A stretch of 64,000 bases of DNA from Comamonas testosteroni (GTDB lineage Bacteria > Pseudomonadota > Gammaproteobacteria > Burkholderiales > Burkholderiaceae_C), in contig NZ_CP129672.1 in the NCBI RefSeq assembly GCF_030505195.1, positions 1,860,001 to 1,924,000 on the forward strand, written 5' to 3'. This document shows positions 1-64,000 of the stretch, piece by piece; within the stretch, counting starts at the first letter, position 1, and each line of letters begins with the position of its first letter. The notes beneath the pieces were generated by a model that saw nothing but the letters and a program-made list of their open reading frames with translations, was not told where the DNA came from and ran no database searches. The translations under genes and the position numbers were made by a program.

Positions 1-951
1 TACGACAACACCGAATACGGCATCGACTACAAGGGTTGTGCGGTGCTCGTGGCCTACGACAAGCAAAGCCAGGACATCGCCCAGGGCGTGAACAAGGCCA
101 GCGATGACGAACTGAACACCGGCGCTGGCGACCAGGGCCTGATGTTCGGCTACGCCTGCGACGAAACGCCCGAGCTGATGCCCGCGCCCATCTATTACGC
201 CCACCGCCTGATGGAACGCCAGGCCCAGTTGCGCAAGGATGGCCGTCTGCCTTTCCTGCGCCCAGACGCCAAGAGCCAGGTGACCCTGCGCTATGTGGAC
301 GGCAAGCCCCACAGCATCGACACCGTGGTGCTGTCCACCCAGCACAGCCCCGATCAGTCGGAAACGGCAACCAAGATGAAGGCATCGTTCACCGAAGCCA
401 TCATCGAAGAGATCATCAAGCCCGTGCTGCCCTCCGAGTGGCTGCTGGACACCAAGTACCTGATCAACCCCACGGGCCGCTTCGTCGTGGGCGGCCCTCA
501 GGGCGACTGCGGCCTGACCGGCCGCAAGATCATTGTGGACACCTACGGCGGTGCCTGCCCCCATGGTGGCGGTGCGTTCTCCGGCAAGGATCCAACCAAG
601 GTGGACCGCTCGGCCGCCTACGCCGCGCGCTATGTGGCCAAGAACGTGGTGGCCGCCGGCCTGGCGCGCCAGTGCCAGGTGCAGGTTGCCTACGCCATCG
701 GCGTGGCCCGCCCCATGAACATCACCGTGTACACCGAAGGAACCGGCGTGATTCCCGATGCGGAAATCGCCAAGCTGGTGGCCGCGCATTTCGACCTGCG
801 CCCCAAGGGCATCATCCAGATGCTGGATCTGCTGCGCCCCATCTACAGCAAGACTGCGGCTTACGGTCACTTCGGCCGCGAAGAGCCCGAGTTCACCTGG
901 GAACGCACCGACAAGGCGGCTTTGCTGCGCGCCGCTGCCGGTCTGAAGTGA
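1..951 (+). CDS. metK: S-adenosylmethionine synthase, 3' part
   Basis: Makes S-adenosylmethionine from ATP and methionine in the cytoplasm. The frame is open from base 1, so the N-terminal part (roughly 75 residues judging by the usual length near 390) lies left of the window. Visible family motifs include [12 protein letters not shown], the segment around [20 protein letters not shown], and the glycine-rich [16 protein letters not shown] loop that binds phosphate and metal. The C-terminus is intact and a hairpin terminator follows. Identification is secure; only the start is missing. Confidence 0.97.
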
Positions 952-1015
952 TTCGGACACCCGCAAAAGCGGGTCTGAGTATCTGAGGGCTTGGGCCCTC
1001 AAGCCTCCTCAAGAA

Positions 1016-1046
1016 GCCATCGCGAACCATCGCGGTGGCTTTTTTG
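1016..1046 (+). terminator. Rho-independent terminator of metK
   Basis: A 9-bp stem (GCCATCGCG with CGCGGTGGC, one G-T pair) with a 6-base loop is followed by six T residues. It lies about 65 bases after the metK stop. Confidence 0.85.
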
Positions 1047-1145
1047 CTGTCGGATCAAGCCGACAAGGATTTCCCCAAAATGAGCACCGCAAGCCTGCAC
1101 CCGGCGGCTTAGGCTTGAAACATCGCTTCAGACAAAGGAGTTTCG

Positions 1146-1307
1146 ATGCTCAAGTGGGCCATTATTTTTGCCATCATTTCCCTGGTAGCCGGTGTTTTCG
1201 GCTTCACCGGCGCAGCCGGCATAGCCAAGATCCTGTTCTTTATTTTTATTGCCGTTGCCGTGATCTTTGTCGTTCTGGCGCTGCTGGGCATAGGGGCTGT
1301 CAGCTAG
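1146..1307 (+). CDS. DUF1328 (UPF0391) small membrane protein
   Basis: A 53-residue protein starting [16 protein letters not shown], almost entirely hydrophobic with two membrane segments (about residues 4-25 and 29-50) joined by a short FTGAAGIAK turn. Length and sequence fit the DUF1328/UPF0391 family, whose function is unknown. The start is fixed by a strong AAAGGAG ribosome site five bases upstream. It stands alone between two terminators, so it is probably a single-gene transcript. Confidence 0.85.
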
Positions 1308-1333
1308 CCGCCCTCAGCTGCAAACCCGCCCAA

Positions 1334-1358
1334 ATGCCTGCCTTGTGCAGGCATTTTT
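1334..1358. terminator. Terminator between DUF1328 gene and nrtR
   Basis: An 8-bp perfect stem (ATGCCTGC with GCAGGCAT) is followed by a run of T. The same hairpin lies downstream of the converging nrtR gene, so it may stop both transcripts. Confidence 0.7.
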
Positions 1359-1393
1359 CATGCACAGCGGCCTCGGAACGTGTTTACGCGTTC

Positions 1394-2077
1394 TCAAAGC
1401 CCCCGGGCAGTCAGCGCCAGCGTCTGGCTGAAGCCGGGCTTGGCGCGGTAAAGCTGGGCGGGCCGATGCGCCCCGCCACCCAGCATGGCCCCTGACACGG
1501 CCTCCAGCCAGTCCATCTCGTCCATCTTGCGCCTGAAGCTGACTTTGTTCAGCGGCTCACCCAGAATGTTTTCATAGACCTGCTGCAGCTGCGGCAGCGT
1601 GAAGGTTTCGCCGCACAGGTGCACGGGCAAGGAGGAATACAGGCTTTTGCTGCGCACGCGCTCCAAGGCGGCGTCCAGGATGGCACGGTGGTCAAACGGC
1701 AGCTGCGGCAAGGCCGAGAGCGGCACCACGCTGATGTCGGAGCGATTCGGCGGCAGGTTCTGCACGGGCAGCAAAGCGCAATAGGCGATCGCCACCGACC
1801 AGCCGCGCGGATCGCGCGCCGGGCCGCTGAACGTGGCCAGTTGCTCAAGATACGCACCTTCTATGCCCACCTTGGTTCTGAGCACGCGCGCCGCACTGGC
1901 CTTGGCGTCCGCATCCTCCTCGGTATGAATAAAGCCGCCGGGCAAAGCCCATACCCCGGCAAAAGGCGCAGCCTGACGACGCAGCAGCACGGCATGCAAC
2001 TGCTGCTCCACCAGGGTCAGCAGCACCACATCCACACTCACCTGCACCGGCTCCCTACGCTCATCACTTTGATTCAT
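1394..2077 (-). CDS. nrtR: NrtR-type regulator of NAD metabolism (Nudix-like plus winged helix)
   Basis: A 227-residue protein with an N-terminal Nudix-like fold (about 10-145) and a C-terminal winged helix (about 150-225, with FTLPQLQQVYENILGEPLNK and FRRKM). The Nudix box GGFIHTEEDADAKASAARVL lacks the REXXEE glutamates needed for catalysis, which fits NrtR proteins that sense ADP-ribose or related NAD derivatives and repress NAD synthesis genes. It is divergent from pncA and beside pncB, nadE and nadM, the regulon expected for NrtR. Regulator rather than enzyme is an inference from the decayed box and the context. A 121-base AT-rich spacer with an inverted repeat separates it from pncA. 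Confidence 0.85.
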   Translation of the reverse strand: MNQSDERREPVQVSVDVVLLTLVEQQLHAVLLRRQAAPFAGVWALPGGFIHTEEDADAKASAARVLRTKVGIEGAYLEQLATFSGPARDPRGWSVAIAYCALLPVQNLPPNRSDISVVPLSALPQLPFDHRAILDAALERVRSKSLYSSLPVHLCGETFTLPQLQQVYENILGEPLNKVSFRRKMDEMDWLEAVSGAMLGGGAHRPAQLYRAKPGFSQTLALTARGL

Positions 2078-2130
2078 TTTTTTACCAACCTCTTTTTTCT
2101 CTCCTGATTATTTCACATCAATCCAAAATA

Positions 2131-2161
2131 CTTAGTTGCAAAAATATTTTAAGTAACTTAG
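2131..2161. promoter_or_regulatory. Candidate NrtR operator in the nrtR-pncA spacer
   Basis: Imperfect inverted repeat with arms CTTAGTTGC and GTAACTTAG (7 of 9 matching), centres about two helical turns apart, in the only long AT-rich stretch between the divergent genes. An internal palindrome AAGTAACTT overlaps the right arm. Assignment to NrtR rests on position alone. Confidence 0.4.
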
Positions 2162-2198
2162 ACTGCCAACATTGCATCTCGCATGAAAGCTGAACACC

Positions 2199-3047
2199 AT
2201 GAGTCATCCGCAAACCCAGCTGCTCATCATTGACCCGCAAAACGACTTCTGCGATCTGCCAGGCGGCTGGTGCCCCCACTCGCCTGGCACTCATCAGGCG
2301 ATAGCACCCAGCCTTCCGGTAACGGGCGCTCATGCCGATATGCAGCGCCTGAGCAGCTGGATGGCAGCCCAGGGATACAAGCTGGACCAGATCACCATCA
2401 CTCTGGACTCGCACCAGACTTACGACATTGCTCATCCCGCCTTCTGGCAGCAGCGCGATGGCCGTGCCGTCCTGCCATTCACCCCGATCACGGCAGCGCA
2501 GGTCCGTGCCGGCGACTATGCACCGCGCAACGCTGCCGAACGTGAACGCACGCTGCAATACCTGAATCAGCTGGAGGCCCAGGGCAGCTACAGCCTCATG
2601 GTCTGGCCGCTGCACTGCGAGATCGGCAGCTGGGGCCATGGCATCCATGCCGGCGTGCTCACGGCCTGCCGCCAGTGGCAGGAGCTGCAGCACCGTGCCA
2701 CCCGTCATGTCTTCAAGGGCATGAACCCCTGGACCGAGCATTACAGCGCCATTCGTGCCGAAGTGCCCGACCCGCAGGACCCCGAAACCGGCCTGAACAC
2801 CGCCCTGCTGGCCCAGCTACGCCGAAGCAGCACTCTGGTGATTGCGGGCGAGGCCAGCAGCCACTGCGTGCGCGCCACCACCGAGCACATCGTGGAGCAC
2901 TGGGAAAGCGATGATTTCTCGCGCATCGTGCTGCTGACTGACTGCATGAGCCCGGTCGCAGGATTCGAGGCCGCGCACCACGACTTCCTGCAACGCATGC
3001 GTGCAACCGGTGTACGCTGCGAAACCAGCGCCAGCTTTGGCTTATGA
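2199..3047 (+). CDS. pncA: Nicotinamidase / isochorismatase-family cysteine hydrolase
   Basis: A 282-residue member of the isochorismatase fold, of the longer nicotinamidase-like type. It shows the catalytic Asp in LLIIDPQNDFCD (Asp near residue 12), a Lys in HVFKGMNPWTEHYS, and the nucleophilic Cys in GEASSHCVRATTEH (near 235). DSHQTYDIAHPAFW is a likely metal-binding loop. It would deamidate nicotinamide to nicotinate, which the next gene (pncB) consumes. The position between nrtR and pncB supports this substrate, though other amides cannot be excluded from sequence. The ATG is used with no strong ribosome site. Confidence 0.8.
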   Translation: MSHPQTQLLIIDPQNDFCDLPGGWCPHSPGTHQAIAPSLPVTGAHADMQRLSSWMAAQGYKLDQITITLDSHQTYDIAHPAFWQQRDGRAVLPFTPITAAQVRAGDYAPRNAAERERTLQYLNQLEAQGSYSLMVWPLHCEIGSWGHGIHAGVLTACRQWQELQHRATRHVFKGMNPWTEHYSAIRAEVPDPQDPETGLNTALLAQLRRSSTLVIAGEASSHCVRATTEHIVEHWESDDFSRIVLLTDCMSPVAGFEAAHHDFLQRMRATGVRCETSASFGL

Positions 3048-3060
3048 GACAAATCAGCCT

Positions 3061-3084
3061 CTAGCGTTTACGAATAAAGCGCTA
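3061..3084. repeat. Comamonadaceae-type intergenic hairpin repeat
   Basis: CTAGCGTTTA and TAAAGCGCTAG form a near-perfect stem with a CGAA loop just after the pncA stop. The AGCGCTT/AGCTGC core recurs in hairpins after nadM (7510) and in shorter form near 11800 and 31570. Confidence 0.55.
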
Positions 3085-3106
3085 GCAGCTCACATTTTGA
3101 AAACAC

Positions 3107-3183
3107 GACTTACGCAAAACGGGTTCAGGCCGGGCGACTGCCTCAGAAGGCAGGCCGTTGTTGCATTCTTGTTTGCGTAAGTC
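3107..3183. repeat. 77-bp element with terminal inverted repeats (MITE-like or IS remnant)
   Basis: Outer arms GACTTACGCAAAAC and GTTTGCGTAAGTC are inverted repeats differing by one base, and an inner hairpin CTGCCT/AGGCAG sits between them. It carries no ORF. It lies between pncA and pncB inside the NAD cluster. No clear target-site duplication is visible. Confidence 0.5.
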
Positions 3184-3201
3184 CTAGAAAAGAAGAACGG
3201 C

Positions 3202-4407
3202 ATGAAGCCCATCATCACCAGCCTGCTGGACACCGACCTCTACAAGTTCACCATGTGGCAGGCCATGCTGCACCGCCACCCCCAGACCGAGGCCGCGTAC
3301 GAGTTTGTCTGCCGCACGCCCACGGCCTTCCCCCTGGCCGAGTTGCTGCCCGAGGTGGAGCGCGAGCTGGACGCCCTGTGCACTCTGCGCTTCGACAAGG
3401 GCGAGCTGGACTATCTGGCTGGTCTACGCTTCATGAAGAGCGACTTCATCGACTTTCTGCGCATCTTCCAGTTCCAGCGCGCCTTCATCCGCGCCTGGGC
3501 CGAAGGCGACCAGCTCCATATCGTGGCCAAGGGCCCACAAGTCCATGTCATGGGCTTCGAGATCTATGTGCTGGCCATCGTCAATGAGCTGTACTTCCGC
3601 CGCTTCGACGCCGAGTCCGCACTTGTCGAAGGCCGCAAACGCCTGCAGGTCAAGCTGGCCCAGCTCAAGCATCTGGCAGTCGAGGCCAGGCTGCGCAACC
3701 CCTTCGAGCTGTTTGACTTCGGCGTGCGCCGCCGCTTCTCGGGAGCCTGGCAACGCGAGGTGGTGCAGGCTTTTGCCCAGGAAACCGCGCTGTGGTTCAA
3801 GGGCACGTCCAATGTGCTGCTGGCGCGCGATCTGAATCTGGTGCCCATAGGCACCATGGCCCATGAGTATCTGCAGACCTATCAAGCACTGGGCGTGCGT
3901 CTGCGCGACTTCCAGGTAGCCGCCCTCGAGGACTGGGTGCAGGAATACCGCGGCGACCTGGGTATCGCCCTGACCGATACCGTGGGCATGGACGCCTTTC
4001 TGGCCGACTTCGACATGTACTTTGCCAAGCTGTTCGACGGCCTGCGTCATGACTCCGGCGATCCGTTCGAATGGGGCGAGAAGGCCATTGCCCACTATGA
4101 CAAGCTGCGCATTGCCCCGCAGAGCAAGCGTCTGGTGTTCTCGGACGGGCTGGATCTGGACACGGCCCTGGCGCTCTACCACCGCTTTGCCGATCGCATC
4201 CAGTGCGGCTTCGGCATAGGCACGCGATTGACCAATGACATGGGACTGACCACGATCAATATCGTGATGAAGCTGACCCATGCCAACGGCCAGCCCGTGG
4301 CCAAGATTTCGGACTCGCCCGGCAAGACGCTGTGCAACGACGAGACCTATCTGGCCTATCTGCGCCAGGTCTTCAACATCCCTGAGCCTGCTGCCAAGGC
4401 AGCCTGA
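3202..4407 (+). CDS. pncB: Nicotinate phosphoribosyltransferase
   Basis: A 401-residue cytoplasmic enzyme that joins nicotinate to PRPP to form nicotinate mononucleotide. It begins [20 protein letters not shown], the typical N-terminus, and contains [14 protein letters not shown] and the phosphoribosyl-binding segment [16 protein letters not shown]. Full family length. It lies 154 bases after pncA, a gap filled by two repeat structures, and 16 bases before nadE, so pncB and nadE are probably co-transcribed. Confidence 0.96.
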
Positions 4408-4423
4408 ATCTTCGGAGGCAACC

Positions 4424-6127
4424 ATGCTGAAAGTCACCCTCGCCCAACTCAACTACATGGTGGGCGACATCAGCGGCAATATCCGCCGCATGAGAGAGGC
4501 CGCAACCAGGGCTGCGGCCGAGCAGGCCGACCTGGTGGTGTTTTCCGAACTGTCGCTGAGCGGCTACTATCCCGGCGACCTGCTGGACGAGCCCAGCTTT
4601 CTGCAAAGACTGGATGCAGGTCTGCAGGAGCTGCTGCAGGCCACGCGCCAGCTCCCCGATCTGCACTGGGTCGTGGGCGCGCCCACCCGGCACAATGGAC
4701 CCGGCAAACCACTGCACAACAGCCTGCTGGTGCTCAAGAACGGACAGATTCGCCTGCAGTACGACAAGCAACTGCTGCCCACCTACAACATCTTTGACGA
4801 GCGCCGCCACTTCGAGCCCGGGGCCGACACGGCAAAGGTGCTGCGCGTGGGCAACTGCCAGGTGGGCTTTCTGGTCTGCGAGGACGGCTGGAACGACCAG
4901 GGCGCCGACTACGCGACCAACCCCTTTGTACGCATGGGCGATGCGGCCCCTGACCTGGTCATCAGCATCAACGCCAGCCCCAGCCACCTGGGCAAGCGCG
5001 AGCAGCGCCACGAGGTCTTCACCCAGGCAGCGGCACGCCACAAGCTGGCCATCCTCTACATCAACCAGATCGGCGGCCAGGACCAGATCGTGTTCGACGG
5101 CGCCTCGTTTGCCGTGGAGCCCGAGGCGGGGCTGGTGTTTGAAGCCAGGCGCTTTGAGGAAGATGTCTGCACACTGGAGCTGAATGTGCAGGGCCGGTTT
5201 CAGGCCTGCGACGGCACGGCCTTGCCTACTGTGGCGGCCCAGGGCCTGCCCACCATGGAGTTCTACCGCCAGCAGATCGTGCTGGGCCTGCGCGACTATG
5301 CGCGCCGCTGCGGTTTCAAGCAGGTAGTGGTGGGCAGCTCGGGCGGCATTGATTCGGCCTTGACGCTGGCTCTGGCCGTCGATGCCCTGGGAGCGGACAA
5401 CGTGGTCGGCATCACCATGCCGTCCAGCTATTCCTCGGCCGGCTCGGTCGACGACTCGGTGCTGCTGTGCCGCAATCTGGGCATCAGACTGTACGAGCAT
5501 CCGATCAAGGAGCTGGTCACCACCTATGCACGCCAGTTCGAGGCCAGCTTTGGCGAGCCGCTCAAGGGCCTGGCGCTGGAGAATCTGCAGGCCCGCGCAC
5601 GCGGCACCACGCTGATGGAGTTTTCCAATGCCTTCGGCCATCTGCTGCTGACCACGGGCAACAAGTCCGAAGTCTCGGTGGGCTACTGCACCCTCTATGG
5701 CGACACCAACGGAGGTATTGGCCTGCTTGGCGATCTGTACAAGACCGAAGTCTTCGAGCTCTCGCGCCATATCAACAGCCATGCGGGGCGCGAGCTGATT
5801 CCGCAGGCCATCATCGACAAGCCGCCCTCGGCCGAACTGGCTCCCGGCCAGAAGGACGAGGACAGCCTGCCGCCCTATGCCGTGCTCGACGAGATTCTCA
5901 AATGGCATATCGAGGGCCAGCATCTGTCCAGCAAGGAATATGCGCAGGCCGCCGCCTTTGTGGCCAGGCTGCGCACCGAAGCAGGCGGGCCCGAGACCAT
6001 TGCCCGCGTGCAAAAGCTGGTGTTCCGCAGCGAATACAAGCGCCGCCAGGCTCCGCCCATGCTCAGAGTACGCCCACGGGCCTTTGGCACGGGCCGGCAG
6101 ATGCCAATTGCGGCACACTACGAGTAG
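4424..6127 (+). CDS. nadE: Glutamine-hydrolysing NAD+ synthase
   Basis: A 567-residue two-domain enzyme that amidates nicotinate adenine dinucleotide to NAD. The N-terminal nitrilase-type glutaminase (about 1-260) shows the Glu in FSELSLSGYYPGD, the Lys in YDKQLLPTYNIFDE and the Cys in LVCEDGW. The C-terminal synthetase (about 290-567) has the ATP-pyrophosphatase loop VGSSGGIDSALTLALAVD. The ATG at 4424 is chosen because a GGAGG ribosome site sits just upstream and the protein then starts at the conserved MLKVTLAQLNYMVGDI. It follows pncB directly. Confidence 0.97.
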   Translation: MLKVTLAQLNYMVGDISGNIRRMREAATRAAAEQADLVVFSELSLSGYYPGDLLDEPSFLQRLDAGLQELLQATRQLPDLHWVVGAPTRHNGPGKPLHNSLLVLKNGQIRLQYDKQLLPTYNIFDERRHFEPGADTAKVLRVGNCQVGFLVCEDGWNDQGADYATNPFVRMGDAAPDLVISINASPSHLGKREQRHEVFTQAAARHKLAILYINQIGGQDQIVFDGASFAVEPEAGLVFEARRFEEDVCTLELNVQGRFQACDGTALPTVAAQGLPTMEFYRQQIVLGLRDYARRCGFKQVVVGSSGGIDSALTLALAVDALGADNVVGITMPSSYSSAGSVDDSVLLCRNLGIRLYEHPIKELVTTYARQFEASFGEPLKGLALENLQARARGTTLMEFSNAFGHLLLTTGNKSEVSVGYCTLYGDTNGGIGLLGDLYKTEVFELSRHINSHAGRELIPQAIIDKPPSAELAPGQKDEDSLPPYAVLDEILKWHIEGQHLSSKEYAQAAAFVARLRTEAGGPETIARVQKLVFRSEYKRRQAPPMLRVRPRAFGTGRQMPIAAHYE

Positions 6128-6335
6128 CAATGCCCAACACCCGCTTGGGACATAGTGGCAAAGCCTGGCCACCACACTGGTGCCGCCAGGGCCTTCGCCG
6201 CACCGACTTCGTGGTGCCAGGACGGGTTAACCATTCAAAAAAGTGAGCTTCATGCACTTACCTGGTAAGCGCTTAGCCCAGTTTTCACCAATATTTGCCC
6301 TTGCGGGCGCCGATTTCTGTACGGGTTTCGCTCTC

Positions 6336-7496
6336 ATGCCTCAAGCCAGTCCCAACACCTCCAGCAAGCGTGTCATTGCCGCCTCACCCGAGACTCTGCC
6401 CACCTCCGTGCCCCTGCATACCGCCGTGCTGGTCGGCCGCTTTCAGCCACTGCACAACGGCCACATGGCCTTGCTGCATGCCGCACTGGAGCGGGCTCGC
6501 CAGGTCGTGGTGGTACTGGGCAGCGCCTGGCAGGCTCCCAATCCCAAAAACCCGTTCAGCTGGCAGGAGCGCGCACAGATGTTGCGCAATGCGCTATCGA
6601 AAGAGGATGCCGGGCGCGTGCGCTGTGTGCCCGTGCGCGACTATTACAACGAGCCGCTGTGGGTACATGCCGTGCGCGAAGCTGTCCATGCCCATGTGCC
6701 CGAAGGCGCGAGCGTGGCCCTGGTCGGGCATTTCAAGGACTCCAGCAGCAGCTATCTGGCCCGCTTTCCGGGCTGGGAGCTGATCAGCCTGCCGCGCCTG
6801 GGTCAGTTCGACGCCACTCCGCTGCGCGAAATCTTCTTCGGTGAAGGCGACGCCTCGCCCGAAGCCATGGATGCCGCACTGGCCAGGCTCTCCTCCCAGA
6901 TGCCCGAGAGCACGCTGGAGTTTTTGCGCCACTGGGCCCAGACCCCGCTGTATCTGCGCCTGCAAAAAGAGTGGCATATGCTGCAGGACTACAAGCGGGC
7001 CTGGGCCAAGGCGCCCTATGCGCCGGTGTTCGTCACCGTGGATGCGCTGCTGCGCTGCCGCGCCAAGGGCCAGGACCAGGTGCTGCTGATTCAGCGCGGC
7101 CATGCGCCAGGCCAGGGCCTTTGGGCGCTGCCCGGCGGCTTTCTCGAACAGCGTGACAGCCTCTGGCAATCCTGCATGCGCGAGTTGCGTGAAGAGACCT
7201 GCTCCTCCATCAGTGAGGCCGATCTGCTAGCGGCCCTGCAGGCCGTGCAGGTCTTCGATCACCCGGACCGCAGCCTGCGCGGGCGCACCATTACCCATGT
7301 GCACTATCTGGATCTGGGCGTGCAGCCCAGCCTGCCTCCGGTACAGGGCGCGGACGACGCAGCCCTGGCCCGCTGGGTGCCGATTGCCGATCTGCCCCGC
7401 ATGGAGGCCGAGTTCTTCGAGGACCATTTCCAGATCCTGTGCCAGTTCCTGCCCGTGACTCTGGCTCAGAGCGAGCCCGAGCTTCAGGTCGCCTGA
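6336..7496 (+). CDS. Bifunctional NMN adenylyltransferase / Nudix hydrolase
   Basis: The N-terminal nucleotidyltransferase domain (about 25-200) carries the GRFQPLHNGHMALLHAA motif of NadM-type adenylyltransferases. The C-terminal Nudix domain (about 230-385) has the box GGFLEQRDSLWQSCMRELRE followed by ET, probably active on ADP-ribose or a related compound. This NadM-Nudix fusion is an established NAD family and closes the nrtR-pncA-pncB-nadE cluster. The start is uncertain: ATG 6336 leaves a short leader before the conserved core, while an in-frame ATG at 6252 would add 28 residues that do not look conserved. Confidence 0.88.
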   Translation: MPQASPNTSSKRVIAASPETLPTSVPLHTAVLVGRFQPLHNGHMALLHAALERARQVVVVLGSAWQAPNPKNPFSWQERAQMLRNALSKEDAGRVRCVPVRDYYNEPLWVHAVREAVHAHVPEGASVALVGHFKDSSSSYLARFPGWELISLPRLGQFDATPLREIFFGEGDASPEAMDAALARLSSQMPESTLEFLRHWAQTPLYLRLQKEWHMLQDYKRAWAKAPYAPVFVTVDALLRCRAKGQDQVLLIQRGHAPGQGLWALPGGFLEQRDSLWQSCMRELREETCSSISEADLLAALQAVQVFDHPDRSLRGRTITHVHYLDLGVQPSLPPVQGADDAALARWVPIADLPRMEAEFFEDHFQILCQFLPVTLAQSEPELQVA

Positions 7497-7509
7497 TATA
7501 TCAAAACCA

Positions 7510-7552
7510 TAGCTGCAAGCGCTTTACCATCAAGCGCTTAAGCTACTTTTTC
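7510..7552 (+). terminator. Hairpin after nadM (dispersed repeat acting as terminator)
   Basis: TAGCTGCAAGCGCTT pairs with AAGCGCTTAAGCTA (one bulge), followed by CTTTTTCC. The stem has the same AGCGCTT core as the repeat at 3061. Confidence 0.6.
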
Positions 7553-7562
7553 CTGCAATTCC

Positions 7563-8057
7563 ATGAGCCAGCTCCATATCCGCCCTGCCACCGAACAAGA
7601 CATCGACCTGATCCTGCACTTTGTGCGTGAACTCGCCATCTATGAAAAGGCCGAGAATGAGGTCAAGGCCACGCCCGACCATGTGCGCCGCACGCTGTTC
7701 TGCGCCAACCCTGCTGTCTTCGGCCTGATCTGCGAGATCGAGGGCAAGGCCGTGGGCTTTGCCGTGTATTTCTTCAACTATTCCACCTGGCAGGGCCAGC
7801 ACGGCCTGTATCTGGAAGACCTGTACATCACTCCCGACGCACGCGGCCACGGCGCCGGCAAGGCCCTGCTCCAGCATCTGGCCCGGATTGCAATGGAAAA
7901 GGACTGCGGCCGCTTTGAATGGAGCTGCCTGGACTGGAACACCCCCTCCATCAAGTTCTATGACAGCCTCGGTGCCGTGCCGCAGACCGAGTGGATCCGC
8001 TATCGCATGACGGGCTCGGCCCTGCGGGCCATGGCCACGGGTGACAAACAGGCTTGA
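7563..8057 (+). CDS. GNAT-family N-acetyltransferase
   Basis: A 164-residue single-domain acetyltransferase. The acetyl-CoA binding signature is LYITPDARGHGAGKALLQHLA (residues about 89-109), preceded by the beta strand HGLYLEDLY and followed by WSCLDWNTPSIKFYDSLGA, typical of the diamine/spermidine acetyltransferase subgroup. The substrate is not readable from sequence. It starts about ten bases after the nadM hairpin and is probably transcribed on its own. Confidence 0.85.
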   Translation: MSQLHIRPATEQDIDLILHFVRELAIYEKAENEVKATPDHVRRTLFCANPAVFGLICEIEGKAVGFAVYFFNYSTWQGQHGLYLEDLYITPDARGHGAGKALLQHLARIAMEKDCGRFEWSCLDWNTPSIKFYDSLGAVPQTEWIRYRMTGSALRAMATGDKQA

Positions 8058-8245
8058 GCCGCGGGCCGGATCATCCAGAGTGATGTATGCAGCCCTTCGA
8101 AGTGATGTGCGTCCCTTTGCAGATTGAGTGTACGCAACATCAACAATACGGCGCGTTCGCGCTTGCGCCAAAATGAATGGTTCTGCAAAACAATAACAAA
8201 GGCGGCAATCAGTGCTGACCTTTCACACTCTCTCTGGAATCCAGA

Positions 8246-8584
8246 ATGCCAAGCTATCAAGAACTCATCGCTCAGAAAAATGCGCTGGACAAGCGCATCG
8301 AAGAAGCGCGCAGCACCGAAGCCAAGGAAGCCCTGGCCACCGTCAAGCAACTGATCGCCACCTTCGGCTTCACCTCTCAGCAAGTCTTTCCCTGGAGGCC
8401 TGAGGAGAAGAAGAAGGTCGAAGCCAGGTACTACGACCCCGAAAGCGGCGCGACCTGGACCGGCCGCGGCAAGCCCCCGAAGTGGATAGAGAGCAAGGAC
8501 CGCAGCCAGTACGAGATCAAGACCACGCCCAGCGTGGACTTCAACGCGCCGCGCGACGAAAAAAACCCGTTCCCGGTTCAGTAA
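8246..8584 (+). CDS. H-NS-family nucleoid protein
   Basis: A 112-residue protein with an N-terminal helical dimerisation part (about 1-45, IAQKNALDKRIEEARSTEAK) and a C-terminal DNA-binding part holding YYDPESGATWTGRGKPPKWI (about 67-86), the beta-proteobacterial H-NS/BpH3 signature. It would bind AT-rich DNA and silence genes. The upstream 190 bases are AT-rich with no clear operator. It converges with the CheW-type gene across only 12 bases, which include the palindrome AGCGGCCGGCCGCT. Confidence 0.87.
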   Translation: MPSYQELIAQKNALDKRIEEARSTEAKEALATVKQLIATFGFTSQQVFPWRPEEKKKVEARYYDPESGATWTGRGKPPKWIESKDRSQYEIKTTPSVDFNAPRDEKNPFPVQ

Positions 8585-8596
8585 GCGGCCGGCCGC

Positions 8597-11239
8597 TCAG
8601 CCGACAGCACCCTGCTCCGCCGGCAGTGGCGCCTTGAGCATGCGCACCAGGGCAGCCACGTTCAGGCACTGGATCAGCAGATCGCCTTCATTGGCCCGGA
8701 TCAAGCGGTCCACCAGTTGATCCGCCGCACCCGCCATTGCAGGAGCCAGTCGCAACTGCCCGTTCTCGAAGCGCACCACGCCTTCGAGATCGCTGACCAG
8801 CACGCCCAGCTTGAGCCCCTGATGCTCCAGCACAATTACCTGGCTTTGCGCCGTCCTGGTCACGGGCTTGCCAAAGAGCAGCGCCCCCAGATCGAAGACC
8901 CATACATAGCCGGCGACAGCCCCCTGGCTGCGCCTGGCCAGCGTACCCACACAGTGCGGCAAGCGTCCGGCCGAAACGGGAGCGATGGCCGAGGCACTCT
9001 GGGCCTCGAGCACGCAGGCCGCATCGACGGCAAGCACGCTGCGCTCCACAAAAAAGGTCGCCATCTCCATGCCGGCGGCACTGCACTGGCTGGCCGCCGC
9101 CAGGCTTTGCACCCTGGTATTGCGGCGCGAGACTGCTGCCAGCGCATCGTCCTGCACGGCGCCAAACGCCTGCACGGACAAGGCCAGCACCTCTTCACGA
9201 TAGCCATCGCTGCGCTTGAACTCCCGATAGCCGCTGCCCGCCGTGATCGCCACCACGCAATACTGGCCCTGATACACCATGGCACGGGCCATGCTCTGCC
9301 CGGGTGCCAGGGCCAGCATGACGGGCGGCAGTTCCAGCTGCACGCCCGGCTGCAACTGCACATCCGAAGAAGACATGACCATGCCCGAGCGGCTCAGGTA
9401 GGACACCTGCCTGCTGCCTGCGCCTCCTGCCTGCACGCCGGTCACGCCCTCCAGCATGGCTTTGAATTCACGCTGCGCATGAAACACCAGGCCGATTCCG
9501 CCCAGCACCATGCCATCGGCGTTGCGTATGGCCGCGTGATAGACATAGGTCGGTCCTTCATCCTTGTGCTGCACACAGGGGCGCCATGGGGACACGTGAT
9601 AGGCCTGGGTCTCTGCCAGTGCCAGGACCTGGTGCAGGCTGTCCGCCTCTATATGGCTGCCCAGCAGTTCCTGGCTCTGCGCCTGCCCTTTGCGGCTGAC
9701 GGCCACGACTTTGCCGCAGGCGTCATAGACCATGATTTGCTGGTAGACCGTATACAGGTCGTGAATGGCGGTGAGCAGCTCGCACACCTCGCTCACCTGA
9801 TCACCGGCCCTCTCCCCCAAGGCCAGGGCCTCCAGCAGTTCGGGCAGCTGCGGCGTCAGCGCCCACCAGCGGCAGTCGTTGGCACGCTCATAGAGATTGC
9901 GATCCAGCAGATCCACTAACAGACTCGTCAACAGGCTGTTGTCTCGCAGAGCGGTATTGAGCACCGTGCCGTAGAGCGCATCAATGGATTGAGAGAAAAC
10001 CTCGTTGGTCCGCGCCCCTGTCTCGCCAATCTGCTCCAGCACAGCCTGCAGCCGCGTGTTGTCCATCTGCTTGCCTGCCGTCATCACCCGCCCGTTCCAG
10101 ACCACTCGGCGTATGGTGTCCGCCGCGCTGTGAATGGCGTGCAAAGGCGGGCAGAAGCGATGCGCATGCGCCAGCAGGCCCTGAGCCACGGCCGCATCCA
10201 GTCCATCCAGGCCCGCTTGCGACTGAAGGCCGAAGGCCAACTCCAGCGGCGTCATGATCTGCGCCCGCCAGCCCTGGGGCCCCATATAGCCTTGATAGCC
10301 TGCCGACACCGCAGACTGCACCAGATAGGTGCGCCCTCCATGCACATGCAGCGCGCTCGCACCATCATGGTGAGGGCGCACATTCGCACCCACACCAAGC
10401 CAGTGCAGATCGCTGCTGGCCAGCACCTGGCCCTGCTCATCCAGCAGCAGGGCGATGCTGGTCTGCGCCTCCGGAACGCCACTGCCGTCAGCCTGGTCGC
10501 GTCCGCTCCAGATGCCTTGCATCTCGCCGTCGAAGTCGAAGCACAGGCACAGCACGCCCATGGCTTGCCGGTTGATGGGGTGCAGCATGCGATGCGCATA
10601 GATCAGGCCGCTGTCATGGCCCGGCAGCAGGTCGGTAGCACCGAAGCTCTGCACAAATCCCTGGCTTTGCAGGGCTCGGGCAATCAGCGCATCCCGGCAT
10701 GGCTGATCTGTGAGCCGACTCCTCTCGCGTGCACTCGCTCGCACCAGACCTTCGGCATCCAGCAGCAAAATGTCCGCGTAGACCGTGTACTTGCTGCGGT
10801 AGGCACGCAGACGCTGGGTGATGGCGGCCTCGTCACCATCCAGCCCGGCCATGAAACCGCACAGCATGGCATCGGTCGCCAGAAACCCCACGTCGGCCGT
10901 GCGCTCGTAGAGATTGCGCACCAGGGTATCGATCAGATGCTGTGCCTGACTGGCCAGCCCCGCCGTCACCCCCGTCACAGCCTGCATCACCATGGACTGC
11001 ACCAGGTCCTGCTCCAGCCGCTCGAAGCCGCCTCGCGTGGCGGCCATCATGGGCAGCAAGGCCTGCGCTTCCTGCGGGCAATTCATCTTGGCGGAGGACT
11101 CTATGAGCCGCCACATCAGATTCAGCTCCCTGAGCGAACTCTCGCAGCGCCCGACCTGGCGCATATGAGGAATGAAGACATCTGTCTGCAGCAGATCCTG
11201 GGCGCGCTGCGCCGGGGCAGTCATGGTTTCTAGAGGCAT
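8597..11239 (-). CDS. Large double-sensor protein with C-terminal CheW-like domain
   Basis: An 880-residue protein. The two halves look like a duplicated sensor unit: LIDTLVRNLYERTADVGFLA (about residue 110) matches LLVDLLDRNLYERANDCRWW (about 425), each followed by a helical stretch and a strand such as TVYADILLLDAEG or TVYQQIMVYDACG, typical of Cache-like ligand-binding domains. The C-terminal part (about 740-850) resembles CheW, the adaptor that couples receptors to CheA. No membrane segment or signal peptide is evident, so sensing would be cytoplasmic. ATG 11239 is chosen over a TTG five codons upstream. Its function is unknown; chemotaxis-linked signalling is an inference. Confidence 0.7.
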   Translation of the reverse strand: MPLETMTAPAQRAQDLLQTDVFIPHMRQVGRCESSLRELNLMWRLIESSAKMNCPQEAQALLPMMAATRGGFERLEQDLVQSMVMQAVTGVTAGLASQAQHLIDTLVRNLYERTADVGFLATDAMLCGFMAGLDGDEAAITQRLRAYRSKYTVYADILLLDAEGLVRASARERSRLTDQPCRDALIARALQSQGFVQSFGATDLLPGHDSGLIYAHRMLHPINRQAMGVLCLCFDFDGEMQGIWSGRDQADGSGVPEAQTSIALLLDEQGQVLASSDLHWLGVGANVRPHHDGASALHVHGGRTYLVQSAVSAGYQGYMGPQGWRAQIMTPLELAFGLQSQAGLDGLDAAVAQGLLAHAHRFCPPLHAIHSAADTIRRVVWNGRVMTAGKQMDNTRLQAVLEQIGETGARTNEVFSQSIDALYGTVLNTALRDNSLLTSLLVDLLDRNLYERANDCRWWALTPQLPELLEALALGERAGDQVSEVCELLTAIHDLYTVYQQIMVYDACGKVVAVSRKGQAQSQELLGSHIEADSLHQVLALAETQAYHVSPWRPCVQHKDEGPTYVYHAAIRNADGMVLGGIGLVFHAQREFKAMLEGVTGVQAGGAGSRQVSYLSRSGMVMSSSDVQLQPGVQLELPPVMLALAPGQSMARAMVYQGQYCVVAITAGSGYREFKRSDGYREEVLALSVQAFGAVQDDALAAVSRRNTRVQSLAAASQCSAAGMEMATFFVERSVLAVDAACVLEAQSASAIAPVSAGRLPHCVGTLARRSQGAVAGYVWVFDLGALLFGKPVTRTAQSQVIVLEHQGLKLGVLVSDLEGVVRFENGQLRLAPAMAGAADQLVDRLIRANEGDLLIQCLNVAALVRMLKAPLPAEQGAVG

Positions 11240-11346
11240 GTTCTGCCAGAGCAAAAGCCAGGCCTATTTGTAAAAACACGTTACACATGACTAAGAACAA
11301 ACCCTGTTTCCTGACAGATTTGCCCTCTGTTCGGCGGGGGGGAGGT

Positions 11347-11375
11347 CTTGAAAGCTCGGGAAATTGCCTTATTAT
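11347..11375 (+). promoter_or_regulatory. groESL promoter
   Basis: TTGAAA (11348-11353) and TATTAT (11370-11375) are spaced by 16 bases, a good sigma-70 promoter. The -35 with its preceding C, CTTGAAA, also equals the sigma-32 -35 consensus. The CIRCE operator overlaps the -10. Confidence 0.7.
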
Positions 11376-11401
11376 TAGCACTCGATGGGGTTGAGTGCTA
11401 A
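11375..11401 (+). promoter_or_regulatory. CIRCE operator (HrcA site)
   Basis: A perfect CIRCE: arms TTAGCACTC and GAGTGCTAA with a 9-base spacer. It overlaps the -10 and start region of the groESL promoter, so HrcA would repress at normal temperature and release on heat shock. Confidence 0.95.
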
Positions 11402-11484
11402 CAGCTTGACCCTAGATATCCGAATGTCAGCCAGGATGGCTGGCAAGTCTTGTTTCAACTTTGTTGATGTATTTAGGAGTTGGT

Positions 11485-11775
11485 ATGAACCTGCGTCCCC
11501 TGCACGATCGCGTGATCGTCAAGCGCCTCGAAAACGAAACCAAGACAGCCTCGGGCATCGTGCTCCCTGATGCTGCCACTGAGAAGCCTGACCAAGGCGA
11601 AGTGTTGGCTGTGGGTCCCGGCAAGCGCAATGACAAGGGCGAACTGATCGCTCTGAACGTGAAGGTCGGCGACCGCGTCCTGTTCGGCAAGTACTCTGGC
11701 CAAACCGTGAAGATCCACGGCGACGAGCTGCTGGTCATGAAGGAAGACGACCTGTTCGCAGTCGTCGAGAAGTAA
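11485..11775 (+). CDS. groES: Co-chaperonin GroES
   Basis: A 96-residue protein starting [20 protein letters not shown], the full-length 10-kDa co-chaperonin that caps GroEL. It contains the mobile loop ([17 protein letters not shown]) and the C-terminal [20 protein letters not shown]. The ATG at 11485 is chosen because the family begins there and TTAGGAG precedes it; an upstream in-frame ATG lacks conservation. First gene of the groESL operon, 92 bases before groL. Confidence 0.98.
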
Positions 11776-11858
11776 TCCTTCCCGAACACAACCCCTATTC
11801 ATAGCTGCGAGCGATTGATTGATAAACGCTGGCAGAACATTTGAACCCCATTCTTTAG

Positions 11859-13511
<1,653 letters not shown>

Positions 13512-13525
13512 TTGCTCTGCTGCTA

Positions 13526-13547
13526 CCGGATGGTCTTCACCATCCGG
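13526..13547 (+). other. Short hairpin after groL
   Basis: CCGGATGG and CCATCCGG form an 8-bp stem immediately before the main terminator. It may protect the 3' end of the message. Confidence 0.4.
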
Positions 13548-13552
13548 TTATG

Positions 13553-13594
13553 CACAAAAGGAAAAGGCCGCAGATGCGGCCTTTTCCTTTTGTG
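13553..13594. terminator. Strong terminator after groL
   Basis: A perfect 19-bp stem (CACAAAAGGAAAAGGCCGC and its complement) with an AGAT loop. The A/T-rich outer parts give a U tract on either strand. Confidence 0.9.
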
Positions 13595-13626
13595 TCGCGC
13601 TTCACGAGCTGCTCGGCTCCGAGAAC

Positions 13627-13658
13627 AAAAAAGCCAGCCAATATCGGCTGGCTTTTTT
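13627..13658 (-). terminator. Terminator of the first porin gene
   Basis: AAAAAAGCCAGCC and GGCTGGCTTTTTT form a 13-bp stem 16 bases after the porin stop on the minus strand, with a T run on that strand. Confidence 0.85.
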
Positions 13659-13673
13659 ACCCAGGGATTGGCC

Positions 13674-14843
13674 TCAGAAGCGATGACGCAGACCGATGGT
13701 AATGCCGGTACGCTTTTTCGGGCCATTGGCATCAAGCATCACGCCCGCACCGCCCTTGGTCTTGGTGTGGTCCACCGCGAAATAGGCATCGGTACGCTTG
13801 GAGAAGGCATAGTCGGCCACGGCAACGATAAAGTCAGCCTTGCCGTTGAAGGCGCCAGTCGCCGATCCCGATTGCTTGGCATGGTAGTAATGCAGGCCTG
13901 CATTGAGCTGCGGCGTGACCTGATAGCCAAAGCCCACCTTGAACATCTCACGCTTGTTGGCAAAGTTGCCAGGGGCATTGCCCGCGATAAAGCCGCCATT
14001 GGACGAACCTGTCCAATATGCGTTGAGCAAGCCAGCATCAAAAATCGCACCCGCGCCCGCAGCCCCCAGACTATCCTTGACCTTGTTCTGGCCGTAGCCT
14101 GCCATCAGATACAGAGGCCCGGTGCGATAGGAACCACCCAGTGTCCAGGCATCTACATCGGTGCCGGCCGGCAAGGTCGAGCGCTGGAAAGCGCCACCCA
14201 CAGAAATGCCGTTGGCAGAATAGCGCAGATAGCCGCCTGCGGTCTTCAATGCCAGACCGCCCGGGGTCATATCCACTCCAGCCCCTTTCTTCGCAAAGGT
14301 ATTGCTCTCGTCAAACGAGTACTGCAAGCCTGCACGAACAGGGCCAAATTCGGCCACGTATTTCAGCATATTGTTTGCACGCGCGCCCAGAGACATGCCG
14401 ATTTCAGGCTTGTAGGCGTCCATATATGGGGAATACGGGAACGATGCGTAGGTGGAGGTCACCAGATCGAACAAGACGTTGTATTGGCGACCCATGGTCA
14501 GCTGACCAAAGCTGGTGCTGCGCAAGCCCACCCAGGACTGGGCGAAATAAGGCTGTGCGGTGCTGGGAGTGCCGGAGTCCGTCCAGAAACGATTTTCCAG
14601 ATTGGCAATCGCCGACAGGCCGCCGCCCAGATCTTCCTTGATATTGATACCCCAGCGGCTCTCGGACATGCCGCCGCCAATCATTTTGGTCAGACCGCTT
14701 TTATTCGCTCCCTCATTATTCGTATGGCGAATTGCCGCATCCACAATGCCATATAGCTGAACGCTGCTTTGTGCGTATGCCAGAGTTCCCAAGGTTCCCA
14801 GCACAGCCAAGGCCAATGTTTTTTTCACAAATGAAGCTGCCAT
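13674..14843 (-). CDS. Gram-negative general porin (Omp32 type)
   Basis: A 389-residue outer-membrane beta-barrel porin. Signal peptide MAASFVKKTLALAVLGTLGTLAYA ends with Ala-Tyr-Ala before QSSVQLYGIVDAAIRHT, the usual mature start. FGQLTMGRQYNVLFD is the conserved strand before loop 3, and the protein ends GLRHRF with the C-terminal Phe needed for Bam-mediated insertion. It would let small hydrophilic, probably anionic, solutes cross. Next to a second, more distant porin on the same strand; both have their own terminator. Confidence 0.93.
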   Translation of the reverse strand: MAASFVKKTLALAVLGTLGTLAYAQSSVQLYGIVDAAIRHTNNEGANKSGLTKMIGGGMSESRWGINIKEDLGGGLSAIANLENRFWTDSGTPSTAQPYFAQSWVGLRSTSFGQLTMGRQYNVLFDLVTSTYASFPYSPYMDAYKPEIGMSLGARANNMLKYVAEFGPVRAGLQYSFDESNTFAKKGAGVDMTPGGLALKTAGGYLRYSANGISVGGAFQRSTLPAGTDVDAWTLGGSYRTGPLYLMAGYGQNKVKDSLGAAGAGAIFDAGLLNAYWTGSSNGGFIAGNAPGNFANKREMFKVGFGYQVTPQLNAGLHYYHAKQSGSATGAFNGKADFIVAVADYAFSKRTDAYFAVDHTKTKGGAGVMLDANGPKKRTGITIGLRHRF

Positions 14844-15007
14844 TGTGTTGCCTCTCTCTTAATTCAATTCGCAAACAGTTGGTGGAAAATTCATTCTAGA
14901 AATGCTTTCCTCAACCGCGCGCGCATTGGCACAAGCGCAACACAGGCCTTTCCCTTTGGGGACAAACCTCTCAGCAAACACCCTTTCAGGTTTAACCCCA
15001 GAAACAA

Positions 15008-15037
15008 AAAAGGCCTGTCTTTCGACAGGCCTTTTGG
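15008..15037 (-). terminator. Terminator of the second porin gene
   Basis: AAAAGGCCTGTC and GACAGGCCTTTT form a 12-bp stem with a TTTC loop, and on the minus strand a T run follows. Confidence 0.87.
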
Positions 15038-15072
15038 CTTTTAAGCAGTTACTGGCTTACACCAGCAATTGA

Positions 15073-16128
15073 TTAGAAAGCGTGGCGGATACCAACTTGC
15101 ACGCCAGTCTGGTTCTTGCCCAGAGCCGACAGAGAACCGTCGTTCACACCCTTGGCTTGCAGGCCCAGGTTGGAGTTTTTGTTGTTCTTCATGTAAGCAA
15201 CAGTGCCGTACAGAGCGGTACGCTTGGACAGGTTGTGCACATAACCCAGAGACAGCTGTTGAGCCTTGGTGTTGTTGCCCTTTTGGTCGTAGTAAGCGTA
15301 CTGAGCCTTCACTTCACCAACGCCACCCACGGGAGCGGAGACACCCAGAGCGTAGTTGTTGAACTTGTCGCTAGAACCAGCGTTGGGCTTGTACTTGATC
15401 TGTTGAGCCAGACCGATCACCTTGGCCACGCCAAAGTTGTAGGAAGCGCCGATGGACATTTCGTCACGGTCGCCCACGTTGCCGTAGCTCAGAGTGCCGT
15501 AAGCAGCAGTCACGCTCAGAGGACCATTGTCGTAACCAACGTTACCACCGACGTAACGGCCACCGTTGCCACCCAGGGTAGCTTGGTTAGCCTTCTCGTC
15601 GAAAGCATAGCTGATGTTGGCTGTGAAGCCGCTGAAGTTGGGCGAGGAGTACGACAGCATGTTGTCCTTACGGATCGTGTTGCCGTCGGCCAGGCCTGTA
15701 CCAGCCCAGTCCTTGTAACCCATGAACTGGCCGATACCAGTAGCGCCGAACAGGTCATACTTCAGACCAGCACGGAAAGTGGGAGTTGTTTCGCGACCCA
15801 GGCGAACTTCACCGAAGTTGCCGGACAGACGCACTGTGGATTCGCGCTTGAAATCAAAGCCCTTGGCGTTACCAGTGTCGCCGAAGATTTCGCCTTCCAG
15901 CCAGAAGCCAGCCTTCAGACCACCACCCAGGTCTTCGGTACCACGCAGGCCCAGACGGCTAGTAGCGTTACCGCTAGTGCCGACGCCGTACTTGCTGGAA
16001 TCGTTGCCAGTAGCGTTGTTCACGTAAGACACGCCAGTGTCAACGATACCGAACAGGGTCACGGAAGATTGAGCCATTGCGGCGCCGGAAGCGGCCAGCA
16101 CTGCCAGGGCGATCAGAGATTTTTTCAT
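15073..16128 (-). CDS. Gram-negative general porin (Omp32 type)
   Basis: A 351-residue porin with signal peptide MKKSLIALAVLAASGAAMA and mature start QSSVTLFGIVDTGVSYV. FGEVRLGRETTPTFR is the conserved strand before the constriction loop, and the C-terminus GIRHAF ends in Phe. Codon use is strongly biased, as in highly expressed genes, more so than in the neighbouring porin. A GGAG ribosome site lies upstream, and the 5' leader holds a stem-loop. Confidence 0.94.
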   Translation of the reverse strand: MKKSLIALAVLAASGAAMAQSSVTLFGIVDTGVSYVNNATGNDSSKYGVGTSGNATSRLGLRGTEDLGGGLKAGFWLEGEIFGDTGNAKGFDFKRESTVRLSGNFGEVRLGRETTPTFRAGLKYDLFGATGIGQFMGYKDWAGTGLADGNTIRKDNMLSYSSPNFSGFTANISYAFDEKANQATLGGNGGRYVGGNVGYDNGPLSVTAAYGTLSYGNVGDRDEMSIGASYNFGVAKVIGLAQQIKYKPNAGSSDKFNNYALGVSAPVGGVGEVKAQYAYYDQKGNNTKAQQLSLGYVHNLSKRTALYGTVAYMKNNKNSNLGLQAKGVNDGSLSALGKNQTGVQVGIRHAF

Positions 16129-16458
16129 TACGAGTTACTCCAAGGTTTAGAAGGGCGCCGGTTCTATGGGAGAGAGACTTGAGCCTCGAGCTCCACCGGT
16201 TTCCCGCGCCAACCTCCTGGTGGGGAAGTTGGGTCTATTGCACCAGACCACCGAGCCCAGCGCAAAGGAATTCACCCAAAACTGCTCGATTCGGCGCGTT
16301 TTCGTTGCACCACCGCAACAAACACCAAGCCGCACTAACGGGCACACCCTTAAGGGTTTCGGCCTAGCATTGCCCCAGCGCAAGTTGCGGATGAGCCACT
16401 CTGGTGTACCTTATGTGCATTGACGCCACACAGGCGCCGCACTGAGTTCTTTTTAGCC
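16129..16458. promoter_or_regulatory. Divergent spacer between porin and coq7 with a leader hairpin
   Basis: A 330-base gap. For the porin transcript (minus strand) it holds a 9-bp stem-loop at 16209-16232 (CCAACCTCC with GGAAGTTGG on the plus strand, one G-T pair) about 80 bases before the start, placed as a structured 5' leader. No convincing -35/-10 pair or known operator was found for either gene. Confidence 0.35.
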
Positions 16459-17076
16459 ATGGACAAGTTTCTGACCGCTGCCGATGCAGCTCTTCGCACT
16501 CTGTTTGCCGACCCGGTGGCCGCAGAGCGTTCGCCCGCTACAGGAATTGCCGAAGCCGATTTGAGCGATGAGCAACGCAGGCTCTCCGCAGCCTTGATGC
16601 GCGTCAATCATGTGGGAGAGGTCTGCGCCCAGGCGCTGTACAACGCCCAGGCCATGGTCACCAAGGACATGGAGCTGCGCGAGCATCTGCTGCATGCCGC
16701 TCGCGAGGAAATGGACCACCTGGCCTGGACCCGCGAACGCCTGCATGCCCTGGGTGGCAGGCCTTCGCTGCTGAACCCGCTGTGGTTTGCGGGCGCTTTT
16801 GCGATTGGCACGATTGCCGCCAAGATCAGCGATGCCACCAGTCTGGGTTTTGTGGTCGAGACCGAAAACCAGGTCTCCGCCCACCTGGGAAGCCATCTGG
16901 GCCGCCTGCCCGAGGAGGACGAGGCTTCGCGTGCCGTGGTCGAGCGCATGAAGGATGACGAGGAACGTCATGCCGCTGCAGCGATCGACGAAGGTGCGAT
17001 GCAACTGCCCCCGATTGCCCAGGGGCTGATGCGTGTGGCGGCCAAGGTCATGACCATTACAGCGCATCGCATCTGA
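16459..17076 (+). CDS. coq7: Coq7-type 2-polyprenyl-3-methyl-6-methoxy-1,4-benzoquinone monooxygenase
   Basis: A 205-residue diiron hydroxylase of ubiquinone synthesis. Iron-ligand Glu/His residues are seen in [18 protein letters not shown], in [16 protein letters not shown] and in [14 protein letters not shown]. The fold is helical with a membrane-facing hydrophobic stretch ([18 protein letters not shown]). ATG 16459 ([16 protein letters not shown]) is the family start; the open frame continues 39 bases upstream without conservation. A terminator lies 22 bases after the stop. Confidence 0.94.
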
Positions 17077-17097
17077 TTAGCGCCTGTTCAACAAAAA

Positions 17098-17119
17098 CGG
17101 GCCGCTGAGGCCCGCTTTT
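17098..17119 (+). terminator. Terminator of coq7
   Basis: CGGGCC and GGCCCG form a 6-bp GC stem with a GCTGA loop, followed by CTTTTC. Confidence 0.7.
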
Positions 17120-17135
17120 CGATCGCACGTCCAGC

Positions 17136-17588
17136 TCAGGCTTCGACGATGTCAAAGCCAGTAGTGATTTCGGCCGTTTTGCCCAGCATGATGGTGGCCG
17201 AGCAGTATTTGTCGTGGCTCATGGCGATGGCCCGCTCGACGGCACCGGCGGGCAGATTCTTGCCACTGACCGTGAACTGCATGTGGATCTTGGTGAACAC
17301 CTTGGGGTCGGCATCGGCGCGCTCGGAGCTCAGCTGCACGCTGCAGCCCCTCACATCGTGGCGACCACGCTTGAGGATGAGCACCACGTCGTAGGCCGTG
17401 CAGCCGCCGGCACCAGCCAGCAGCATCTCCATGGGGCGCGGCGCCTGGTTGCGACCGCCGTTGGCCGGGTTCTTCTCGTCCGGCGCGCCATCCATATTGA
17501 CCACATGGCCGCTGCCGGTCTCTGCCACAAAACCCATGCCCGAGCGCGTGCCGGTGGCCGCGCCTGTCCAACTAACCGTGCATTCCAT
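17136..17588 (-). CDS. OsmC/Ohr-family protein
   Basis: A 150-residue OsmC-fold protein (MECTVSWTGAATGTRSGMGF). The pattern PMEMLLAGAGGCTAYDVVLILKRGR carries one reactive Cys of the family, and the second position is in HDKYCSATIMLGKTAEI. Such proteins reduce organic or fatty-acid hydroperoxides; the OsmC subtype with this spacing often has no assigned substrate. Transcribed convergently to coq7. The start ATG has a GGAAAG ribosome site. Confidence 0.85.
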   Translation of the reverse strand: MECTVSWTGAATGTRSGMGFVAETGSGHVVNMDGAPDEKNPANGGRNQAPRPMEMLLAGAGGCTAYDVVLILKRGRHDVRGCSVQLSSERADADPKVFTKIHMQFTVSGKNLPAGAVERAIAMSHDKYCSATIMLGKTAEITTGFDIVEA

Positions 17589-17696
17589 TGTCTTTCCTCT
17601 CGAAACTGTTGCAATTTTGCATCAAATACACAAAAACCCGAATCTTTTGATGTACAGAAAATACAAGCCTCATACAATACAACTCAAGCGTTACCT

Positions 17697-17780
17697 GTGA
17701 GGTCAAACCCGCAGGCAGACTGCAGATTACTGGTTAACACCGATCTGCATCGCACCATTTGTCTCCTCCACCTCCTCTAA
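17697..17780 (+). CDS. Possible Leu-rich leader peptide
   Basis: A GTG-started 27-residue frame with seven Leu codons, ending ICLLHLL, in which CTC CTC CAC CTC CTC directly precedes the stop. The stop lies 10 bases before the terminator stem. There is no good ribosome site, so translation is unproven. Confidence 0.3.
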   Translation: MRSNPQADCRLLVNTDLHRTICLLHLL

Positions 17781-17790
17781 TGGTGGATTC

Positions 17791-17822
17791 AGCCCCTAGC
17801 TCTTGAGCTAGGGGCTTTTTTT
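17791..17822 (+). terminator. Strong terminator in the ilvA leader
   Basis: A 12-bp perfect stem AGCCCCTAGCTC / GAGCTAGGGGCT with a 2-base gap and seven or more T residues. It is not downstream of any annotated gene on its strand; coq7 already has a terminator at 17098. Confidence 0.88.
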
Positions 17823-17971
17823 CGTGCCTGCTCATCGTGCTTCTCAGAGCAGCAGCATGCACCTCTTGAGCGAGTACTGCAGCGCAGCAAGCAAGCGCCT
17901 ATCATGGTCGGCTTCCATGCACCCGGCAGGCTGATTGCCCTGGCTCTGGTGCTCTGCTTTCGATTTGCACC

Positions 17972-19525
17972 ATGACTCAAGCCCTGACCCCTGCCGATTA
18001 TCTGACTCGCATCCTCAATGCACGCGTCTATGACGTGGCCGTGGAGTCGGATCTGGACATTGCCAAGAACCTCAGCCGTCGCCTGCACAACAAAGTGCTT
18101 CTGAAGCGTGAGGATCAGCAGCCCGTGTTCAGCTTCAAATTGCGCGGCGCCTATAACAAGATGGCCAATCTGACGGCCGAGCAACTGCAAAAGGGCGTGA
18201 TCTGCGCCAGCGCGGGCAACCACGCCCAGGGCACGGCCATGAGCGCCAAGAAGCTGGGCTGCCGCGCCGTGATCGTGATGCCCACCACCACGCCCCAGGT
18301 GAAGATCGATGCCGTGATCGCTCTGGGCGGCGAGGCGGTACTGGCCGGAGAGAGTTACTCGGACGCCTACAAGCACGCCGTCAAGCTGCAAAAGTCCGAG
18401 GGCCTGACCTTTGTCCACCCCTTTGACGACCCCGATGTGATTGCCGGCCAGGGCACCATCGCCATGGAGCTGCTGCGCCAGCTGCAAAAACTGGGCAGCC
18501 AGCGTCTGGATGCCATCTTCGTGCCCATCGGCGGCGGCGGCCTGATTGCCGGCATTGCCAACTACATCAAGGCCGTGCGCCCTGAGGTGAAGGTGATCGG
18601 CGTGCATACCAAGGACTCGAACGCCATGATGCAGTCCGTGCAGGCGGGCGAGCGTGTGGAGCTGGCCGATGTGGGCCTGTTCGCCGACGGCACGGCCGTG
18701 AAGCTGGTGGGGGCGGAAACCTTCCGTGTCACCCAGGGCCTGGTGGACGACTATGTGACCGTGGACACCGATGCCGTCTGCGCCGCCATCAAGGACATCT
18801 TTACCGACACCCGCTCCATCGTCGAGCCATCGGGAGCCCTGGGCGTTGCGGCCATCAAGCAGTACGTGGCCAGGCACAAGACCAAGGGCGAGACCTATGC
18901 CGCCATACTGAGCGGCGCCAATATGAACTTCGACCGGCTGCGCTTTGTGGCCGAGCGCGCCGAGGTCGGCGAGGAGCGCGAAGCCCTGTTCGCCGTCACC
19001 ATCCCCGAGGAACGCGGCAGCTTCAAGCATTTTTGCGAGGTGGTGGGCAAGCTGCCCGGCGGCCCGCGCAGCGTGACCGAGTTCAACTACCGCATCAGCC
19101 ACGACAGCAAGGCCCATGTGTTTGTGGGCCTGACCACGCCGACCAAGGGCGAGAGCGAGAAGATCTGCAAGAACTTCCAGAAGAACGGCTTCGAGGCGCT
19201 GGATCTGACCTTTGACGAGATGGCCAAGGAGCATCTGCGCCATATGGTGGGCGGCCACTCGCCGCTGGCCCAGGAAGAGCGCCTGCTGCGCTTTGTCTTC
19301 CCCGAGCGTCCCGGCGCGCTGTTCAAGTTCCTGAGCCTGATGGCGCCGACCTGGAATATCTCGCTGTTCCACTACCGCAACCAGGGCGCCGACTACGGCC
19401 GCATTCTGGTGGGCATGCAGGTGCCGGCCAAGGACCACAAGAAGTTCGACAGCTTCCTCAAGAACCTCGGCTATCCCTGGGTGGAAGAAACCGGTAATCC
19501 TGCCTACCAACTGTTCTTGAAGTAA
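17972..19525 (+). CDS. ilvA: Biosynthetic threonine ammonia-lyase
   Basis: A 517-residue PLP enzyme that converts threonine to 2-oxobutanoate, the first step to isoleucine. The PLP lysine lies in FSFKLRGAYNK (Lys56), the phosphate-binding loop is GGGGLIAGIA, and the substrate loop is ASAGNHAQG. The C-terminal third (about 330-517) holds two ACT-like regulatory domains (EERGSFKHFCEVVG and ERPGALFKFLSLM), as in isoleucine-inhibited enzymes. The start lies 150 bases after the leader terminator, so attenuation is possible. Confidence 0.97.
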   Translation: MTQALTPADYLTRILNARVYDVAVESDLDIAKNLSRRLHNKVLLKREDQQPVFSFKLRGAYNKMANLTAEQLQKGVICASAGNHAQGTAMSAKKLGCRAVIVMPTTTPQVKIDAVIALGGEAVLAGESYSDAYKHAVKLQKSEGLTFVHPFDDPDVIAGQGTIAMELLRQLQKLGSQRLDAIFVPIGGGGLIAGIANYIKAVRPEVKVIGVHTKDSNAMMQSVQAGERVELADVGLFADGTAVKLVGAETFRVTQGLVDDYVTVDTDAVCAAIKDIFTDTRSIVEPSGALGVAAIKQYVARHKTKGETYAAILSGANMNFDRLRFVAERAEVGEEREALFAVTIPEERGSFKHFCEVVGKLPGGPRSVTEFNYRISHDSKAHVFVGLTTPTKGESEKICKNFQKNGFEALDLTFDEMAKEHLRHMVGGHSPLAQEERLLRFVFPERPGALFKFLSLMAPTWNISLFHYRNQGADYGRILVGMQVPAKDHKKFDSFLKNLGYPWVEETGNPAYQLFLK

Positions 19526-19560
19526 TAAAAATAGGAGCTATAACTGCTCTTCCTGTATTG

Positions 19561-19620
19561 ATTTCAGATAGAAAAGACCCTGAAATCAAGGAGCACAAAG
19601 CGCAACCAGCTCCTTTTTTA
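19561..19620 (+). terminator. Tandem hairpins and terminator after ilvA
   Basis: ATTTCAG/CTGAAAT forms a 7-bp stem and AGGAGC/GCTCCT a second stem followed by TTTTTTA, directly before cobS. A dispersed intergenic repeat (GGAGCTATAACTGCTC) is adjacent. No cobalamin riboswitch signature was found. Confidence 0.6.
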
Positions 19621-19631
19621 TTCACAACACC

Positions 19632-20465
19632 ATGCAAGCCCTGCGCCACTATCTGCTGGCCGTCCAGTTCTTCAGCCGCATCCCCGTGGCCGGGCGTCTG
19701 GCGGCCTGGGTGGGTTGGAGCCCGGAGATGCAGCGCGCCAGCGCCGCGCATCTGCCTGGCGTGGGCTGGCTGGTGGGTCTATGGGCAGCGCTGCTGCTGG
19801 CAGCCCTGCTCTGGCTGCTGCCGGCAAGCCCCTGGTCGCCGCTGGCGGCCGCGCTCATCAGCACCGCCGGCACCCTGTGGCTGACCGGCGGTTTTCATGA
19901 GGACGGCCTGGCCGATGTCGCCGACGGGCTGGGCGGCCTGGTGCCAGCCGAGCGTGCGCTGGAGATCATGAAGGACTCGCGCATCGGCGCCTATGGCGTG
20001 ATGGCGCTGCTCTTGGCCCTGCTCACCAAGGTCGTGCTGATCGCCCTGCTGCTGTCCGTCATGCAGCCGTTGTGGGGGCCGGCTCCGTTGCTCATCCTCG
20101 TGTGCTGCATTCATGTGCTGTCACGCTTTGCGCCGCTGGTGCTGATGCGCAGCATGCCTCATGTCGGTCTGGCCGCGAGTAGCAAGACCCTGCATATCGC
20201 GGGCCGGCAATTGGGCTGGCAAGGCCTGCTGACCGGCGGCCTCTGGTGCCTGCCGGCACTGGGCCTGCTGGGCTGGCTCGGCGTCTGGAGCTTTGTGCCC
20301 AGCCTGCTGTCGGCCATGCTGGTCACCACCTGGCTGCTGCGGCGCTGGCTGCTGCAGCGTCTGGGCGGCATGACGGGCGACTGCCTGGGCGCCTGCCAGC
20401 AGCTCAATGAACTGGCGCTGCTGCTGGTCAGCTGCATCTATCTGCGCCAGCTACTCCAGACATGA
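19632..20465 (+). CDS. cobS: Adenosylcobinamide-GDP ribazoletransferase
   Basis: A 277-residue polytopic membrane enzyme (cobalamin synthase) that joins adenosylcobinamide-GDP to alpha-ribazole in the last steps of B12 assembly. It starts MQALRHYLLAVQFFSRIPV and has the acidic signature GGFHEDGLADVADGLGG (about 85-101) and the EIMKDSRIGAYGVMALLL segment, followed by several hydrophobic helices. It overlaps cobC by four bases (ATGA), so the two are translationally coupled. No other cobalamin genes are in the window. Confidence 0.95.
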   Translation: MQALRHYLLAVQFFSRIPVAGRLAAWVGWSPEMQRASAAHLPGVGWLVGLWAALLLAALLWLLPASPWSPLAAALISTAGTLWLTGGFHEDGLADVADGLGGLVPAERALEIMKDSRIGAYGVMALLLALLTKVVLIALLLSVMQPLWGPAPLLILVCCIHVLSRFAPLVLMRSMPHVGLAASSKTLHIAGRQLGWQGLLTGGLWCLPALGLLGWLGVWSFVPSLLSAMLVTTWLLRRWLLQRLGGMTGDCLGACQQLNELALLLVSCIYLRQLLQT

Positions 20466-21025
20466 AAACGCTATGGCTGGTGCGCCACGCACGTCCCTTG
20501 ATCGATACCGAGCGCTGTTACGGCCGCCTCGATATCGCCGCCGATGCAGAAGCCACCCGGCAAGCCGCACAGGACTTGCGGCACTCTTTGCAGCCCCTGC
20601 ATGGCCAGCTGCAGATCCGGCATTCGCCGCTGCAACGCTGCAGGCAGCTGGCACTTTACCTTCAGACGCTGGAGCCGGATTTCGTCTCCATCCCAGACGG
20701 CCGCTTGCAGGAGATGGATTTCGGCCATTGGGAAGGCCTGCGCTGGAATGACATCGGCGAAGCTGCCATCGGTGCCTGGGCGCACGATCTGGCGCTGCAC
20801 GCGCCCGGCGACGGCGAATCCCTGGCACAGATGCTGCAGCGCGTGAACGAGGCGCTGCAGGACGCGCTCAGCAGCAACAGCGAGCATATGGTGTGGATCT
20901 GCCACGCAGGCGTGGCGCGCTGCGCGCAGTGGCTGCTGCAGCATGGCCACCGGCTGCCGCAAAGCCATGAGTGGACCTTGCCGGCGCCCGCCTACGGACA
21001 GTGGCTGCGACTCGAACTCAGTTGA
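20462..21025 (+). CDS. cobC: Histidine phosphatase, alpha-ribazole phosphatase type
   Basis: A 187-residue phosphoglycerate-mutase-fold phosphatase. The catalytic His lies in LWLVRHARPLIDTERCYGR (His 8), the second Arg in RHSPLQRCRQLA, and the second His in HMVWICHAGVARCAQW. YGRLDIAADAEA is typical of CobC, which dephosphorylates alpha-ribazole phosphate or cobalamin phosphate. Coupling to cobS supports this role. Its 3' end overlaps the converging gspC stop by 8 bases. Confidence 0.88.
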   Translation: MKTLWLVRHARPLIDTERCYGRLDIAADAEATRQAAQDLRHSLQPLHGQLQIRHSPLQRCRQLALYLQTLEPDFVSIPDGRLQEMDFGHWEGLRWNDIGEAAIGAWAHDLALHAPGDGESLAQMLQRVNEALQDALSSNSEHMVWICHAGVARCAQWLLQHGHRLPQSHEWTLPAPAYGQWLRLELS

Positions 21026-21488
21026 ATGCCGCGATGGGCGGCCTGGGCAATTGCAGCACCGTGCTGGTAGGCCCGTTGGCAGGGCCCAGTCGCGCTTCGC
21101 GCGCCGCCAGAGATTGCAAAATCACGCCCTCCTCCACGGCCTCGCCCACACGCACGGCCTTGCTGCCCTTGCCTTCCACGGCAATCACGGCGGCGCCGCC
21201 ACCTGTTTCGCGCCCTGCCAGCACCCCCAGCAGCGCATAGCGACTGGCCACTGGCGCGGCCACGGCGGCGACAGGCGCTGCGACCGCCCCCAAAGCCTTG
21301 GCCATGGCCTGGGCATTGGCCTGTACCGGCTGCGCAGGTACGACCGAGGGCAACTGCTCGCTGGCGCTGCCGACGAAGCGCAGTGTCCAGAACACCACCA
21401 CCGCAGCGGCCATCGCCCACAGCAGCAGGGTCGTGAGTTTGACCGGCATGGAAAGGCCCTGACCGGTATTGAAAGATTGCAGTCGCAT
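21018..21488 (-). CDS. gspC: Type II secretion protein GspC, short form
   Basis: A 156-residue inner-membrane protein with one N-terminal transmembrane helix (LTTLLLWAMAAAVVVFWTLRF, about 15-35), a low-complexity Pro/Ala linker (PVAAVAAPVA), and a homology-region domain (SRYALLGVLAGRETGGGAAVIAVEGKGSKAVRVGE) that would contact the GspD secretin. It lacks the C-terminal PDZ or coiled-coil domain of longer GspC proteins. Transcribed divergently from gspG over a spacer of 46 bases, so the two promoters must overlap. ATG 21488 is chosen because it places the helix near the N-terminus. Confidence 0.8.
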   Translation of the reverse strand: MRLQSFNTGQGLSMPVKLTTLLLWAMAAAVVVFWTLRFVGSASEQLPSVVPAQPVQANAQAMAKALGAVAAPVAAVAAPVASRYALLGVLAGRETGGGAAVIAVEGKGSKAVRVGEAVEEGVILQSLAAREARLGPANGPTSTVLQLPRPPIAAFN

Positions 21489-21534
21489 TCGACGATTATG
21501 ATGGTGCAATACTGCATTTTTCCTACAGTTTCCA

Positions 21535-21987
21535 ATGAGCACCCACTGCCGTCATCCGATGTCTGCTATTCGCCACGCCGCATCACGCGGCTTTACCCTG
21601 ATCGAATTGATGGTGGTGCTGGTCATCATTGGCGTGCTGGCAGCGCTTATCGTGCCCAATGTGCTGGACCGCGCCGACGATGCGCGCGTGACCGCAGCCA
21701 AGACCGATATCGCCAATATCAACCAGGCGCTCAAGCTCTACCGCCTCGACAACCAGCGCTATCCAACGGCCGAACAGGGCCTGCAGGCGCTGGTAGCCAA
21801 ACCAACCACCGGCCCCGCTCCACAGAACTGGAAGCCCTACCTGGAAAAGCTGCCCAATGACCCCTGGGGCAATCCTTATCAATACCTGAACCCAGGCGTG
21901 AAGGGCCCCATCGACATCATGTCCTTTGGCGCTGACGGCAAGGCCGGCGGCGAAGGCAAGGATGCGGATATTGGTTCCTGGCAATAG
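21535..21987 (+). CDS. gspG: Type II secretion major pseudopilin GspG
   Basis: A 150-residue pseudopilin. The prepilin peptidase site is ASRGFTLIELMVVLVIIGVL, with Glu at position +5 after the cut and a hydrophobic helix. The C-terminus has the calcium-loop type DPWGNPYQYLNPGVKGPIDIMSFGADGK seen in GspG. It builds the periplasmic pseudopilus. An earlier start is used here; ATG 21559 (MSAIRHAASRGFTL) would give a shorter leader. First gene of the gspG-E run. Confidence 0.95.
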   Translation: MSTHCRHPMSAIRHAASRGFTLIELMVVLVIIGVLAALIVPNVLDRADDARVTAAKTDIANINQALKLYRLDNQRYPTAEQGLQALVAKPTTGPAPQNWKPYLEKLPNDPWGNPYQYLNPGVKGPIDIMSFGADGKAGGEGKDADIGSWQ

Positions 21988-22042
21988 CAATGAACCCCCA
22001 CGAGAGCATCGACCCCACGCTCCCTCACTGCGTGTGGTCGCT

Positions 22043-22089
22043 GCCCCCAAGGGGCCCTGACCGGCTAAAGCCGAGTTTCGCCTTGGGGC
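22043..22089. repeat. Nested-hairpin intergenic repeat between gspG and gspH
   Basis: Outer arms GCCCCCAAGG and CCTTGGGGC enclose the hairpin CGGCT/AGCCG. The surrounding 21988-22130 (GTGTGGTCGCTGCCCC and onward) has no ORF and resembles a multicopy repeat I recall from Comamonadaceae genomes. It widens the only long gap in the gsp operon. Confidence 0.5.
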
Positions 22090-22155
22090 TGCCCGGCGGC
22101 GAAAAGTCCTCCGTCTAACCCGCTTCACATCAGCAATTCGGCCGCTCACTCCTTC

Positions 22156-22596
22156 ATGGCTCACCTCAAACACGCCGGATTTACCTTGCTGGAGTTGCTG
22201 GTGGTGATTTCCATCATGGCGCTGGCAACGGCCGGCGTGAGCCTGGCCATCCGCGACAGCGGCGAGCAGCAGCTCGAGCGCGAAGCCCAGCGCCTGGCCA
22301 CGCTGCTGGAATCGGCACGCGCCCAGGCCCGCACCAACGGCGCCCTGGTGATCTGGCGTCCCATGCCGCAAGGCTTTCGCTTCGAAGGCCTGCCACCCAA
22401 CGTCAAAATGCCCACGCAATGGCTGCAGACTCCAGTGCTGGTGCAGCCCAATACGCCCGTGGTGCTGGGGCCGGAGCCGCTGATTCCAAGGCAGAGCATT
22501 ACGCTGTCGCTGCCCGGCAGCAACTCGGCACCGCTGCGGCTGGCCACCGACGGGCTGCGTCCGTTCAGCATTCAAAGCCAGCAGGTGACGCCATGA
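22156..22596 (+). CDS. gspH: Type II secretion minor pseudopilin GspH
   Basis: A 146-residue pseudopilin with the prepilin motif HAGFTLLELLVVISIMALAT (Glu+5) and a C-terminal beta domain. Caps or staples the pseudopilus. Its stop codon overlaps the gspI start (ATGA). It is preceded by the 168-base repeat-containing spacer after gspG. Confidence 0.88.
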   Translation: MAHLKHAGFTLLELLVVISIMALATAGVSLAIRDSGEQQLEREAQRLATLLESARAQARTNGALVIWRPMPQGFRFEGLPPNVKMPTQWLQTPVLVQPNTPVVLGPEPLIPRQSITLSLPGSNSAPLRLATDGLRPFSIQSQQVTP

Positions 22597-22958
22597 AGCC
22601 CGCCCTGCTGCAGCGCGGCTTCACGCTGATCGAGGTACTGGTCGCGGTAGGTATCGTCGGCGTCACCCTGCTGGCTGGACTTCAGGCCAGCAGCGCCCTG
22701 ACGCGCAATGCCCAGCGCCAGTCCGACGTCATTCTGGCCCAGCTCTGCGCACAGAACGAGCTGGTGCGACTGCGCCTGTTCAATCAGATGCCTGCCGTCG
22801 GCGACACCACCATCCAGTGCCAGCAGGCCGGCAGACAGATGCAGGTACAGCTCAGCGTGCGCCCCACGCCCAACCCCAGCTTCAGACGCGTGGATGCCCA
22901 GGTGTTTTCCGAAGCGGCTGCGGTGCTGCGCGTCTCCACCATCGTCGGCCGCTACTGA
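22593..22958 (+). CDS. gspI: Type II secretion minor pseudopilin GspI
   Basis: A 121-residue pseudopilin beginning MKPALLQRGFTLIEVLVAVG, with the cut after Gly and Glu+5. ATG 22593 overlaps the gspH stop, and the leader length then fits the family. GspI, J and K form the pilus tip complex, and the three genes are contiguous here. Confidence 0.9.
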   Translation: MKPALLQRGFTLIEVLVAVGIVGVTLLAGLQASSALTRNAQRQSDVILAQLCAQNELVRLRLFNQMPAVGDTTIQCQQAGRQMQVQLSVRPTPNPSFRRVDAQVFSEAAAVLRVSTIVGRY

Positions 22959-22961
22959 ATC

Positions 22962-23654
22962 ATGAGCAGCATGCGCAACAGAAACAATGGCTTCACGCTG
23001 ATCGAGCTGCTGGTGGCCCTGGCCGCCATGGCCTTGCTGGCCATCATGAGCTGGCGCGGCATCGACGGCATGCTGCGCGCGCAGGAGGTGACGCGCGAGC
23101 AGGGCGAGCAGCACGCCATCATGCAGACCGTTCTGGCTCAGTGGAATGCCGACCTCAACGCGCTGATGCCGCTGCAGGGCCGTCAGGTGCTGGACTGGGA
23201 CGGTCAGGTGCTGCGCCTGACGCGCAAGACCAGTGCCGCCGTCGACAGCGGAGCGCTCATCGTGGCCTGGAGCCGTCGCAATGTGGACGGCCGCTCCCAA
23301 TGGGTGCGCTGGCAATCGCTGCCCGCACGCACGGTCAGCGAATGGAACGATGCCTGGAACCAGGCGGCCCAATGGGGCCGCAATCCCTCCAGCGATCAGA
23401 TGCGCCGCGAAACCGTGCTGATACCTCTGGACCTCTGGCGTGTCTACTACTACCGCAGCAACGCCTGGACCAACCCGCAGTCCAGCGATCAGGGCGACGA
23501 TGACGGCAGCAGCGTCGGCAGCGATGGCAATCCCGTGCTGCCCAACGTGCCCGACGGCATCCGCATCGAACTGACGCTGCCCCCGGGCCGCGCGCTCAAC
23601 GGCGTGATGACGGTGGACTGGGTCAACCCGCTGCGCTCGAACTCTAGATCATGA
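22962..23654 (+). CDS. gspJ: Type II secretion minor pseudopilin GspJ
   Basis: A 230-residue pseudopilin with prepilin motif NNGFTLIELLVALAAMALLA. The C-terminal half (about 45-225) is the beta-rich GspJ domain with WVRWQSLPARTVSEWND. Its stop overlaps the gspK start by four bases (ATGA). Confidence 0.9.
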   Translation: MSSMRNRNNGFTLIELLVALAAMALLAIMSWRGIDGMLRAQEVTREQGEQHAIMQTVLAQWNADLNALMPLQGRQVLDWDGQVLRLTRKTSAAVDSGALIVAWSRRNVDGRSQWVRWQSLPARTVSEWNDAWNQAAQWGRNPSSDQMRRETVLIPLDLWRVYYYRSNAWTNPQSSDQGDDDGSSVGSDGNPVLPNVPDGIRIELTLPPGRALNGVMTVDWVNPLRSNSRS

Positions 23655-24721
23655 AATCCCCCCTGCGTCGCTTCGCGCCTTCCCCCCAGGGGGACAACCC
23701 CATCGCTGCGGGGCGGCCCTTGCTCGGGGTTTCGGGCTTGGGGCGCGCCAGTTTCAGACGCGCGCGCCAGCGCGGCGCGGCGCTGCTGGCGGCCATGCTG
23801 ACGGTGGTGCTGGTTGCCACCCTGGCCTCGGCCGCTCTCTGGCAGCAATGGCGCGATGTGGAAATCGAGACCGCCGAACGCAATAGAGTCCAGGCCAACT
23901 GGTTGCTGCTGGGCGCGCTGGACTGGTCGCGCGTGGTGCTGCAGGAGGACTCGCGCGCCAACCGCAGCAACCCCGTCGACCATCTGGGCGAGCCCTGGGC
24001 GGTGCCGCTGAAGGAGGCTCGCCTGTCCACATTCCTGGCCGCCAAGAACAATGTCAGCCAGGTCGATGACGGCCTTGCCGACATGCAGGACGCTTTTCTC
24101 TCGGGCGAGATCGTGGATCTGCAGTCGCGCCTGAATCTGCGCAATCTGCTCAGCGGGGCCGATTCGAGCGTGAAGGAGGAAGACCTCAGGCCTTTTCAGC
24201 GTCTGTTCGAGCGCCTGGGCCTGCCCGGCAGCTCCGTCATGCAGATCGCCACGGCCTTGCAGCAAGCCATGCGCGGCAAGAGCCAGACTGCGGCGCTGAT
24301 GCCCCGCACCGTCGGGCAACTGGGCTGGCTGGGCGTCGATCCTCGTCTCATCGCGCGCATCGAACCCTATGTCTCGCTGCTGCCCGAGCGCACCACGGTC
24401 AATCTCAACACGGCCAGCGCCGAGGTCATCTGGGCCAGCACCGATGATCTGGACTGGGCTCGCGCCAACCAGCTGGTGCAGTTGCGCGATGCCTCGCCTT
24501 TCAAGTCCCTGAATGCAGCGGCTGCGGCCATAGGTCTGAGCGGCGTCTTCAACAGTGCCAAGCACTCCGTGACCACCAGCTATTTCGAAGCCCGCGGTCG
24601 CCTGCGTCTCGGGGACAACGTCTTGAGCCTGCGCTCATTGATTCAGCGCAGGAACATGAACGTGACTACCCTGTGGCAGGAGCATGCCGACTGGGGTATG
24701 CCCGCAGTTGCCAGACCCTGA
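23651..24721 (+). CDS. gspK: Type II secretion minor pseudopilin GspK with an atypical leader
   Basis: A 356-residue tip pseudopilin. The prepilin helix is RQRGAALLAAMLTVVLVATL, which has no acidic residue at +5, as is usual for GspK. The helical domain with SRLNLRNLL and the C-terminal SAM-like repeat (VNLNTASAEVIWAS) are present. The start ATG overlaps gspJ, giving a 42-residue leader before the cleavage site, much longer than normal. Its DNA (23655-23750) resembles a GC-rich intergenic repeat rather than gsp coding sequence. A TTG or other start nearer the helix is possible. Confidence 0.88.
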   Translation: MKSPLRRFAPSPQGDNPIAAGRPLLGVSGLGRASFRRARQRGAALLAAMLTVVLVATLASAALWQQWRDVEIETAERNRVQANWLLLGALDWSRVVLQEDSRANRSNPVDHLGEPWAVPLKEARLSTFLAAKNNVSQVDDGLADMQDAFLSGEIVDLQSRLNLRNLLSGADSSVKEEDLRPFQRLFERLGLPGSSVMQIATALQQAMRGKSQTAALMPRTVGQLGWLGVDPRLIARIEPYVSLLPERTTVNLNTASAEVIWASTDDLDWARANQLVQLRDASPFKSLNAAAAAIGLSGVFNSAKHSVTTSYFEARGRLRLGDNVLSLRSLIQRRNMNVTTLWQEHADWGMPAVARP

Positions 24722-24766
24722 CACCCTGATGTCACATTGCCCCCATAGAATGCGGCATCTTCCCTC

Positions 24767-25993
24767 ATGAGCACATTGCTAATACAGCTGTCGGCGAAGC
24801 CCGCCAACTCCGCCACGGAATACTTCTACGTCCTCAGCGACGATGGCCAAAGCATTCAGCGCAGCGGCCAGGCTGCGGCGTCGCTGCTGCCGGCAACAAG
24901 CCGCACGACCCAGGTCTCAGCCGTCATCCCTGCAGCTCAGCTGTCCTGGCATGCCGTCACCCTGCCTTTGGGACTGAATGTGCAAAGCCGGCGCCAGCAG
25001 CGTCTGCGCGCCGTGCTCGATGGTTTGCTGGAAGAAAAGCTGCTCGATGAGCCGCCCAGCATGCATCTGGCGCTGGACGCAGGCTCGGCAGCAGGCCAGA
25101 CCTGCTGGGTAGCGGCCTGCGACAAGAGCTGGCTGCAATCCCATCTGCAGGCACTGGAGCAGCATGGTCATGCCGCCAGCCGCCTGCTGCCCGAGCAATG
25201 GCCCAACAGCGCGGCCCAGCTGCTTTTGTCGGGCGACAGCACCCAACCCCAGCTCAGCGCCACCGGACTGGATGCACAGGCATGCCTCGTCGTCCTGCCC
25301 CTAAATGCGGATGCCAGCCTGCTGCCGCCACTGCTGGCTCGCCTGCCCGAGGATCTGCCGGTACTGGCCGAACCCCATCTGGCACGCAGCGCGGAAGCGC
25401 TGCAGCGCCCGGTCACCATCTTCACGGCTGCCCAGCGACTGCTGCAAAGCCATGGCTACGCAGGCGACCTGGCCCAGTTCGATCTGGATCTGGGCGGCAG
25501 CACCCGCGCCAAGCGCCGCCTGCTCGATGCCTGGCATGGTTTTGCCAAGGCCCCGCAATGGCGTGCTGCGCGCTGGGCGGCAGGCATTGCCATCGTTGCC
25601 CAGCTGGCCGGACTCAACGCCTGGGCCTTCAGGGAAAACCGTGCCATCGAACTGCGCCAGCAGCAGGCCAAGCAGGTACTTCAGAGCACCTTCCCACACG
25701 TGCCCGTCATCATCGATGCTCCGGTACAGATGCAACGCGAACTGGACCTGCTGCGCAGCAACTCCGGCGCCCTGTCCGCCAACGACCTTGAGGCCCTGCT
25801 GGCCGCCAGCGCCGGCATTCAGGGCGTGCAAGATGCCAAGAGCCTGCAATACCAGGACAAGCAGCTGCGCATCTCGGGCCTGGACCTGAGCCCCGAAGCA
25901 CTGGGCGACGCACAGCAAAGTCTGCAGGCCAACGGCTATGTGCTGCAACGCGAAGGAACAGAACTGGTGCTGAGTGCAAAGGCTAGGCCATGA
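24767..25993 (+). CDS. gspL: Type II secretion assembly protein GspL
   Basis: A 408-residue protein: N-terminal cytoplasmic actin-like domain (about 1-240) that binds the ATPase GspE, one transmembrane helix (AARWAAGIAIVAQLAGLNAWAF, about 265-286) and a periplasmic ferredoxin-like domain. It overlaps gspM by four bases. Starts 45 bases after gspK. Confidence 0.9.
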   Translation: MSTLLIQLSAKPANSATEYFYVLSDDGQSIQRSGQAAASLLPATSRTTQVSAVIPAAQLSWHAVTLPLGLNVQSRRQQRLRAVLDGLLEEKLLDEPPSMHLALDAGSAAGQTCWVAACDKSWLQSHLQALEQHGHAASRLLPEQWPNSAAQLLLSGDSTQPQLSATGLDAQACLVVLPLNADASLLPPLLARLPEDLPVLAEPHLARSAEALQRPVTIFTAAQRLLQSHGYAGDLAQFDLDLGGSTRAKRRLLDAWHGFAKAPQWRAARWAAGIAIVAQLAGLNAWAFRENRAIELRQQQAKQVLQSTFPHVPVIIDAPVQMQRELDLLRSNSGALSANDLEALLAASAGIQGVQDAKSLQYQDKQLRISGLDLSPEALGDAQQSLQANGYVLQREGTELVLSAKARP

Positions 25994-26532
25994 AGCAGAA
26001 AAACGCCTTGAAAACCGCACTGGCTCCGCTGGCCCAGCGCTGGAGCGCCCTGGCCCCGCGCGAGCAGAATCTGTTGCTGCTCGCCGCCAGCGTCGTGCTG
26101 CTGGCCCTGCTCTGGTGGCTGGCGCTGGCGCCGGCCCTGCACAGCCTGCGCACGGCCCCGGCGCGCCATGCGGCCGCGGAGCTTGAGCTGCAGAACATGC
26201 TGCAGATGCAGGCCCAGGCCGAGTTGCTGCGTCAGCAGCCGCAGGGCAATAGCGCCGATGCACGCACGCAGCTGGAGCAGTCGCTCAAGACCGAACTCGG
26301 CAGCAGCGCCCAGCTGCAGTGGCTGGGCAACCGCGCCCAGATCAGCCTGACCCAGACCGCCGCACCGGCACTGGCCCGCTGGCTGGCTCAGGTGCGCGAC
26401 AACAGCCACGCTTCGGTGGCCGAGATGAAGCTCAACCGCATCCTTGGCGAAGCCGCCGATGGCGCGGCCATCACCCGCTGGAGCGGCAATCTGCTGCTCG
26501 AGCTGCCCGGCAACGCGGGCGCACCGAACTGA
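25990..26532 (+). CDS. gspM: Type II secretion protein GspM
   Basis: A 180-residue inner-membrane protein with a short cytoplasmic segment, one transmembrane helix (LLLLAASVVLLALLWWLALAP, about 28-48) and a periplasmic domain that dimerises with GspL. WSALAPREQNLL is the typical pre-membrane signature of GspM. Start coupled to gspL by an ATGA overlap. Confidence 0.9.
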   Translation: MKQKNALKTALAPLAQRWSALAPREQNLLLLAASVVLLALLWWLALAPALHSLRTAPARHAAAELELQNMLQMQAQAELLRQQPQGNSADARTQLEQSLKTELGSSAQLQWLGNRAQISLTQTAAPALARWLAQVRDNSHASVAEMKLNRILGEAADGAAITRWSGNLLLELPGNAGAPN

Positions 26533-26541
26533 GCCCAGGCC

Positions 26542-27372
26542 ATGAACCTGTCCCGGTCACGCCCCGCCAGCCCAGCCCTGCGCAGACCGCGCGAGGCGGG
26601 CGATCCGCGTTCGCCGCGCCGCTGGGCCGTGGGCGGCGCCTTGCTGGGCGCTGTGCTGGCGGTGCTGGCCCAGGCCCCTGCGGCCTGGCTCGCGGCCGGC
26701 GTGCAATCGGTCAGCGCCAACCAGGTACTGCTGCAGGAGCCGCGCGGCACGCTCTGGCGTGGCTCGGCCCGACTGGTGCTCACGGGCGGCAAGGACAGCC
26801 AGGACCAGAGCAGCTTGCCCACGCGTCTGAACTGGACACTGCGCCCCAGCCTGAGTGGCGCCAGCATCAGTCTGCAAAGCGATTGCTGCACCAGCACCCC
26901 GATGCTGGCGCAGTTGCAGCCGGGCTGGAACGCCATGACGGTACGCTTCAAGGACAGCGTGCTGCAACTGCCCGCCGACATGCTGGCCGGCCTTGGCACG
27001 CCCTGGAACACCGTGGCCCTGCAGGGCCAGTTGCGCCTGTCCACGGTCGCTCTGACACTGCAATATCGCGCCGGCCGGGCCACCAGCCAGGGCCTGACGC
27101 GGCTGGAAGCATTGGCCGTATCGTCAAGACTGTCGTCGCTCAAGCCTCTGGGCAGCTACCGCCTCGACATACAGGGCGGAGACAATCCCCAGCTGAATCT
27201 GACCACGCTGGGCGGCGACCTGCAGCTCAGCGGCCAGGGCCAATGGGTGGGCTCGCGCCTGCACTTCAGGGGCGAAGCCTCTGCCAGCCCCGAGCGCGAA
27301 GCCGCTCTGTCGAACTTGCTCAATATCTTGGGGCGCCGCCAGGGTGCGCGCTCCATCATCACCTTTGGTTGA
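26542..27372 (+). CDS. gspN: Type II secretion protein GspN
   Basis: A 276-residue protein with a Pro/Arg-rich N-terminus, a transmembrane helix (WAVGGALLGAVLAVLAQAP, about 31-50) and a periplasmic domain with repeated beta strands (GTLWRGSARLVLTGG, LPADMLAGLGTPWNTVALQG). GspN is non-essential in many systems. It lies directly before gspD. Confidence 0.87.
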   Translation: MNLSRSRPASPALRRPREAGDPRSPRRWAVGGALLGAVLAVLAQAPAAWLAAGVQSVSANQVLLQEPRGTLWRGSARLVLTGGKDSQDQSSLPTRLNWTLRPSLSGASISLQSDCCTSTPMLAQLQPGWNAMTVRFKDSVLQLPADMLAGLGTPWNTVALQGQLRLSTVALTLQYRAGRATSQGLTRLEALAVSSRLSSLKPLGSYRLDIQGGDNPQLNLTTLGGDLQLSGQGQWVGSRLHFRGEASASPEREAALSNLLNILGRRQGARSIITFG

Positions 27373-27375
27373 CCC

Positions 27376-29754
27376 ATGACTCAGCATTCACGCACCGCCT
27401 GGCAAAACACACTGCATTCGATAGCTGTTGCCTCGCTTGCCGTCTGCATTTCAGCACCCATTCATGCTCAAACCCAGAGTGGACAAGCGAATGCCACTCC
27501 TAGTTTGCGACCCGGCGAGCCGGTCACGCTGAACTTCACCAATGCCGATATCGAGGCGGTGTCGCGCGCCATGGCCGCCATCACCAACCGCAACGTGGTG
27601 GTGGATCCGCGCGTCAAGGGCCAGATCACGCTGCTGACCGACAAGGCCGTCTCACCGGCCACGGCCTACCAGCAATATCTGGCGGCGCTGCGCATGCAGG
27701 GCTTCACGGTGACGGAGTCGGCAGGCCTGTTCAAGGTGATTCCAGAAGCCGATGCCAAGCTGCAGTCCAGCGAGGTCTCCGTCGGACAGGGCGGACGCGC
27801 CAGCCAGGGCGGCGGACAGATCGTCACGCAGATCTTCAAGCTCAACTACGAGAACGCCAACAATCTGGTGCCCGTGCTGCGGCCGCTGATCAGCCCCAAC
27901 AACACCATCAACGTCAACCCCGGCAACAACTCGCTGATCATCACCGACTACGCCGACAATCTGCAGCGCATCTCGCGCATCATCGCCAGCACCGATGTCT
28001 CCAACGCCACCGATGTGGAAGTCATCTCGCTGCGCCATGCCGTGGCCGCCGATATGGTGGCCCTGGTCAATCGCCTGATGGAAGGTGGCTCGGCCACCGC
28101 CGGCGGCGCGATCCAGGCGGGAGCGGGTGCCGCCACAGGCCAGGCCGATACCAGCTTCCGCACCTCCATACTGGCCGAGCCGCGCAGCAACTCGGTGCTG
28201 ATCCGCGCCGCCAACCCCGCCAAGCTGTCGCTGATCCGCTCGCTGATCGCACGTCTGGACCAGCCGGCCATGACGGGCAATGGCGACGACGGCAATATCC
28301 ATGTGGTGTATCTCAAGAACGCCGACGCGGTGTCCCTGGCCGCCACGCTGCGTGCTGCCATCAACGCCCAGACCAGCGCCAGCACCGCCCTGGGCGGCCA
28401 GCCTGGCATGACGGCGGCGGCCGGCTCGACCATCAATGCAGCAAGCTCCCAGCCCATGATCTCGCGCGGCACGGACGGCAGCGCAACCGTCGGCCTGGGC
28501 GGCGGCAACAGCGGCCCCAGCTCGCGCTTCGGCACCGCACAGCAACCATCCACGGGCGGCATGATCCAGGCCGACCCCACGACCAACTCGCTGATCATCA
28601 CCGCCCCCGGCCCGCTGTACCGTCAATTGCGCACCGTCATCGACAAGCTCGACGGCCGCCGCGCCCAGGTGCTGATCGAAGCGCTGATTGTCGAAGTCTC
28701 CGCCGACAAGGCGGCCCAGCTGGGCGTGCAGTGGAGCTCGGTGATCCGCAACAACGGCCGCGTGCTGGGCGTGCTTGGCAACGGCACCTCCATCAGCGGC
28801 ATCTCCAACATCTTCGGCCTGTCGGGTGCGGTGGGCAGTCTGGTCAACGGCACGCCCCTGACCGACAGCCAGGCCTCGGCCATCGGCGGCATGAAGGGCA
28901 TGAACCTGGGCTTCACCCAGAGCGTCAACGGCAACACCAGCCTGGGTGCCCTGGTCAACCTGATGCAGGGCGACGGCGACACCAACATCCTCTCCACACC
29001 CAATCTGATGACGCTGGACAACGAGGAGGCCAGCATCATGGTGGGCGAGAACGTCCCCTTCCCCACGGGCTCCTATACCAACACTGCGGGCACCTCGGGC
29101 TCGGTCAATCCCTTCACCACCTATGAGCGCAAGGACGTGGGTACGCTGCTCAAGATTCGCCCGCAGATCAACGAGAACGGCACCATCAAGATGGCCGTCT
29201 ACCAGGAGAACTCGGCAGTCAAGCAGGGAACGGCCAATGCCCAGTCCGGCGCCACCACCACCAAGCGCTCCATCGAGTCGAATGTGCTGGTCGAGGACGG
29301 CGCCATCGTGGTGCTGGGCGGCCTGATTGCCGACGAATACAGCCAGAGCCAGGAGCGCGTGCCGCTGCTGGGCGACATTCCCCTGCTGGGCAACCTGTTC
29401 CGCAACACCAGCCGCGCGCGCAAGAAAACCAATCTGATGGTGTTTCTGCGCCCCACCGTGCTGCGCGACGCCAACTCCACCAGTCAGCTTTCGCAGGACC
29501 GCTATGAGTCCATTCGCGGCATGCAGCAAACCGTGCAGCCCGACCCCAATCTGCTGATGCGCAACGTCAATGCAGCGCCCTTGCTGCCCGCATCCAGCGG
29601 CGCTACGCAGGCAAGCGCGCCCAATGTGGTCATCGTGCCTGGAGCCAAGCCCGAGATCGTGGACTTCACGCGCCCCGGCCAGCCCACGGTGAACGGCCAG
29701 CCCGTGACCGTGACGCCTGCAACGCCCGCCACCCTGCCTGCGGGCACCCTGTAA
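27376..29754 (+). CDS. gspD: Type II secretion secretin GspD
   Basis: A 792-residue outer-membrane secretin. Signal peptide to about residue 32 (ISAPIHAQ). N0 domain ([20 protein letters not shown]), N1-N3 repeats ([60 protein letters not shown]) and the C-terminal secretin barrel with [12 protein letters not shown] and [14 protein letters not shown]. Gly/Ser-rich inserts appear in N2 and N3. Forms the pore for folded exoproteins. Confidence 0.97.
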
Positions 29755-29767
29755 GCGAAGGCCACGC

Positions 29768-31129
29768 ATGCGCTATCCACTGCCCTATGGCTTTGCCCGC
29801 AGCAGCCAGCTGCTGATCGAGGATGACGGCCAGGAGCCCGTGCTCTGGCATGGTCCGCAGCCCGACTGGTCGGCCATCTCCGAAGTGCAGCGCAAGCATG
29901 CAGTGCAACGCTGGCAGTTGCTGGACAGCGGCGCGCTGGCCCACCGCATCAGCGCGGCCTATGCGCAAAGCGACTCCAGCGCGGCCATGGTGGTCAGCGA
30001 GGTCGAGTCTGATGCCGATCTGACGCGCATGATGCAGGAGCTGCCAGCCGTGGAGGACTTGCTGGAAACCGCCGACGACGCCCCCATCATCCGCATGCTC
30101 AACGCCCTGCTCACGCAGGCGGCGCGCGACGGTGCCTCGGACATCCACATCGAGCCCTACGAGCGCCATTCCAGCGTGCGCTTTCGCGTGGACGGCGATC
30201 TGCGTGAGGTGGTACAGCCCAATCGCGCCCTGCATGCTGCCCTGATCAGCCGCCTGAAGATCATGGCCGACCTGGACATTGCTGAGAAACGCCTGCCGCA
30301 GGACGGCCGCATCAGCCTGCGCCTGGGCACGCGAGCCATTGACGTGCGCGTCTCCACCCTGCCCAGCGCCCACGGCGAGCGCGCCGTGCTGCGTCTGCTG
30401 GACAAGAGCGAGAGCAAGCTCAGCCTGGAAGCCGTGGGCATGGGCGGCGAGACGCTCAGACGCTTCACCCATCTGACGGCGCAGCCGCACGGCATCGTGC
30501 TGGTCACCGGCCCCACGGGCTCGGGCAAGACCACCACGCTCTATGCCGCGCTGCAGCGCATGGACTCCAGTCACAGCAACATCATGACGGTGGAAGACCC
30601 CATCGAATATGAGCTGGCCGGCGTGGGCCAGACCCAGGTCAACGCCAAGATCGAGCTGACCTTTGCCAAGGCCTTGCGCGCTTTGCTGCGCCAGGACCCG
30701 GACGTGATCATGATCGGCGAAATCCGCGACTTCGAAACCGCGCAGATCGCCATCCAGGCTTCGCTCACCGGCCACCTGGTGCTGGCCACGCTGCACACCA
30801 ACGACGCACCCAGCGCCGTCACCCGTCTGATCGACATGGGGGTCGAGCCGTTTTTGCTGTCCTCCTCGCTGCTGGGTGTGCTGGCACAGCGCCTGGTGCG
30901 CAAGGTCGACCCAAGCGAGCCCAGCGGCTACCGGGGCCGCACCGGCATCTTCGAGCTGCTGGCGGTGGACGATGCCATTCGCGCCCAGATCCATCGCGGC
31001 GCCAGCGAGGCAGAGATTCGCGAGACCGCCATGGCCGCCGGCATGCAGCTCATGCGCGAGGATGGCGAACGCCTGGTGCGCGAAGGCGTCACCACGCAAG
31101 CCGAAGTCATGCGCGTCACGCGGGACTGA
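29768..31129 (+). CDS. gspE: Type II secretion ATPase GspE, without the four-Cys zinc module
   Basis: A 453-residue traffic ATPase: short N-terminal domain, Walker [16 protein letters not shown] (about residue 250), Asp box EDPIEYEL, Walker [15 protein letters not shown] and His box [16 protein letters not shown]. In usual GspE proteins a CXXC...CXXC metal-binding insert follows the AQRLVR motif; here [22 protein letters not shown] runs straight across with no Cys, so the module is missing. It follows gspD by 13 bases and ends the operon. Confidence 0.95.
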
Positions 31130-31203
31130 GCGCCCCCGCGACTCACTTGCGCCAGCGCAGTGACGCAGCAAGGCAGGGCCGCGAGCAGCAACCGCACGCA
31201 ATC

Positions 31204-31223
31204 GGCCCGCCGCCTGGCGGGCC
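31204..31223. terminator. GC hairpin after gspE
   Basis: GGCCCGCC and GGCGGGCC form an 8-bp stem with a GCCT loop, followed only by CTTCAC. A weak terminator or pause. Confidence 0.35.
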
Positions 31224-31279
31224 CTTCACGCATGGCCTCGGTCAGCACCGGTCATTGAGCCTTTGCCAGAATCATCGGC

Positions 31280-31564
31280 ATGCTTGAAAACCTTCGCACT
31301 TCCGTCCAGCCCTATGGCGGCGATCTGTTTCTGCTGCTGATCGCCCTGGCCATTGTCAGCCTTGCCGTGCTGTTCAACCTCAAAGGCCGTTTCCCCGTGG
31401 ATCAGCTACGCCGCGTGATCCGCATGGCGGCGCTGGTGGCCTTGCTGGGCTCGGTATTCGCCATGCAGGCCGGCAGCACCTATTACGCCATGGCCGCCGT
31501 GTTGCTGGCCTGGGGCGTGCTGGTCGGCATTATTCTTGGACGTGAGCTCGGCCGCAAGCGCTGA
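31280..31564 (+). CDS. Small integral membrane protein of unknown function
   Basis: A 94-residue protein with three hydrophobic segments: about 17-35 (LFLLLIALAIVSLAVLFNL), 48-64 (AALVALLGSVFAMQAGS) and 68-86 (AMAAVLLAWGVLVGIILG), ending GRELGRKR. The positive-inside pattern places the C-terminus in the cytoplasm. I do not recognise the family. It lies between gspE and an oxidoreductase gene in the segment that separates gspE from gspF. Confidence 0.6.
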   Translation: MLENLRTSVQPYGGDLFLLLIALAIVSLAVLFNLKGRFPVDQLRRVIRMAALVALLGSVFAMQAGSTYYAMAAVLLAWGVLVGIILGRELGRKR

Positions 31565-31610
31565 TTCAAAAAAGCGCTGAGAGCCATCAAAACCATATGG
31601 ATCAATCGCC

Positions 31611-32615
<1,005 letters not shown>

Positions 32616-32742
32616 TTGCTCCCCAGGCAGCTCCCTCCTCTCTCGCTGTGCGGCAGGAGGAAGCTCAGGGATAGCGGCGTCCCGGCGTCCCGGCGTGGGA
32701 GCATGCCAAACTCCTGCGTCGTTCACCTCTCGGATTTCGCCC

Positions 32743-33432
32743 ATGAGCCGTTCCGCCCGTCTGCTGCAATTGCTGGATACGCTGCGCCGCGCCCGTCTGC
32801 CGCAGACCGGGCCCGAGCTGGCCCAGGCGCTGGGCATCAGCCTGCGCACGCTGTACCGCGACATTGCCACCTTGCGCACTCAGGGCGCCGACATTCTGGG
32901 CGACCCCGGCATAGGCTTCGAGATGCGGCCCGGCTTTTTGCTGCCGCCCCTGATGTTCAACGCCGACGAGCTGGAGGCGCTGCTGTTGGGCGCGCGCTGG
33001 GCCAGCCTGCAGGCCGATCCGCAATTGGCCCAGGCCGCCACCGCCGCCATGGACCGCATACGCTCGGCACTGCCGCTGGAGCTGCGCATCGCCGTCGACA
33101 CCAGCGGTCTGCTGGTTCCCAATATGCAGACAGACCCGCCGGCCGAGCCCTGGCAGGCCGCGCTGCGCCGCGCCATCCGCGCCGAACACAAGGTCGTGCT
33201 GCACTACCGAGACCAGCATGGCGTGCCAAGCCAGCGCCGGGTCTGGCCGTTTGCCATGGCCTACTTCGAGCGCTCCCGCGTGGTATCGGCCTGGTGCGAG
33301 CTGCGCCAGGCCTTTCGTCACTTTCGCGCCGACCGTGTGGATGCCCTGGAGGATCTGGGCGAACGCTATCCACAAAGGCGCCAGGCGCTGATACAGCGCT
33401 GGCTGGACGAAACCGGCTACACGCTGGATTGA
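32743..33432 (+). CDS. YafY-type transcriptional regulator (HTH plus WYL)
   Basis: A 229-residue regulator with an N-terminal DeoR-like winged helix (RLLQLLDTLRRARL through LGISLRTLYRDIATLRTQG, about 5-55) and a C-terminal WYL domain (about 140-215; VVLHYRDQHG, VWPFAMAYFERSRVV). WYL domains bind ligands such as nucleotides or ssDNA. ATG 32743 is the family start; upstream in-frame codons look unconserved. It may control the adjacent GST or oxidoreductase gene, which is inference. Confidence 0.85.
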   Translation: MSRSARLLQLLDTLRRARLPQTGPELAQALGISLRTLYRDIATLRTQGADILGDPGIGFEMRPGFLLPPLMFNADELEALLLGARWASLQADPQLAQAATAAMDRIRSALPLELRIAVDTSGLLVPNMQTDPPAEPWQAALRRAIRAEHKVVLHYRDQHGVPSQRRVWPFAMAYFERSRVVSAWCELRQAFRHFRADRVDALEDLGERYPQRRQALIQRWLDETGYTLD

Positions 33433-33525
33433 ACGGTGCTGCTGACAGAAACTGTCAGCCCCCGCTCCTACATTGGCTGCATGGCGTTTTTGCCATGTCA
33501 CAACAGCCCGCCAAGGAGAACCGCA

Positions 33526-34182
33526 ATGTCCACACCTCACCAGCCCAAGCTGCGCTTTTTCAGCAACCCCAGATCACGCGCCCGCATGGTGCGCTGGATG
33601 CTGGAGGAATGCGGTGCCGACTATGAAACCGTTGAGCTGGAATTCGGACCCGAGATGAAGTCGCCCGAGTACCTGTCCATCAACCCCATGGGCAAGGTCC
33701 CGGCGCTGCAGCATGGCGATGCCGTGGTCACCGAGACCGGAGCCATCCTCGCCTATCTGGCCGATCTTTTCCCCGAGAAGCGACTGGCCCCGGCGATGGG
33801 CAGCCCGGAGCGCGCCGGCTACTTTCGCTGGTTGTTCTTTGTCGCCGGGCCGGTGGAGGCCGTCACGACCGCCCGCAACGAAGGCTGGCTGCAATCGCAA
33901 ACTCATCAGCAGGCCATAAGCGCGGGCTTTGGCCGCTTTGACGATGTGCTGAACACATTGCTGCATGCGGTGGCCGGCAAACGCTATGTCTGCGGCGACC
34001 ACTTCACGGCCGCCGATCTGTATCTGGCCAGCTATATCGGCTGGAGCATGATGGACGGCAGCTTGCCCAGGCGGCCCGAATTCGAGGCCTATGCCACGCC
34101 GCTGCTGCAGCGTGCAGCCTCGGTGCGCGCCGATGAGATGGACGGCGATATGCAAGCCGCCGCCATGGCACCAGTCGTTTAA
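33526..34182 (+). CDS. Glutathione S-transferase family protein
   Basis: A 218-residue GST: N-terminal thioredoxin-like domain (about 5-85; PRSRARMVRWMLEECGADYE, then NPMGKVPALQ and the gamma-Glu-binding TETGAILAYLAD) and an all-helical C-terminal domain (FTAADLYLASYIGWSMM). ATG 33526 is chosen for its AAGGAGA ribosome site seven bases upstream. Substrate unknown. Confidence 0.9.
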   Translation: MSTPHQPKLRFFSNPRSRARMVRWMLEECGADYETVELEFGPEMKSPEYLSINPMGKVPALQHGDAVVTETGAILAYLADLFPEKRLAPAMGSPERAGYFRWLFFVAGPVEAVTTARNEGWLQSQTHQQAISAGFGRFDDVLNTLLHAVAGKRYVCGDHFTAADLYLASYIGWSMMDGSLPRRPEFEAYATPLLQRAASVRADEMDGDMQAAAMAPVV

Positions 34183-34253
34183 GGTTTTGGCCCGTAGCGC
34201 CTGCCAGTCAGGCGCAGGGCCATCAACACCTGGAGCAAACCGCTGCCAACCAC

Positions 34254-35003
34254 TCAGCGCGCCAAGTAACCGCCGTCGACCGGGTAATAAGCGCCCGTCA
34301 CAAACGACGCGCGGTCACTGGCCAGCCAGGCCACCAGCTCGGCGATCTCCTCGGGCTGGCCCAGGCGTCCCATGGGGTGGGCCGCCACCAGCGCCGCATG
34401 CGTGCTCGGGTCCTGCTCCAGACCGCTGATCATGGGAGTGTGGATAAAGCCCGGCCCCACGGCATTGACCCGCACGCCTCTGGCCGAATATTCGAGCGCT
34501 GCCGCCTTGGTCAGGCCCAGCACGCCATGCTTGGCGGCCGTGTAGGCCGCAGAGTTGGCAAAGCCCACGGCACCGAGGATGGACGCCATATTGATGATGG
34601 AGCCGCCGCCGCCCTGCAGCATGGCGGCGATCTGGTATTTGCAGGCATAGAACACGCCAGAGAGATTGACGCGCAGCACCTGCTCCCAGGCATCCAGTGG
34701 ATAGTCGGCCGTGGGCGCACTGACACCGCCGATGCCGGCGTTGTTGCAGGCCACATCCAGACGGCCGAAGTGGCGCATGGTCAAGGCCACCAGCGCTTCA
34801 TGATCCGCCGCGCTGCCGGCGTCGGCGCGCAGATACAGTGCCTCGGCACCCAGCTCGCGCACCAGGGCTGCGGTCTCCTGGCCCTGCTCCTCGTTGAGGT
34901 CGGCCAGCACCACCCGCGCGCCTTCCCGGGCCCATGTCAGCGCCACACAGCGGCCTATGCCGGACGCAGCCCCCGTCACCAATGCAACCTTGTCCTTGAG
35001 CAT
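34254..35003 (-). CDS. SDR-family NAD(P)-dependent oxidoreductase
   Basis: A 249-residue classical short-chain dehydrogenase. Cofactor loop TGAASGIG (about 11-18), Asp in VVLADLNEE suggesting NAD preference, NNAGIG, catalytic Ser in NMASILGA and YTAAKHG, and the C-terminal YYPVDGGY. ATG 35003 is supported by a GGGAGG ribosome site. Convergent with the GST gene. Confidence 0.92.
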   Translation of the reverse strand: MLKDKVALVTGAASGIGRCVALTWAREGARVVLADLNEEQGQETAALVRELGAEALYLRADAGSAADHEALVALTMRHFGRLDVACNNAGIGGVSAPTADYPLDAWEQVLRVNLSGVFYACKYQIAAMLQGGGGSIINMASILGAVGFANSAAYTAAKHGVLGLTKAAALEYSARGVRVNAVGPGFIHTPMISGLEQDPSTHAALVAAHPMGRLGQPEEIAELVAWLASDRASFVTGAYYPVDGGYLAR

Positions 35004-35178
35004 CGAAACCTCCCGTTCTTGAATCGGCAGACCATTGTGCCGACCTCGCCCGCGACCGTCATGACCTGCCTCAAGTCTGCGGCGTGCTCTCCAATGCCGA
35101 TGTGCTGACATCATTAGTCGCTACCATCCCAAGAACGTAAACATGTCCTAACCCGTCACCCGTCAGATCGATTCGCGC

Positions 35179-36402
35179 ATGCCCGCCTTTACCTTTGAAG
35201 CCCTGGATGCCCAGGGCCAGACCCGCAAGGGCACCCTGGAAGCCGACAACGCCCGTGCCGCGCGCAGCCAGCTGCGCAGTCAGGCCCTGGTGCCGCTGCA
35301 GGTCGAACCCGTGGCCGCAGGCCAGGGCCGGGGCCGGACAGGCGCATCCGGATGGCTCACGCGCCCGGCCTTCAACTCCACGAGTCTGGCAGTCTGGACC
35401 CGCCAGCTCTCGGGGCTGGTCAGCTCCGGCCTGCCCATAGAGCGCGCGCTGGCCGCGCTGGCCGAGGAAGCCGAGGACGAACGCCAGCATCAACTGGTCG
35501 CCGCGCTGAGGGCAGAAGTCAATGCCGGCTCCAGCTTTGCCAGGGCGCTGGAGCAGCATCCACGCGAGTTTTCCGACATCTTCTGCGCCGTGATCGGTGC
35601 CGGCGAATCCAGCGGCAGCCTGGGCCCGGTGCTGGAGAACCTGGCCGACGACCTGGAGGCGCGTCAGGCACTGCAGTCCAAGCTCATCGGCGCCTCGCTG
35701 TATCCGGCCATCGTGACGCTGGTGGCCATCGTCATCGTGACCTTTCTGGTCAGCTATGTCGTGCCGCAGGTCGCCGGCGTGTTTGCCGGCACCAAGCGTG
35801 CGCTGCCGTTTCTCACCGTGCTCATGCTCGGCATCAGCAGCTTTGTGCGCAGCTATGGCTGGTTCATGCTGGCCGTGCTGCTGCTGGCTGCCGCGGGTTT
35901 TCGGCTGGCGCTCAAGAACGAGGCGTTTCGCGAGCGCTTCGATGCCCAGTGGCTGCATCTGCCACTCATAGGCCGGCTCTCGCGCAGCTATAACGCGGCG
36001 CGCTTTGCCGGTACCCTGGCCATGCTGGCCGGAGCGGGCGTGCCCATTCTCAAGGCCTTGCAGGCCGCCGCCGAGACGCTGAACAACCGCGCACTGCGCG
36101 CCGATGCCATGGATGCGCTGGTGCTGGTGCGCGAAGGCGCGCCACTGGCCTCGGCCCTGGCACAGAAGAAGCGCTTTCCGGGCCTGCTCGCCATGTTCGC
36201 CCGACTGGGCGAGCAGACGGGCCAGCTGCCGCTGATGCTGCAGCGTGCCGCCACCCAGCTGTCCACCGAAGTCCAGCGTCGTGCCATGCACCTGGCCACG
36301 ATTTTGGAGCCCCTGCTCATCGTCGTCATGGGGCTGGTGGTCATGCTCATCGTGCTGGCTGTGCTCATGCCCATCATCCAGCTCAACCAGTTCGTCAAAT
36401 AG
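35179..36402 (+). CDS. gspF: Type II secretion inner-membrane platform protein GspF
   Basis: A 407-residue platform protein with two repeats of the cytoplasmic helical domain (TRQLSGLVSSGLPIERALAA and FAGTLAMLAGAGVPILKALQ), three transmembrane helices (LYPAIVTLVAIVIVTFLV; FMLAVLLLAAAG; LLIVVMGLVVMLIVLAVLMP) and the GspF N-terminus MPAFTFEALDAQGQTRKGTL. It lies about 4 kb downstream of gspE, separated by five genes without obvious secretion function, and has its own upstream region. Confidence 0.95.
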   Translation: MPAFTFEALDAQGQTRKGTLEADNARAARSQLRSQALVPLQVEPVAAGQGRGRTGASGWLTRPAFNSTSLAVWTRQLSGLVSSGLPIERALAALAEEAEDERQHQLVAALRAEVNAGSSFARALEQHPREFSDIFCAVIGAGESSGSLGPVLENLADDLEARQALQSKLIGASLYPAIVTLVAIVIVTFLVSYVVPQVAGVFAGTKRALPFLTVLMLGISSFVRSYGWFMLAVLLLAAAGFRLALKNEAFRERFDAQWLHLPLIGRLSRSYNAARFAGTLAMLAGAGVPILKALQAAAETLNNRALRADAMDALVLVREGAPLASALAQKKRFPGLLAMFARLGEQTGQLPLMLQRAATQLSTEVQRRAMHLATILEPLLIVVMGLVVMLIVLAVLMPIIQLNQFVK

Positions 36403-36444
36403 GCCGGCCGCGCCCGTAGCGGTGCGGAAGCGCACACTCCAGCT

Positions 36445-36460
36445 TGGCGCAATTCTTGCT
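36445..36460 (+). promoter_or_regulatory. Sigma-54 promoter of amt
   Basis: TTGGCGCAATTCTTGC has GG and GC exactly 10 bases apart, the -24/-12 rule, and close agreement with TGGCAC-N5-TTGC. A GTGCG-N4-CGCAC palindrome (36422-36435) just upstream resembles half of an NtrC site, although NtrC usually binds further away. Confidence 0.65.
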
Positions 36461-36472
36461 TTCTTTTAGTGC

Positions 36473-36493
36473 ATTGCGGGTTTTTCCCGCAAT
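36473..36493 (+). other. Hairpin in the amt leader
   Basis: ATTGCGGG and CCCGCAAT form a perfect 8-bp stem with a T5 loop, right at or after the expected start of transcription. It may be the end of a gspF transcript or part of the amt 5' leader. Confidence 0.45.
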
Positions 36494-36533
36494 TTCGCAC
36501 CAATAAATAGCAAATTTCAGCTGGAGCGTTTTC

Positions 36534-37736
36534 ATGCAAGCACTAAAACAGGGCGCAGATGCCCTGTTCATTTTGATGGGCGCCGTCATGGTCCTGGCCA
36601 TGCACGCCGGTTTCGCCTTTCTGGAGCTGGGCACCGTGCGCCGCAAGAACCAGGTCAATGCCCTGGTCAAGATCCTGGTCGACTTCTCGGTCTCCACCGT
36701 GGTCTATTTCGCGCTCGGCTATGGCGTGGCCTACGGCACGCACTTTTTCGTGGGCGCCGAGCAGCTGGCGGCACTCAACGGCTATGGCCTGGTCAAGTTC
36801 TTCTTTCTGCTGACCTTCGCCGCCGCCATTCCCGCCATCATCTCGGGCGGCATTGCCGAACGCGCCAAGTTCTGGCCCCAGTTGATCGCCACGGCCGTGA
36901 TCGTGGGCCTGATCTACCCCTTCTTCGAGGGCATTGTCTGGAACCAGCATTTCGGCGTGCAGGCCTGGATCAAGGCGCTGACCGGCTCCGAATTCCACGA
37001 CTTTGCCGGCAGCGTGGTGGTCCACGCCGTCGGCGGCTGGATCGCCCTGGGCGCCGTGCTGCTGCTGGGCCCGCGCCGCAACCGCTACCGCCAGGGCGGA
37101 GCGATTGCCGCCACACCACCCTCCAGCATTCCCTTCCTGGCGCTGGGCGCCTGGATTTTGATCGTGGGCTGGTTCGGCTTCAATGTGATGAGTGCCCAGA
37201 ATCTGGACAAGATCTCCGGTCTGGTCGCCGTGAACTCGCTGATGGCCATGGTGGGCGGCACTCTGGCCGCCCTGGCGGTGGGCAAAAACGACCCGGGGTT
37301 TGTGCACAACGGCCCGCTGGCCGGCCTGGTTGCCGTCTGCGCGGGCTCGGATCTGATGCACCCTCTGGGGGCGCTGGTCGTGGGGGCTGCCGCCGGTGCC
37401 ATCTTTGTATTCATGTTCACGCTGACGCAGAACAAATGGAAGATCGACGACGTGCTGGGCGTGTGGCCGCTGCACGGTCTGTGCGGCGCCTGGGGCGGCA
37501 TTGCGGCCGGCATCTTCGGCACGCAGGCGCTGGGCGGGCTTGGCGGTGTGCACCCTCTGGCCCAGCTCATAGGCACGCTGATGGGCGTGGCCTGGGCAGC
37601 GCTGGGCGGCCTGCTGGTCTACGGCCTGCTCAAGAAAACCGTGGGGCTGCGCCTGAGCCAGGAGCAGGAGTTCGACGGCGCAGACCTGTCCATACACCAC
37701 ATCAGTGCCACGCCCGAGCGCGAAGCCAACTGGTGA
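36534..37736 (+). CDS. amt: Ammonium transporter (Amt/MEP/Rh family)
   Basis: A 400-residue inner-membrane channel with about eleven transmembrane segments. Amt signatures: GFAFLELGTVRRKNQVNALVK, FAAAIPAIISGGIAERAKFW, the first twin-His residue in FAGSVVVHAVGGWIALGAVLL and the second in VLGVWPLHGLCGAWGGIAAG. Unlike many amt genes it has no glnK beside it. The sigma-54 site upstream points to NtrC-controlled nitrogen-limitation expression. Confidence 0.94.
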   Translation: MQALKQGADALFILMGAVMVLAMHAGFAFLELGTVRRKNQVNALVKILVDFSVSTVVYFALGYGVAYGTHFFVGAEQLAALNGYGLVKFFFLLTFAAAIPAIISGGIAERAKFWPQLIATAVIVGLIYPFFEGIVWNQHFGVQAWIKALTGSEFHDFAGSVVVHAVGGWIALGAVLLLGPRRNRYRQGGAIAATPPSSIPFLALGAWILIVGWFGFNVMSAQNLDKISGLVAVNSLMAMVGGTLAALAVGKNDPGFVHNGPLAGLVAVCAGSDLMHPLGALVVGAAAGAIFVFMFTLTQNKWKIDDVLGVWPLHGLCGAWGGIAAGIFGTQALGGLGGVHPLAQLIGTLMGVAWAALGGLLVYGLLKKTVGLRLSQEQEFDGADLSIHHISATPEREANW

Positions 37737-37797
37737 GGGCGTGGCGGGCTGCGTATCATCAGAGCTTGTCTGCACATCCGCTTAAAGCCGTACCGCC

Positions 37798-38334
37798 ATG
37801 GCCATGACCCTGAACGACAAGCTCGTCGTCGCCATCTCCTCGCGAGCCCTTTTCGATTTCGAGGAGGAAAACCGCCTCTTCGAGGACAGCGACCCGGCAA
37901 GCTATCTGCGCCTGCAGCGCGAGCGGCTGGACGTGCCTGCCGCGCCCGGCGTGGCCTTCTCGCTGGTCAAGAAGCTGCTGGCCTTCAACGCCGAAGGACA
38001 GCAGCATGTGGAGGTGGTGCTGCTCTCGCGCAACGACCCCGTCAGCGGCATGCGCGTCTTCCGCTCGGCCAAGGCCCATGGCCTGCACTCCATACAGCGC
38101 GGCGTATTCACCCAGGGGCGCGACCCATTCGGCTATCTGCGCCCGCTGGGGGCCCAGCTTTTTCTGTCGGCGAATGCCGAGGACGTGACCCAGGCACTGC
38201 AGCTGGGCTACCCGGCAGCCCATGTGTTCACCGACTCCATGCGCGCCAGCAGCAGCCATCCGCGCGAAGTGCGCATCGCTTTCGACGGCGATGCCGTGCT
38301 GTTTTCCGTTATGTCGATGCATCAAGAACACTAG
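37798..38334 (+). pseudogene. 5'-nucleotidase (PF06189-type), truncated by island insertion
   Basis: The first 170 or so residues are a high-GC 5'-nucleotidase (LNDKLVVAISSRALFDFEEE; VEVVLLSRNDPVSGMRVFRS; LFLSANAEDV) closely parallel to the intact gene at 44643. The homology stops within the catalytic motif RIAFDGDAVLFS, after which eight foreign codons (VMSMHQEH) lead to a stop. The remaining 130 or so residues, including the rest of the HAD-like domain, are not in the window. The product is unlikely to be active. The break marks the left end of the island. Confidence 0.85.
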
Positions 38335-38399
38335 CCATATATTGCCAACATCGGAAGGATCGCTAATAATTCAAATTATTGGAACTTCTTCTTTTATTG

Positions 38400-39740
38400 A
38401 TGCAACATAGCCGTAGCTACTCGGTGAACTTCACGCCTAACGGTGAATTTGCATCGAGGTACCCCGCACTAGCGCATCTCCCCTTCATCTTGGACTCGCG
38501 CCCCAGCTACCACCGGCTAGGTAACGCGTACCTGGTTGAGCGTGGCTTAGGCCTCTGGGGACCAGAGAGTCGGAACCAAGTCCTGACCGGGCGCATCCCC
38601 ACTGCCAAGTCAATGCTCAGTTACGCGCAATGGCTTGCGAATTTCTTAGAGTGGGCAGACAAGCGCAAGGTAGACCTCAAGACATGTGACTACGCCACAC
38701 ATATAGTGGGCCGCTATCAAAAAGAGATGCTTGAAGGCCTCTGGTCACGCGATGGTTACGGCCTCGCACCAAGCACTGTGAATCTGAGAGTTCAACAAGC
38801 GTGCGACTTTTTGACTTGGATGGCAGACACAGGCCAGAGGGTAGTCTTCAAGATTCCGTACGACACTGCAAAGCTGAGAATCGGCTCAGCCACAAGCTCC
38901 ATCGGCCACCTGGGTTTTAACGTCCGTGTACGTAAGGGAAAAGTGCGGCGACCGACGCGTCCTCTGTGTATGCCAACAGATGCGCAGGTGAAAGCGTGGC
39001 TTGAAAGCGTCCATGAAAAGTATGGACAGACTTACGGCCTTATGTGCGAAACGGTCTTGTTTACTGCAATGCGACGCGAAGAAGTCGTATGCCTCCGCCA
39101 CGACACCTTGCCCGAGAACCCCAAAGACTGGCTCATCGCGAACCCACTCGCCCCCCCTGCGCAACAACAAGTTCGCATCACTATCCGATACGGCACAAAG
39201 GGTCCAACCTATGGCCTGGACAATGGGGACAAGATTGGTCCAGAGCGAGACATCTTGATCCCCCTGAGCCTTGCTCAAAGCTGGGATCACTATCGCTCTA
39301 ATGCCCGGAACCAAGCTTTTGCGGCGCGCATGAAACGAGTCAAAGGGGCGGCACGGGTTGCGCTTGCAAAGAGCGCTGTGCACTTATTCCTCCGCGCTTC
39401 AGATGGGATGCAGTTCAAAGGCCCTGAGCTATATAACGCGTGGACAGGAGCCCTGCCTCCCATCAATGGCTGGTCTCCCCACCAGGGAAGACACTGGTGG
39501 GCATGCTCTGTACTTTGGCGAGAGCTGAAGAAGCACCAGCACACGCCGCACTTGAGCAATGAGACTACGGCAGCACTGCTTGAGAACACTGCCCTGAGCA
39601 TCATCAGACTTCAAGTCCAACCGCAACTAGGTCACGCCAACGAAGCTACGACGATGGTGTATCTGCGATGGGTGATGGACATGCTCGCGGTACCGGCCTC
39701 ACTTGAAGACGACGACGAGCCGTCAATAGGCACTAAATAA
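38400..39740 (+). CDS. Tyrosine recombinase 1 of the trio
   Basis: A 446-residue site-specific integrase. Catalytic pattern intact: Arg in FTAMRREEVVCLRHD, HXXR in SPHQGRHWWA, GH in LGHANEATTMVYLRW with the nucleophilic Tyr. The N-terminal core-binding part has LSYAQWLANFLEWADKRKV. ATG 38400 is preferred over a TTG seven codons earlier. Base composition is clearly less GC-rich than the genes to its left. It lies just inside the island boundary and is followed after 12 bases by recombinase 2, preceded by AAGGA. Confidence 0.88.
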   Translation: MQHSRSYSVNFTPNGEFASRYPALAHLPFILDSRPSYHRLGNAYLVERGLGLWGPESRNQVLTGRIPTAKSMLSYAQWLANFLEWADKRKVDLKTCDYATHIVGRYQKEMLEGLWSRDGYGLAPSTVNLRVQQACDFLTWMADTGQRVVFKIPYDTAKLRIGSATSSIGHLGFNVRVRKGKVRRPTRPLCMPTDAQVKAWLESVHEKYGQTYGLMCETVLFTAMRREEVVCLRHDTLPENPKDWLIANPLAPPAQQQVRITIRYGTKGPTYGLDNGDKIGPERDILIPLSLAQSWDHYRSNARNQAFAARMKRVKGAARVALAKSAVHLFLRASDGMQFKGPELYNAWTGALPPINGWSPHQGRHWWACSVLWRELKKHQHTPHLSNETTAALLENTALSIIRLQVQPQLGHANEATTMVYLRWVMDMLAVPASLEDDDEPSIGTK

Positions 39741-39752
39741 GCAAGGACTGAT

Positions 39753-41807
39753 ATGAGTATCCGTACGAACACGAATACGAAGGATCACCTAAGCCAGAGT
39801 GTCACAACACTACACCCTTCACCTGTAGAAGGCTCAACTACTCTGCCTCATGAAAAAGAGGCGCTTCGCTTTTATACAACCCATAAGACTAAGCCCCGCA
39901 TAGTAGATCTCAATGTTTTCAAGACTGGTCAAAGCATTTCTTCAAGCAATGATAGCTGGAAAGAGCCATTTTCCGGCCGACCTGAACTGATAGCACAGCT
40001 TAAACCTGCAATTATCGACCGTGCAATGCCATTAGCACATAAATCGGTGGACCAGATTTTGGCTTCACTGCGTGCATGGTGGCGGATCTTTGATTCAGTC
40101 GAAGCCATGACGGAGGGAACAGCACACCCAATTACTTCAGTTTCCCAAATTACTGACCTGCATCGCCAAGTTGCTTTAGACAGAGGAATTGGGCGATTGG
40201 AGTTCGTCAATTTCTTTCAATTAGCGAACACAACTCGAATTGCTCTAGGATTAAAACCACTGTACTGGCTAGCGCCGTCATCGAAACCTGTCAACCGACA
40301 TCTACCTTCAAAGTGGCAAACCGACGTAATCCGTCAACAACTTAAACGCCACTGGTTCTCTGTGCTTGACCGATGGTCATTGGCAGACGATTTACGAAAA
40401 CAATGTAGCACTGTAGTTGAGCACGACGCAGACCCGGAGACTCACAAGGAGCAACAGCGCCTACTTCGTAATTACAAGTTATTCGACTCGGTTGTAGAGA
40501 AAACTGGCGATCCGCGACCATCAGTTAGTTCGTTACTGCAGGGGGTTTCCGCCCAGACCTTCTATGAACAAGGCTTCAACTACAGCGATATGCTGTGCGG
40601 CAGCTATCCTGACAGCTTCGATATCCGCGTTGCTTTTCATTTATGTATGGCCACCACTGGCTGGAATCCCGCAGTCTTACTAAGTCTTGATGTCACGACT
40701 TCAATTATTGAAAAGCATCCAAAAGACCCAGGGCGATACATTCTCCGCGGAACAAAGGCTCGGACCGGTGGGGCCGAACAACTCAGCGAAGGGCTGCTAA
40801 AGTCCCAAGGAAGTGCAGGATTCATCATACAGGCACTAATAGCCCGAACGAAGTCGCTTCGTGAGTCTTTGATTAATGACCTGCATGTGTACAAAGCGAG
40901 TTTGGCAGAAATGAAAAGCACGTCGCACACAGCGGTCGAACTTGAATTGATGCGCATACATATCACATCTCTAGAGCAGGGAACAAAATCCCCTTGGATT
41001 TTTGTAAAAAAAAATGGTGATGATATTCTTTGGCTGACCGACGAAAATTTCTCGGAGGGTGTGTATAAAAAAGGCATCGGTTACCTTTCTTTTATCGGGA
41101 AATTCATCGCAGATCTTAATTTAAATAGACCTAAAGAAAATCAATTATCACCGCTTCGAGCATCGGACTTCCGTGACGCCTATGCAGCAACACAATATCA
41201 CGCAAGCGGAGGTTCAATTCTCTATGTGATGAAGGCTCTAGGCCATCGCAGCATTAGATCAACTCAAGGCTATCTGAACAATACATTGCTGAATGATGAA
41301 CATCAAAAACTGTTCGGGACATTCAGCGAAGCCCTTTGGAGCGAAATAGCGACCCATCAAAGAGTTGACCCTACAATTATTGCTCAGCGGTCACGCTACG
41401 GCAGCATAACTCCAGAGCACCGTAAGCGTTTACAGGATTACCGAACGCTGATGCGAAGCCGGGTTGGTATTGCCTGCACAGACCCCACAAACCCTCCACG
41501 TCACATCGCCCCCGACTTCGTCGCTGACGGGAAAGCAATGTGCCATGTCCAACGTTGCACACTCTGCCTAGAGAATGCCGTCCTCCTTCCCGATAGCCTT
41601 CCCGGCCTTTGCAAGAGGTTAGCTGAGCTGCGGTATCTGCGATCGAGAATGAGCGTAACTGCGTTCCAAGAATCTTCATTTTTAAAGGAGTTGGACAATA
41701 CAGAGCTTGCACTAATTGCCTTCGACGCTCAAGAATCTACGCAATTGCTTGAGGAATGGGAGCGACGCATTGAAAGCGGAGCACACCGAGTCATTGAGTT
41801 TGATTAA
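39753..41807 (+). CDS. Tyrosine recombinase-like protein 2, degenerate active site
   Basis: A 684-residue protein in the position of TnpB of Tn554-like elements. The C-terminal catalytic fold is recognisable (LSPLRASDFRDAYAATQYHA and MKALGHRSIRSTQGYLNN with the Tyr), but the first Arg is replaced in TGWNPAVLLSL and the box-II His is absent. The C-terminal end has a Cys/His cluster (KAMCHVQRCTLCLENAV). It may act as an accessory or DNA-binding subunit. AT-rich for this genome. Confidence 0.75.
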   Translation: MSIRTNTNTKDHLSQSVTTLHPSPVEGSTTLPHEKEALRFYTTHKTKPRIVDLNVFKTGQSISSSNDSWKEPFSGRPELIAQLKPAIIDRAMPLAHKSVDQILASLRAWWRIFDSVEAMTEGTAHPITSVSQITDLHRQVALDRGIGRLEFVNFFQLANTTRIALGLKPLYWLAPSSKPVNRHLPSKWQTDVIRQQLKRHWFSVLDRWSLADDLRKQCSTVVEHDADPETHKEQQRLLRNYKLFDSVVEKTGDPRPSVSSLLQGVSAQTFYEQGFNYSDMLCGSYPDSFDIRVAFHLCMATTGWNPAVLLSLDVTTSIIEKHPKDPGRYILRGTKARTGGAEQLSEGLLKSQGSAGFIIQALIARTKSLRESLINDLHVYKASLAEMKSTSHTAVELELMRIHITSLEQGTKSPWIFVKKNGDDILWLTDENFSEGVYKKGIGYLSFIGKFIADLNLNRPKENQLSPLRASDFRDAYAATQYHASGGSILYVMKALGHRSIRSTQGYLNNTLLNDEHQKLFGTFSEALWSEIATHQRVDPTIIAQRSRYGSITPEHRKRLQDYRTLMRSRVGIACTDPTNPPRHIAPDFVADGKAMCHVQRCTLCLENAVLLPDSLPGLCKRLAELRYLRSRMSVTAFQESSFLKELDNTELALIAFDAQESTQLLEEWERRIESGAHRVIEFD

Positions 41808-41827
41808 AACTCGCAAGAGAATAATCA

Positions 41828-44092
41828 ATGAATAACTTAGTTAAATTGGAACTCAATACCGATCCTTCCGAAATATTCGGGAGAGATTACGAGATAGAGG
41901 CAACCCGCAATCGTGGTTTACTGCTCATGCCGGTCCACTCCATTCAACACGCCGATGCCGCTCAACTCATCGCATTGCAACGGATCTTGCAGCACGGCGA
42001 TACATTAGGCAGATGGGTAACTGCTGATGCATGGGTTCCTTCGTCAAAAAAGAGCTCTGCGTTTTTGTCAATCGACATACGTCGACGTATCGTCCATTTC
42101 TTGCCTGCACATCTTCAACGCCTAGCGAGCGATGAAGATCTGACGAGTCATCGCGTTCATCATTCAATCGCGAAGTACTTAGACGAGGCTGTGCTCAAAA
42201 TAACACGTTATTTGGTGCTTTTGCGTATTGGCCCGGTGGGCCGCGGAAAAAAGGGAGCCCAGCGCACACTTGACCCAAATTCGATCATCTATATTGGCTA
42301 TAGCATAGCGCCAATTATTTTCGCGCTAGCAATTGCATCGTCCTTTGATACGAAAGGACAACCAACAGCCGACAGCATCTCTTTCCGATCGCTGCGTACG
42401 GATGATCTATCTGCACTTTCAGAGAGTCAAAAAAGGCAAGTGCTGGCAGAGTGGCTGCGTATGAAGGAGCTCGTGGATCGAGGACTGTGGACGGATGCAC
42501 CCAGCATACAGACGGAAACTAGCACGATTGCGATGACCGGAGGCCTTCGCTACACAGTAGAGCCGCGAAAGGTCGTTAGTCATCAACCCCTACCTGACGA
42601 GTATGTTTCAGAAATGGGTCGTCACAGTCTTTGGCTCATGCGCGTGCTTCTCCCGAACCTGCTTGACATTGGAAAGGCAATAGCTGACCTTTACTCGGAA
42701 AAAGGCAGCAATGGAAAGCCCCAAAAAAATATAGTCAGCAGCTGTGCTAGAAAGGTGCGAAAGCTACTCTCTACCTTTCGTTGGCTCGACCAAGAAGGCC
42801 AAGAATTTTACGCACTTCCCTTCTCGCTGCGTCGACACAAGCTGCGCAGTGAAACTAAATCAGTAAATGGTCGTAATGTTGAAACAGAGGCGTACTGGCC
42901 ACCAAAAAGTCTTTCAGACGTGATGGGATTGCTCGGGCTCGTGCAAATGGCACACTATTTTATAGTCAGCCTCAGTATGGGAGCCCGCCAATCTGAGGTA
43001 CTAGGACTACAAAGGGATTGCGTCGTACGTTCAGTTGACGGGAGACGCTACGCAAACGGTAAAACCTACAAGCTCGTGGAACGACACGGCGGCGAGTGGA
43101 GGGACTGGCAATTACCAGAGGCAGCAGTCGAGGCACTCGCTCAGCAGGCACTGCTCATTGAGACTGCTATGCGGATCGCTTATTTCAAAGTGCAGCGGGA
43201 TACCGATATAGACGCCGTTAGCTCAGGCACGCATCTCTGGGGACAATTAAATGCAGGGAACACTAGTGACCCGGCGAATTCGTCCTTCGAAATCAATTCA
43301 GCATTGCGAGCATATGCGCATGCGATCGGATTGAGTACTGAGCCCGGTGGGCAGCCTCTCCGATCGCATCGATTCAGGAAGACACTTGCACGTCTCGTGG
43401 CTTTAGCCTTGACACAAGCTCCGAAGTTGTTGATGGATGTGTTTGGTCATAAATCCATCGAAATGACGCTGTACTACATCCTCTCCGACAAAAATCTTCG
43501 TGCCGAAATCGAGACAGTGGCACGTGAGTTGCGCGTAATGCGTGCTAAGGAGGTGGTCGAACGTATGGTCGAGGCGGACTTGGCTTCTAAGGGAACAGAA
43601 AGTGCCGACTTAGGCGGCTATGGAGGACTTGCCGCGGTATCACTGCAGAACGTCATCAGAGAGAATCGTGATCGAGCACACCGTCAAGGTGCCCAATGGG
43701 GTGCGAACGACGTTGGAGAATTGGCCGAGTTGCTGACGTTGCAAGGCAAAGCATGGGAGCAAGTCAGAACAGGTGTGCTCTGCACCAAATTTCCTGGTGA
43801 AGTGGGGCCCTGCAGCAAGAGCAAAGGGCGTCCCGAACCCTCGAAGTGTCAGATCAGCTGTAACCATCGGCTGGAAGAAGCCTTCCTACGTGAGGACGTT
43901 GAAGGTTCGATTCAAGACGCAGTAGCAGCTTATGAAGCTGCAATTGCCAATGAGGAAAGCCTGACTGCCGCTCACTGGGCCGCACAGGTACGCGCCCATG
44001 TCCCGCGTTTTTCTGACCTGCAGGCGAAGTGGATGCTCAACGAGACCGTGCGGGAGTTGTTCGCCGACGAATTGGACAAAGTGGTCGAATGA
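41828..44092 (+). CDS. Tyrosine recombinase 3 of the trio
   Basis: A 754-residue integrase with a complete motif set: Arg in LSMGARQSEVLGLQRD, HRFRK in LRSHRFRKTLARLV, GH and Tyr in VFGHKSIEMTLYYILSD. A C-terminal Cys cluster (VLCTKFPGEVGPCSKSKG followed by CQISCNH) suggests a metal-binding module as in recombinase 2. Its stop overlaps the start of the small coiled-coil gene (ATGA). Confidence 0.85.
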   Translation: MNNLVKLELNTDPSEIFGRDYEIEATRNRGLLLMPVHSIQHADAAQLIALQRILQHGDTLGRWVTADAWVPSSKKSSAFLSIDIRRRIVHFLPAHLQRLASDEDLTSHRVHHSIAKYLDEAVLKITRYLVLLRIGPVGRGKKGAQRTLDPNSIIYIGYSIAPIIFALAIASSFDTKGQPTADSISFRSLRTDDLSALSESQKRQVLAEWLRMKELVDRGLWTDAPSIQTETSTIAMTGGLRYTVEPRKVVSHQPLPDEYVSEMGRHSLWLMRVLLPNLLDIGKAIADLYSEKGSNGKPQKNIVSSCARKVRKLLSTFRWLDQEGQEFYALPFSLRRHKLRSETKSVNGRNVETEAYWPPKSLSDVMGLLGLVQMAHYFIVSLSMGARQSEVLGLQRDCVVRSVDGRRYANGKTYKLVERHGGEWRDWQLPEAAVEALAQQALLIETAMRIAYFKVQRDTDIDAVSSGTHLWGQLNAGNTSDPANSSFEINSALRAYAHAIGLSTEPGGQPLRSHRFRKTLARLVALALTQAPKLLMDVFGHKSIEMTLYYILSDKNLRAEIETVARELRVMRAKEVVERMVEADLASKGTESADLGGYGGLAAVSLQNVIRENRDRAHRQGAQWGANDVGELAELLTLQGKAWEQVRTGVLCTKFPGEVGPCSKSKGRPEPSKCQISCNHRLEEAFLREDVEGSIQDAVAAYEAAIANEESLTAAHWAAQVRAHVPRFSDLQAKWMLNETVRELFADELDKVVE

Positions 44093-44619
44093 AGAAAACA
44101 TCAAAGCCAAAGCGAACCCACTCTGTCGATGCTATTGAGCGCATGCGCTCAGCAGCGCTGGCACGTTATGACTCACAGGCCGCACAGTCTCATGAAAGAG
44201 TTCGCCACGTAATGCAAGCCATCCAACAGGAGATGGCCGCCAACGAAGGCATCTACCCCCATAACAAGGGCGCAGTTTCGATGGCGGAGGTCGCACGACG
44301 CGCAGAAATACATCCCCTTACTTTTCACAAGCCGCGCTATCTAGAGCTCGGCAAGGAAGTAAAGACATGGCTTGAGACATTGAAGCAAGGTGCGGTCGTT
44401 GGTCAAGGTCGGGTCCGCAAAGAACTGGGGACCCGAATCCAGGAATGGAAGAAGCTATATGAGGACTTACTTGAGACTCACCGCATTAGCGAAACTGATC
44501 TTCAGTACGCGGAAGCCAGGCTCAAAGAAGTTCTTTTGGAGAACGAGCAACTACGTCAACAGCTTTCGCAGCAAAAGACATTGAAAGTTGTCCCGATACG
44601 TCCAAAAAAGCCTGACTGA
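44089..44619 (+). CDS. Small coiled-coil accessory protein of the recombinase cluster (TnpC-like)
   Basis: A 176-residue basic protein. N-terminal part with a possible helix-turn-helix (VSMAEVARRAEIHPLTFHKP), C-terminal long coiled coil (about 110-165, heptads in LQYAEARLKEVLLENEQLRQ). Position after three recombinases and small size match TnpC of Tn554, which aids transposition. ATG 44089 is coupled to the preceding stop. Assignment is by layout; sequence similarity could not be tested. Confidence 0.6.
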   Translation: MKKTSKPKRTHSVDAIERMRSAALARYDSQAAQSHERVRHVMQAIQQEMAANEGIYPHNKGAVSMAEVARRAEIHPLTFHKPRYLELGKEVKTWLETLKQGAVVGQGRVRKELGTRIQEWKKLYEDLLETHRISETDLQYAEARLKEVLLENEQLRQQLSQQKTLKVVPIRPKKPD

Positions 44620-44642
44620 GATTTCAATGTAAAAGGTATAAA

Positions 44643-45575
44643 ATGGCATATCCAATTGAAAAAAAGCTAGTTGTTGCCGTCTCGTCCAGTGCTCTTTTCG
44701 ACCTTTCAGAGTCACATGCGGTCTTTGTCGAAAAAGGCCCTAAAGCCTACAAAGAATTTCAGGAAGCCAACCTGGACAAATTTCTCGGGAAAGGGGTTGC
44801 ATTTCCATTTGTTCGGCGCTTTTTGAATATCAACAAGCGCTTCCCGAAGCAATCACCTGTCGAGGTGGTTCTCTTGTCTAGAAATTCTGCAGCCACCGGA
44901 AAAAGAGTTTTTCGATCCATTTCTCACTACGGCTTAGATATCTCACGAGCTGCGTTTATGGAGGGGAAATCACCCTACGAATACATCCCAGCCTTCAACG
45001 CGTCATTGTTTCTATCTGCTAATGAGGAAGACGTAAAAAATGCCATTAGCAGTAAGTACCCAGCTGGCATTGTTTTACCGAGTACAGTCATCGATGACGA
45101 ATCCGAGGACGAGCTTCGCATCGCATTCGACTTTGATGGCGTGATCGCCGATGACGAATCTGAAGCGGTTTTCAAAGGCAAGGATCTTTCAGCGTTTCGC
45201 GACTATGAAGTTGCAAACGCACACATTCCTCACAAGCCAGGCCCTCTGGCCGACTTATTTCAAAAGCTCTCATTCATGCAAAAACTTGAAGACAAAGAGC
45301 AGGAGAAGAATCGAGATTACAAACGCATCATTCGGACCGCCATAATTACCGCAAGAAATGCGCCATCCCATGAACGTGTTATTACCACGCTGGAAGATTG
45401 GGGAGTCAGCGCAAATGAGACCTTCTTCTTAGGTGGAATGAAAAAAGATCGAATTCTTGCTCGGCTAAAGCCACATATGTTCTTCGATGACCAGAAAAGT
45501 CACCTTGAATCTGAGGCAGGAGACATACCGATGGTTCATATTCCATTTGGAATTGCAAATAAAATCATCGAATAA
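44643..45575 (+). CDS. 5'-nucleotidase, intact second copy carried by the island
   Basis: A 310-residue protein whose first half aligns along its length with the truncated gene at 37798 (KLVVAVSSSALFDLSES; PVEVVLLSRNSAATGKRVFR; LFLSANEEDV) and which continues through the catalytic DFDGVIADDESEAVF and a HAD-type end (FLGGMKKDRILARLKPHMFF). It would hydrolyse nucleoside monophosphates in the cytoplasm. Lower GC and diverged sequence show it is not a recent duplicate. It sits directly behind the recombinases. Confidence 0.88.
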   Translation: MAYPIEKKLVVAVSSSALFDLSESHAVFVEKGPKAYKEFQEANLDKFLGKGVAFPFVRRFLNINKRFPKQSPVEVVLLSRNSAATGKRVFRSISHYGLDISRAAFMEGKSPYEYIPAFNASLFLSANEEDVKNAISSKYPAGIVLPSTVIDDESEDELRIAFDFDGVIADDESEAVFKGKDLSAFRDYEVANAHIPHKPGPLADLFQKLSFMQKLEDKEQEKNRDYKRIIRTAIITARNAPSHERVITTLEDWGVSANETFFLGGMKKDRILARLKPHMFFDDQKSHLESEAGDIPMVHIPFGIANKIIE

Positions 45576-45597
45576 ATGCCTTCTGATATTTATTTTA

Positions 45598-45666
45598 CTA
45601 GAGTCCTGATTCCCCAAGCTCACGGCCGTAGCCAGATCGCTTGATGCCGCCGAACGGTAGCTCAGG
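45598..45666 (-). pseudogene. C-terminal remnant of an aldehyde dehydrogenase
   Basis: The frame reads PELPFGGIKRSGYGRELGES then GL and a stop, the conserved C-terminal motif of succinate-semialdehyde and related aldehyde dehydrogenases. Nothing else of that gene is present. It runs into, and overlaps by a few bases, the stop codon of the RES gene on the same strand, marking an old recombination joint. Confidence 0.7.
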
Positions 45667-47017
45667 AACCGTAGTGGCGATCATTGATAGAGGCAACACC
45701 GTCCACTGTATGAGGCTTACTGAAATAGCGCACAGCTGATATGTCGTGAATGACAATCGAGTCCTGCACCAGCGACAGCGCCGGTTGCACTTCACGCTGA
45801 CTAGGCCACATCGCGGCCCGGCTGATGAAATGTATGGAAGGACGGAACCTGCGGCCCGGCCCGTCCTCCTCGTATTCCCACAGAGAGATCTCGGCAGTGT
45901 TGCCGTCTCCATCAGAGTTGCTCACATCACACGCTTTGCGGAACAAGACGACGTTATCGCCAGCGGGGAGCTCACCTGGAATGCGACTTTGTGCAGATGG
46001 ATAGATGATGCCGTCTACATTCAACGTCGCATGGGCAGCCAGATAGTCCGCAACGGCCTGTGTGACAAGGTAGTCCCGATCCTGTTGTTCAGGAACCACG
46101 GGCGCTGATAAGCGGTCACCCAATGTCCTCAGGAAATCGCGACGCTGCGCCGCTAAGAGGGTATCTGGATCAAACAAACTGGCATTCGGGCGCAGCTCAA
46201 CGGTAGCCAGTCGCCGCAGATCCAATAGGCGCAGCGGCCGAATCACATCAAACGCGGCCAATGCGATCAAGCTCCCCACAGGCGGTCTCACCTCGGCAAT
46301 ACAGATCTCAGGATGGGTGGCTCCGTAGAAAGCAGGTTGACCCTGCCCATTCATTCGTCCTGCAGCTCCGACACCTACCGCCGGCGAACCTAGAAAACGC
46401 TCTGGCCAACGTAGCGCGGCAATCAACGCATCCTCGGTTTGGAACACTCTGCCCCGGTAGAGCGTCTTCAATGAAGTGCCGGGACCAGCTTCAAGGACAA
46501 CCGAACGCCCCTCCTGGTCTTGATCATTGGTGATCTCGCCAAAGATCATGTCGAGCAATGCCAGCGCCTTGGGGTTGAAGTAGCGCACCTCACTACGCAG
46601 GCTGTCTTCCATCTCGCGCCAAGAGAAACCGAGTGGCTCGGCCATTGATGGCTTGAGGACGAACCAAGGATCGTCGTCGCCATAGCGAGACTGTCCTGAC
46701 CCCTCGTCGTACCAAAGCTCGCTCAGGTGCTCCACCACAACTTCGACTGCATCCTGCGGTATGCCAGTCAGCTCCGAAATCGTTGTCTGCAAGTCGCTGC
46801 CGGCAGGAGTTCGCCCGAAATGAATCACCGCCATCGTGTTGCTGGATTCCTCGAAAAACGTATCGATCACTTTTTCGCACAGTTCAGCTACCACCCATAG
46901 GTCTGCTGCCGGTGCATCGACATCGCAGAACTCGCAAGAATTTTCAGACGTTGCAGCGTCTTGTACCAGACACTGTAGATGTGGCTCCCCAACACAATCA
47001 GCACATATATAGCTCAT
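45662..47017 (-). CDS. HEPN/RES N-terminal domain and RES-domain protein (copy 1)
   Basis: A 451-residue protein. N-terminal zinc ribbon (YICADCVGEP to SCEFCDVD), an acidic helical HEPN/RES N-terminal domain (about 40-170) and a C-terminal RES domain (about 195-360) with its conserved Arg in LYRGRVF and the signature AFYGATHPEICIAEVRPPVG. RES domains of toxin-antitoxin systems degrade NAD. No Xre-type antitoxin is adjacent. ATG 47017 (MSYICADC) is preceded by a run of ten G. A second protein of the same layout is at 49245. Confidence 0.75.
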   Translation of the reverse strand: MSYICADCVGEPHLQCLVQDAATSENSCEFCDVDAPAADLWVVAELCEKVIDTFFEESSNTMAVIHFGRTPAGSDLQTTISELTGIPQDAVEVVVEHLSELWYDEGSGQSRYGDDDPWFVLKPSMAEPLGFSWREMEDSLRSEVRYFNPKALALLDMIFGEITNDQDQEGRSVVLEAGPGTSLKTLYRGRVFQTEDALIAALRWPERFLGSPAVGVGAAGRMNGQGQPAFYGATHPEICIAEVRPPVGSLIALAAFDVIRPLRLLDLRRLATVELRPNASLFDPDTLLAAQRRDFLRTLGDRLSAPVVPEQQDRDYLVTQAVADYLAAHATLNVDGIIYPSAQSRIPGELPAGDNVVLFRKACDVSNSDGDGNTAEISLWEYEEDGPGRRFRPSIHFISRAAMWPSQREVQPALSLVQDSIVIHDISAVRYFSKPHTVDGVASINDRHYGS

Positions 47018-47020
47018 ACG

Positions 47021-47030
47021 CCCCCCCCCC
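47021..47030 (-). promoter_or_regulatory. G10 tract at the ribosome-binding position of RES gene 1
   Basis: Ten consecutive G (minus strand) end four bases before the ATG. It stands in for the Shine-Dalgarno sequence, and it would be inside the coding frame if a TTG just upstream were the start. Homopolymers of this length can slip. Confidence 0.5.
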
Positions 47031-47344
47031 AAGCAGTTCGCCTAGATCATCATTTGATAGAACTATGACATGACCTCGGCGAAATACAGTGGTCGCTGAA
47101 TAGCCAACATGCAGAGATGCAATTTGAGCAGCCGCTTCGGATCGAACAACGACAGTCGCTGTTTGGACATTAGCAGTCTTTGAAGGTAGGGCCCCTGGGC
47201 AGAAGACCCTGCCTTACTGTCCTAGTTACATCCGACCGATCCAGCTCCAACTGCCTGCCTTAGAACGCAGACCTTAGAGCTAGCGTGATCTATCGGGAGA
47301 AGGGGCATCGGCTAAACACACTAAGTGCTCATGCAAGAGTTATC
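47031..47344. other. Spacer between RES gene 1 and padR
   Basis: About 310 bases with no ORF or family I recognise. It must hold the promoters for both divergent genes; no clear -35/-10 was found. Confidence 0.3.
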
Positions 47345-47370
47345 ATCGAATTTCGATATCGAAATTCGAT
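47345..47370. promoter_or_regulatory. 26-bp perfect palindrome, PadR operator candidate
   Basis: ATCGAATTTCGAT is followed at once by its exact reverse complement, with no spacer, ending at the base before the padR ATG. It occupies the ribosome-site position of padR, so a bound repressor would block the operon directly. PadR proteins commonly autorepress through such dyads. Confidence 0.7.
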
Positions 47371-47700
47371 ATGACAGATAAACCAACACCAAGCACACTA
47401 GAGCACCACGACCTTCTGTCTGGGTTTATTCGCCTGCATGTGCTGCACCATGCTGCCGAACAGGAAATTTATGGGCAATGGATGATCGACGAGCTGGCTC
47501 ATCACGGCTACCGCCTGTCTCCTGGAACGCTCTACCCGATGCTGCACAAGATGGAGCGGGACGGCTACCTTGTCTCGCGGCAGGAGCGCGAAGGGCGCAC
47601 GGTGTGCAAGCTCTACACGATCACGACCAAGGGCAAAGCAGGCTTGGCGCTGGCTAAGGAGCGCATCCGGGAGTTCGCCGGGGAGGCAATGCACAAATGA
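47371..47700 (+). CDS. PadR-family regulator of the chromate transporter
   Basis: A 109-residue PadR winged-helix repressor: IYGQWMIDELAHHGYRLSPG, then TLYPMLHKMERDGYLVSRQE and the beta wing TVCKLYTITTKGKAGL. PadR genes beside chrA are a known arrangement. It overlaps chrA by four bases (ATGA). No Shine-Dalgarno is visible because a 26-bp palindrome abuts the start, suggesting autoregulation and perhaps leaderless translation. Confidence 0.88.
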   Translation: MTDKPTPSTLEHHDLLSGFIRLHVLHHAAEQEIYGQWMIDELAHHGYRLSPGTLYPMLHKMERDGYLVSRQEREGRTVCKLYTITTKGKAGLALAKERIREFAGEAMHK

Positions 47701-48926
47701 CCGATTCCACCAACAGCTTGTCGCACGAAACCACTCCCGCGCGGGGTACGACTGCCGAAGTCTTTGGCGCCTTTCTCAAACTGGGCCTGACCTCCTTTGG
47801 TGGACCCATCGCTCACCTAGGCTATTTTCGATCGGAGTTTGTCGAGCGCCGCCGCTGGCTGGATGACCGCAGTTACTCCGACCTGGTAGCCCTGTGCCAG
47901 TTCCTACCGGGACCGGCCAGCAGCCAAGTCGGCATGGCACTGGGGCTAGGCCGCGCAGGCTGGTCTGGATTGCTGGCAGCCTGGGCGGGATTTACTTTAC
48001 CGTCTGCTATTGCATTGATCCTGTTTGCCTTCGGCATCGCCGAATACCAGGGTCTGGCTCAGTCTGGCTGGGTACATGGACTCAAGGTTGTCGCCGTGGC
48101 CATCGTGGCACAGGCTGTATGGGGTATGGCTAAGTCACTGTGTCCGGATCGACCCCGTGCTGCACTCGCAATTCTGGCAGCACTGCTGACCATGATCTTG
48201 CCCTCGGCGCTGGGACAGGTTGCCGCCATCGCGGTGGCGGGGTTGCTGGGGTGGTGGCAATTAAAGATAGCTCAACCTGGCGGTGGTCAGGCACATAGCT
48301 ACCCGGTTTCGCGCAAGCTAGGCATTGTTGCACTGCTGTTGTTTGCTGCACCGCTCGTCGGATTGCCATTGTGGGCAGCAGTCACGGGCTCGTCCACGAT
48401 AGCTCTGCTTGAAGGGGTATATCGTTCCGGCGCGCTGGTCTTCGGCGGTGGACACGTTGTCTTGCCACTGCTGCAAGCTGCCGTGGTGCCGAGCGGCATT
48501 GTGAGCAATGCCGACTTCTTGGCTGGCTACGGTGCAGCGCAGGCCGTGCCAGGACCACTTTTCACGTTCTCGGCCTACCTTGGTGCAGTCGCCCAGGGCC
48601 CGCTGCACGGCTGGGTTGGTGGTCTAGCGCTGCTGGCCACTATCTTTCTCCCCGCCTTTTTCATGCTGATAGGAGCGTTGCCATTCTGGGAAGGGCTGCG
48701 TCATCGCGCTGGCATTCAAACAGCCATGGCAGGTATCAACGCCGGCGTGGTCGGCATTCTGGTATCCGCACTTTATGACCCGGTGTGGACGAGTGCCATC
48801 CATAGCAAGGCGGATTTTGGGCTGGCATTGCTGTCATTCGGACTATTGACTGTGGGGCGGGTTCCGCCAGCACTAGTGGTTCTGCTGGCCGGGCTGTCTG
48901 GCTGGGTCATGGCGATGGGCATCTAA
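47697..48926 (+). CDS. chrA: Chromate transporter ChrA
   Basis: A 409-residue CHR-family membrane protein with two homologous halves (LKLGLTSFGGPIAHLGYFRS and GALVFGGGHVVLPLLQA) and the motifs FLPGPASSQVG and GAAQAVPGPLFTFSAYLGA. It exports chromate, driven by proton motive force. Ten to twelve transmembrane segments. Translationally coupled to padR; chromate resistance genes of this type are frequent on islands and plasmids. Confidence 0.94.
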   Translation: MTDSTNSLSHETTPARGTTAEVFGAFLKLGLTSFGGPIAHLGYFRSEFVERRRWLDDRSYSDLVALCQFLPGPASSQVGMALGLGRAGWSGLLAAWAGFTLPSAIALILFAFGIAEYQGLAQSGWVHGLKVVAVAIVAQAVWGMAKSLCPDRPRAALAILAALLTMILPSALGQVAAIAVAGLLGWWQLKIAQPGGGQAHSYPVSRKLGIVALLLFAAPLVGLPLWAAVTGSSTIALLEGVYRSGALVFGGGHVVLPLLQAAVVPSGIVSNADFLAGYGAAQAVPGPLFTFSAYLGAVAQGPLHGWVGGLALLATIFLPAFFMLIGALPFWEGLRHRAGIQTAMAGINAGVVGILVSALYDPVWTSAIHSKADFGLALLSFGLLTVGRVPPALVVLLAGLSGWVMAMGI

Positions 48927-49244
48927 AACATACTTCACAGCAGACAGCCAAACAAGCCATGCCAATGTCGGCTTTGGGTCGATCTCTGCCAGTGGACAGA
49001 TCAAACAAGCCGGCCAACTCATGAGGGAGAGCGATCATGATGGATGCCGACATCGCAATGTTGACTTGGCTAGCAGCAGCCGGCTTGGGTTGCGAGGAGA
49101 CTTGAGATTGACACCTTCACTTTGATAGGCTCAACGGTCCATCGCTATGGCGACGGTGCAGGAGTCGCTGAACAAACTTGTTGGCCATCGTGAGAGTGAG
49201 GTACACGGGAGCACTGGCTACGTTGCCAGTGCCCTGCAAGTTAC
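48927..49244. other. Spacer between chrA and RES gene 2
   Basis: 318 bases between convergent genes. A 22-codon frame (49037-49105) and a 33-codon frame are open but lack convincing support. No terminator was identified. Confidence 0.3.
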
Positions 49245-50546
49245 CTAGATTAAGTTCAGGCGCCTACGCGACTCGTCGCTCATGAACATGTCGTAGATAT
49301 GACGACACTCACGGGCCCTGGTCTCAATCGCCGTAACTTGGTGATATCGGATAGAGCCGTGAACAACCATCACCTTGGTGGGCGGCTTGGATGGGTTGTC
49401 CATGTCGACTGCCACTTCAACAGGTACGAGCCCATCGACAAGTCTGTCTTCATCGGGCCCAGCCGGTATAACGTATGCGAGTCGGCTGGCCTCGGGGAAC
49501 AAGACGACGTTGGTACCCGCCTCGCCCGTCTGCACGGACGGGAAAACTAGGCCGTCGACCTGCCGACCGAAGCGCATCCGAAGGTACTCGAACACCACCT
49601 GGGTGGAAAGATAACTCAGCTCATCATTTCGAGCTTTTGGCCTGGACATCTTTTTGACCAGTGAGCCTAGGAATACTTTGAGGTGCAGCGCTTCACGACA
49701 TCCCACGTCCAGGAGCGACAGATCTGGGGGGGCAACCCGGTCCAGCGCTGTGAGGTCAAGCAGCTTTAGCTCAGCGACCGGAGTCAGTGCCGCGCTCACT
49801 ACATGATCGCCGGTAATGGAGCGGATTTCGCTCAAGCAGGTCTCTCGTTCCAGCGCGCAATAGAGGGCAGAAATGCCATTCGGCGTCATTCTTTGACTGC
49901 TCGCCAGAAACTTCGGCGTGGGGCCGAACTCGCCAGCGGGGTTTTTGACTATCTTCTCCGCTTCGCCCAAGCCTTTGGCAAGACGCGCACGGTACATCAA
50001 ATTTCCATTGGTCATGATCCGGATGGCTTCAGGTTTGAGGCCTTCGTCATCGGCGACCAAGAAAGAGAAAACCAAGTCGAGGAAGTCTTTGGCTTTCCCG
50101 TTGAAGAAGCGGTGCGTGTACTGCACGCCCTCAACGAACTTCTCCCAACGAGCCTCGTAGAGGTTCACCTCCATCGCGTCGTCTTCGCCATAGAAGTGCG
50201 TAGGATCGCCCGCATCATCCACCCTGAATTCGTCGGGAACTCCATTACACAAGTCATCGAAATATGGATCATCTCCAAGATCAAGCCACTCCGAGAGGAC
50301 GATGCCGATTTCCGCGATAGGGAATAGTTCGACCCTAGCTCCGTACAACATGCCGAGCTCATAATCAGAGAGATCATCCTTGACTGCGATATTCTCCCTA
50401 ACTCGCTCATAGACATACTCAAATAGCCGCTGGGACTCAATTGCCCTCCCACGTTGGCGGCAATACTTGCAGTCACCTTCCTGCCCATGTGCATCGAACA
50501 GCTTCTTGAGGGGTACCGGCGTAACACACTCAATACAAATCATCAT
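49245..50546 (-). CDS. HEPN/RES N-terminal domain and RES-domain protein (copy 2)
   Basis: A 433-residue protein with the same layout as copy 1: zinc ribbon (MICIECVTPV to GDCKYCRQRG), helical HEPN/RES N-terminal domain (about 40-160) with many acidic residues, and a RES domain (about 190-360) with LMYRARLAKG as the Arg-containing motif and ISALYCALERETCLSEIRSI. The two proteins are diverged, so not a recent duplication. ATG 50546 is preceded by AGGAAG. Predicted NAD-degrading toxin or defence effector without an adjacent antitoxin gene. Confidence 0.72.
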   Translation of the reverse strand: MMICIECVTPVPLKKLFDAHGQEGDCKYCRQRGRAIESQRLFEYVYERVRENIAVKDDLSDYELGMLYGARVELFPIAEIGIVLSEWLDLGDDPYFDDLCNGVPDEFRVDDAGDPTHFYGEDDAMEVNLYEARWEKFVEGVQYTHRFFNGKAKDFLDLVFSFLVADDEGLKPEAIRIMTNGNLMYRARLAKGLGEAEKIVKNPAGEFGPTPKFLASSQRMTPNGISALYCALERETCLSEIRSITGDHVVSAALTPVAELKLLDLTALDRVAPPDLSLLDVGCREALHLKVFLGSLVKKMSRPKARNDELSYLSTQVVFEYLRMRFGRQVDGLVFPSVQTGEAGTNVVLFPEASRLAYVIPAGPDEDRLVDGLVPVEVAVDMDNPSKPPTKVMVVHGSIRYHQVTAIETRARECRHIYDMFMSDESRRRLNLI

Positions 50547-50709
50547 TGCTTCCTGCAAGTTCTTCTTATGAATGGCTGAGGCTACCGGCTTCGAAATCTT
50601 GGCTGCTCGCGAAAACCCAAAAAAGCGGCAACTGATTGCACGGTGTCCTTAAGGTAACCTCTATCAGAAACTATTTGAACTGATATTTTTGGGAGGTGCC
50701 GAGCCACTT

Positions 50710-52044
50710 ATGTCCGCAGAATTATCTCTTGTCGCAGCCCTCCAAGCGTTGTGGGACATCCCTCCCCCCGGTCCAGAGAACCTCTGGGGCAGCCGCGAGT
50801 TCATCGCAGTGAAGGAACTGCTCATCAAGCACTACCACAACGGAAAATCCACCTTCGGACTGGAAGTTTCCATCGGCAATGCCTTAAGGTCGCTCGGCCT
50901 GCGATACAGCATCCCACATCTGCCCACGCAGCCCGGGCTGGAGCTGAGCCAGGTGGCCTCCGCACTAGTTCACGAGTTTCAGCGGACCACCATCAGGCGG
51001 CGATACCTCTGCCCGCTAGATATGGCCGATGACCTTCCGCCCCTCCTGTTTGGCAATGCGAAGTTGGGTCGATTCACCGCTGCTGAACTAGAGTGCTTAT
51101 TTGATGCGCCTCGCTTGGAGCGCTGCTTTCCGGACATCCGGCTGGATGTCTTGCGTCTGTCCCAATTTCATTGGCTGGTCATTGAGGAAGACGTTTCGGT
51201 TCGAGGCGAATCGGGCAATCGCCAGTTCTCCTTTCTGGACTTTCCCATGAACAAGGATCCAGGTGAGATTGTTCCCCATGGCGGGCGTTTTCCCGCGGTA
51301 GTCGAGCGAGCGCTGTTCCTCCTGCTTCTGGCGCCATGGGAGGCCTGGTCAGAGATGCCTGAGGTGGACTGGCGAGGCTTCCAGATACCTTGGATCTACA
51401 CCCTAGACGATGACCTATGTACTTTTCCGGCTCCACCACCTGCTCCCAAGCGCCTGTCGTGGGAGCCATACCAACACCAGGTGGATCATGACGAATGGGT
51501 GGAATCCGAGCGCCCGTTGTGTCTGCGAACCTTCGCAACCGCCGAGGATATCCGCCAGGATCTAGATAGCTGCTGGGCAAGGCTACAGGTGCCGAGCACG
51601 CTGAACTCGGACTTGTTCTCTACCCCAGTAGAGCACTTCCTAGTTCGTGCGTTCCTTTCCGATGGCATCGATGAAGTGATGGCCCACCTTATCGTGATCG
51701 AAGCCGCCTTTGGTACAGAAGCTGACCACAAGAAAAAACTGCGACTTCCTGGCGACAGTTATGCAGAATCGGCAACACGCAGAGTCGCGGCAAGGCTAAG
51801 CGCCGCCATAGGCAAACCGGGCGCGGCAAAGGAATACCTGGATCTGTACGACATGCGCTGCACCTACATTCATGGGCGTCATGAAGGCCGCATCATCTCA
51901 ACCCAGCAGCGTGTCTTGGCTCGTCGCCTAGCCCGGGAAGCGACAAACGCTCTGGTCGACCTGGCACAAAAGACGCAGCTTCGCGAAAACATCCTCCTCG
52001 ACTTACTCAATCAAGGGGTCGCGAACCTCCCACCCAAGACCTGA
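50710..52044 (+). CDS. HEPN-domain protein of unknown role
   Basis: A 444-residue protein. The C-terminal 120 residues form a helical HEPN-type domain with the RX4H RNase signature in DMRCTYIHGRHEGRI, preceded by FLVRAFLSDGIDEVMAHLIV, as in ApeA-like proteins. The N-terminal 300 residues are unrecognised. A GGGAGG ribosome site lies 13 bases before ATG 50710. It precedes the OLD/helicase pair by 150 bases on the same strand, so it may be a third component of that defence locus; this is inference. Confidence 0.6.
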   Translation: MSAELSLVAALQALWDIPPPGPENLWGSREFIAVKELLIKHYHNGKSTFGLEVSIGNALRSLGLRYSIPHLPTQPGLELSQVASALVHEFQRTTIRRRYLCPLDMADDLPPLLFGNAKLGRFTAAELECLFDAPRLERCFPDIRLDVLRLSQFHWLVIEEDVSVRGESGNRQFSFLDFPMNKDPGEIVPHGGRFPAVVERALFLLLLAPWEAWSEMPEVDWRGFQIPWIYTLDDDLCTFPAPPPAPKRLSWEPYQHQVDHDEWVESERPLCLRTFATAEDIRQDLDSCWARLQVPSTLNSDLFSTPVEHFLVRAFLSDGIDEVMAHLIVIEAAFGTEADHKKKLRLPGDSYAESATRRVAARLSAAIGKPGAAKEYLDLYDMRCTYIHGRHEGRIISTQQRVLARRLAREATNALVDLAQKTQLRENILLDLLNQGVANLPPKT

Positions 52045-52194
52045 CCATACGGCCAAGCCAACAGACCACAATCCACATCAAAGCAAGCCTTGAACGAGGG
52101 CTTACGGGGGTCTAGTTCCAAGAATTGAACAGTTAGACGCCGTTGACGAAGTCGATACTGCCAAAACATAAATATCGAATGAAGGAAGAAGCGT

Positions 52195-53763
52195 ATGGGA
52201 ACGATTCGGCGACTGGTGCTCAAGAATTTCAAGCGTTTCAAATCGCTTGAATTGGAATTCGATCCGGAGCTCAACATCCTGGTTGGCGGCAACGAAGCAG
52301 GAAAGAGTTCAGTGCTTCAAGCAATGGACATTGTGCTAAGCGCCAGTCGAAGCAAGGTCGAGGGCATGGGGCTTGAAGCGCTATTCAACGCTGACTGTAT
52401 CGCTGAGTTTCTTGCGGGCGCCAGGAAAATCGGCGATCTGCCCGAGTTGCATATCGAGCTCTATTTTGATGATCTTCCTGGTCGTCACGACCTAGATGGA
52501 AGGAACAATAGCAAGGGCGTCGACCACCTAGGCATCAAGATGGTGTGCAAGCCAGTCGACGATTTCACAAAGCACATCCAAGCCATCCTTACGGAAAAGC
52601 ACGATAACTTTCCATTCGAGTACTACGGAATAAGCTTTCTGACTTTTACGGACGAGGTTGTCTTTCCTTACAAGAAGCCGTTGCGGCACCTGCTGATTGA
52701 CAGCTCACTAATCAACAACGAGCACGCCACGCGCGAGTACACGCGTTCAATGTATGCCGCGCATGCGAGTGTTGCTCAGCGCAACCTGCACGGCTTCGAG
52801 TACAGAAAGGCGAAAGCGAAGTTCAAGGATGACGTTTTCAAGTCGATGAACGACGAGCTGGATGCATACAAGTTCGATGTTAGAACCAGTCCAAAGGCCA
52901 GCGTCGAGACCGACATCATCATTACCGAGGACGACATACCGGTGGACAGCAAGGGCAAGGGCCGCCAGTGCTTCATCAAGACGGAGTTCGCGCTGCGTAA
53001 TCGGGAGCATGCGCTACACGTACTATTGCTGGAGGAGCCGGAGAACCATCTCAGCCAGGTGCATATGCGCAAGTTGATCGAGCGTATCCGTGCCTCTGCC
53101 AAAAAGCAGCTTTTTGTGGCCACGCACAGCAGCTTCATCGCTACGCGGCTGAATCTCAGGAAGGTTCTGATTCTTAGTGAAGAACATCCGTCGCGACCAG
53201 CCAGCTTGAAGGATCTCAGCCCGGGAACCGCCGAGTTTTTTATGAAGGCGCCCGACAACAACGTCCTGGAGCTGGCTTTGTGCAAAAAGGCGATCCTAGT
53301 CGAGGGCGACGCCGAGTTCATCCTGATGGAGGCTCTCTACAAAATCAGTGCCCCGGAGGGAAGTCTGGATGCCGATGGCGTCCATGTGATCTCGGTTGAT
53401 GGCACTAGCTTCAAGCGCTACCTTGAGCTTGCCAACCTCCTTGGCATTAAGGTGGCGGCGATCCGCGACAACGACAAGGACCATGCGGCCAACTGCGTCG
53501 CGAACTACTCTGACCACGTGTCGGCTTCGATCCAAGTCTTTGCGGATCTCGATAACAGCCGCCATACCTTCGAGGTCTGCATGTACAAGGACAATCAGGC
53601 GGCCTGCGAGGAGCTTTTCGCGGCTCGCCGCAAGACCCTGAGCGTCGAAGAATACATGTTGAAGAACAAGACCGACGCCGCATTCCAGCTGCTGGAAAAG
53701 AAAGGCTCCGCGCTGGTAGCCCCAGGCTACATCCAGCAGGCAGTGACATGGATAAGAGCGTAG
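52195..53763 (+). CDS. OLD-family ATPase-TOPRIM endonuclease (Gabija GajA-like)
   Basis: A 522-residue protein: ABC-type ATPase (about 1-340) with Walker A GGNEAGKSSVLQ, Walker B HVLLLEEPENHLS and the His switch FVATHSSFI, then a TOPRIM nuclease (about 360-522) with Glu in AILVEGDAEFIL and the DND in AAIRDNDKDH. OLD class-2 proteins of this size paired with a UvrD-like helicase are the Gabija anti-phage system. Its 3' end overlaps the helicase start by 16 bases. Confidence 0.85.
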   Translation: MGTIRRLVLKNFKRFKSLELEFDPELNILVGGNEAGKSSVLQAMDIVLSASRSKVEGMGLEALFNADCIAEFLAGARKIGDLPELHIELYFDDLPGRHDLDGRNNSKGVDHLGIKMVCKPVDDFTKHIQAILTEKHDNFPFEYYGISFLTFTDEVVFPYKKPLRHLLIDSSLINNEHATREYTRSMYAAHASVAQRNLHGFEYRKAKAKFKDDVFKSMNDELDAYKFDVRTSPKASVETDIIITEDDIPVDSKGKGRQCFIKTEFALRNREHALHVLLLEEPENHLSQVHMRKLIERIRASAKKQLFVATHSSFIATRLNLRKVLILSEEHPSRPASLKDLSPGTAEFFMKAPDNNVLELALCKKAILVEGDAEFILMEALYKISAPEGSLDADGVHVISVDGTSFKRYLELANLLGIKVAAIRDNDKDHAANCVANYSDHVSASIQVFADLDNSRHTFEVCMYKDNQAACEELFAARRKTLSVEEYMLKNKTDAAFQLLEKKGSALVAPGYIQQAVTWIRA

Positions 53764-54779
53764 TCTTCGCGGTCGCCGGATCAGGCAAGACCACCCGTCT
53801 GGTCGCGGCGTTGGACGAGGTGCGACGCTTCTTGCTGGTCACGTATACCGAGGCCAACTACAACAACCTGCGTACCAAGGTCATTGAACGGTTCGGCTAC
53901 ATGCCGCCCAACATCGCGATCTACACCTACTTCAGGTTCCTGCACAGCTTCTGCTACCGGCCGTTCCTGCGCTCCAAGAAAGACACGCGCGGCATAACGT
54001 TCAACGCTCCTGAACGGTTTCCGGTCTACCCTTTGACTGATGACCGACGCTACATGTCACCTGGCCGCTGGCTTTATGCGAACAGGCTAGCTAAGTTCAT
54101 CGAACAGTCTGGCCTGGTTGATGCGGTGGTGGCCCGCATAGAAAAGTACTTCGACGTCTTCTTCGTCGACGAGGTACAGGATTTCGGCGGGCATGACTTC
54201 AACTTTTTATTGAAGATCAGCGCTGCTCAGGTGAGAACGAGCTTCGTTGGCGACTTCCACCAGCACACCTTCGACACGAGCCGCGACGGCAACGTCAATG
54301 CCAACCTTCATGCCGACTACGATGCCTACAAGAAGAAGTTCGAGCGAGCCCGCTTGAAGGTCGATACCGACAGTCTCATACGCAGCCGGCGCTGCAGCAA
54401 GAGCGTCTGTGACTTCATCACAGAGAAGATCGGTATCTACATACAAGCACATGACGAACGGACGAGTGTCGTTCGCTTCGAAGACGACCCGGCGACGGTG
54501 GAAGCCCTCTACCGCGATTCTGGGACGGTCAAGTTGTTCTACAAGGAACATCAGAAATACGATTGCTTCTCCCAAAACTGGGGAGCGTCCAAGGGCATGG
54601 ACTGCTATGAGGATGTGTGTGTAGTGCTGAACCCGGGCAATGTGAAGGCTTGGAAAGCCGGCAGCTTCCGGGACATCAACCCGGAAACGCGCAACAAACT
54701 TTACGTTGCCTGTTCTCGCGCAAGAGGGAATCTGACGTTCATCCCCGAATCCCTGCTGAAGCAATACAAGCGCTCCTGA
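53748..54779 (+). CDS. Minimal UvrD-like SF1 helicase (Gabija GajB-like)
   Basis: A 343-residue helicase with all SF1A motifs: I AGSGKTTRLV, Ia TYTEANYNNLRTK, II FFVDEVQDF, III FVGDFHQHTF, IV IRSRRCSKSV, V KGMDCYEDVCVV and VI NKLYVACSRARG. Typical GajB and UvrD proteins are about 500 residues or more; here the space for the 1B and 2B accessory subdomains is largely missing. Coupled to the OLD gene by a 16-base overlap, so both should act together. Confidence 0.82.
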   Translation: MDKSVVFAVAGSGKTTRLVAALDEVRRFLLVTYTEANYNNLRTKVIERFGYMPPNIAIYTYFRFLHSFCYRPFLRSKKDTRGITFNAPERFPVYPLTDDRRYMSPGRWLYANRLAKFIEQSGLVDAVVARIEKYFDVFFVDEVQDFGGHDFNFLLKISAAQVRTSFVGDFHQHTFDTSRDGNVNANLHADYDAYKKKFERARLKVDTDSLIRSRRCSKSVCDFITEKIGIYIQAHDERTSVVRFEDDPATVEALYRDSGTVKLFYKEHQKYDCFSQNWGASKGMDCYEDVCVVLNPGNVKAWKAGSFRDINPETRNKLYVACSRARGNLTFIPESLLKQYKRS

Positions 54780-54838
54780 GTACCTCCACAACACATGCTA
54801 AGCGAAGGATTTCAATTTCACGTAGCCGCAGTGTCAAC

Positions 54839-55309
54839 TCAACGCTTACTAACTTCCATAGTCGTCACTACAGACCGATTGGCTTGGCTGAGACTGTTGA
54901 GGTTCACAGCAAAGCCATAGATGTTGTGCAGAGCTAAGACAACGCCACATGATCGCGAATAGCCGCCTTCACAATGCACGACCACGCTCCTGATCTCCGG
55001 CGCTAGAGCCCGCACAAATGCATGAATTTCTTTCGCCTGTAGGGGCGAAAAACCGTCCTTGATTTTTGCCTTCGCTCGCGCAGAAATCTCCGTATTCAAA
55101 AAATCGACGTCGGCAAAGCTCAGCCGCAACAGCTGGCTAAATCCATGTACTTCTGCAGGAGCTCGCTCAGGAGCAGTGATCGAAATCATCGCCACTGTGC
55201 TGAGCGGCGGAAGTTGTTCTGCCACCCTTCTCGAAACAGCAATTGCCTGACGAACGCCTGGTGGTGGTTTGTAGAGAAGATCGATGACCTCTCGCAGGGA
55301 TTGACCCAC
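54839..55309 (-). CDS. Cysteine-dependent protein phosphatase (dual-specificity-like)
   Basis: A 156-residue protein with the CX5R phosphatase loop HCEGGYSRSCGVV (about 112-124), and an upstream Asp (FADVDFLN) that could be the general acid. Such small phosphatases occur in phages and defence regions. A GTG start is used: GGAG lies seven bases upstream. It converges on the helicase gene across 59 bases. Substrate unknown. Confidence 0.65.
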   Translation of the reverse strand: MGQSLREVIDLLYKPPPGVRQAIAVSRRVAEQLPPLSTVAMISITAPERAPAEVHGFSQLLRLSFADVDFLNTEISARAKAKIKDGFSPLQAKEIHAFVRALAPEIRSVVVHCEGGYSRSCGVVLALHNIYGFAVNLNSLSQANRSVVTTMEVSKR

Positions 55310-55693
55310 TTTTCATCTCCTTGCAGCTTGCATCATGGGCATTCCTTCAGCGCCTATCGTCAACGACACTTTCCTGCTTCGACGTTAGCCCTTGTGGATC
55401 AGTAGATCCTGCCGCCTTTGGAAGGCCCTGGGTCAGATCATATTGAGAGCTGAATAGTCATGGACGCTCAGCCAATTTGGGCATTTGCAGCACCACGGCC
55501 CGACCACTCAACCCTATGCTCTCAAGAGCATCGTCGGCCTGGGGTTGCACCAGACGAGAGTTCTTGCGCAAAGTCACCTGTAGCTCACCACTTGAAAACT
55601 CCTTCGCCGCTTTCTCCCGGATAGAAATTTCTTTTTAAATGTGATTTACTCCACAAAAATACTATTTAAAGGAAAATTTAAGTCGTATAGCTT
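55310..55693. other. Spacer between phosphatase gene and hipB
   Basis: 384 bases. The right part (55620-55690) is very AT-rich and probably holds the hipBA promoter, with AAAGGA upstream of the hipB ATG and TTTAAA boxes 30 bases apart. The left part contains a coding-like remnant on the minus strand. Confidence 0.35.
55458..55634 (-). pseudogene. Possible 58-codon gene remnant, unidentified
   Basis: An open frame without a usable start, preceded by TAA, reading LQVTLRKNSRLVQPQADDAL and GLSGRAVVLQMPKLAERP before its stop. It looks like protein in composition but I do not recognise it. It is probably the 3' end of a lost gene. Confidence 0.25.
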
Positions 55694-56023
55694 ATGAAAA
55701 AGTCATCCGACACCGCGATGCTCCCCATAGAGGCAGAAGACGCCGCACTGCTTATGGGCAAAAAGATACGAATGGCCCGTCGCATCCGCGAGATGACCCA
55801 GCAACATCTTGCTGACGCTACTCAGATGTCTTTGAACACCGTCGTAAAGATGGAAGCGGGCCACCCTGGAGTGCAATTTGGGTTCTACCTCAAGGCGCTT
55901 TGGGCGCTGGAGCTGATTGATGACTTCACCAAGCAGATGGGGATGGTCGGCATCAACGAAACTGAGTTCTCCCTCATGGAGTCCAACCTACCAAAAAACG
56001 TGCGCCAAAGATCAAAGCGATGA
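55694..56023 (+). CDS. hipB: HipB-like antitoxin, XRE family
   Basis: A 109-residue helix-turn-helix repressor (IRMARRIREMTQQHLADATQ, then MSLNTVVKMEAGHPGVQFGF, about 26-70). It starts after AAAGGA-type sequence and overlaps hipA (ATGA), the usual coupling of a type II antitoxin and toxin. Would repress its own promoter alone and with HipA. Confidence 0.82.
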   Translation: MKKSSDTAMLPIEAEDAALLMGKKIRMARRIREMTQQHLADATQMSLNTVVKMEAGHPGVQFGFYLKALWALELIDDFTKQMGMVGINETEFSLMESNLPKNVRQRSKR

Positions 56024-57285
56024 GCGAGAAGATAACGAAACCAGTGTGGATCTGGCTACCCGGTCAAGCCGAGCCGGTACACGCAGGAACGTTCACTTGG
56101 GCTGAGGGGGCCAAGCCAGTAGGCGCCTTTGTCTATGACACGAGCTACCTAGCTCGCGCCGATATGCTTCCCTTGGACCAAGGACAGCTCAAATTTTTGA
56201 AGCGCAGGCCACTTAAGGCCACGCGCAATGAGGGACTGTATGACATGTTCAAGGATGTGAAGCCCGAAGGATTTGGGCTTCACATCCTGACCAGGAAACA
56301 CTCTCGCAGCAGTATTACGGACCTCGAAGCATTGGAGTTTTCCGCGGGAGACACCGTAGGTGCCTTGGCTGTTTGTGACGATATCGCTCAAAAAGCGCTG
56401 TTCCTTCCTCACGCAGCTGAAGACCTGTTCGAGGCCATGAAGATGCTTGCACCTGGGGCTCACGTCGGCCAAGCAGGGGGCTCACTGGAAAACATAGTCA
56501 GCACAGGCTTAGGTGGCGAGCGACCAAAATCCACCGTGCTCTTTAAGGGGCAGCAATGGATCGCTAAATTCGCTGGAAGCAAAGACGACCCGAGCTCCAC
56601 CTTGCGTGAATTCTTGGCCATGCGCCTGGCCGCACTCAGCGGCATCAACACAGCAGAAGTTGACTATGTGCACAAGGGCACGCGAGGCACTGTGCTCGTC
56701 AAACGATTTGACCGGAACGTCGGCGGCGATGGGACTGTCCTGCGAACCCACTTTGCTTCGGCCGCAACCCTAATGGGCACGGATAGAGCCGTTGCAGGGA
56801 CTCGCACTTATCCCATGATCGCCCAGTACGCGAGTAGGTGGCTAGTGCCAGATTTCAAAGATGAGTTGTGGCGCCGCATTGCATTCAACGTGCTGATCGG
56901 CAACGGTGACGATCACGCACGTAACCATGGCTTCCTGCTTGGTCCAAAAGGCTGGGCGCTGTCTCCTGCCTACGACATTGCGCCGTACACGCCCACTGGT
57001 GGCAAAGTCCACCCAGTTAAAGCACTGTCCACAGGATTGCTTCGCTCAGGTGAGGCACGTGCTACTGCAGACGTTCTACTGCTTTGTGCAAAGGAGTTGG
57101 ATGTTGACTACGACTATGCGAACAACTACCTCGATGCAACCTATGAACTGATCAAAGGGCAATGGGACAGCTTGGCAGAGTCCGTTGACCAAAAGCCATT
57201 ACAGCCGCCGATATTTGAGCTTCCCCCACGACACGATCGCCTGTCAAAAGCGGCCGTAGCAGCGCACCGGTACCGAGGACGATGA
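56020..57285 (+). CDS. hipA: HipA-like serine/threonine kinase toxin
   Basis: A 421-residue HipA-fold kinase. N-terminal subdomain to about 130, core kinase with lysine in QWIAKFAGSKDD and VLVKRFDRN, catalytic loop NGDDHARNHGFLL and metal motif SPAYDIAP. HipA kinases phosphorylate aminoacyl-tRNA synthetases or other targets and slow growth. All catalytic residues are present. Forms a coupled pair with hipB. Confidence 0.85.
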   Translation: MSEKITKPVWIWLPGQAEPVHAGTFTWAEGAKPVGAFVYDTSYLARADMLPLDQGQLKFLKRRPLKATRNEGLYDMFKDVKPEGFGLHILTRKHSRSSITDLEALEFSAGDTVGALAVCDDIAQKALFLPHAAEDLFEAMKMLAPGAHVGQAGGSLENIVSTGLGGERPKSTVLFKGQQWIAKFAGSKDDPSSTLREFLAMRLAALSGINTAEVDYVHKGTRGTVLVKRFDRNVGGDGTVLRTHFASAATLMGTDRAVAGTRTYPMIAQYASRWLVPDFKDELWRRIAFNVLIGNGDDHARNHGFLLGPKGWALSPAYDIAPYTPTGGKVHPVKALSTGLLRSGEARATADVLLLCAKELDVDYDYANNYLDATYELIKGQWDSLAESVDQKPLQPPIFELPPRHDRLSKAAVAAHRYRGR

Positions 57286-57771
57286 AGCTCACAATCTCAA
57301 AAAATTGGACCCATGCCTGTATCCGCCCCTGGATGCGTATTCCAATTGAATTGACCACCCGTGCTGGATACAGCTGTACCAGTCTGTTGATCGTGACCGA
57401 CTGAGTTCGGCCAGTAGCAGTCCTTTAAAGCGCTCCTCCAGGCGAGTGCATCAGGCTGAAGTGAGTCATTTGCGGTCAGCAGTCAGAGTGACCGCAGCTG
57501 TCATCACCGGACATTCAGCCTGCAATGAATCATATGACCGTAGTAGGTGCGAGAGCAGCCGCTCAACGACTGCTCAAGGCCACCGAAAGCTTCCCTCGAA
57601 TACAGGTGAGTGGCCGCTGGTGTGTAAGGATAACTCTCAATACTTCATTTCGACATCTGCGGTAAATAGCGCTATAGATTGACCAAAAACAGATATTTTC
57701 TTGCTCCTGATGAGGTATCAAAATTTAAGTCCGTCTGAGCAGCTACTCACTCCATTCTTAAAAAATATCAG
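57286..57771. other. Spacer between hipA and the Cu-ATPase gene
   Basis: 486 bases between convergent genes. Only a 43-codon frame (57534-57665) is open on the plus strand, with no clear ribosome site or relative. No terminator recognised. Confidence 0.3.
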
Positions 57772-60096
57772 CTACTTTCTCAAACGTAACGCGTTGAAAA
57801 TTACTGATGCCGAGCTCAAGCTCATTGCCAACGCCGCAATCATTGGAGACAGAAGCCACCCAGTGAACGGATACAAAACCCCTGCTGCAATCGGCACACC
57901 AATGCCGTTGTAGACAAAGGCAAACAGCAAGTTCTGTCGCATATTCCGTACTGTGTCAGTGGAGATTTCACGCGACTGGGCAATGCCACGAAGGTCCCCT
58001 TTAACCAAGGTGATCTGGCCGCTGTTCATCGCCACGTCGGTGCCTGTCCCCATAGCTACACCCACATCTGCCTTAGCGAGTGCAGGTGCATCGTTGATGC
58101 CGTCCCCGGCCATCGCTACTACATGGCCTTCTTTCTGTAATTGCTCTACTAGAGCGAGTTTGTCGGCCGGCTTAACCTCGCCATGCACTTCATCGATGCC
58201 TAGCTTTGCACCGACAGCCTTGGCGGTGGTGAGGCCGTCACCCGTTGCCATAACAATGCGTAAGCCGCTGCTGTGAAGGGTTTGAATCGCATCAGGCGTG
58301 CTAGTTTTGATGGGATCTGTCACTGCCAGAATACCCGCGAAGCGGCCATCCACAGCTAAGTGCATGATGCTGGAACCTTCAGCACGCATGCGCTCTCCAT
58401 CCTCTTTCAATGTAGTCACTGAGACACCCACTTGCTCCATCAGCGCGGTGTTTCCTAGTGCCAAACGGCGCCCTTCCACAATGCCTCGCACGCCAATACC
58501 GCTGCCAGACTCGAAGTCCTCTGGCTTTGTGAGTTGCAGGCCTTTCGCCCGTGCCGCACTCACGATGGCATCGGCCAGGGGATGCTCACTGCCTTGATCC
58601 AAACTGGCCGCCAACCGCAACACTTCATCATCAGTGAACCCCGAAACGGATATCGCCCGATCGAATGCAGGCTTACCTTCCGTCAGCGTTCCAGTCTTAT
58701 CCACGATCAGTGTGTCAACCTCACGCATTTTTTCGATTGCACCAGCATCTCGAAACAAAACACCCTGTTTGGCAGCGCGTCCTGTTGCCACCATGACTGA
58801 CATCGGTGTCGCCAACCCCAGAGCACATGGACACGCGATGATGAGCACCGCAACTGCATTGATCAGCCCAAACACCCAACTGGGTTCTGGCCCATAAATA
58901 CCCCAAATAAAGAATGTGGCGACGGCAACCGCAACCACCACCAAAACAAACTTACCTGCGACCACATCAGCCATGCGCTGCATTGGTGCCTTCGAGCGCT
59001 GTGCATTGGCCACCATCTGAACAATCTGCGACAGCATGGTGGCCGCACCGACTTTCTCGGAGCGCATCACCAAGGCACCACTGGTGTTCATCGTGGCACC
59101 AATGACATTGTCGCCAATGCGTTTGGTCACCGGCACAGGTTCACCGGTCAGCATGGATTCGTCGACGGCACTGCTGCCCTCGGTCACGATGCCATCGACC
59201 GGCACTTTCTCGCCGGGGCGAATGCGCAGCAGGTCTCCTACGTGAACATGGTTCAGAGGTACGTCTTCTTCGCTGCCGTCCGCATTGATGCGGCGTGCCG
59301 TCTTGGGCGCCAAACCGAGCAGTGCCTTGATCGCAGCAGAGGTTTGCGAACGGGCCTTCAACTCGATGATCTGACCCAACATGGTCAGCGAGATGATGAC
59401 CACTGCCGCCTCATAGTACACAGCAACACGCCCCATGGAGACGAATGAATCCGGGAACACGCCCGGTGCCAGTGTGGCCACCAGACTGTAGAGAAAGGCA
59501 GCGCCCGTACCCAGACCAATCAAGGTCCACATGTTGGGGCTGCGATGGATGAGGGACTGCCAGCCGCGTGCGAAGAAGGGCCTGCCAGTCCACAACACGA
59601 CAGGCAGGGACAGCGCCAGTTCAAGCCAGGTTTGCACTTTCATGTCAAACCATCCCAGGCGGTGGCCGAACATGGCCAGAACGGTGACGATGACCGTGAA
59701 TGGCAGTGTCCACCAGAAGCGCCGCTGAAAGTCCTTCAACTCATGGTTGTCTTCCTCGTCCAGGGGAACGATGGGCTCCAATGTCATGCCGCACTTGGGA
59801 CAGGTGCCAGGATGATCTTGGCGCACCTCAGGGTGCATGGGGCAGGTGTAGATGGTGCCGGCCGGCTCTGGCGCGGTGTCTGCGGGCGCTGTAGCTACAA
59901 CGTACTGCAGTGGGTTCGCCGCGAACTTGCCTTGACACTTGGCGCTACAGAAATAGTAGGGCCGACCTTCGTGCGTCAATTGGTGTTCAGACTGCTCCGT
60001 GACCGCCATGCCGCACACCGGATCTTTCGGCTCCTTTGGCGCTGCTGGTTCGGCAGGGGGGTGATTGCCGTGATGGTGGTGTGCGTGCATGACCAT
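57772..60096 (-). CDS. copF: Copper-translocating P1B-type ATPase
   Basis: A 774-residue P1B ATPase exporting Cu(I) from the cytoplasm. N-terminus: His-rich stretch, YHS domain ([18 protein letters not shown] to YYFCSAKC) and a heavy-metal-binding domain ([20 protein letters not shown]) instead of the usual CXXC HMA domain. Core: [19 protein letters not shown], phosphorylation site [34 protein letters not shown]. Last gene of a minus-strand copper cluster, 3 bases after the DUF2933 gene. The symbol follows the plasmid-type cop nomenclature; copA/silP are alternative names. Confidence 0.93.
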
Positions 60097-60099
60097 TGC

Positions 60100-60351
60100 T
60101 TATTCCTTGTCGTTGTTGGTGCGCTGGGACGTCTGCGCATGGTTGCCGTGCCCTCCATGGCCACCGTGGCCGTGCATCAGGTGCATTAGCGGGCAGGCGA
60201 GCAGCAGCAGGTAGGGCCAATAACCTAGAACATGGCCCCAGTGCTCTCGCAGCAGGTAAAAACCGACGATCAAGGCAACCGTTACCAAAGCCATACTGGC
60301 TGGGCGGCGCCAAAACGATGGCGCATGGGCGTCGTTGTCATGCTGATCCAT
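60100..60351 (-). CDS. DUF2933 small membrane protein
   Basis: An 83-residue protein with one or two membrane segments (MALVTVALIVGFYLLREHW and YWPYLLLLACPLMHLM, about 20-60) and a His/Gly-rich C-terminal tail (HGHGGHGGHGNHA) likely to bind metal. Family DUF2933 is common in copper-resistance clusters and of unknown function. It is 3 bases upstream of the ATPase gene and probably co-translated. Confidence 0.85.
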   Translation of the reverse strand: MDQHDNDAHAPSFWRRPASMALVTVALIVGFYLLREHWGHVLGYWPYLLLLACPLMHLMHGHGGHGGHGNHAQTSQRTNNDKE

Positions 60352-60434
60352 GGTGTTACTCCTTCAGAGTTGCTCGCAAAAGGTATGGGGTCGGACGCGC
60401 CTGCCCAGTTGATCGAGAATTCATGCTCGGGCCG

Positions 60435-60626
60435 TTATCGGCAACCGCAGCTTCCCGCACCGCCGTTGTGGCAGCCCGAGGCTCAGGGCTGCGAGGTTGC
60501 AACGGGAATGGACTCATCTGCGGCCAGCTTCGCGGGGTAGCCCGTATCCTTCAAGGCCATCAACAAAGGAGCGCTGCCCTGCGCCAGTTCCCCGCTCACC
60601 CGTAATGAGTAGCGAATTTGAATCAT
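60435..60626 (-). pseudogene. Small Cys-rich protein gene with an internal TGA
   Basis: ATG 60626 opens a 47-codon frame (MIQIRYSLRVSGELAQGSAP, then LLMALKDTGYPAKLAADESI) ending at TGA 60483. The same frame continues past the TGA for ASGCHNGGAGSCGCR and a TAA. The Cys-rich tail right after the stop looks like the lost C-terminus, perhaps metal-binding. A good ribosome-like GGAAGGAAGC lies upstream. Either a nonsense mutation, a short functional protein, or recoding. Confidence 0.45.
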
Positions 60627-60698
60627 GATGCTTCCTTCCTGCAGTGAGAGTTAACTTGGGCTGCTGCGCCCCGCAACGATGCGCATTGGTTTCTCGGC

Positions 60699-61006
60699 TC
60701 AGCGTAGGCGTTGGATGTCAGTGACGACCGTCTTCACTCCAGCCTGGATCACCATGAATTGAACCCTATCACCTGGGTTGAGTTTGGCAAGCTGGCGCTT
60801 GTCGTGAACCATGACCCCCCGTGCTTGAAGGTGACCGTGCCGTTCTGCGGATCGAACTTATTCACCTCGCCGCCGGTTATGGAGTCCGGTGTGTGAGACA
60901 GAGCCATCTTGCCGTGGTCCATCGTCGCTTAAGCAAAACTCCTGACAAGCATGGCTATTCCGATGGCTCGAGCGGAGATGGTCAAAATGTTTGTGATGGT
61001 ATTCAT
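60699..61006 (-). pseudogene. CusF-like periplasmic copper-binding protein, broken twice
   Basis: ATG 61006 gives a signal peptide-like MNTITNILTISARAIGIAML, then VRSFA and a TAA at codon 26, where the frame continues ATMDHGKMALSHTPDSITGG and EVNKFDPQNGTVTFKHGG. In a run of six G the frame is lost; one more G would restore VMVHDKRQLAKLNPGDRVQF and MVIQAGVKTVVTDIQRLR. Both parts match the CusF/copper-binding OB-fold plan. A nonsense and a frameshift together indicate a dead gene. Confidence 0.65.
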
Positions 61007-61021
61007 GGTGTTCTCTGTATA

Positions 61022-61948
61022 TCAGCCTCCCTTTGGAGAGAGGATGCCTAGCCAAGCAACGCTGACTAGGACCAGAATGGCTAGCGTTGTCTCCGTGAAC
61101 AAGCTCTGTCGCAGTTTGGCGACTGCCTGTCCAAAATTTCCGGTCTTCAGCGAAGCCTCCAGGCCAGGGCTCAGTAGAAATCGGTTAGCGGCCGCCAACA
61201 GCAGCATTCCCCCAAACAACGCCAGCTTCGTCAGCAGCAGTCGTCCGTAGAGAGTGGAGAACAGTGAATCAAGCGATGGCCCAGCAATCAGCAAGTAGTT
61301 GACGATGCCTGTGACTGCAAGAACGCCAACGATGAGGGTGCCGACTTTCGCGAAGCCGTTCGATGTTCGACTCAGTATCGCTACCGCACGTTCCGTTGCA
61401 TCTCCTCTATGAACTGCAAGCATCAAGAAGGAGAACAAGGCCCCCACCCAAGCACCGGCTGCCCACAGGTGTGCGATGTCCGATGAAAGGTGGATGTATC
61501 CGCGTATGCCGTCATCCATGGCTCCATGCCCCGCCCAAGCAAGTGTCGCCAACGCCACGCCACTGGAGGCCGCCATGCCAGCAAATCGCAATGTGGGGTT
61601 CAGCTTCAACAGCGCGATTGCAACGCAAAGCGTCAACGCCAGGATACGTACGCACCAAGCAATGCCCATATGCGTGCCTGTAATGAGCATTTCGAAAACG
61701 TGCGTTGACAGCTCTCCGAAACTTTGTGCTCCAGACATTGCCTTGGCCAGGACCGTCATTCCAATGAATGAAAGCCCAATGCCAAGGACTGCGAATGCAC
61801 CGACGAATACTCGATAGCGGCGCGCAATCGCCAAGGATCGCTCGTCGTGGCCAAGAGCATAGACACAGAACATGGCGACGCCGAATGCCGCCGCCAGGTC
61901 CAGATAGAGCGCAAGGCGCAATACGATGGTGAACCAATCCTCGGCCAT
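61022..61948 (-). CDS. copD: Copper resistance membrane protein CopD
   Basis: A 308-residue polytopic inner-membrane protein with about eight transmembrane helices (for example VFVGAFAVLGIGLSFIGMTV and VGALFSFLMLAVHR). The pattern HLSSDIAHLWAAGAWVGALF is the CopD signature. CopD works with CopC, possibly moving copper into the cytoplasm for loading. It starts 4 bases after the copC stop. Confidence 0.88.
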   Translation of the reverse strand: MAEDWFTIVLRLALYLDLAAAFGVAMFCVYALGHDERSLAIARRYRVFVGAFAVLGIGLSFIGMTVLAKAMSGAQSFGELSTHVFEMLITGTHMGIAWCVRILALTLCVAIALLKLNPTLRFAGMAASSGVALATLAWAGHGAMDDGIRGYIHLSSDIAHLWAAGAWVGALFSFLMLAVHRGDATERAVAILSRTSNGFAKVGTLIVGVLAVTGIVNYLLIAGPSLDSLFSTLYGRLLLTKLALFGGMLLLAAANRFLLSPGLEASLKTGNFGQAVAKLRQSLFTETTLAILVLVSVAWLGILSPKGG

Positions 61949-61952
61949 CAGC

Positions 61953-62339
61953 TTACTTCACCGTGAAATTGATGTTGCCGTTGATTGGATGCGTGTCCGA
62001 AGAAACGGCACGCCAGTCCACTCGGTAAGCACCGGGTTGCAGCGCCTGGGCCGGAGTGATCACCATGGTTTTGCCATCGCTGGCACCCGCGACGCTTGCG
62101 TTGATCTTCATAGCGCCATGATTGGGCATACCGGGCATACCCGTCATGACCAGATTTGCAGCTGAAAACTGCGGCACCAGCGTCTCAGAAAACTTCAGCT
62201 CAATAGTCGCAGGGGCAGCAACCTGAGATTTATCTGCAGGAGTGGATGACACCAGCGAGGGATGCGCAAATGCGGCGGTTGCAAAGAGGCCGGCAGCGAT
62301 CGGAGCGGCCAACTTGGCGAAGAAATGTGAACGAGACAT
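61953..62339 (-). CDS. copC: Periplasmic copper-binding protein CopC
   Basis: A 128-residue protein. Signal peptide MSRSHFFAKLAAPIAAGLFA ends at AFA, so the mature protein begins HPSLVSSTPADKS with the His that binds Cu(II). The beta-barrel has the Met-rich site (MTGMPGMPNHGAMKI) for Cu(I) and the conserved RVDWRAVSSDTHPINGNINF C-terminal part. Directly upstream of copD. Confidence 0.93.
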   Translation of the reverse strand: MSRSHFFAKLAAPIAAGLFATAAFAHPSLVSSTPADKSQVAAPATIELKFSETLVPQFSAANLVMTGMPGMPNHGAMKINASVAGASDGKTMVITPAQALQPGAYRVDWRAVSSDTHPINGNINFTVK

Positions 62340-62578
62340 AGAGATTCCTACCTAAATGTGAGATGTGGTTTAGTGAATAGGTGCCGAATCAAGGCTTGCG
62401 CCCTGGCAGCGCGGTGAAAAGGGACTACTGATTTGCGGGTGCCATTGAGGCCTCTTAGCGGTTATGAATAGTGCTGCATGCGCACACTGCTGTACTGCTG
62501 AAGCGCTTTGTCCGGGCACTGAACAAAAATTCAGATTCATGAACAGCAACCGAGTCGATTTGTCAGATTCAGAAATGT

Positions 62579-63559
62579 TTAGAACCAGAAGCGCACACCG
62601 GCCACCCAGCGTGTCTGCTGAGTACGGCCACCATCAGCTCGTACGAGATCTGCGGTTCGTCCGAAACTGCCTGCTCGTTCCACACCGATGTATGGGGCGA
62701 ATTGACGGCTGAACTCGTAGCGCAGGCGCAGACCTGCTGAAGCCTCGGCAAGACCTCTGCCGATATGACGCTCAGGGTCATCTTTTCCATAAAACTGCAG
62801 CTCAGCTCGTGGCTCCAGAATGAGGCGCTGGGTGAGTAGCAACTCGTAGCTCGCGTTGAGTCGAAGCGCAGTCCTGCCCCCACTGCCTACATAACCTGTC
62901 GCCTCCAACTCGAACCAGTAAGGTGCGAGGCCCTGGACACCAAAGGCCAGCCATTGACGACTGGGGCCTACACCGTTGTCAAGCCGCAGGCCAAGCTGGG
63001 TATCCCAATAAGTCGATACAGCGCGACTCCAGAGGAGTTCGGTACGCGATTCTTCAAGCTTTCCTTTGGCAAGATTGCCTTCTGCTTTAAGGACCGCCTT
63101 GTTGTAGGCATTCCCATACCATGCCTGGAAGTCATAGGCCGTTGAGTCTTCGCCTTTACGAGAAAAGCGACGCTCCAGGGTCTCACCTCTCAGTGAGGCA
63201 AAGGTATGTTCATCGGCCAAGGTTAGGCGCGCAACACCTGGGACCGCATAGTCACCCGACCCCAGTTTCAGGCCATTGGAGTAGCCATGAGGGTCGCGAG
63301 CATCGGCAGGGGCTGATCCGCCTTGCATTTTCATGCTGCCATGATCCATCGCCGGAGCAGCTTCAGCGCCGCTTGCGGAAGCTGCGTGTCCTGCGTGTGG
63401 GTCAGCAGCAGGTGCGGTTGCCGCTTCGGTTGATGCAGCGCTCGTGGAGCTGGGCTGACCGTGCGCGGAATGGTCGCTTTGTGCTTGGGCCTGTGCGGCA
63501 ACGCTCATCAGAGTCAGAGCAGCTGTGGCAAGTGCGCGGATGGGGAGTGCTTTAGACAT
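62579..63559 (-). CDS. copB: Copper resistance outer-membrane protein CopB
   Basis: A 326-residue protein with signal peptide MSKALPIRALATAALTLMSV, then a His/Met-rich low-complexity region (DHSAHGQPSSTS; AMDHGSMKMQGG) and a CopB beta-barrel (AYDFQAWYGNAYNKAVLKAE; LGLRLDNGVGPSRQWLAFGV) ending in Phe. ATG 63559 is chosen over an upstream in-frame start because it begins a normal signal peptide. Follows copA by 25 bases. Confidence 0.92.
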   Translation of the reverse strand: MSKALPIRALATAALTLMSVAAQAQAQSDHSAHGQPSSTSAASTEAATAPAADPHAGHAASASGAEAAPAMDHGSMKMQGGSAPADARDPHGYSNGLKLGSGDYAVPGVARLTLADEHTFASLRGETLERRFSRKGEDSTAYDFQAWYGNAYNKAVLKAEGNLAKGKLEESRTELLWSRAVSTYWDTQLGLRLDNGVGPSRQWLAFGVQGLAPYWFELEATGYVGSGGRTALRLNASYELLLTQRLILEPRAELQFYGKDDPERHIGRGLAEASAGLRLRYEFSRQFAPYIGVERAGSFGRTADLVRADGGRTQQTRWVAGVRFWF

Positions 63560-63584
63560 ACTTGATCTTCCTTTTGCGCTGGAA

Positions 63585-64000
63585 TTAGGACACCACGACT
63601 TCGCGGAACATGCCAGCATCCATGTGGAACATCAGATGGCAATGCCAAGCCCAGCGTCCGAGCGCGTCGGCCGTTACCAGAAAACTGATGCGCTGCGCAG
63701 GCTGTACAGGCAACGTGTGACGACGAGCGAGGAAGCTGCCATCCGGGCTTTCCAGTTCACTCCACATTCCATGCAGATGCATGGGGTGGGTCATCATGGT
63801 GTCGTTGTGCAGGATCACGCGCAGGCGCTCACCATGGCGGAAATGCACGGGGGTGGACTGCCCAAACTCCAAGCCGTCTAAAGACCACGCATATCGCTCC
63901 ATGTTGCCGGTCAGATGCAGCTCCACTTCCCGCCCGGGCCCTCGGGGATCCATGGGACCCGATGGTGTATGCAGATCTGCCAAGGTCAGTACACGTCGAC
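63585..64000 (-). CDS. copA: Multicopper oxidase CopA, C-terminal part
   Basis: The C-terminal 138 residues of a CopA-type multicopper oxidase, open to the window edge. Copper ligands are MTHPMHLHGMW (type 3/type 2 His) and WAWHCHLMFHMDAGMFREV (type 1 HCHXXXHXXXM). The main body with the Met-rich domain lies beyond 64000. It oxidises Cu(I) in the periplasm and is the first known gene of the minus-strand cop cluster. Confidence 0.95.
   Translation of the reverse strand, partial: RRVLTLADLHTPSGPMDPRGPGREVELHLTGNMERYAWSLDGLEFGQSTPVHFRHGERLRVILHNDTMMTHPMHLHGMWSELESPDGSFLARRHTLPVQPAQRISFLVTADALGRWAWHCHLMFHMDAGMFREVVVS

Follow-up and report, generated by a model that had tools for sequence, protein, structure and literature searches.

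The locus raises the question of whether an island can settle inside a gene that is of use to its host, and yet spare that host the loss, by bringing a foreign, intact version of that gene with it. In the window (the whole 64,000-nucleotide stretch of Comamonas testosteroni DNA that was analysed), the initial annotation had described an island that cuts a 5'-nucleotidase gene and brings an intact copy, and we located both halves of the cut gene, both ends of the island and a full-length copy. The reading that we prefer, with a probability of roughly 60%, is that a GInt-type element, site-specific in the native nucleotidase gene, carries a site-diverged nucleotidase that is expressed together with its recombinases, so that the host keeps the enzyme. 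Such an answer would offer a testable rule on the entry of islands into the interior of conserved genes.

The split nucleotidase gene and its empty site

37798..38307, + strand: 5' half of the native nucleotidase gene, which stops just past HAD motif I (FDGDAVLFS)
38308..64000, no strand assigned, continuing to G000:C1:1931939 (window-equivalent 71939): integrated element of 33.6 kb, with left end GTTATG at 38308

The native PF06189 5'-nucleotidase gene is present in two pieces, at 37798-38307 of the window and at G000:C1:1931940-1932347 (window-equivalent 71940-72347; G000 is the genome that holds the window). In a Pfam profile search, the open reading frame at 37798-38334 matches only positions 1-170 of the 302-position profile (E 4e-61), consistent with the abrupt end after the catalytic motif noted before; its last eight residues (VMSMHQEH) are encoded by the element. 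The missing 3' half, which had been sought to the right of the window, was identified as a third PF06189 match in the same genome (profile 170-300, G000:C1:1931937-1932320). The gap between the halves is 33.6 kb, and this match places the right end of the element, previously out of view, at window-equivalent 71939.

Uninterrupted genes are present in relatives. A search of 36 further genomes of the genus gave exactly one PF06189 match in 30 (complete or nearly so in 29, partial in one) and none in six. Alignment with the DNA of these relatives places the junction at GTGCTGTTTTCC / GACGAG, with one G common to both sides; apart from this shared G, target bases were neither lost nor duplicated. 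Misassembly could in principle produce two halves plus an additional copy from a single family, or the arrangement could be one of unrelated paralogues, but this is very improbable: the chromosome contig is 5.9 Mb long, the halves abut exactly when aligned to the relatives' sequence, the ends match those of six other elements, and metagenomes contain the chimeric protein again (see below).

The insertion parts HAD motif I from motifs II-IV. Thus, the enzyme should be destroyed, and native nucleotidase activity has presumably been lost through the split. Across 53 genomes of the genus, only G000 has more than one PF06189 match, and seven have none, five of these at 99% completeness. The gene is dispensable in part of the genus and is not essential there.

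Recombinase genes and element ends

38379..39740, + strand: integrase 1 (GinA position), a tyrosine recombinase with R232, K274, H368, R371, H419 and Y428
39753..41807, + strand: integrase 2 (GinB position), with Asn in place of the first catalytic Arg
41828..44092, + strand: integrase 3 (GinC position), with R-K-HxxR-H-Y present and a weak Pfam Phage_integrase match
44089..44619, + strand: small putative TnpC/GinD-like protein (TnpC label from the initial annotation, GinD from PMC5385486)

Three long open reading frames (453, 684 and 754 aa) and one of 196 aa are closely packed behind the left end. The start of the small frame is more likely the ATG at 44089, which overlaps integrase 3, than the listed GTG at 44029. 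Tyrosine-recombinase motifs are visible in the integrases, as had been reported for three such proteins inside the split, and the likeness of the fourth protein to TnpC is putative; the Pfam Phage_integrase profile is reached by the third frame alone, below the curated cut-off. At Arg I, integrase 2 carries Asn, although R, H and Y follow further on; integrase 3 has the full set. Both the Asn and the Arg at this position occur in 22 of 22 alignment rows. Plasmid searches recovered six records with integrase 1, and one each by tblastn with integrases 2 and 3, all of them distant.

At its right end the element reads ACATA followed by six nucleotides (GTCCTT) and then the native GACGAG. Similarity between attL and attR is confined to short stretches, and the ends are more clearly described as a terminal inverted repeat with six variable nucleotides. 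G+C is 50% in the last 500 bases and 54% over the whole element.

These features resemble those of GInts (Tn6571/Tn554-type; Bardaji et al., 2017; PMC5385486). In both, a recombinase operon of four genes occupies the left end, insertion is site-specific and the cargo begins where the fourth gene stops, and the 6-nt staggered exchange proposed for GInts has a counterpart in the 6-nt variable stretch found here. GInts also have a short AT-rich 3' end and flanking imperfect direct repeats of 10-17 nt; they excise as a circle, for which all four genes are required (type proteins from P. stutzeri DSM 4166). In type GInts, however, GinA and GinB keep RHRHY and GinC lacks the first Arg, whereas in the present element this Arg is missing from integrase 2 and present in integrase 3; and the GInt authors expect the target not to be fully inactivated, whereas here the catalytic core is cut through (PMC5385486). 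The SEs share the order of an ordinary integrase, a recombinase-fold protein with an incomplete catalytic set, a large integrase and a small auxiliary protein, as well as a 6-bp footprint. In SEs the second gene encodes a recombinase fold that lacks the catalytic motif and the third a large integrase with RHRY; here the second gene lacks Arg I, with R, H and Y retained, and the third has the set. SEs are reported in Gammaproteobacteria only and are distinct in sequence from GInts (PMC10214605). Tn554 likewise has the small protein TnpC, a fixed target and a 6-nt footprint, but two recombinases rather than three (PMC10214605).

The carried nucleotidase

44643..45575, + strand: intact, diverged PF06189 5'-nucleotidase of 310 aa, FDFDGVIADDESE subfamily, insertion site diverged

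The carried gene begins 24 nt behind the small frame, directly after the recombinase genes. It matches the full PF06189 profile (1-302, E 4e-129), retains the HAD catalytic residues (DxDxV, TAR, K, DD) and shows 39-45% protein identity to the native pieces or to relatives' genes. Its G+C is 45%, against 66% in the native halves. Thus, the earlier description of a complete, diverged and lower-GC copy was accurate. No relative was found in the PDB at E 0.001. The DNA of the copy is identical to the native insertion site at 9 of 18 positions, and its own site would probably be immune to insertion.

We propose that a GInt-type element integrates between GTGCTGTTTTCC and GACGAG of the native gene, and that a complete nucleotidase of another subfamily, with the insertion site diverged, rides directly behind the recombinase genes. 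Transcription would start at the promoter of the interrupted gene (by read-through) or at one before integrase 1, and would drive the recombinases and the copy together, so that the host would keep a nucleotidase while the element occupies the gene. A promoter scan gave a signal no higher than in shuffled sequence. In the type GInt, RT-PCR indicated that ginABCD are co-transcribed, that transcription enters from outside and that read-through into cargo is likely (PMC5385486). The copy is probably co-transcribed with the recombinases in the same way, and the predicted outcome is compensation of the host.

The recA island of Vibrio cholerae (RME) is a precedent with different machinery. It likewise lies inside a conserved gene and carries a complete divergent copy of that gene, and both excision and the function of the copy were tested; however, it uses a phage integrase and a XerS-like recombinase, has 9-bp inverted repeats and targets another gene (PMC4405046).

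Alternatively, the copy could have no selected role and be the product of mechanical capture in an earlier host, as might happen when the element excised imprecisely from a different nucleotidase gene. Excision of such elements involves an exchange of short flanking stretches (PMC5385486), and both the element and the copy are lower in G+C than the host. We nevertheless consider capture improbable, as the copy is complete, has its reading frame and motifs intact and its insertion site diverged, and lies at the recombinase side, away from the right end.

Recurrence of the target and related elements

Three metagenome proteins (P0241, P0242 and P0243) show the same junction and the same 8-aa tail in other native nucleotidase genes. 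Thus, the target recurs. The element described here is the single complete nucleotidase-cutting element read (n=1); the three metagenome chimeras are known from their junction proteins, and the longest metagenome contig for P0243 measures 10.6 kb.

In six related elements the ends match and the gene that is cut is comM, at a DNA site resembling that in the nucleotidase; a hand-typed comM consensus is identical to the native nucleotidase site at 14 of 18 positions. Together with the element in the window, all seven have the same end structure (left GTTAT; right CTATA, ACATA or ATATA plus 6 nt), were inserted before GAYGAR and have left and right ends that co-vary. A branch of three-integrase elements would thereby be tied to a DNA motif common to unrelated genes, the nucleotidase and the comM stretch for Walker B. 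The most likely account is that an element of the GInt type moved to a new target and brought a rescue gene that lacks the site; the move would have been from comM to the nucleotidase. Our literature search found no link between GInts and comM genomic islands, although one may be published elsewhere. No nucleotidase appeared among the papers listed for GInt and tyrosine-recombinase integration sites, where publication is likewise possible, and the GInt main text makes no mention of one (PMC5385486).

No intact comM was found in the six genomes with comM-cutting elements. We conclude that a replacement copy is not a general rule and is not built into the machinery. Tn554 is not known to carry a copy of its target gene. 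The idea of an element that replaces what it breaks is supported in part: the uninterrupted relatives, the distant 3' half and the junction's recurrence in three other nucleotidase genes favour it, and the comM elements speak against it as a general rule. The same recombinase-plus-nucleotidase unit, sought elsewhere, was not found: PF06189 was found at none of 28 related loci (GinA 38-62% identical; DNA around the loci examined, control positive), gin genes lay near none of 17 other PF06189 copies (regions of 4-20 kb, mostly those closest to the island copy), and viral contigs yielded no second locus with gin genes adjoining a nucleotidase. At locus L045, similarity between upstream and downstream sequence (43 aa, E 9e-5) was discounted, as it had no family support and comM is intact on the other strand.

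In two Rhodocyclaceae MAGs, uup is likewise split by elements, and in one of the two the contig concerned also encodes a diverged Uup. These are draft MAG contigs; G1218 also has an uninterrupted uup allele, and the Uup copy of G1219 is on a separate contig. Thus, a second replacement case is possible but not proved. A broader proposal is tentative, and we lean slightly against it: multi-integrase elements would repeatedly carry a site-free, diverged copy of the useful gene they cut (the nucleotidase, and uup in two Rhodocyclaceae) and none for the dispensable comM, and the rescue gene would help to set target range and permit target change.

One further metagenome protein, P0246, has a different foreign tail at the same point of the nucleotidase. 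At two other loci, L039 and L060, the gene cut by the element is that for RarA.

A possible cargo role of the nucleotidase

The copy could instead be ordinary cargo, a mobile accessory nucleotidase carried for its own benefit in nucleotide metabolism or phage defence, its family match to the broken gene being coincidental. GInts carry highly varied cargo (PMC5385486), a Gabija-type pair is encoded in the same element, and PADLOC labels the copy as phage-defence candidate PDC-S08. PF06189 genes of the accessory type are likewise found on plasmids and next to defence genes, with no three-integrase operon in the annotation there; in E. coli, one shares its region with a restriction system, an anti-phage sirtuin and an integrase. 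However, three ordinary chromosomal genes, each single-copy, score about as well against the PDC-S08 model (E 4e-128, 7e-132 and 7e-128). Thus, the label is no evidence of defence, and a nucleotidase that carries it may adjoin defence genes for another reason. The absence of PF06189 from the 28 related loci also speaks against ordinary cargo, which explains neither why the copy follows the recombinase operon immediately nor why it belongs to the family of the broken gene. Full-length PF06189 proteins with at least 53% identity to the island copy were found in 4 of 398 other family genomes, among the matches listed (best first), and in none of 52 other genomes of the genus; on these base rates, chance co-occurrence of copy and split is unlikely. 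Overall, we regard the cargo explanation as unlikely, if less so than mechanical capture.

No second split-plus-copy case was found in 19 family genomes checked (15 with two PF06189 matches and four in which the match was weak or partial or the gene was of the copy type), which showed extra copies, indels or contig-end fragments only, and a PF06189 search of 369 class genomes revealed no other split near profile position 170. G784, a candidate for a second split at the same point, was rejected: its pieces end at contig ends and have 3 nt in common, and a GinA match is lacking from this genome.

The predicted cargo genes of the element in the window, listed from behind the nucleotidase, are as follows.

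45662..47032, - strand: RES-domain protein (profile match)
47697..48926, + strand: chromate transporter (PF02417)
49245..50558, - strand: RES-domain protein (profile match), with a weak HEPN/RES N-terminal match
52195..54779, + strand: Gabija-type pair (GajA 52195-53763, GajB 53748-54779)
56020..57285, + strand: HipA-like protein
57772..60096, - strand: P-type ATPase with a heavy-metal-binding domain

Beyond 61000, copper genes were identified, encoding CopD, a multicopper oxidase, a response regulator and a CusS-like kinase.

Insertion into the native nucleotidase gene

A profile search of the host genome (G000; 6.08 Mb in two contigs, with the window at G000:C1:1860001-1924000) gave three matches to the 5'-nucleotidase family PF06189: a 5' half (profile positions 1-171), a full copy (1-302) and a 3' half (170-300). 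The initial annotation had described an island that cuts a 5'-nucleotidase gene and carries an intact, diverged copy. Its coordinates and reading of the window were correct, and the right end, then out of view, has been located. The 3' half that it suggested seeking beyond position 64000 follows the 5' half at a distance of 33.6 kb in the same genome. The element is 33.6 kb long; its G+C content is 54%, lower than that of the left (66%) and right (61%) flanks. The features with coordinates are as follows (window positions except for the last):

38307/8, left junction in the native gene
38342-38370, weak promoter-like site
39753-41807, integrase 2
44643-45575, intact PF06189 copy
45662-47032, minus strand, RES-domain protein
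49245-50558, minus strand, RES-domain protein with a weak HEPN/RES N-terminal match
52195-54779, Gabija-type GajA/GajB pair within the island
G000:C1:1931939/1931940, right end of the element

The junctions were aligned against the five closest relatives, which are 95-99% identical on both sides. Native sequence ends in TTTTCC(G) and picks up again at (G)ACGAG, with no native bases lost or duplicated except for one ambiguous G. The cut falls directly after what we take to be HAD motif I (FDGDAVLFS/DEAE), so that motif I is in one piece and the presumed motifs II-IV are in the other. Both pieces are still open frames, and both are probably inactive.

Relatives have a single unbroken gene: 36 other genomes of the genus were searched, and 30 gave one PF06189 match (29 of them complete or almost so, one partial) and six gave none; some members of the genus can do without this gene. 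Matches occur in 46 of 53 genus genomes, with more than one only in G000, and in 371 of 399 family genomes. In the reference genomes searched, the nucleotidase insertion was seen in G000 alone; for the family, where part of the matches were listed, 19 genomes were re-examined, picked because they had two matches, a weak or partial one, or a gene of the copy type. Part of the native half is 80% identical to a metagenome protein labelled Comamonas sp.

A 119-aa part of the chimeric left protein, a length chosen to exclude full-length natives, was used as a query and gave 493 matches, 120 of which were listed and scanned by script. Among these 120, three metagenome proteins (P0241, P0242 and P0243; 178 aa) join differing native parts to an identical tail (VLFS-VMSMHQEH); thus, at least three other native genes carry this element end at the same position. 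P0246, a 191-aa nucleotidase fragment, switches at exactly this point to another foreign tail (CQVPPGYKHA), perhaps that of another element. PF06189 was absent from the 7-21 kb of DNA at each of 28 related loci. These loci (38-62% identical) were found by scanning an alignment of integrase 1, at the GinA position, against a species-genome collection (84,980 genomes by the tool's description). In the genomes of 19 of the 28 loci, PF06189 was present in 15, as a single intact gene in 14; genome G078 has one intact gene and one broken in two pieces.

Recombinases and cargo

The element begins with three tyrosine-recombinase-like proteins (integrases 1-3) and a small protein of 196 aa (probably 176 aa), the gene arrangement described for GInts (PMC5385486). 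Integrase 1 has a complete R-K-HxxR-H-Y set. Integrase 2 has Asn at the expected first Arg in 22/22 aligned rows, and integrase 3 has Arg at this position, again in 22/22. According to the same paper, the protein lacking the first Arg is GinC in published GInts, unlike here, where it is the second; in SEs, the incomplete protein is likewise second in order. Thus, we refer to this branch as GInt-type rather than canonical GInt. The cargo includes the RES proteins, a chromate transporter, the Gabija pair, a HipA-like protein and copper genes. At locus L004, a multicopper oxidase (3585-5549, minus strand) contains a long Gly-Met-Ser/Thr repeat (~4220-4390) that is collagen-like according to Pfam.

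The carried copy

The copy (45% G+C) starts 24 nt behind the small ORF and encodes a full-length protein of 310 aa. In an alignment with four genes of the genus it shows 42-44% identity to them, and its HAD residues are invariant across 22 other aligned members. Its subfamily, for which the 7,999 closest candidates were scored, is marked by FDFDGVIADDESE; listed members (best 120 of 7,982) show 78-97% identity and are from many different bacteria. No solved structure matched at E 0.001. The PADLOC model PDC-S08 (a phage-defence candidate) matches the copy about as well as it does three ordinary chromosomal PF06189 genes, each present in single copy (at L024, L010 and L033), so the defence label may mislead. 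At the insertion point the DNA of the copy is only 9/18 identical to the native site, and thus the copy is probably not a target itself.

In the simplest account, the element inserted site-specifically with the 6-nt staggered exchange that has been proposed for GInts (PMC5385486). This would inactivate the native nucleotidase, and the carried nucleotidase would be expressed together with the recombinase genes from the promoter of the interrupted gene or an internal one. RT-PCR reported there for a type GInt showed that ginABCD is co-transcribed and that outside transcription enters and likely continues into the cargo. Promoter-like sites such as that at 38342-38370 do not exceed chance expectation in this region. 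The copy's family match, its completeness, its position and its diverged site suggest that it may compensate for the broken gene.

Related elements and their targets

Upstream ORFs were inspected at 18 related loci. Six loci (L034, L037, L038, L040, L042 and L044) cut comM (PF01078) at profile position 112, presumably the Walker B coding stretch. The target was confirmed by Pfam on the 5' ORF in five of the six and by both halves, ~10-55 kb apart, in all six genomes. No intact comM was among the matches listed for these genomes (at least two are MAGs; 130 of 143 candidates were scored for G067 and 130 of 147 for G071); G000 has an intact comM. Three-integrase elements thus target comM repeatedly. 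Other related elements cut an AAA protein that we take to be RarA-like (L039 and L060) and an HI0933-like protein (L054).

The window element and the six comM-cutting elements all have GTTAT at the left end and, at the right, CTATA, ACATA or ATATA, then a stretch of six variable nucleotides, then GAYGAR; the three with GTTATGT on the left all have ACATA on the right. The nucleotidase site reads GTGCTGTTTTCC/GACGAG, and the comM sites read GTGCTNTT (5/6) or GTATTGTT (L038), with GAYGAR next. The sites appear to be a single recognition motif that occurs in unrelated genes. In the host, GTGCTSTTNNNNGAYGAR has five further exact matches, all unoccupied, so the target is set by more than this 18-mer. 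In the integrase tree, comM-cutting elements are spread over several branches; one of them and one uncharacterised element group with the window element at modest support (72-74). A change of target from comM to the nucleotidase gene is plausible.

Possible replacement copies elsewhere

The recA island of Vibrio cholerae, RME, is already known to carry a divergent copy of the gene that it cuts (PMC4405046). As far as our literature searches show, what is new is the replacement-copy strategy in a three-integrase element, a nucleotidase as target, an insertion site common to nucleotidase and comM, and the contrast with comM-cutting relatives, where no copy was found. At 23 loci (including L035 and L036, which look like the same element) and in the window, the upstream ORFs were compared with those that follow the recombinases. 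No gene pair was found in 21 of the 23, within ~5 kb behind the operon in most and short flanks in several; a match at L045 was rejected as a replacement pair.

A real pair occurs at L055 (Dechloromonas MAG), and related elements interrupt this gene in two Rhodocyclaceae MAGs (L055 and L058; L188-L193). We take the gene to be uup; Pfam reads an ABC transporter with ABC_tran_CTD. At L055, the element is preceded by a uup fragment (31 aa) that is 65% identical to a diverged Uup, encoded on the opposite strand 2.8 kb past the small ORF and running for 504 aa to the end of the contig. In the Azonexus MAG (L058), the same uup position holds an element that is 91.5% identical over 4,981 compared bases; the native 3' half is on another contig, and 54 residues encoded at the end of yet another contig are identical to the L055 copy. 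Both are draft MAGs, and the copy is linked to the recombinase genes in one of the two. An uninterrupted uup allele is also present in the Dechloromonas MAG and may reflect a mixed population. Three other genomes in this search (G000, G074 and G076) each have one long match (55-61% identity), with the next long match at ≤42% among those listed.
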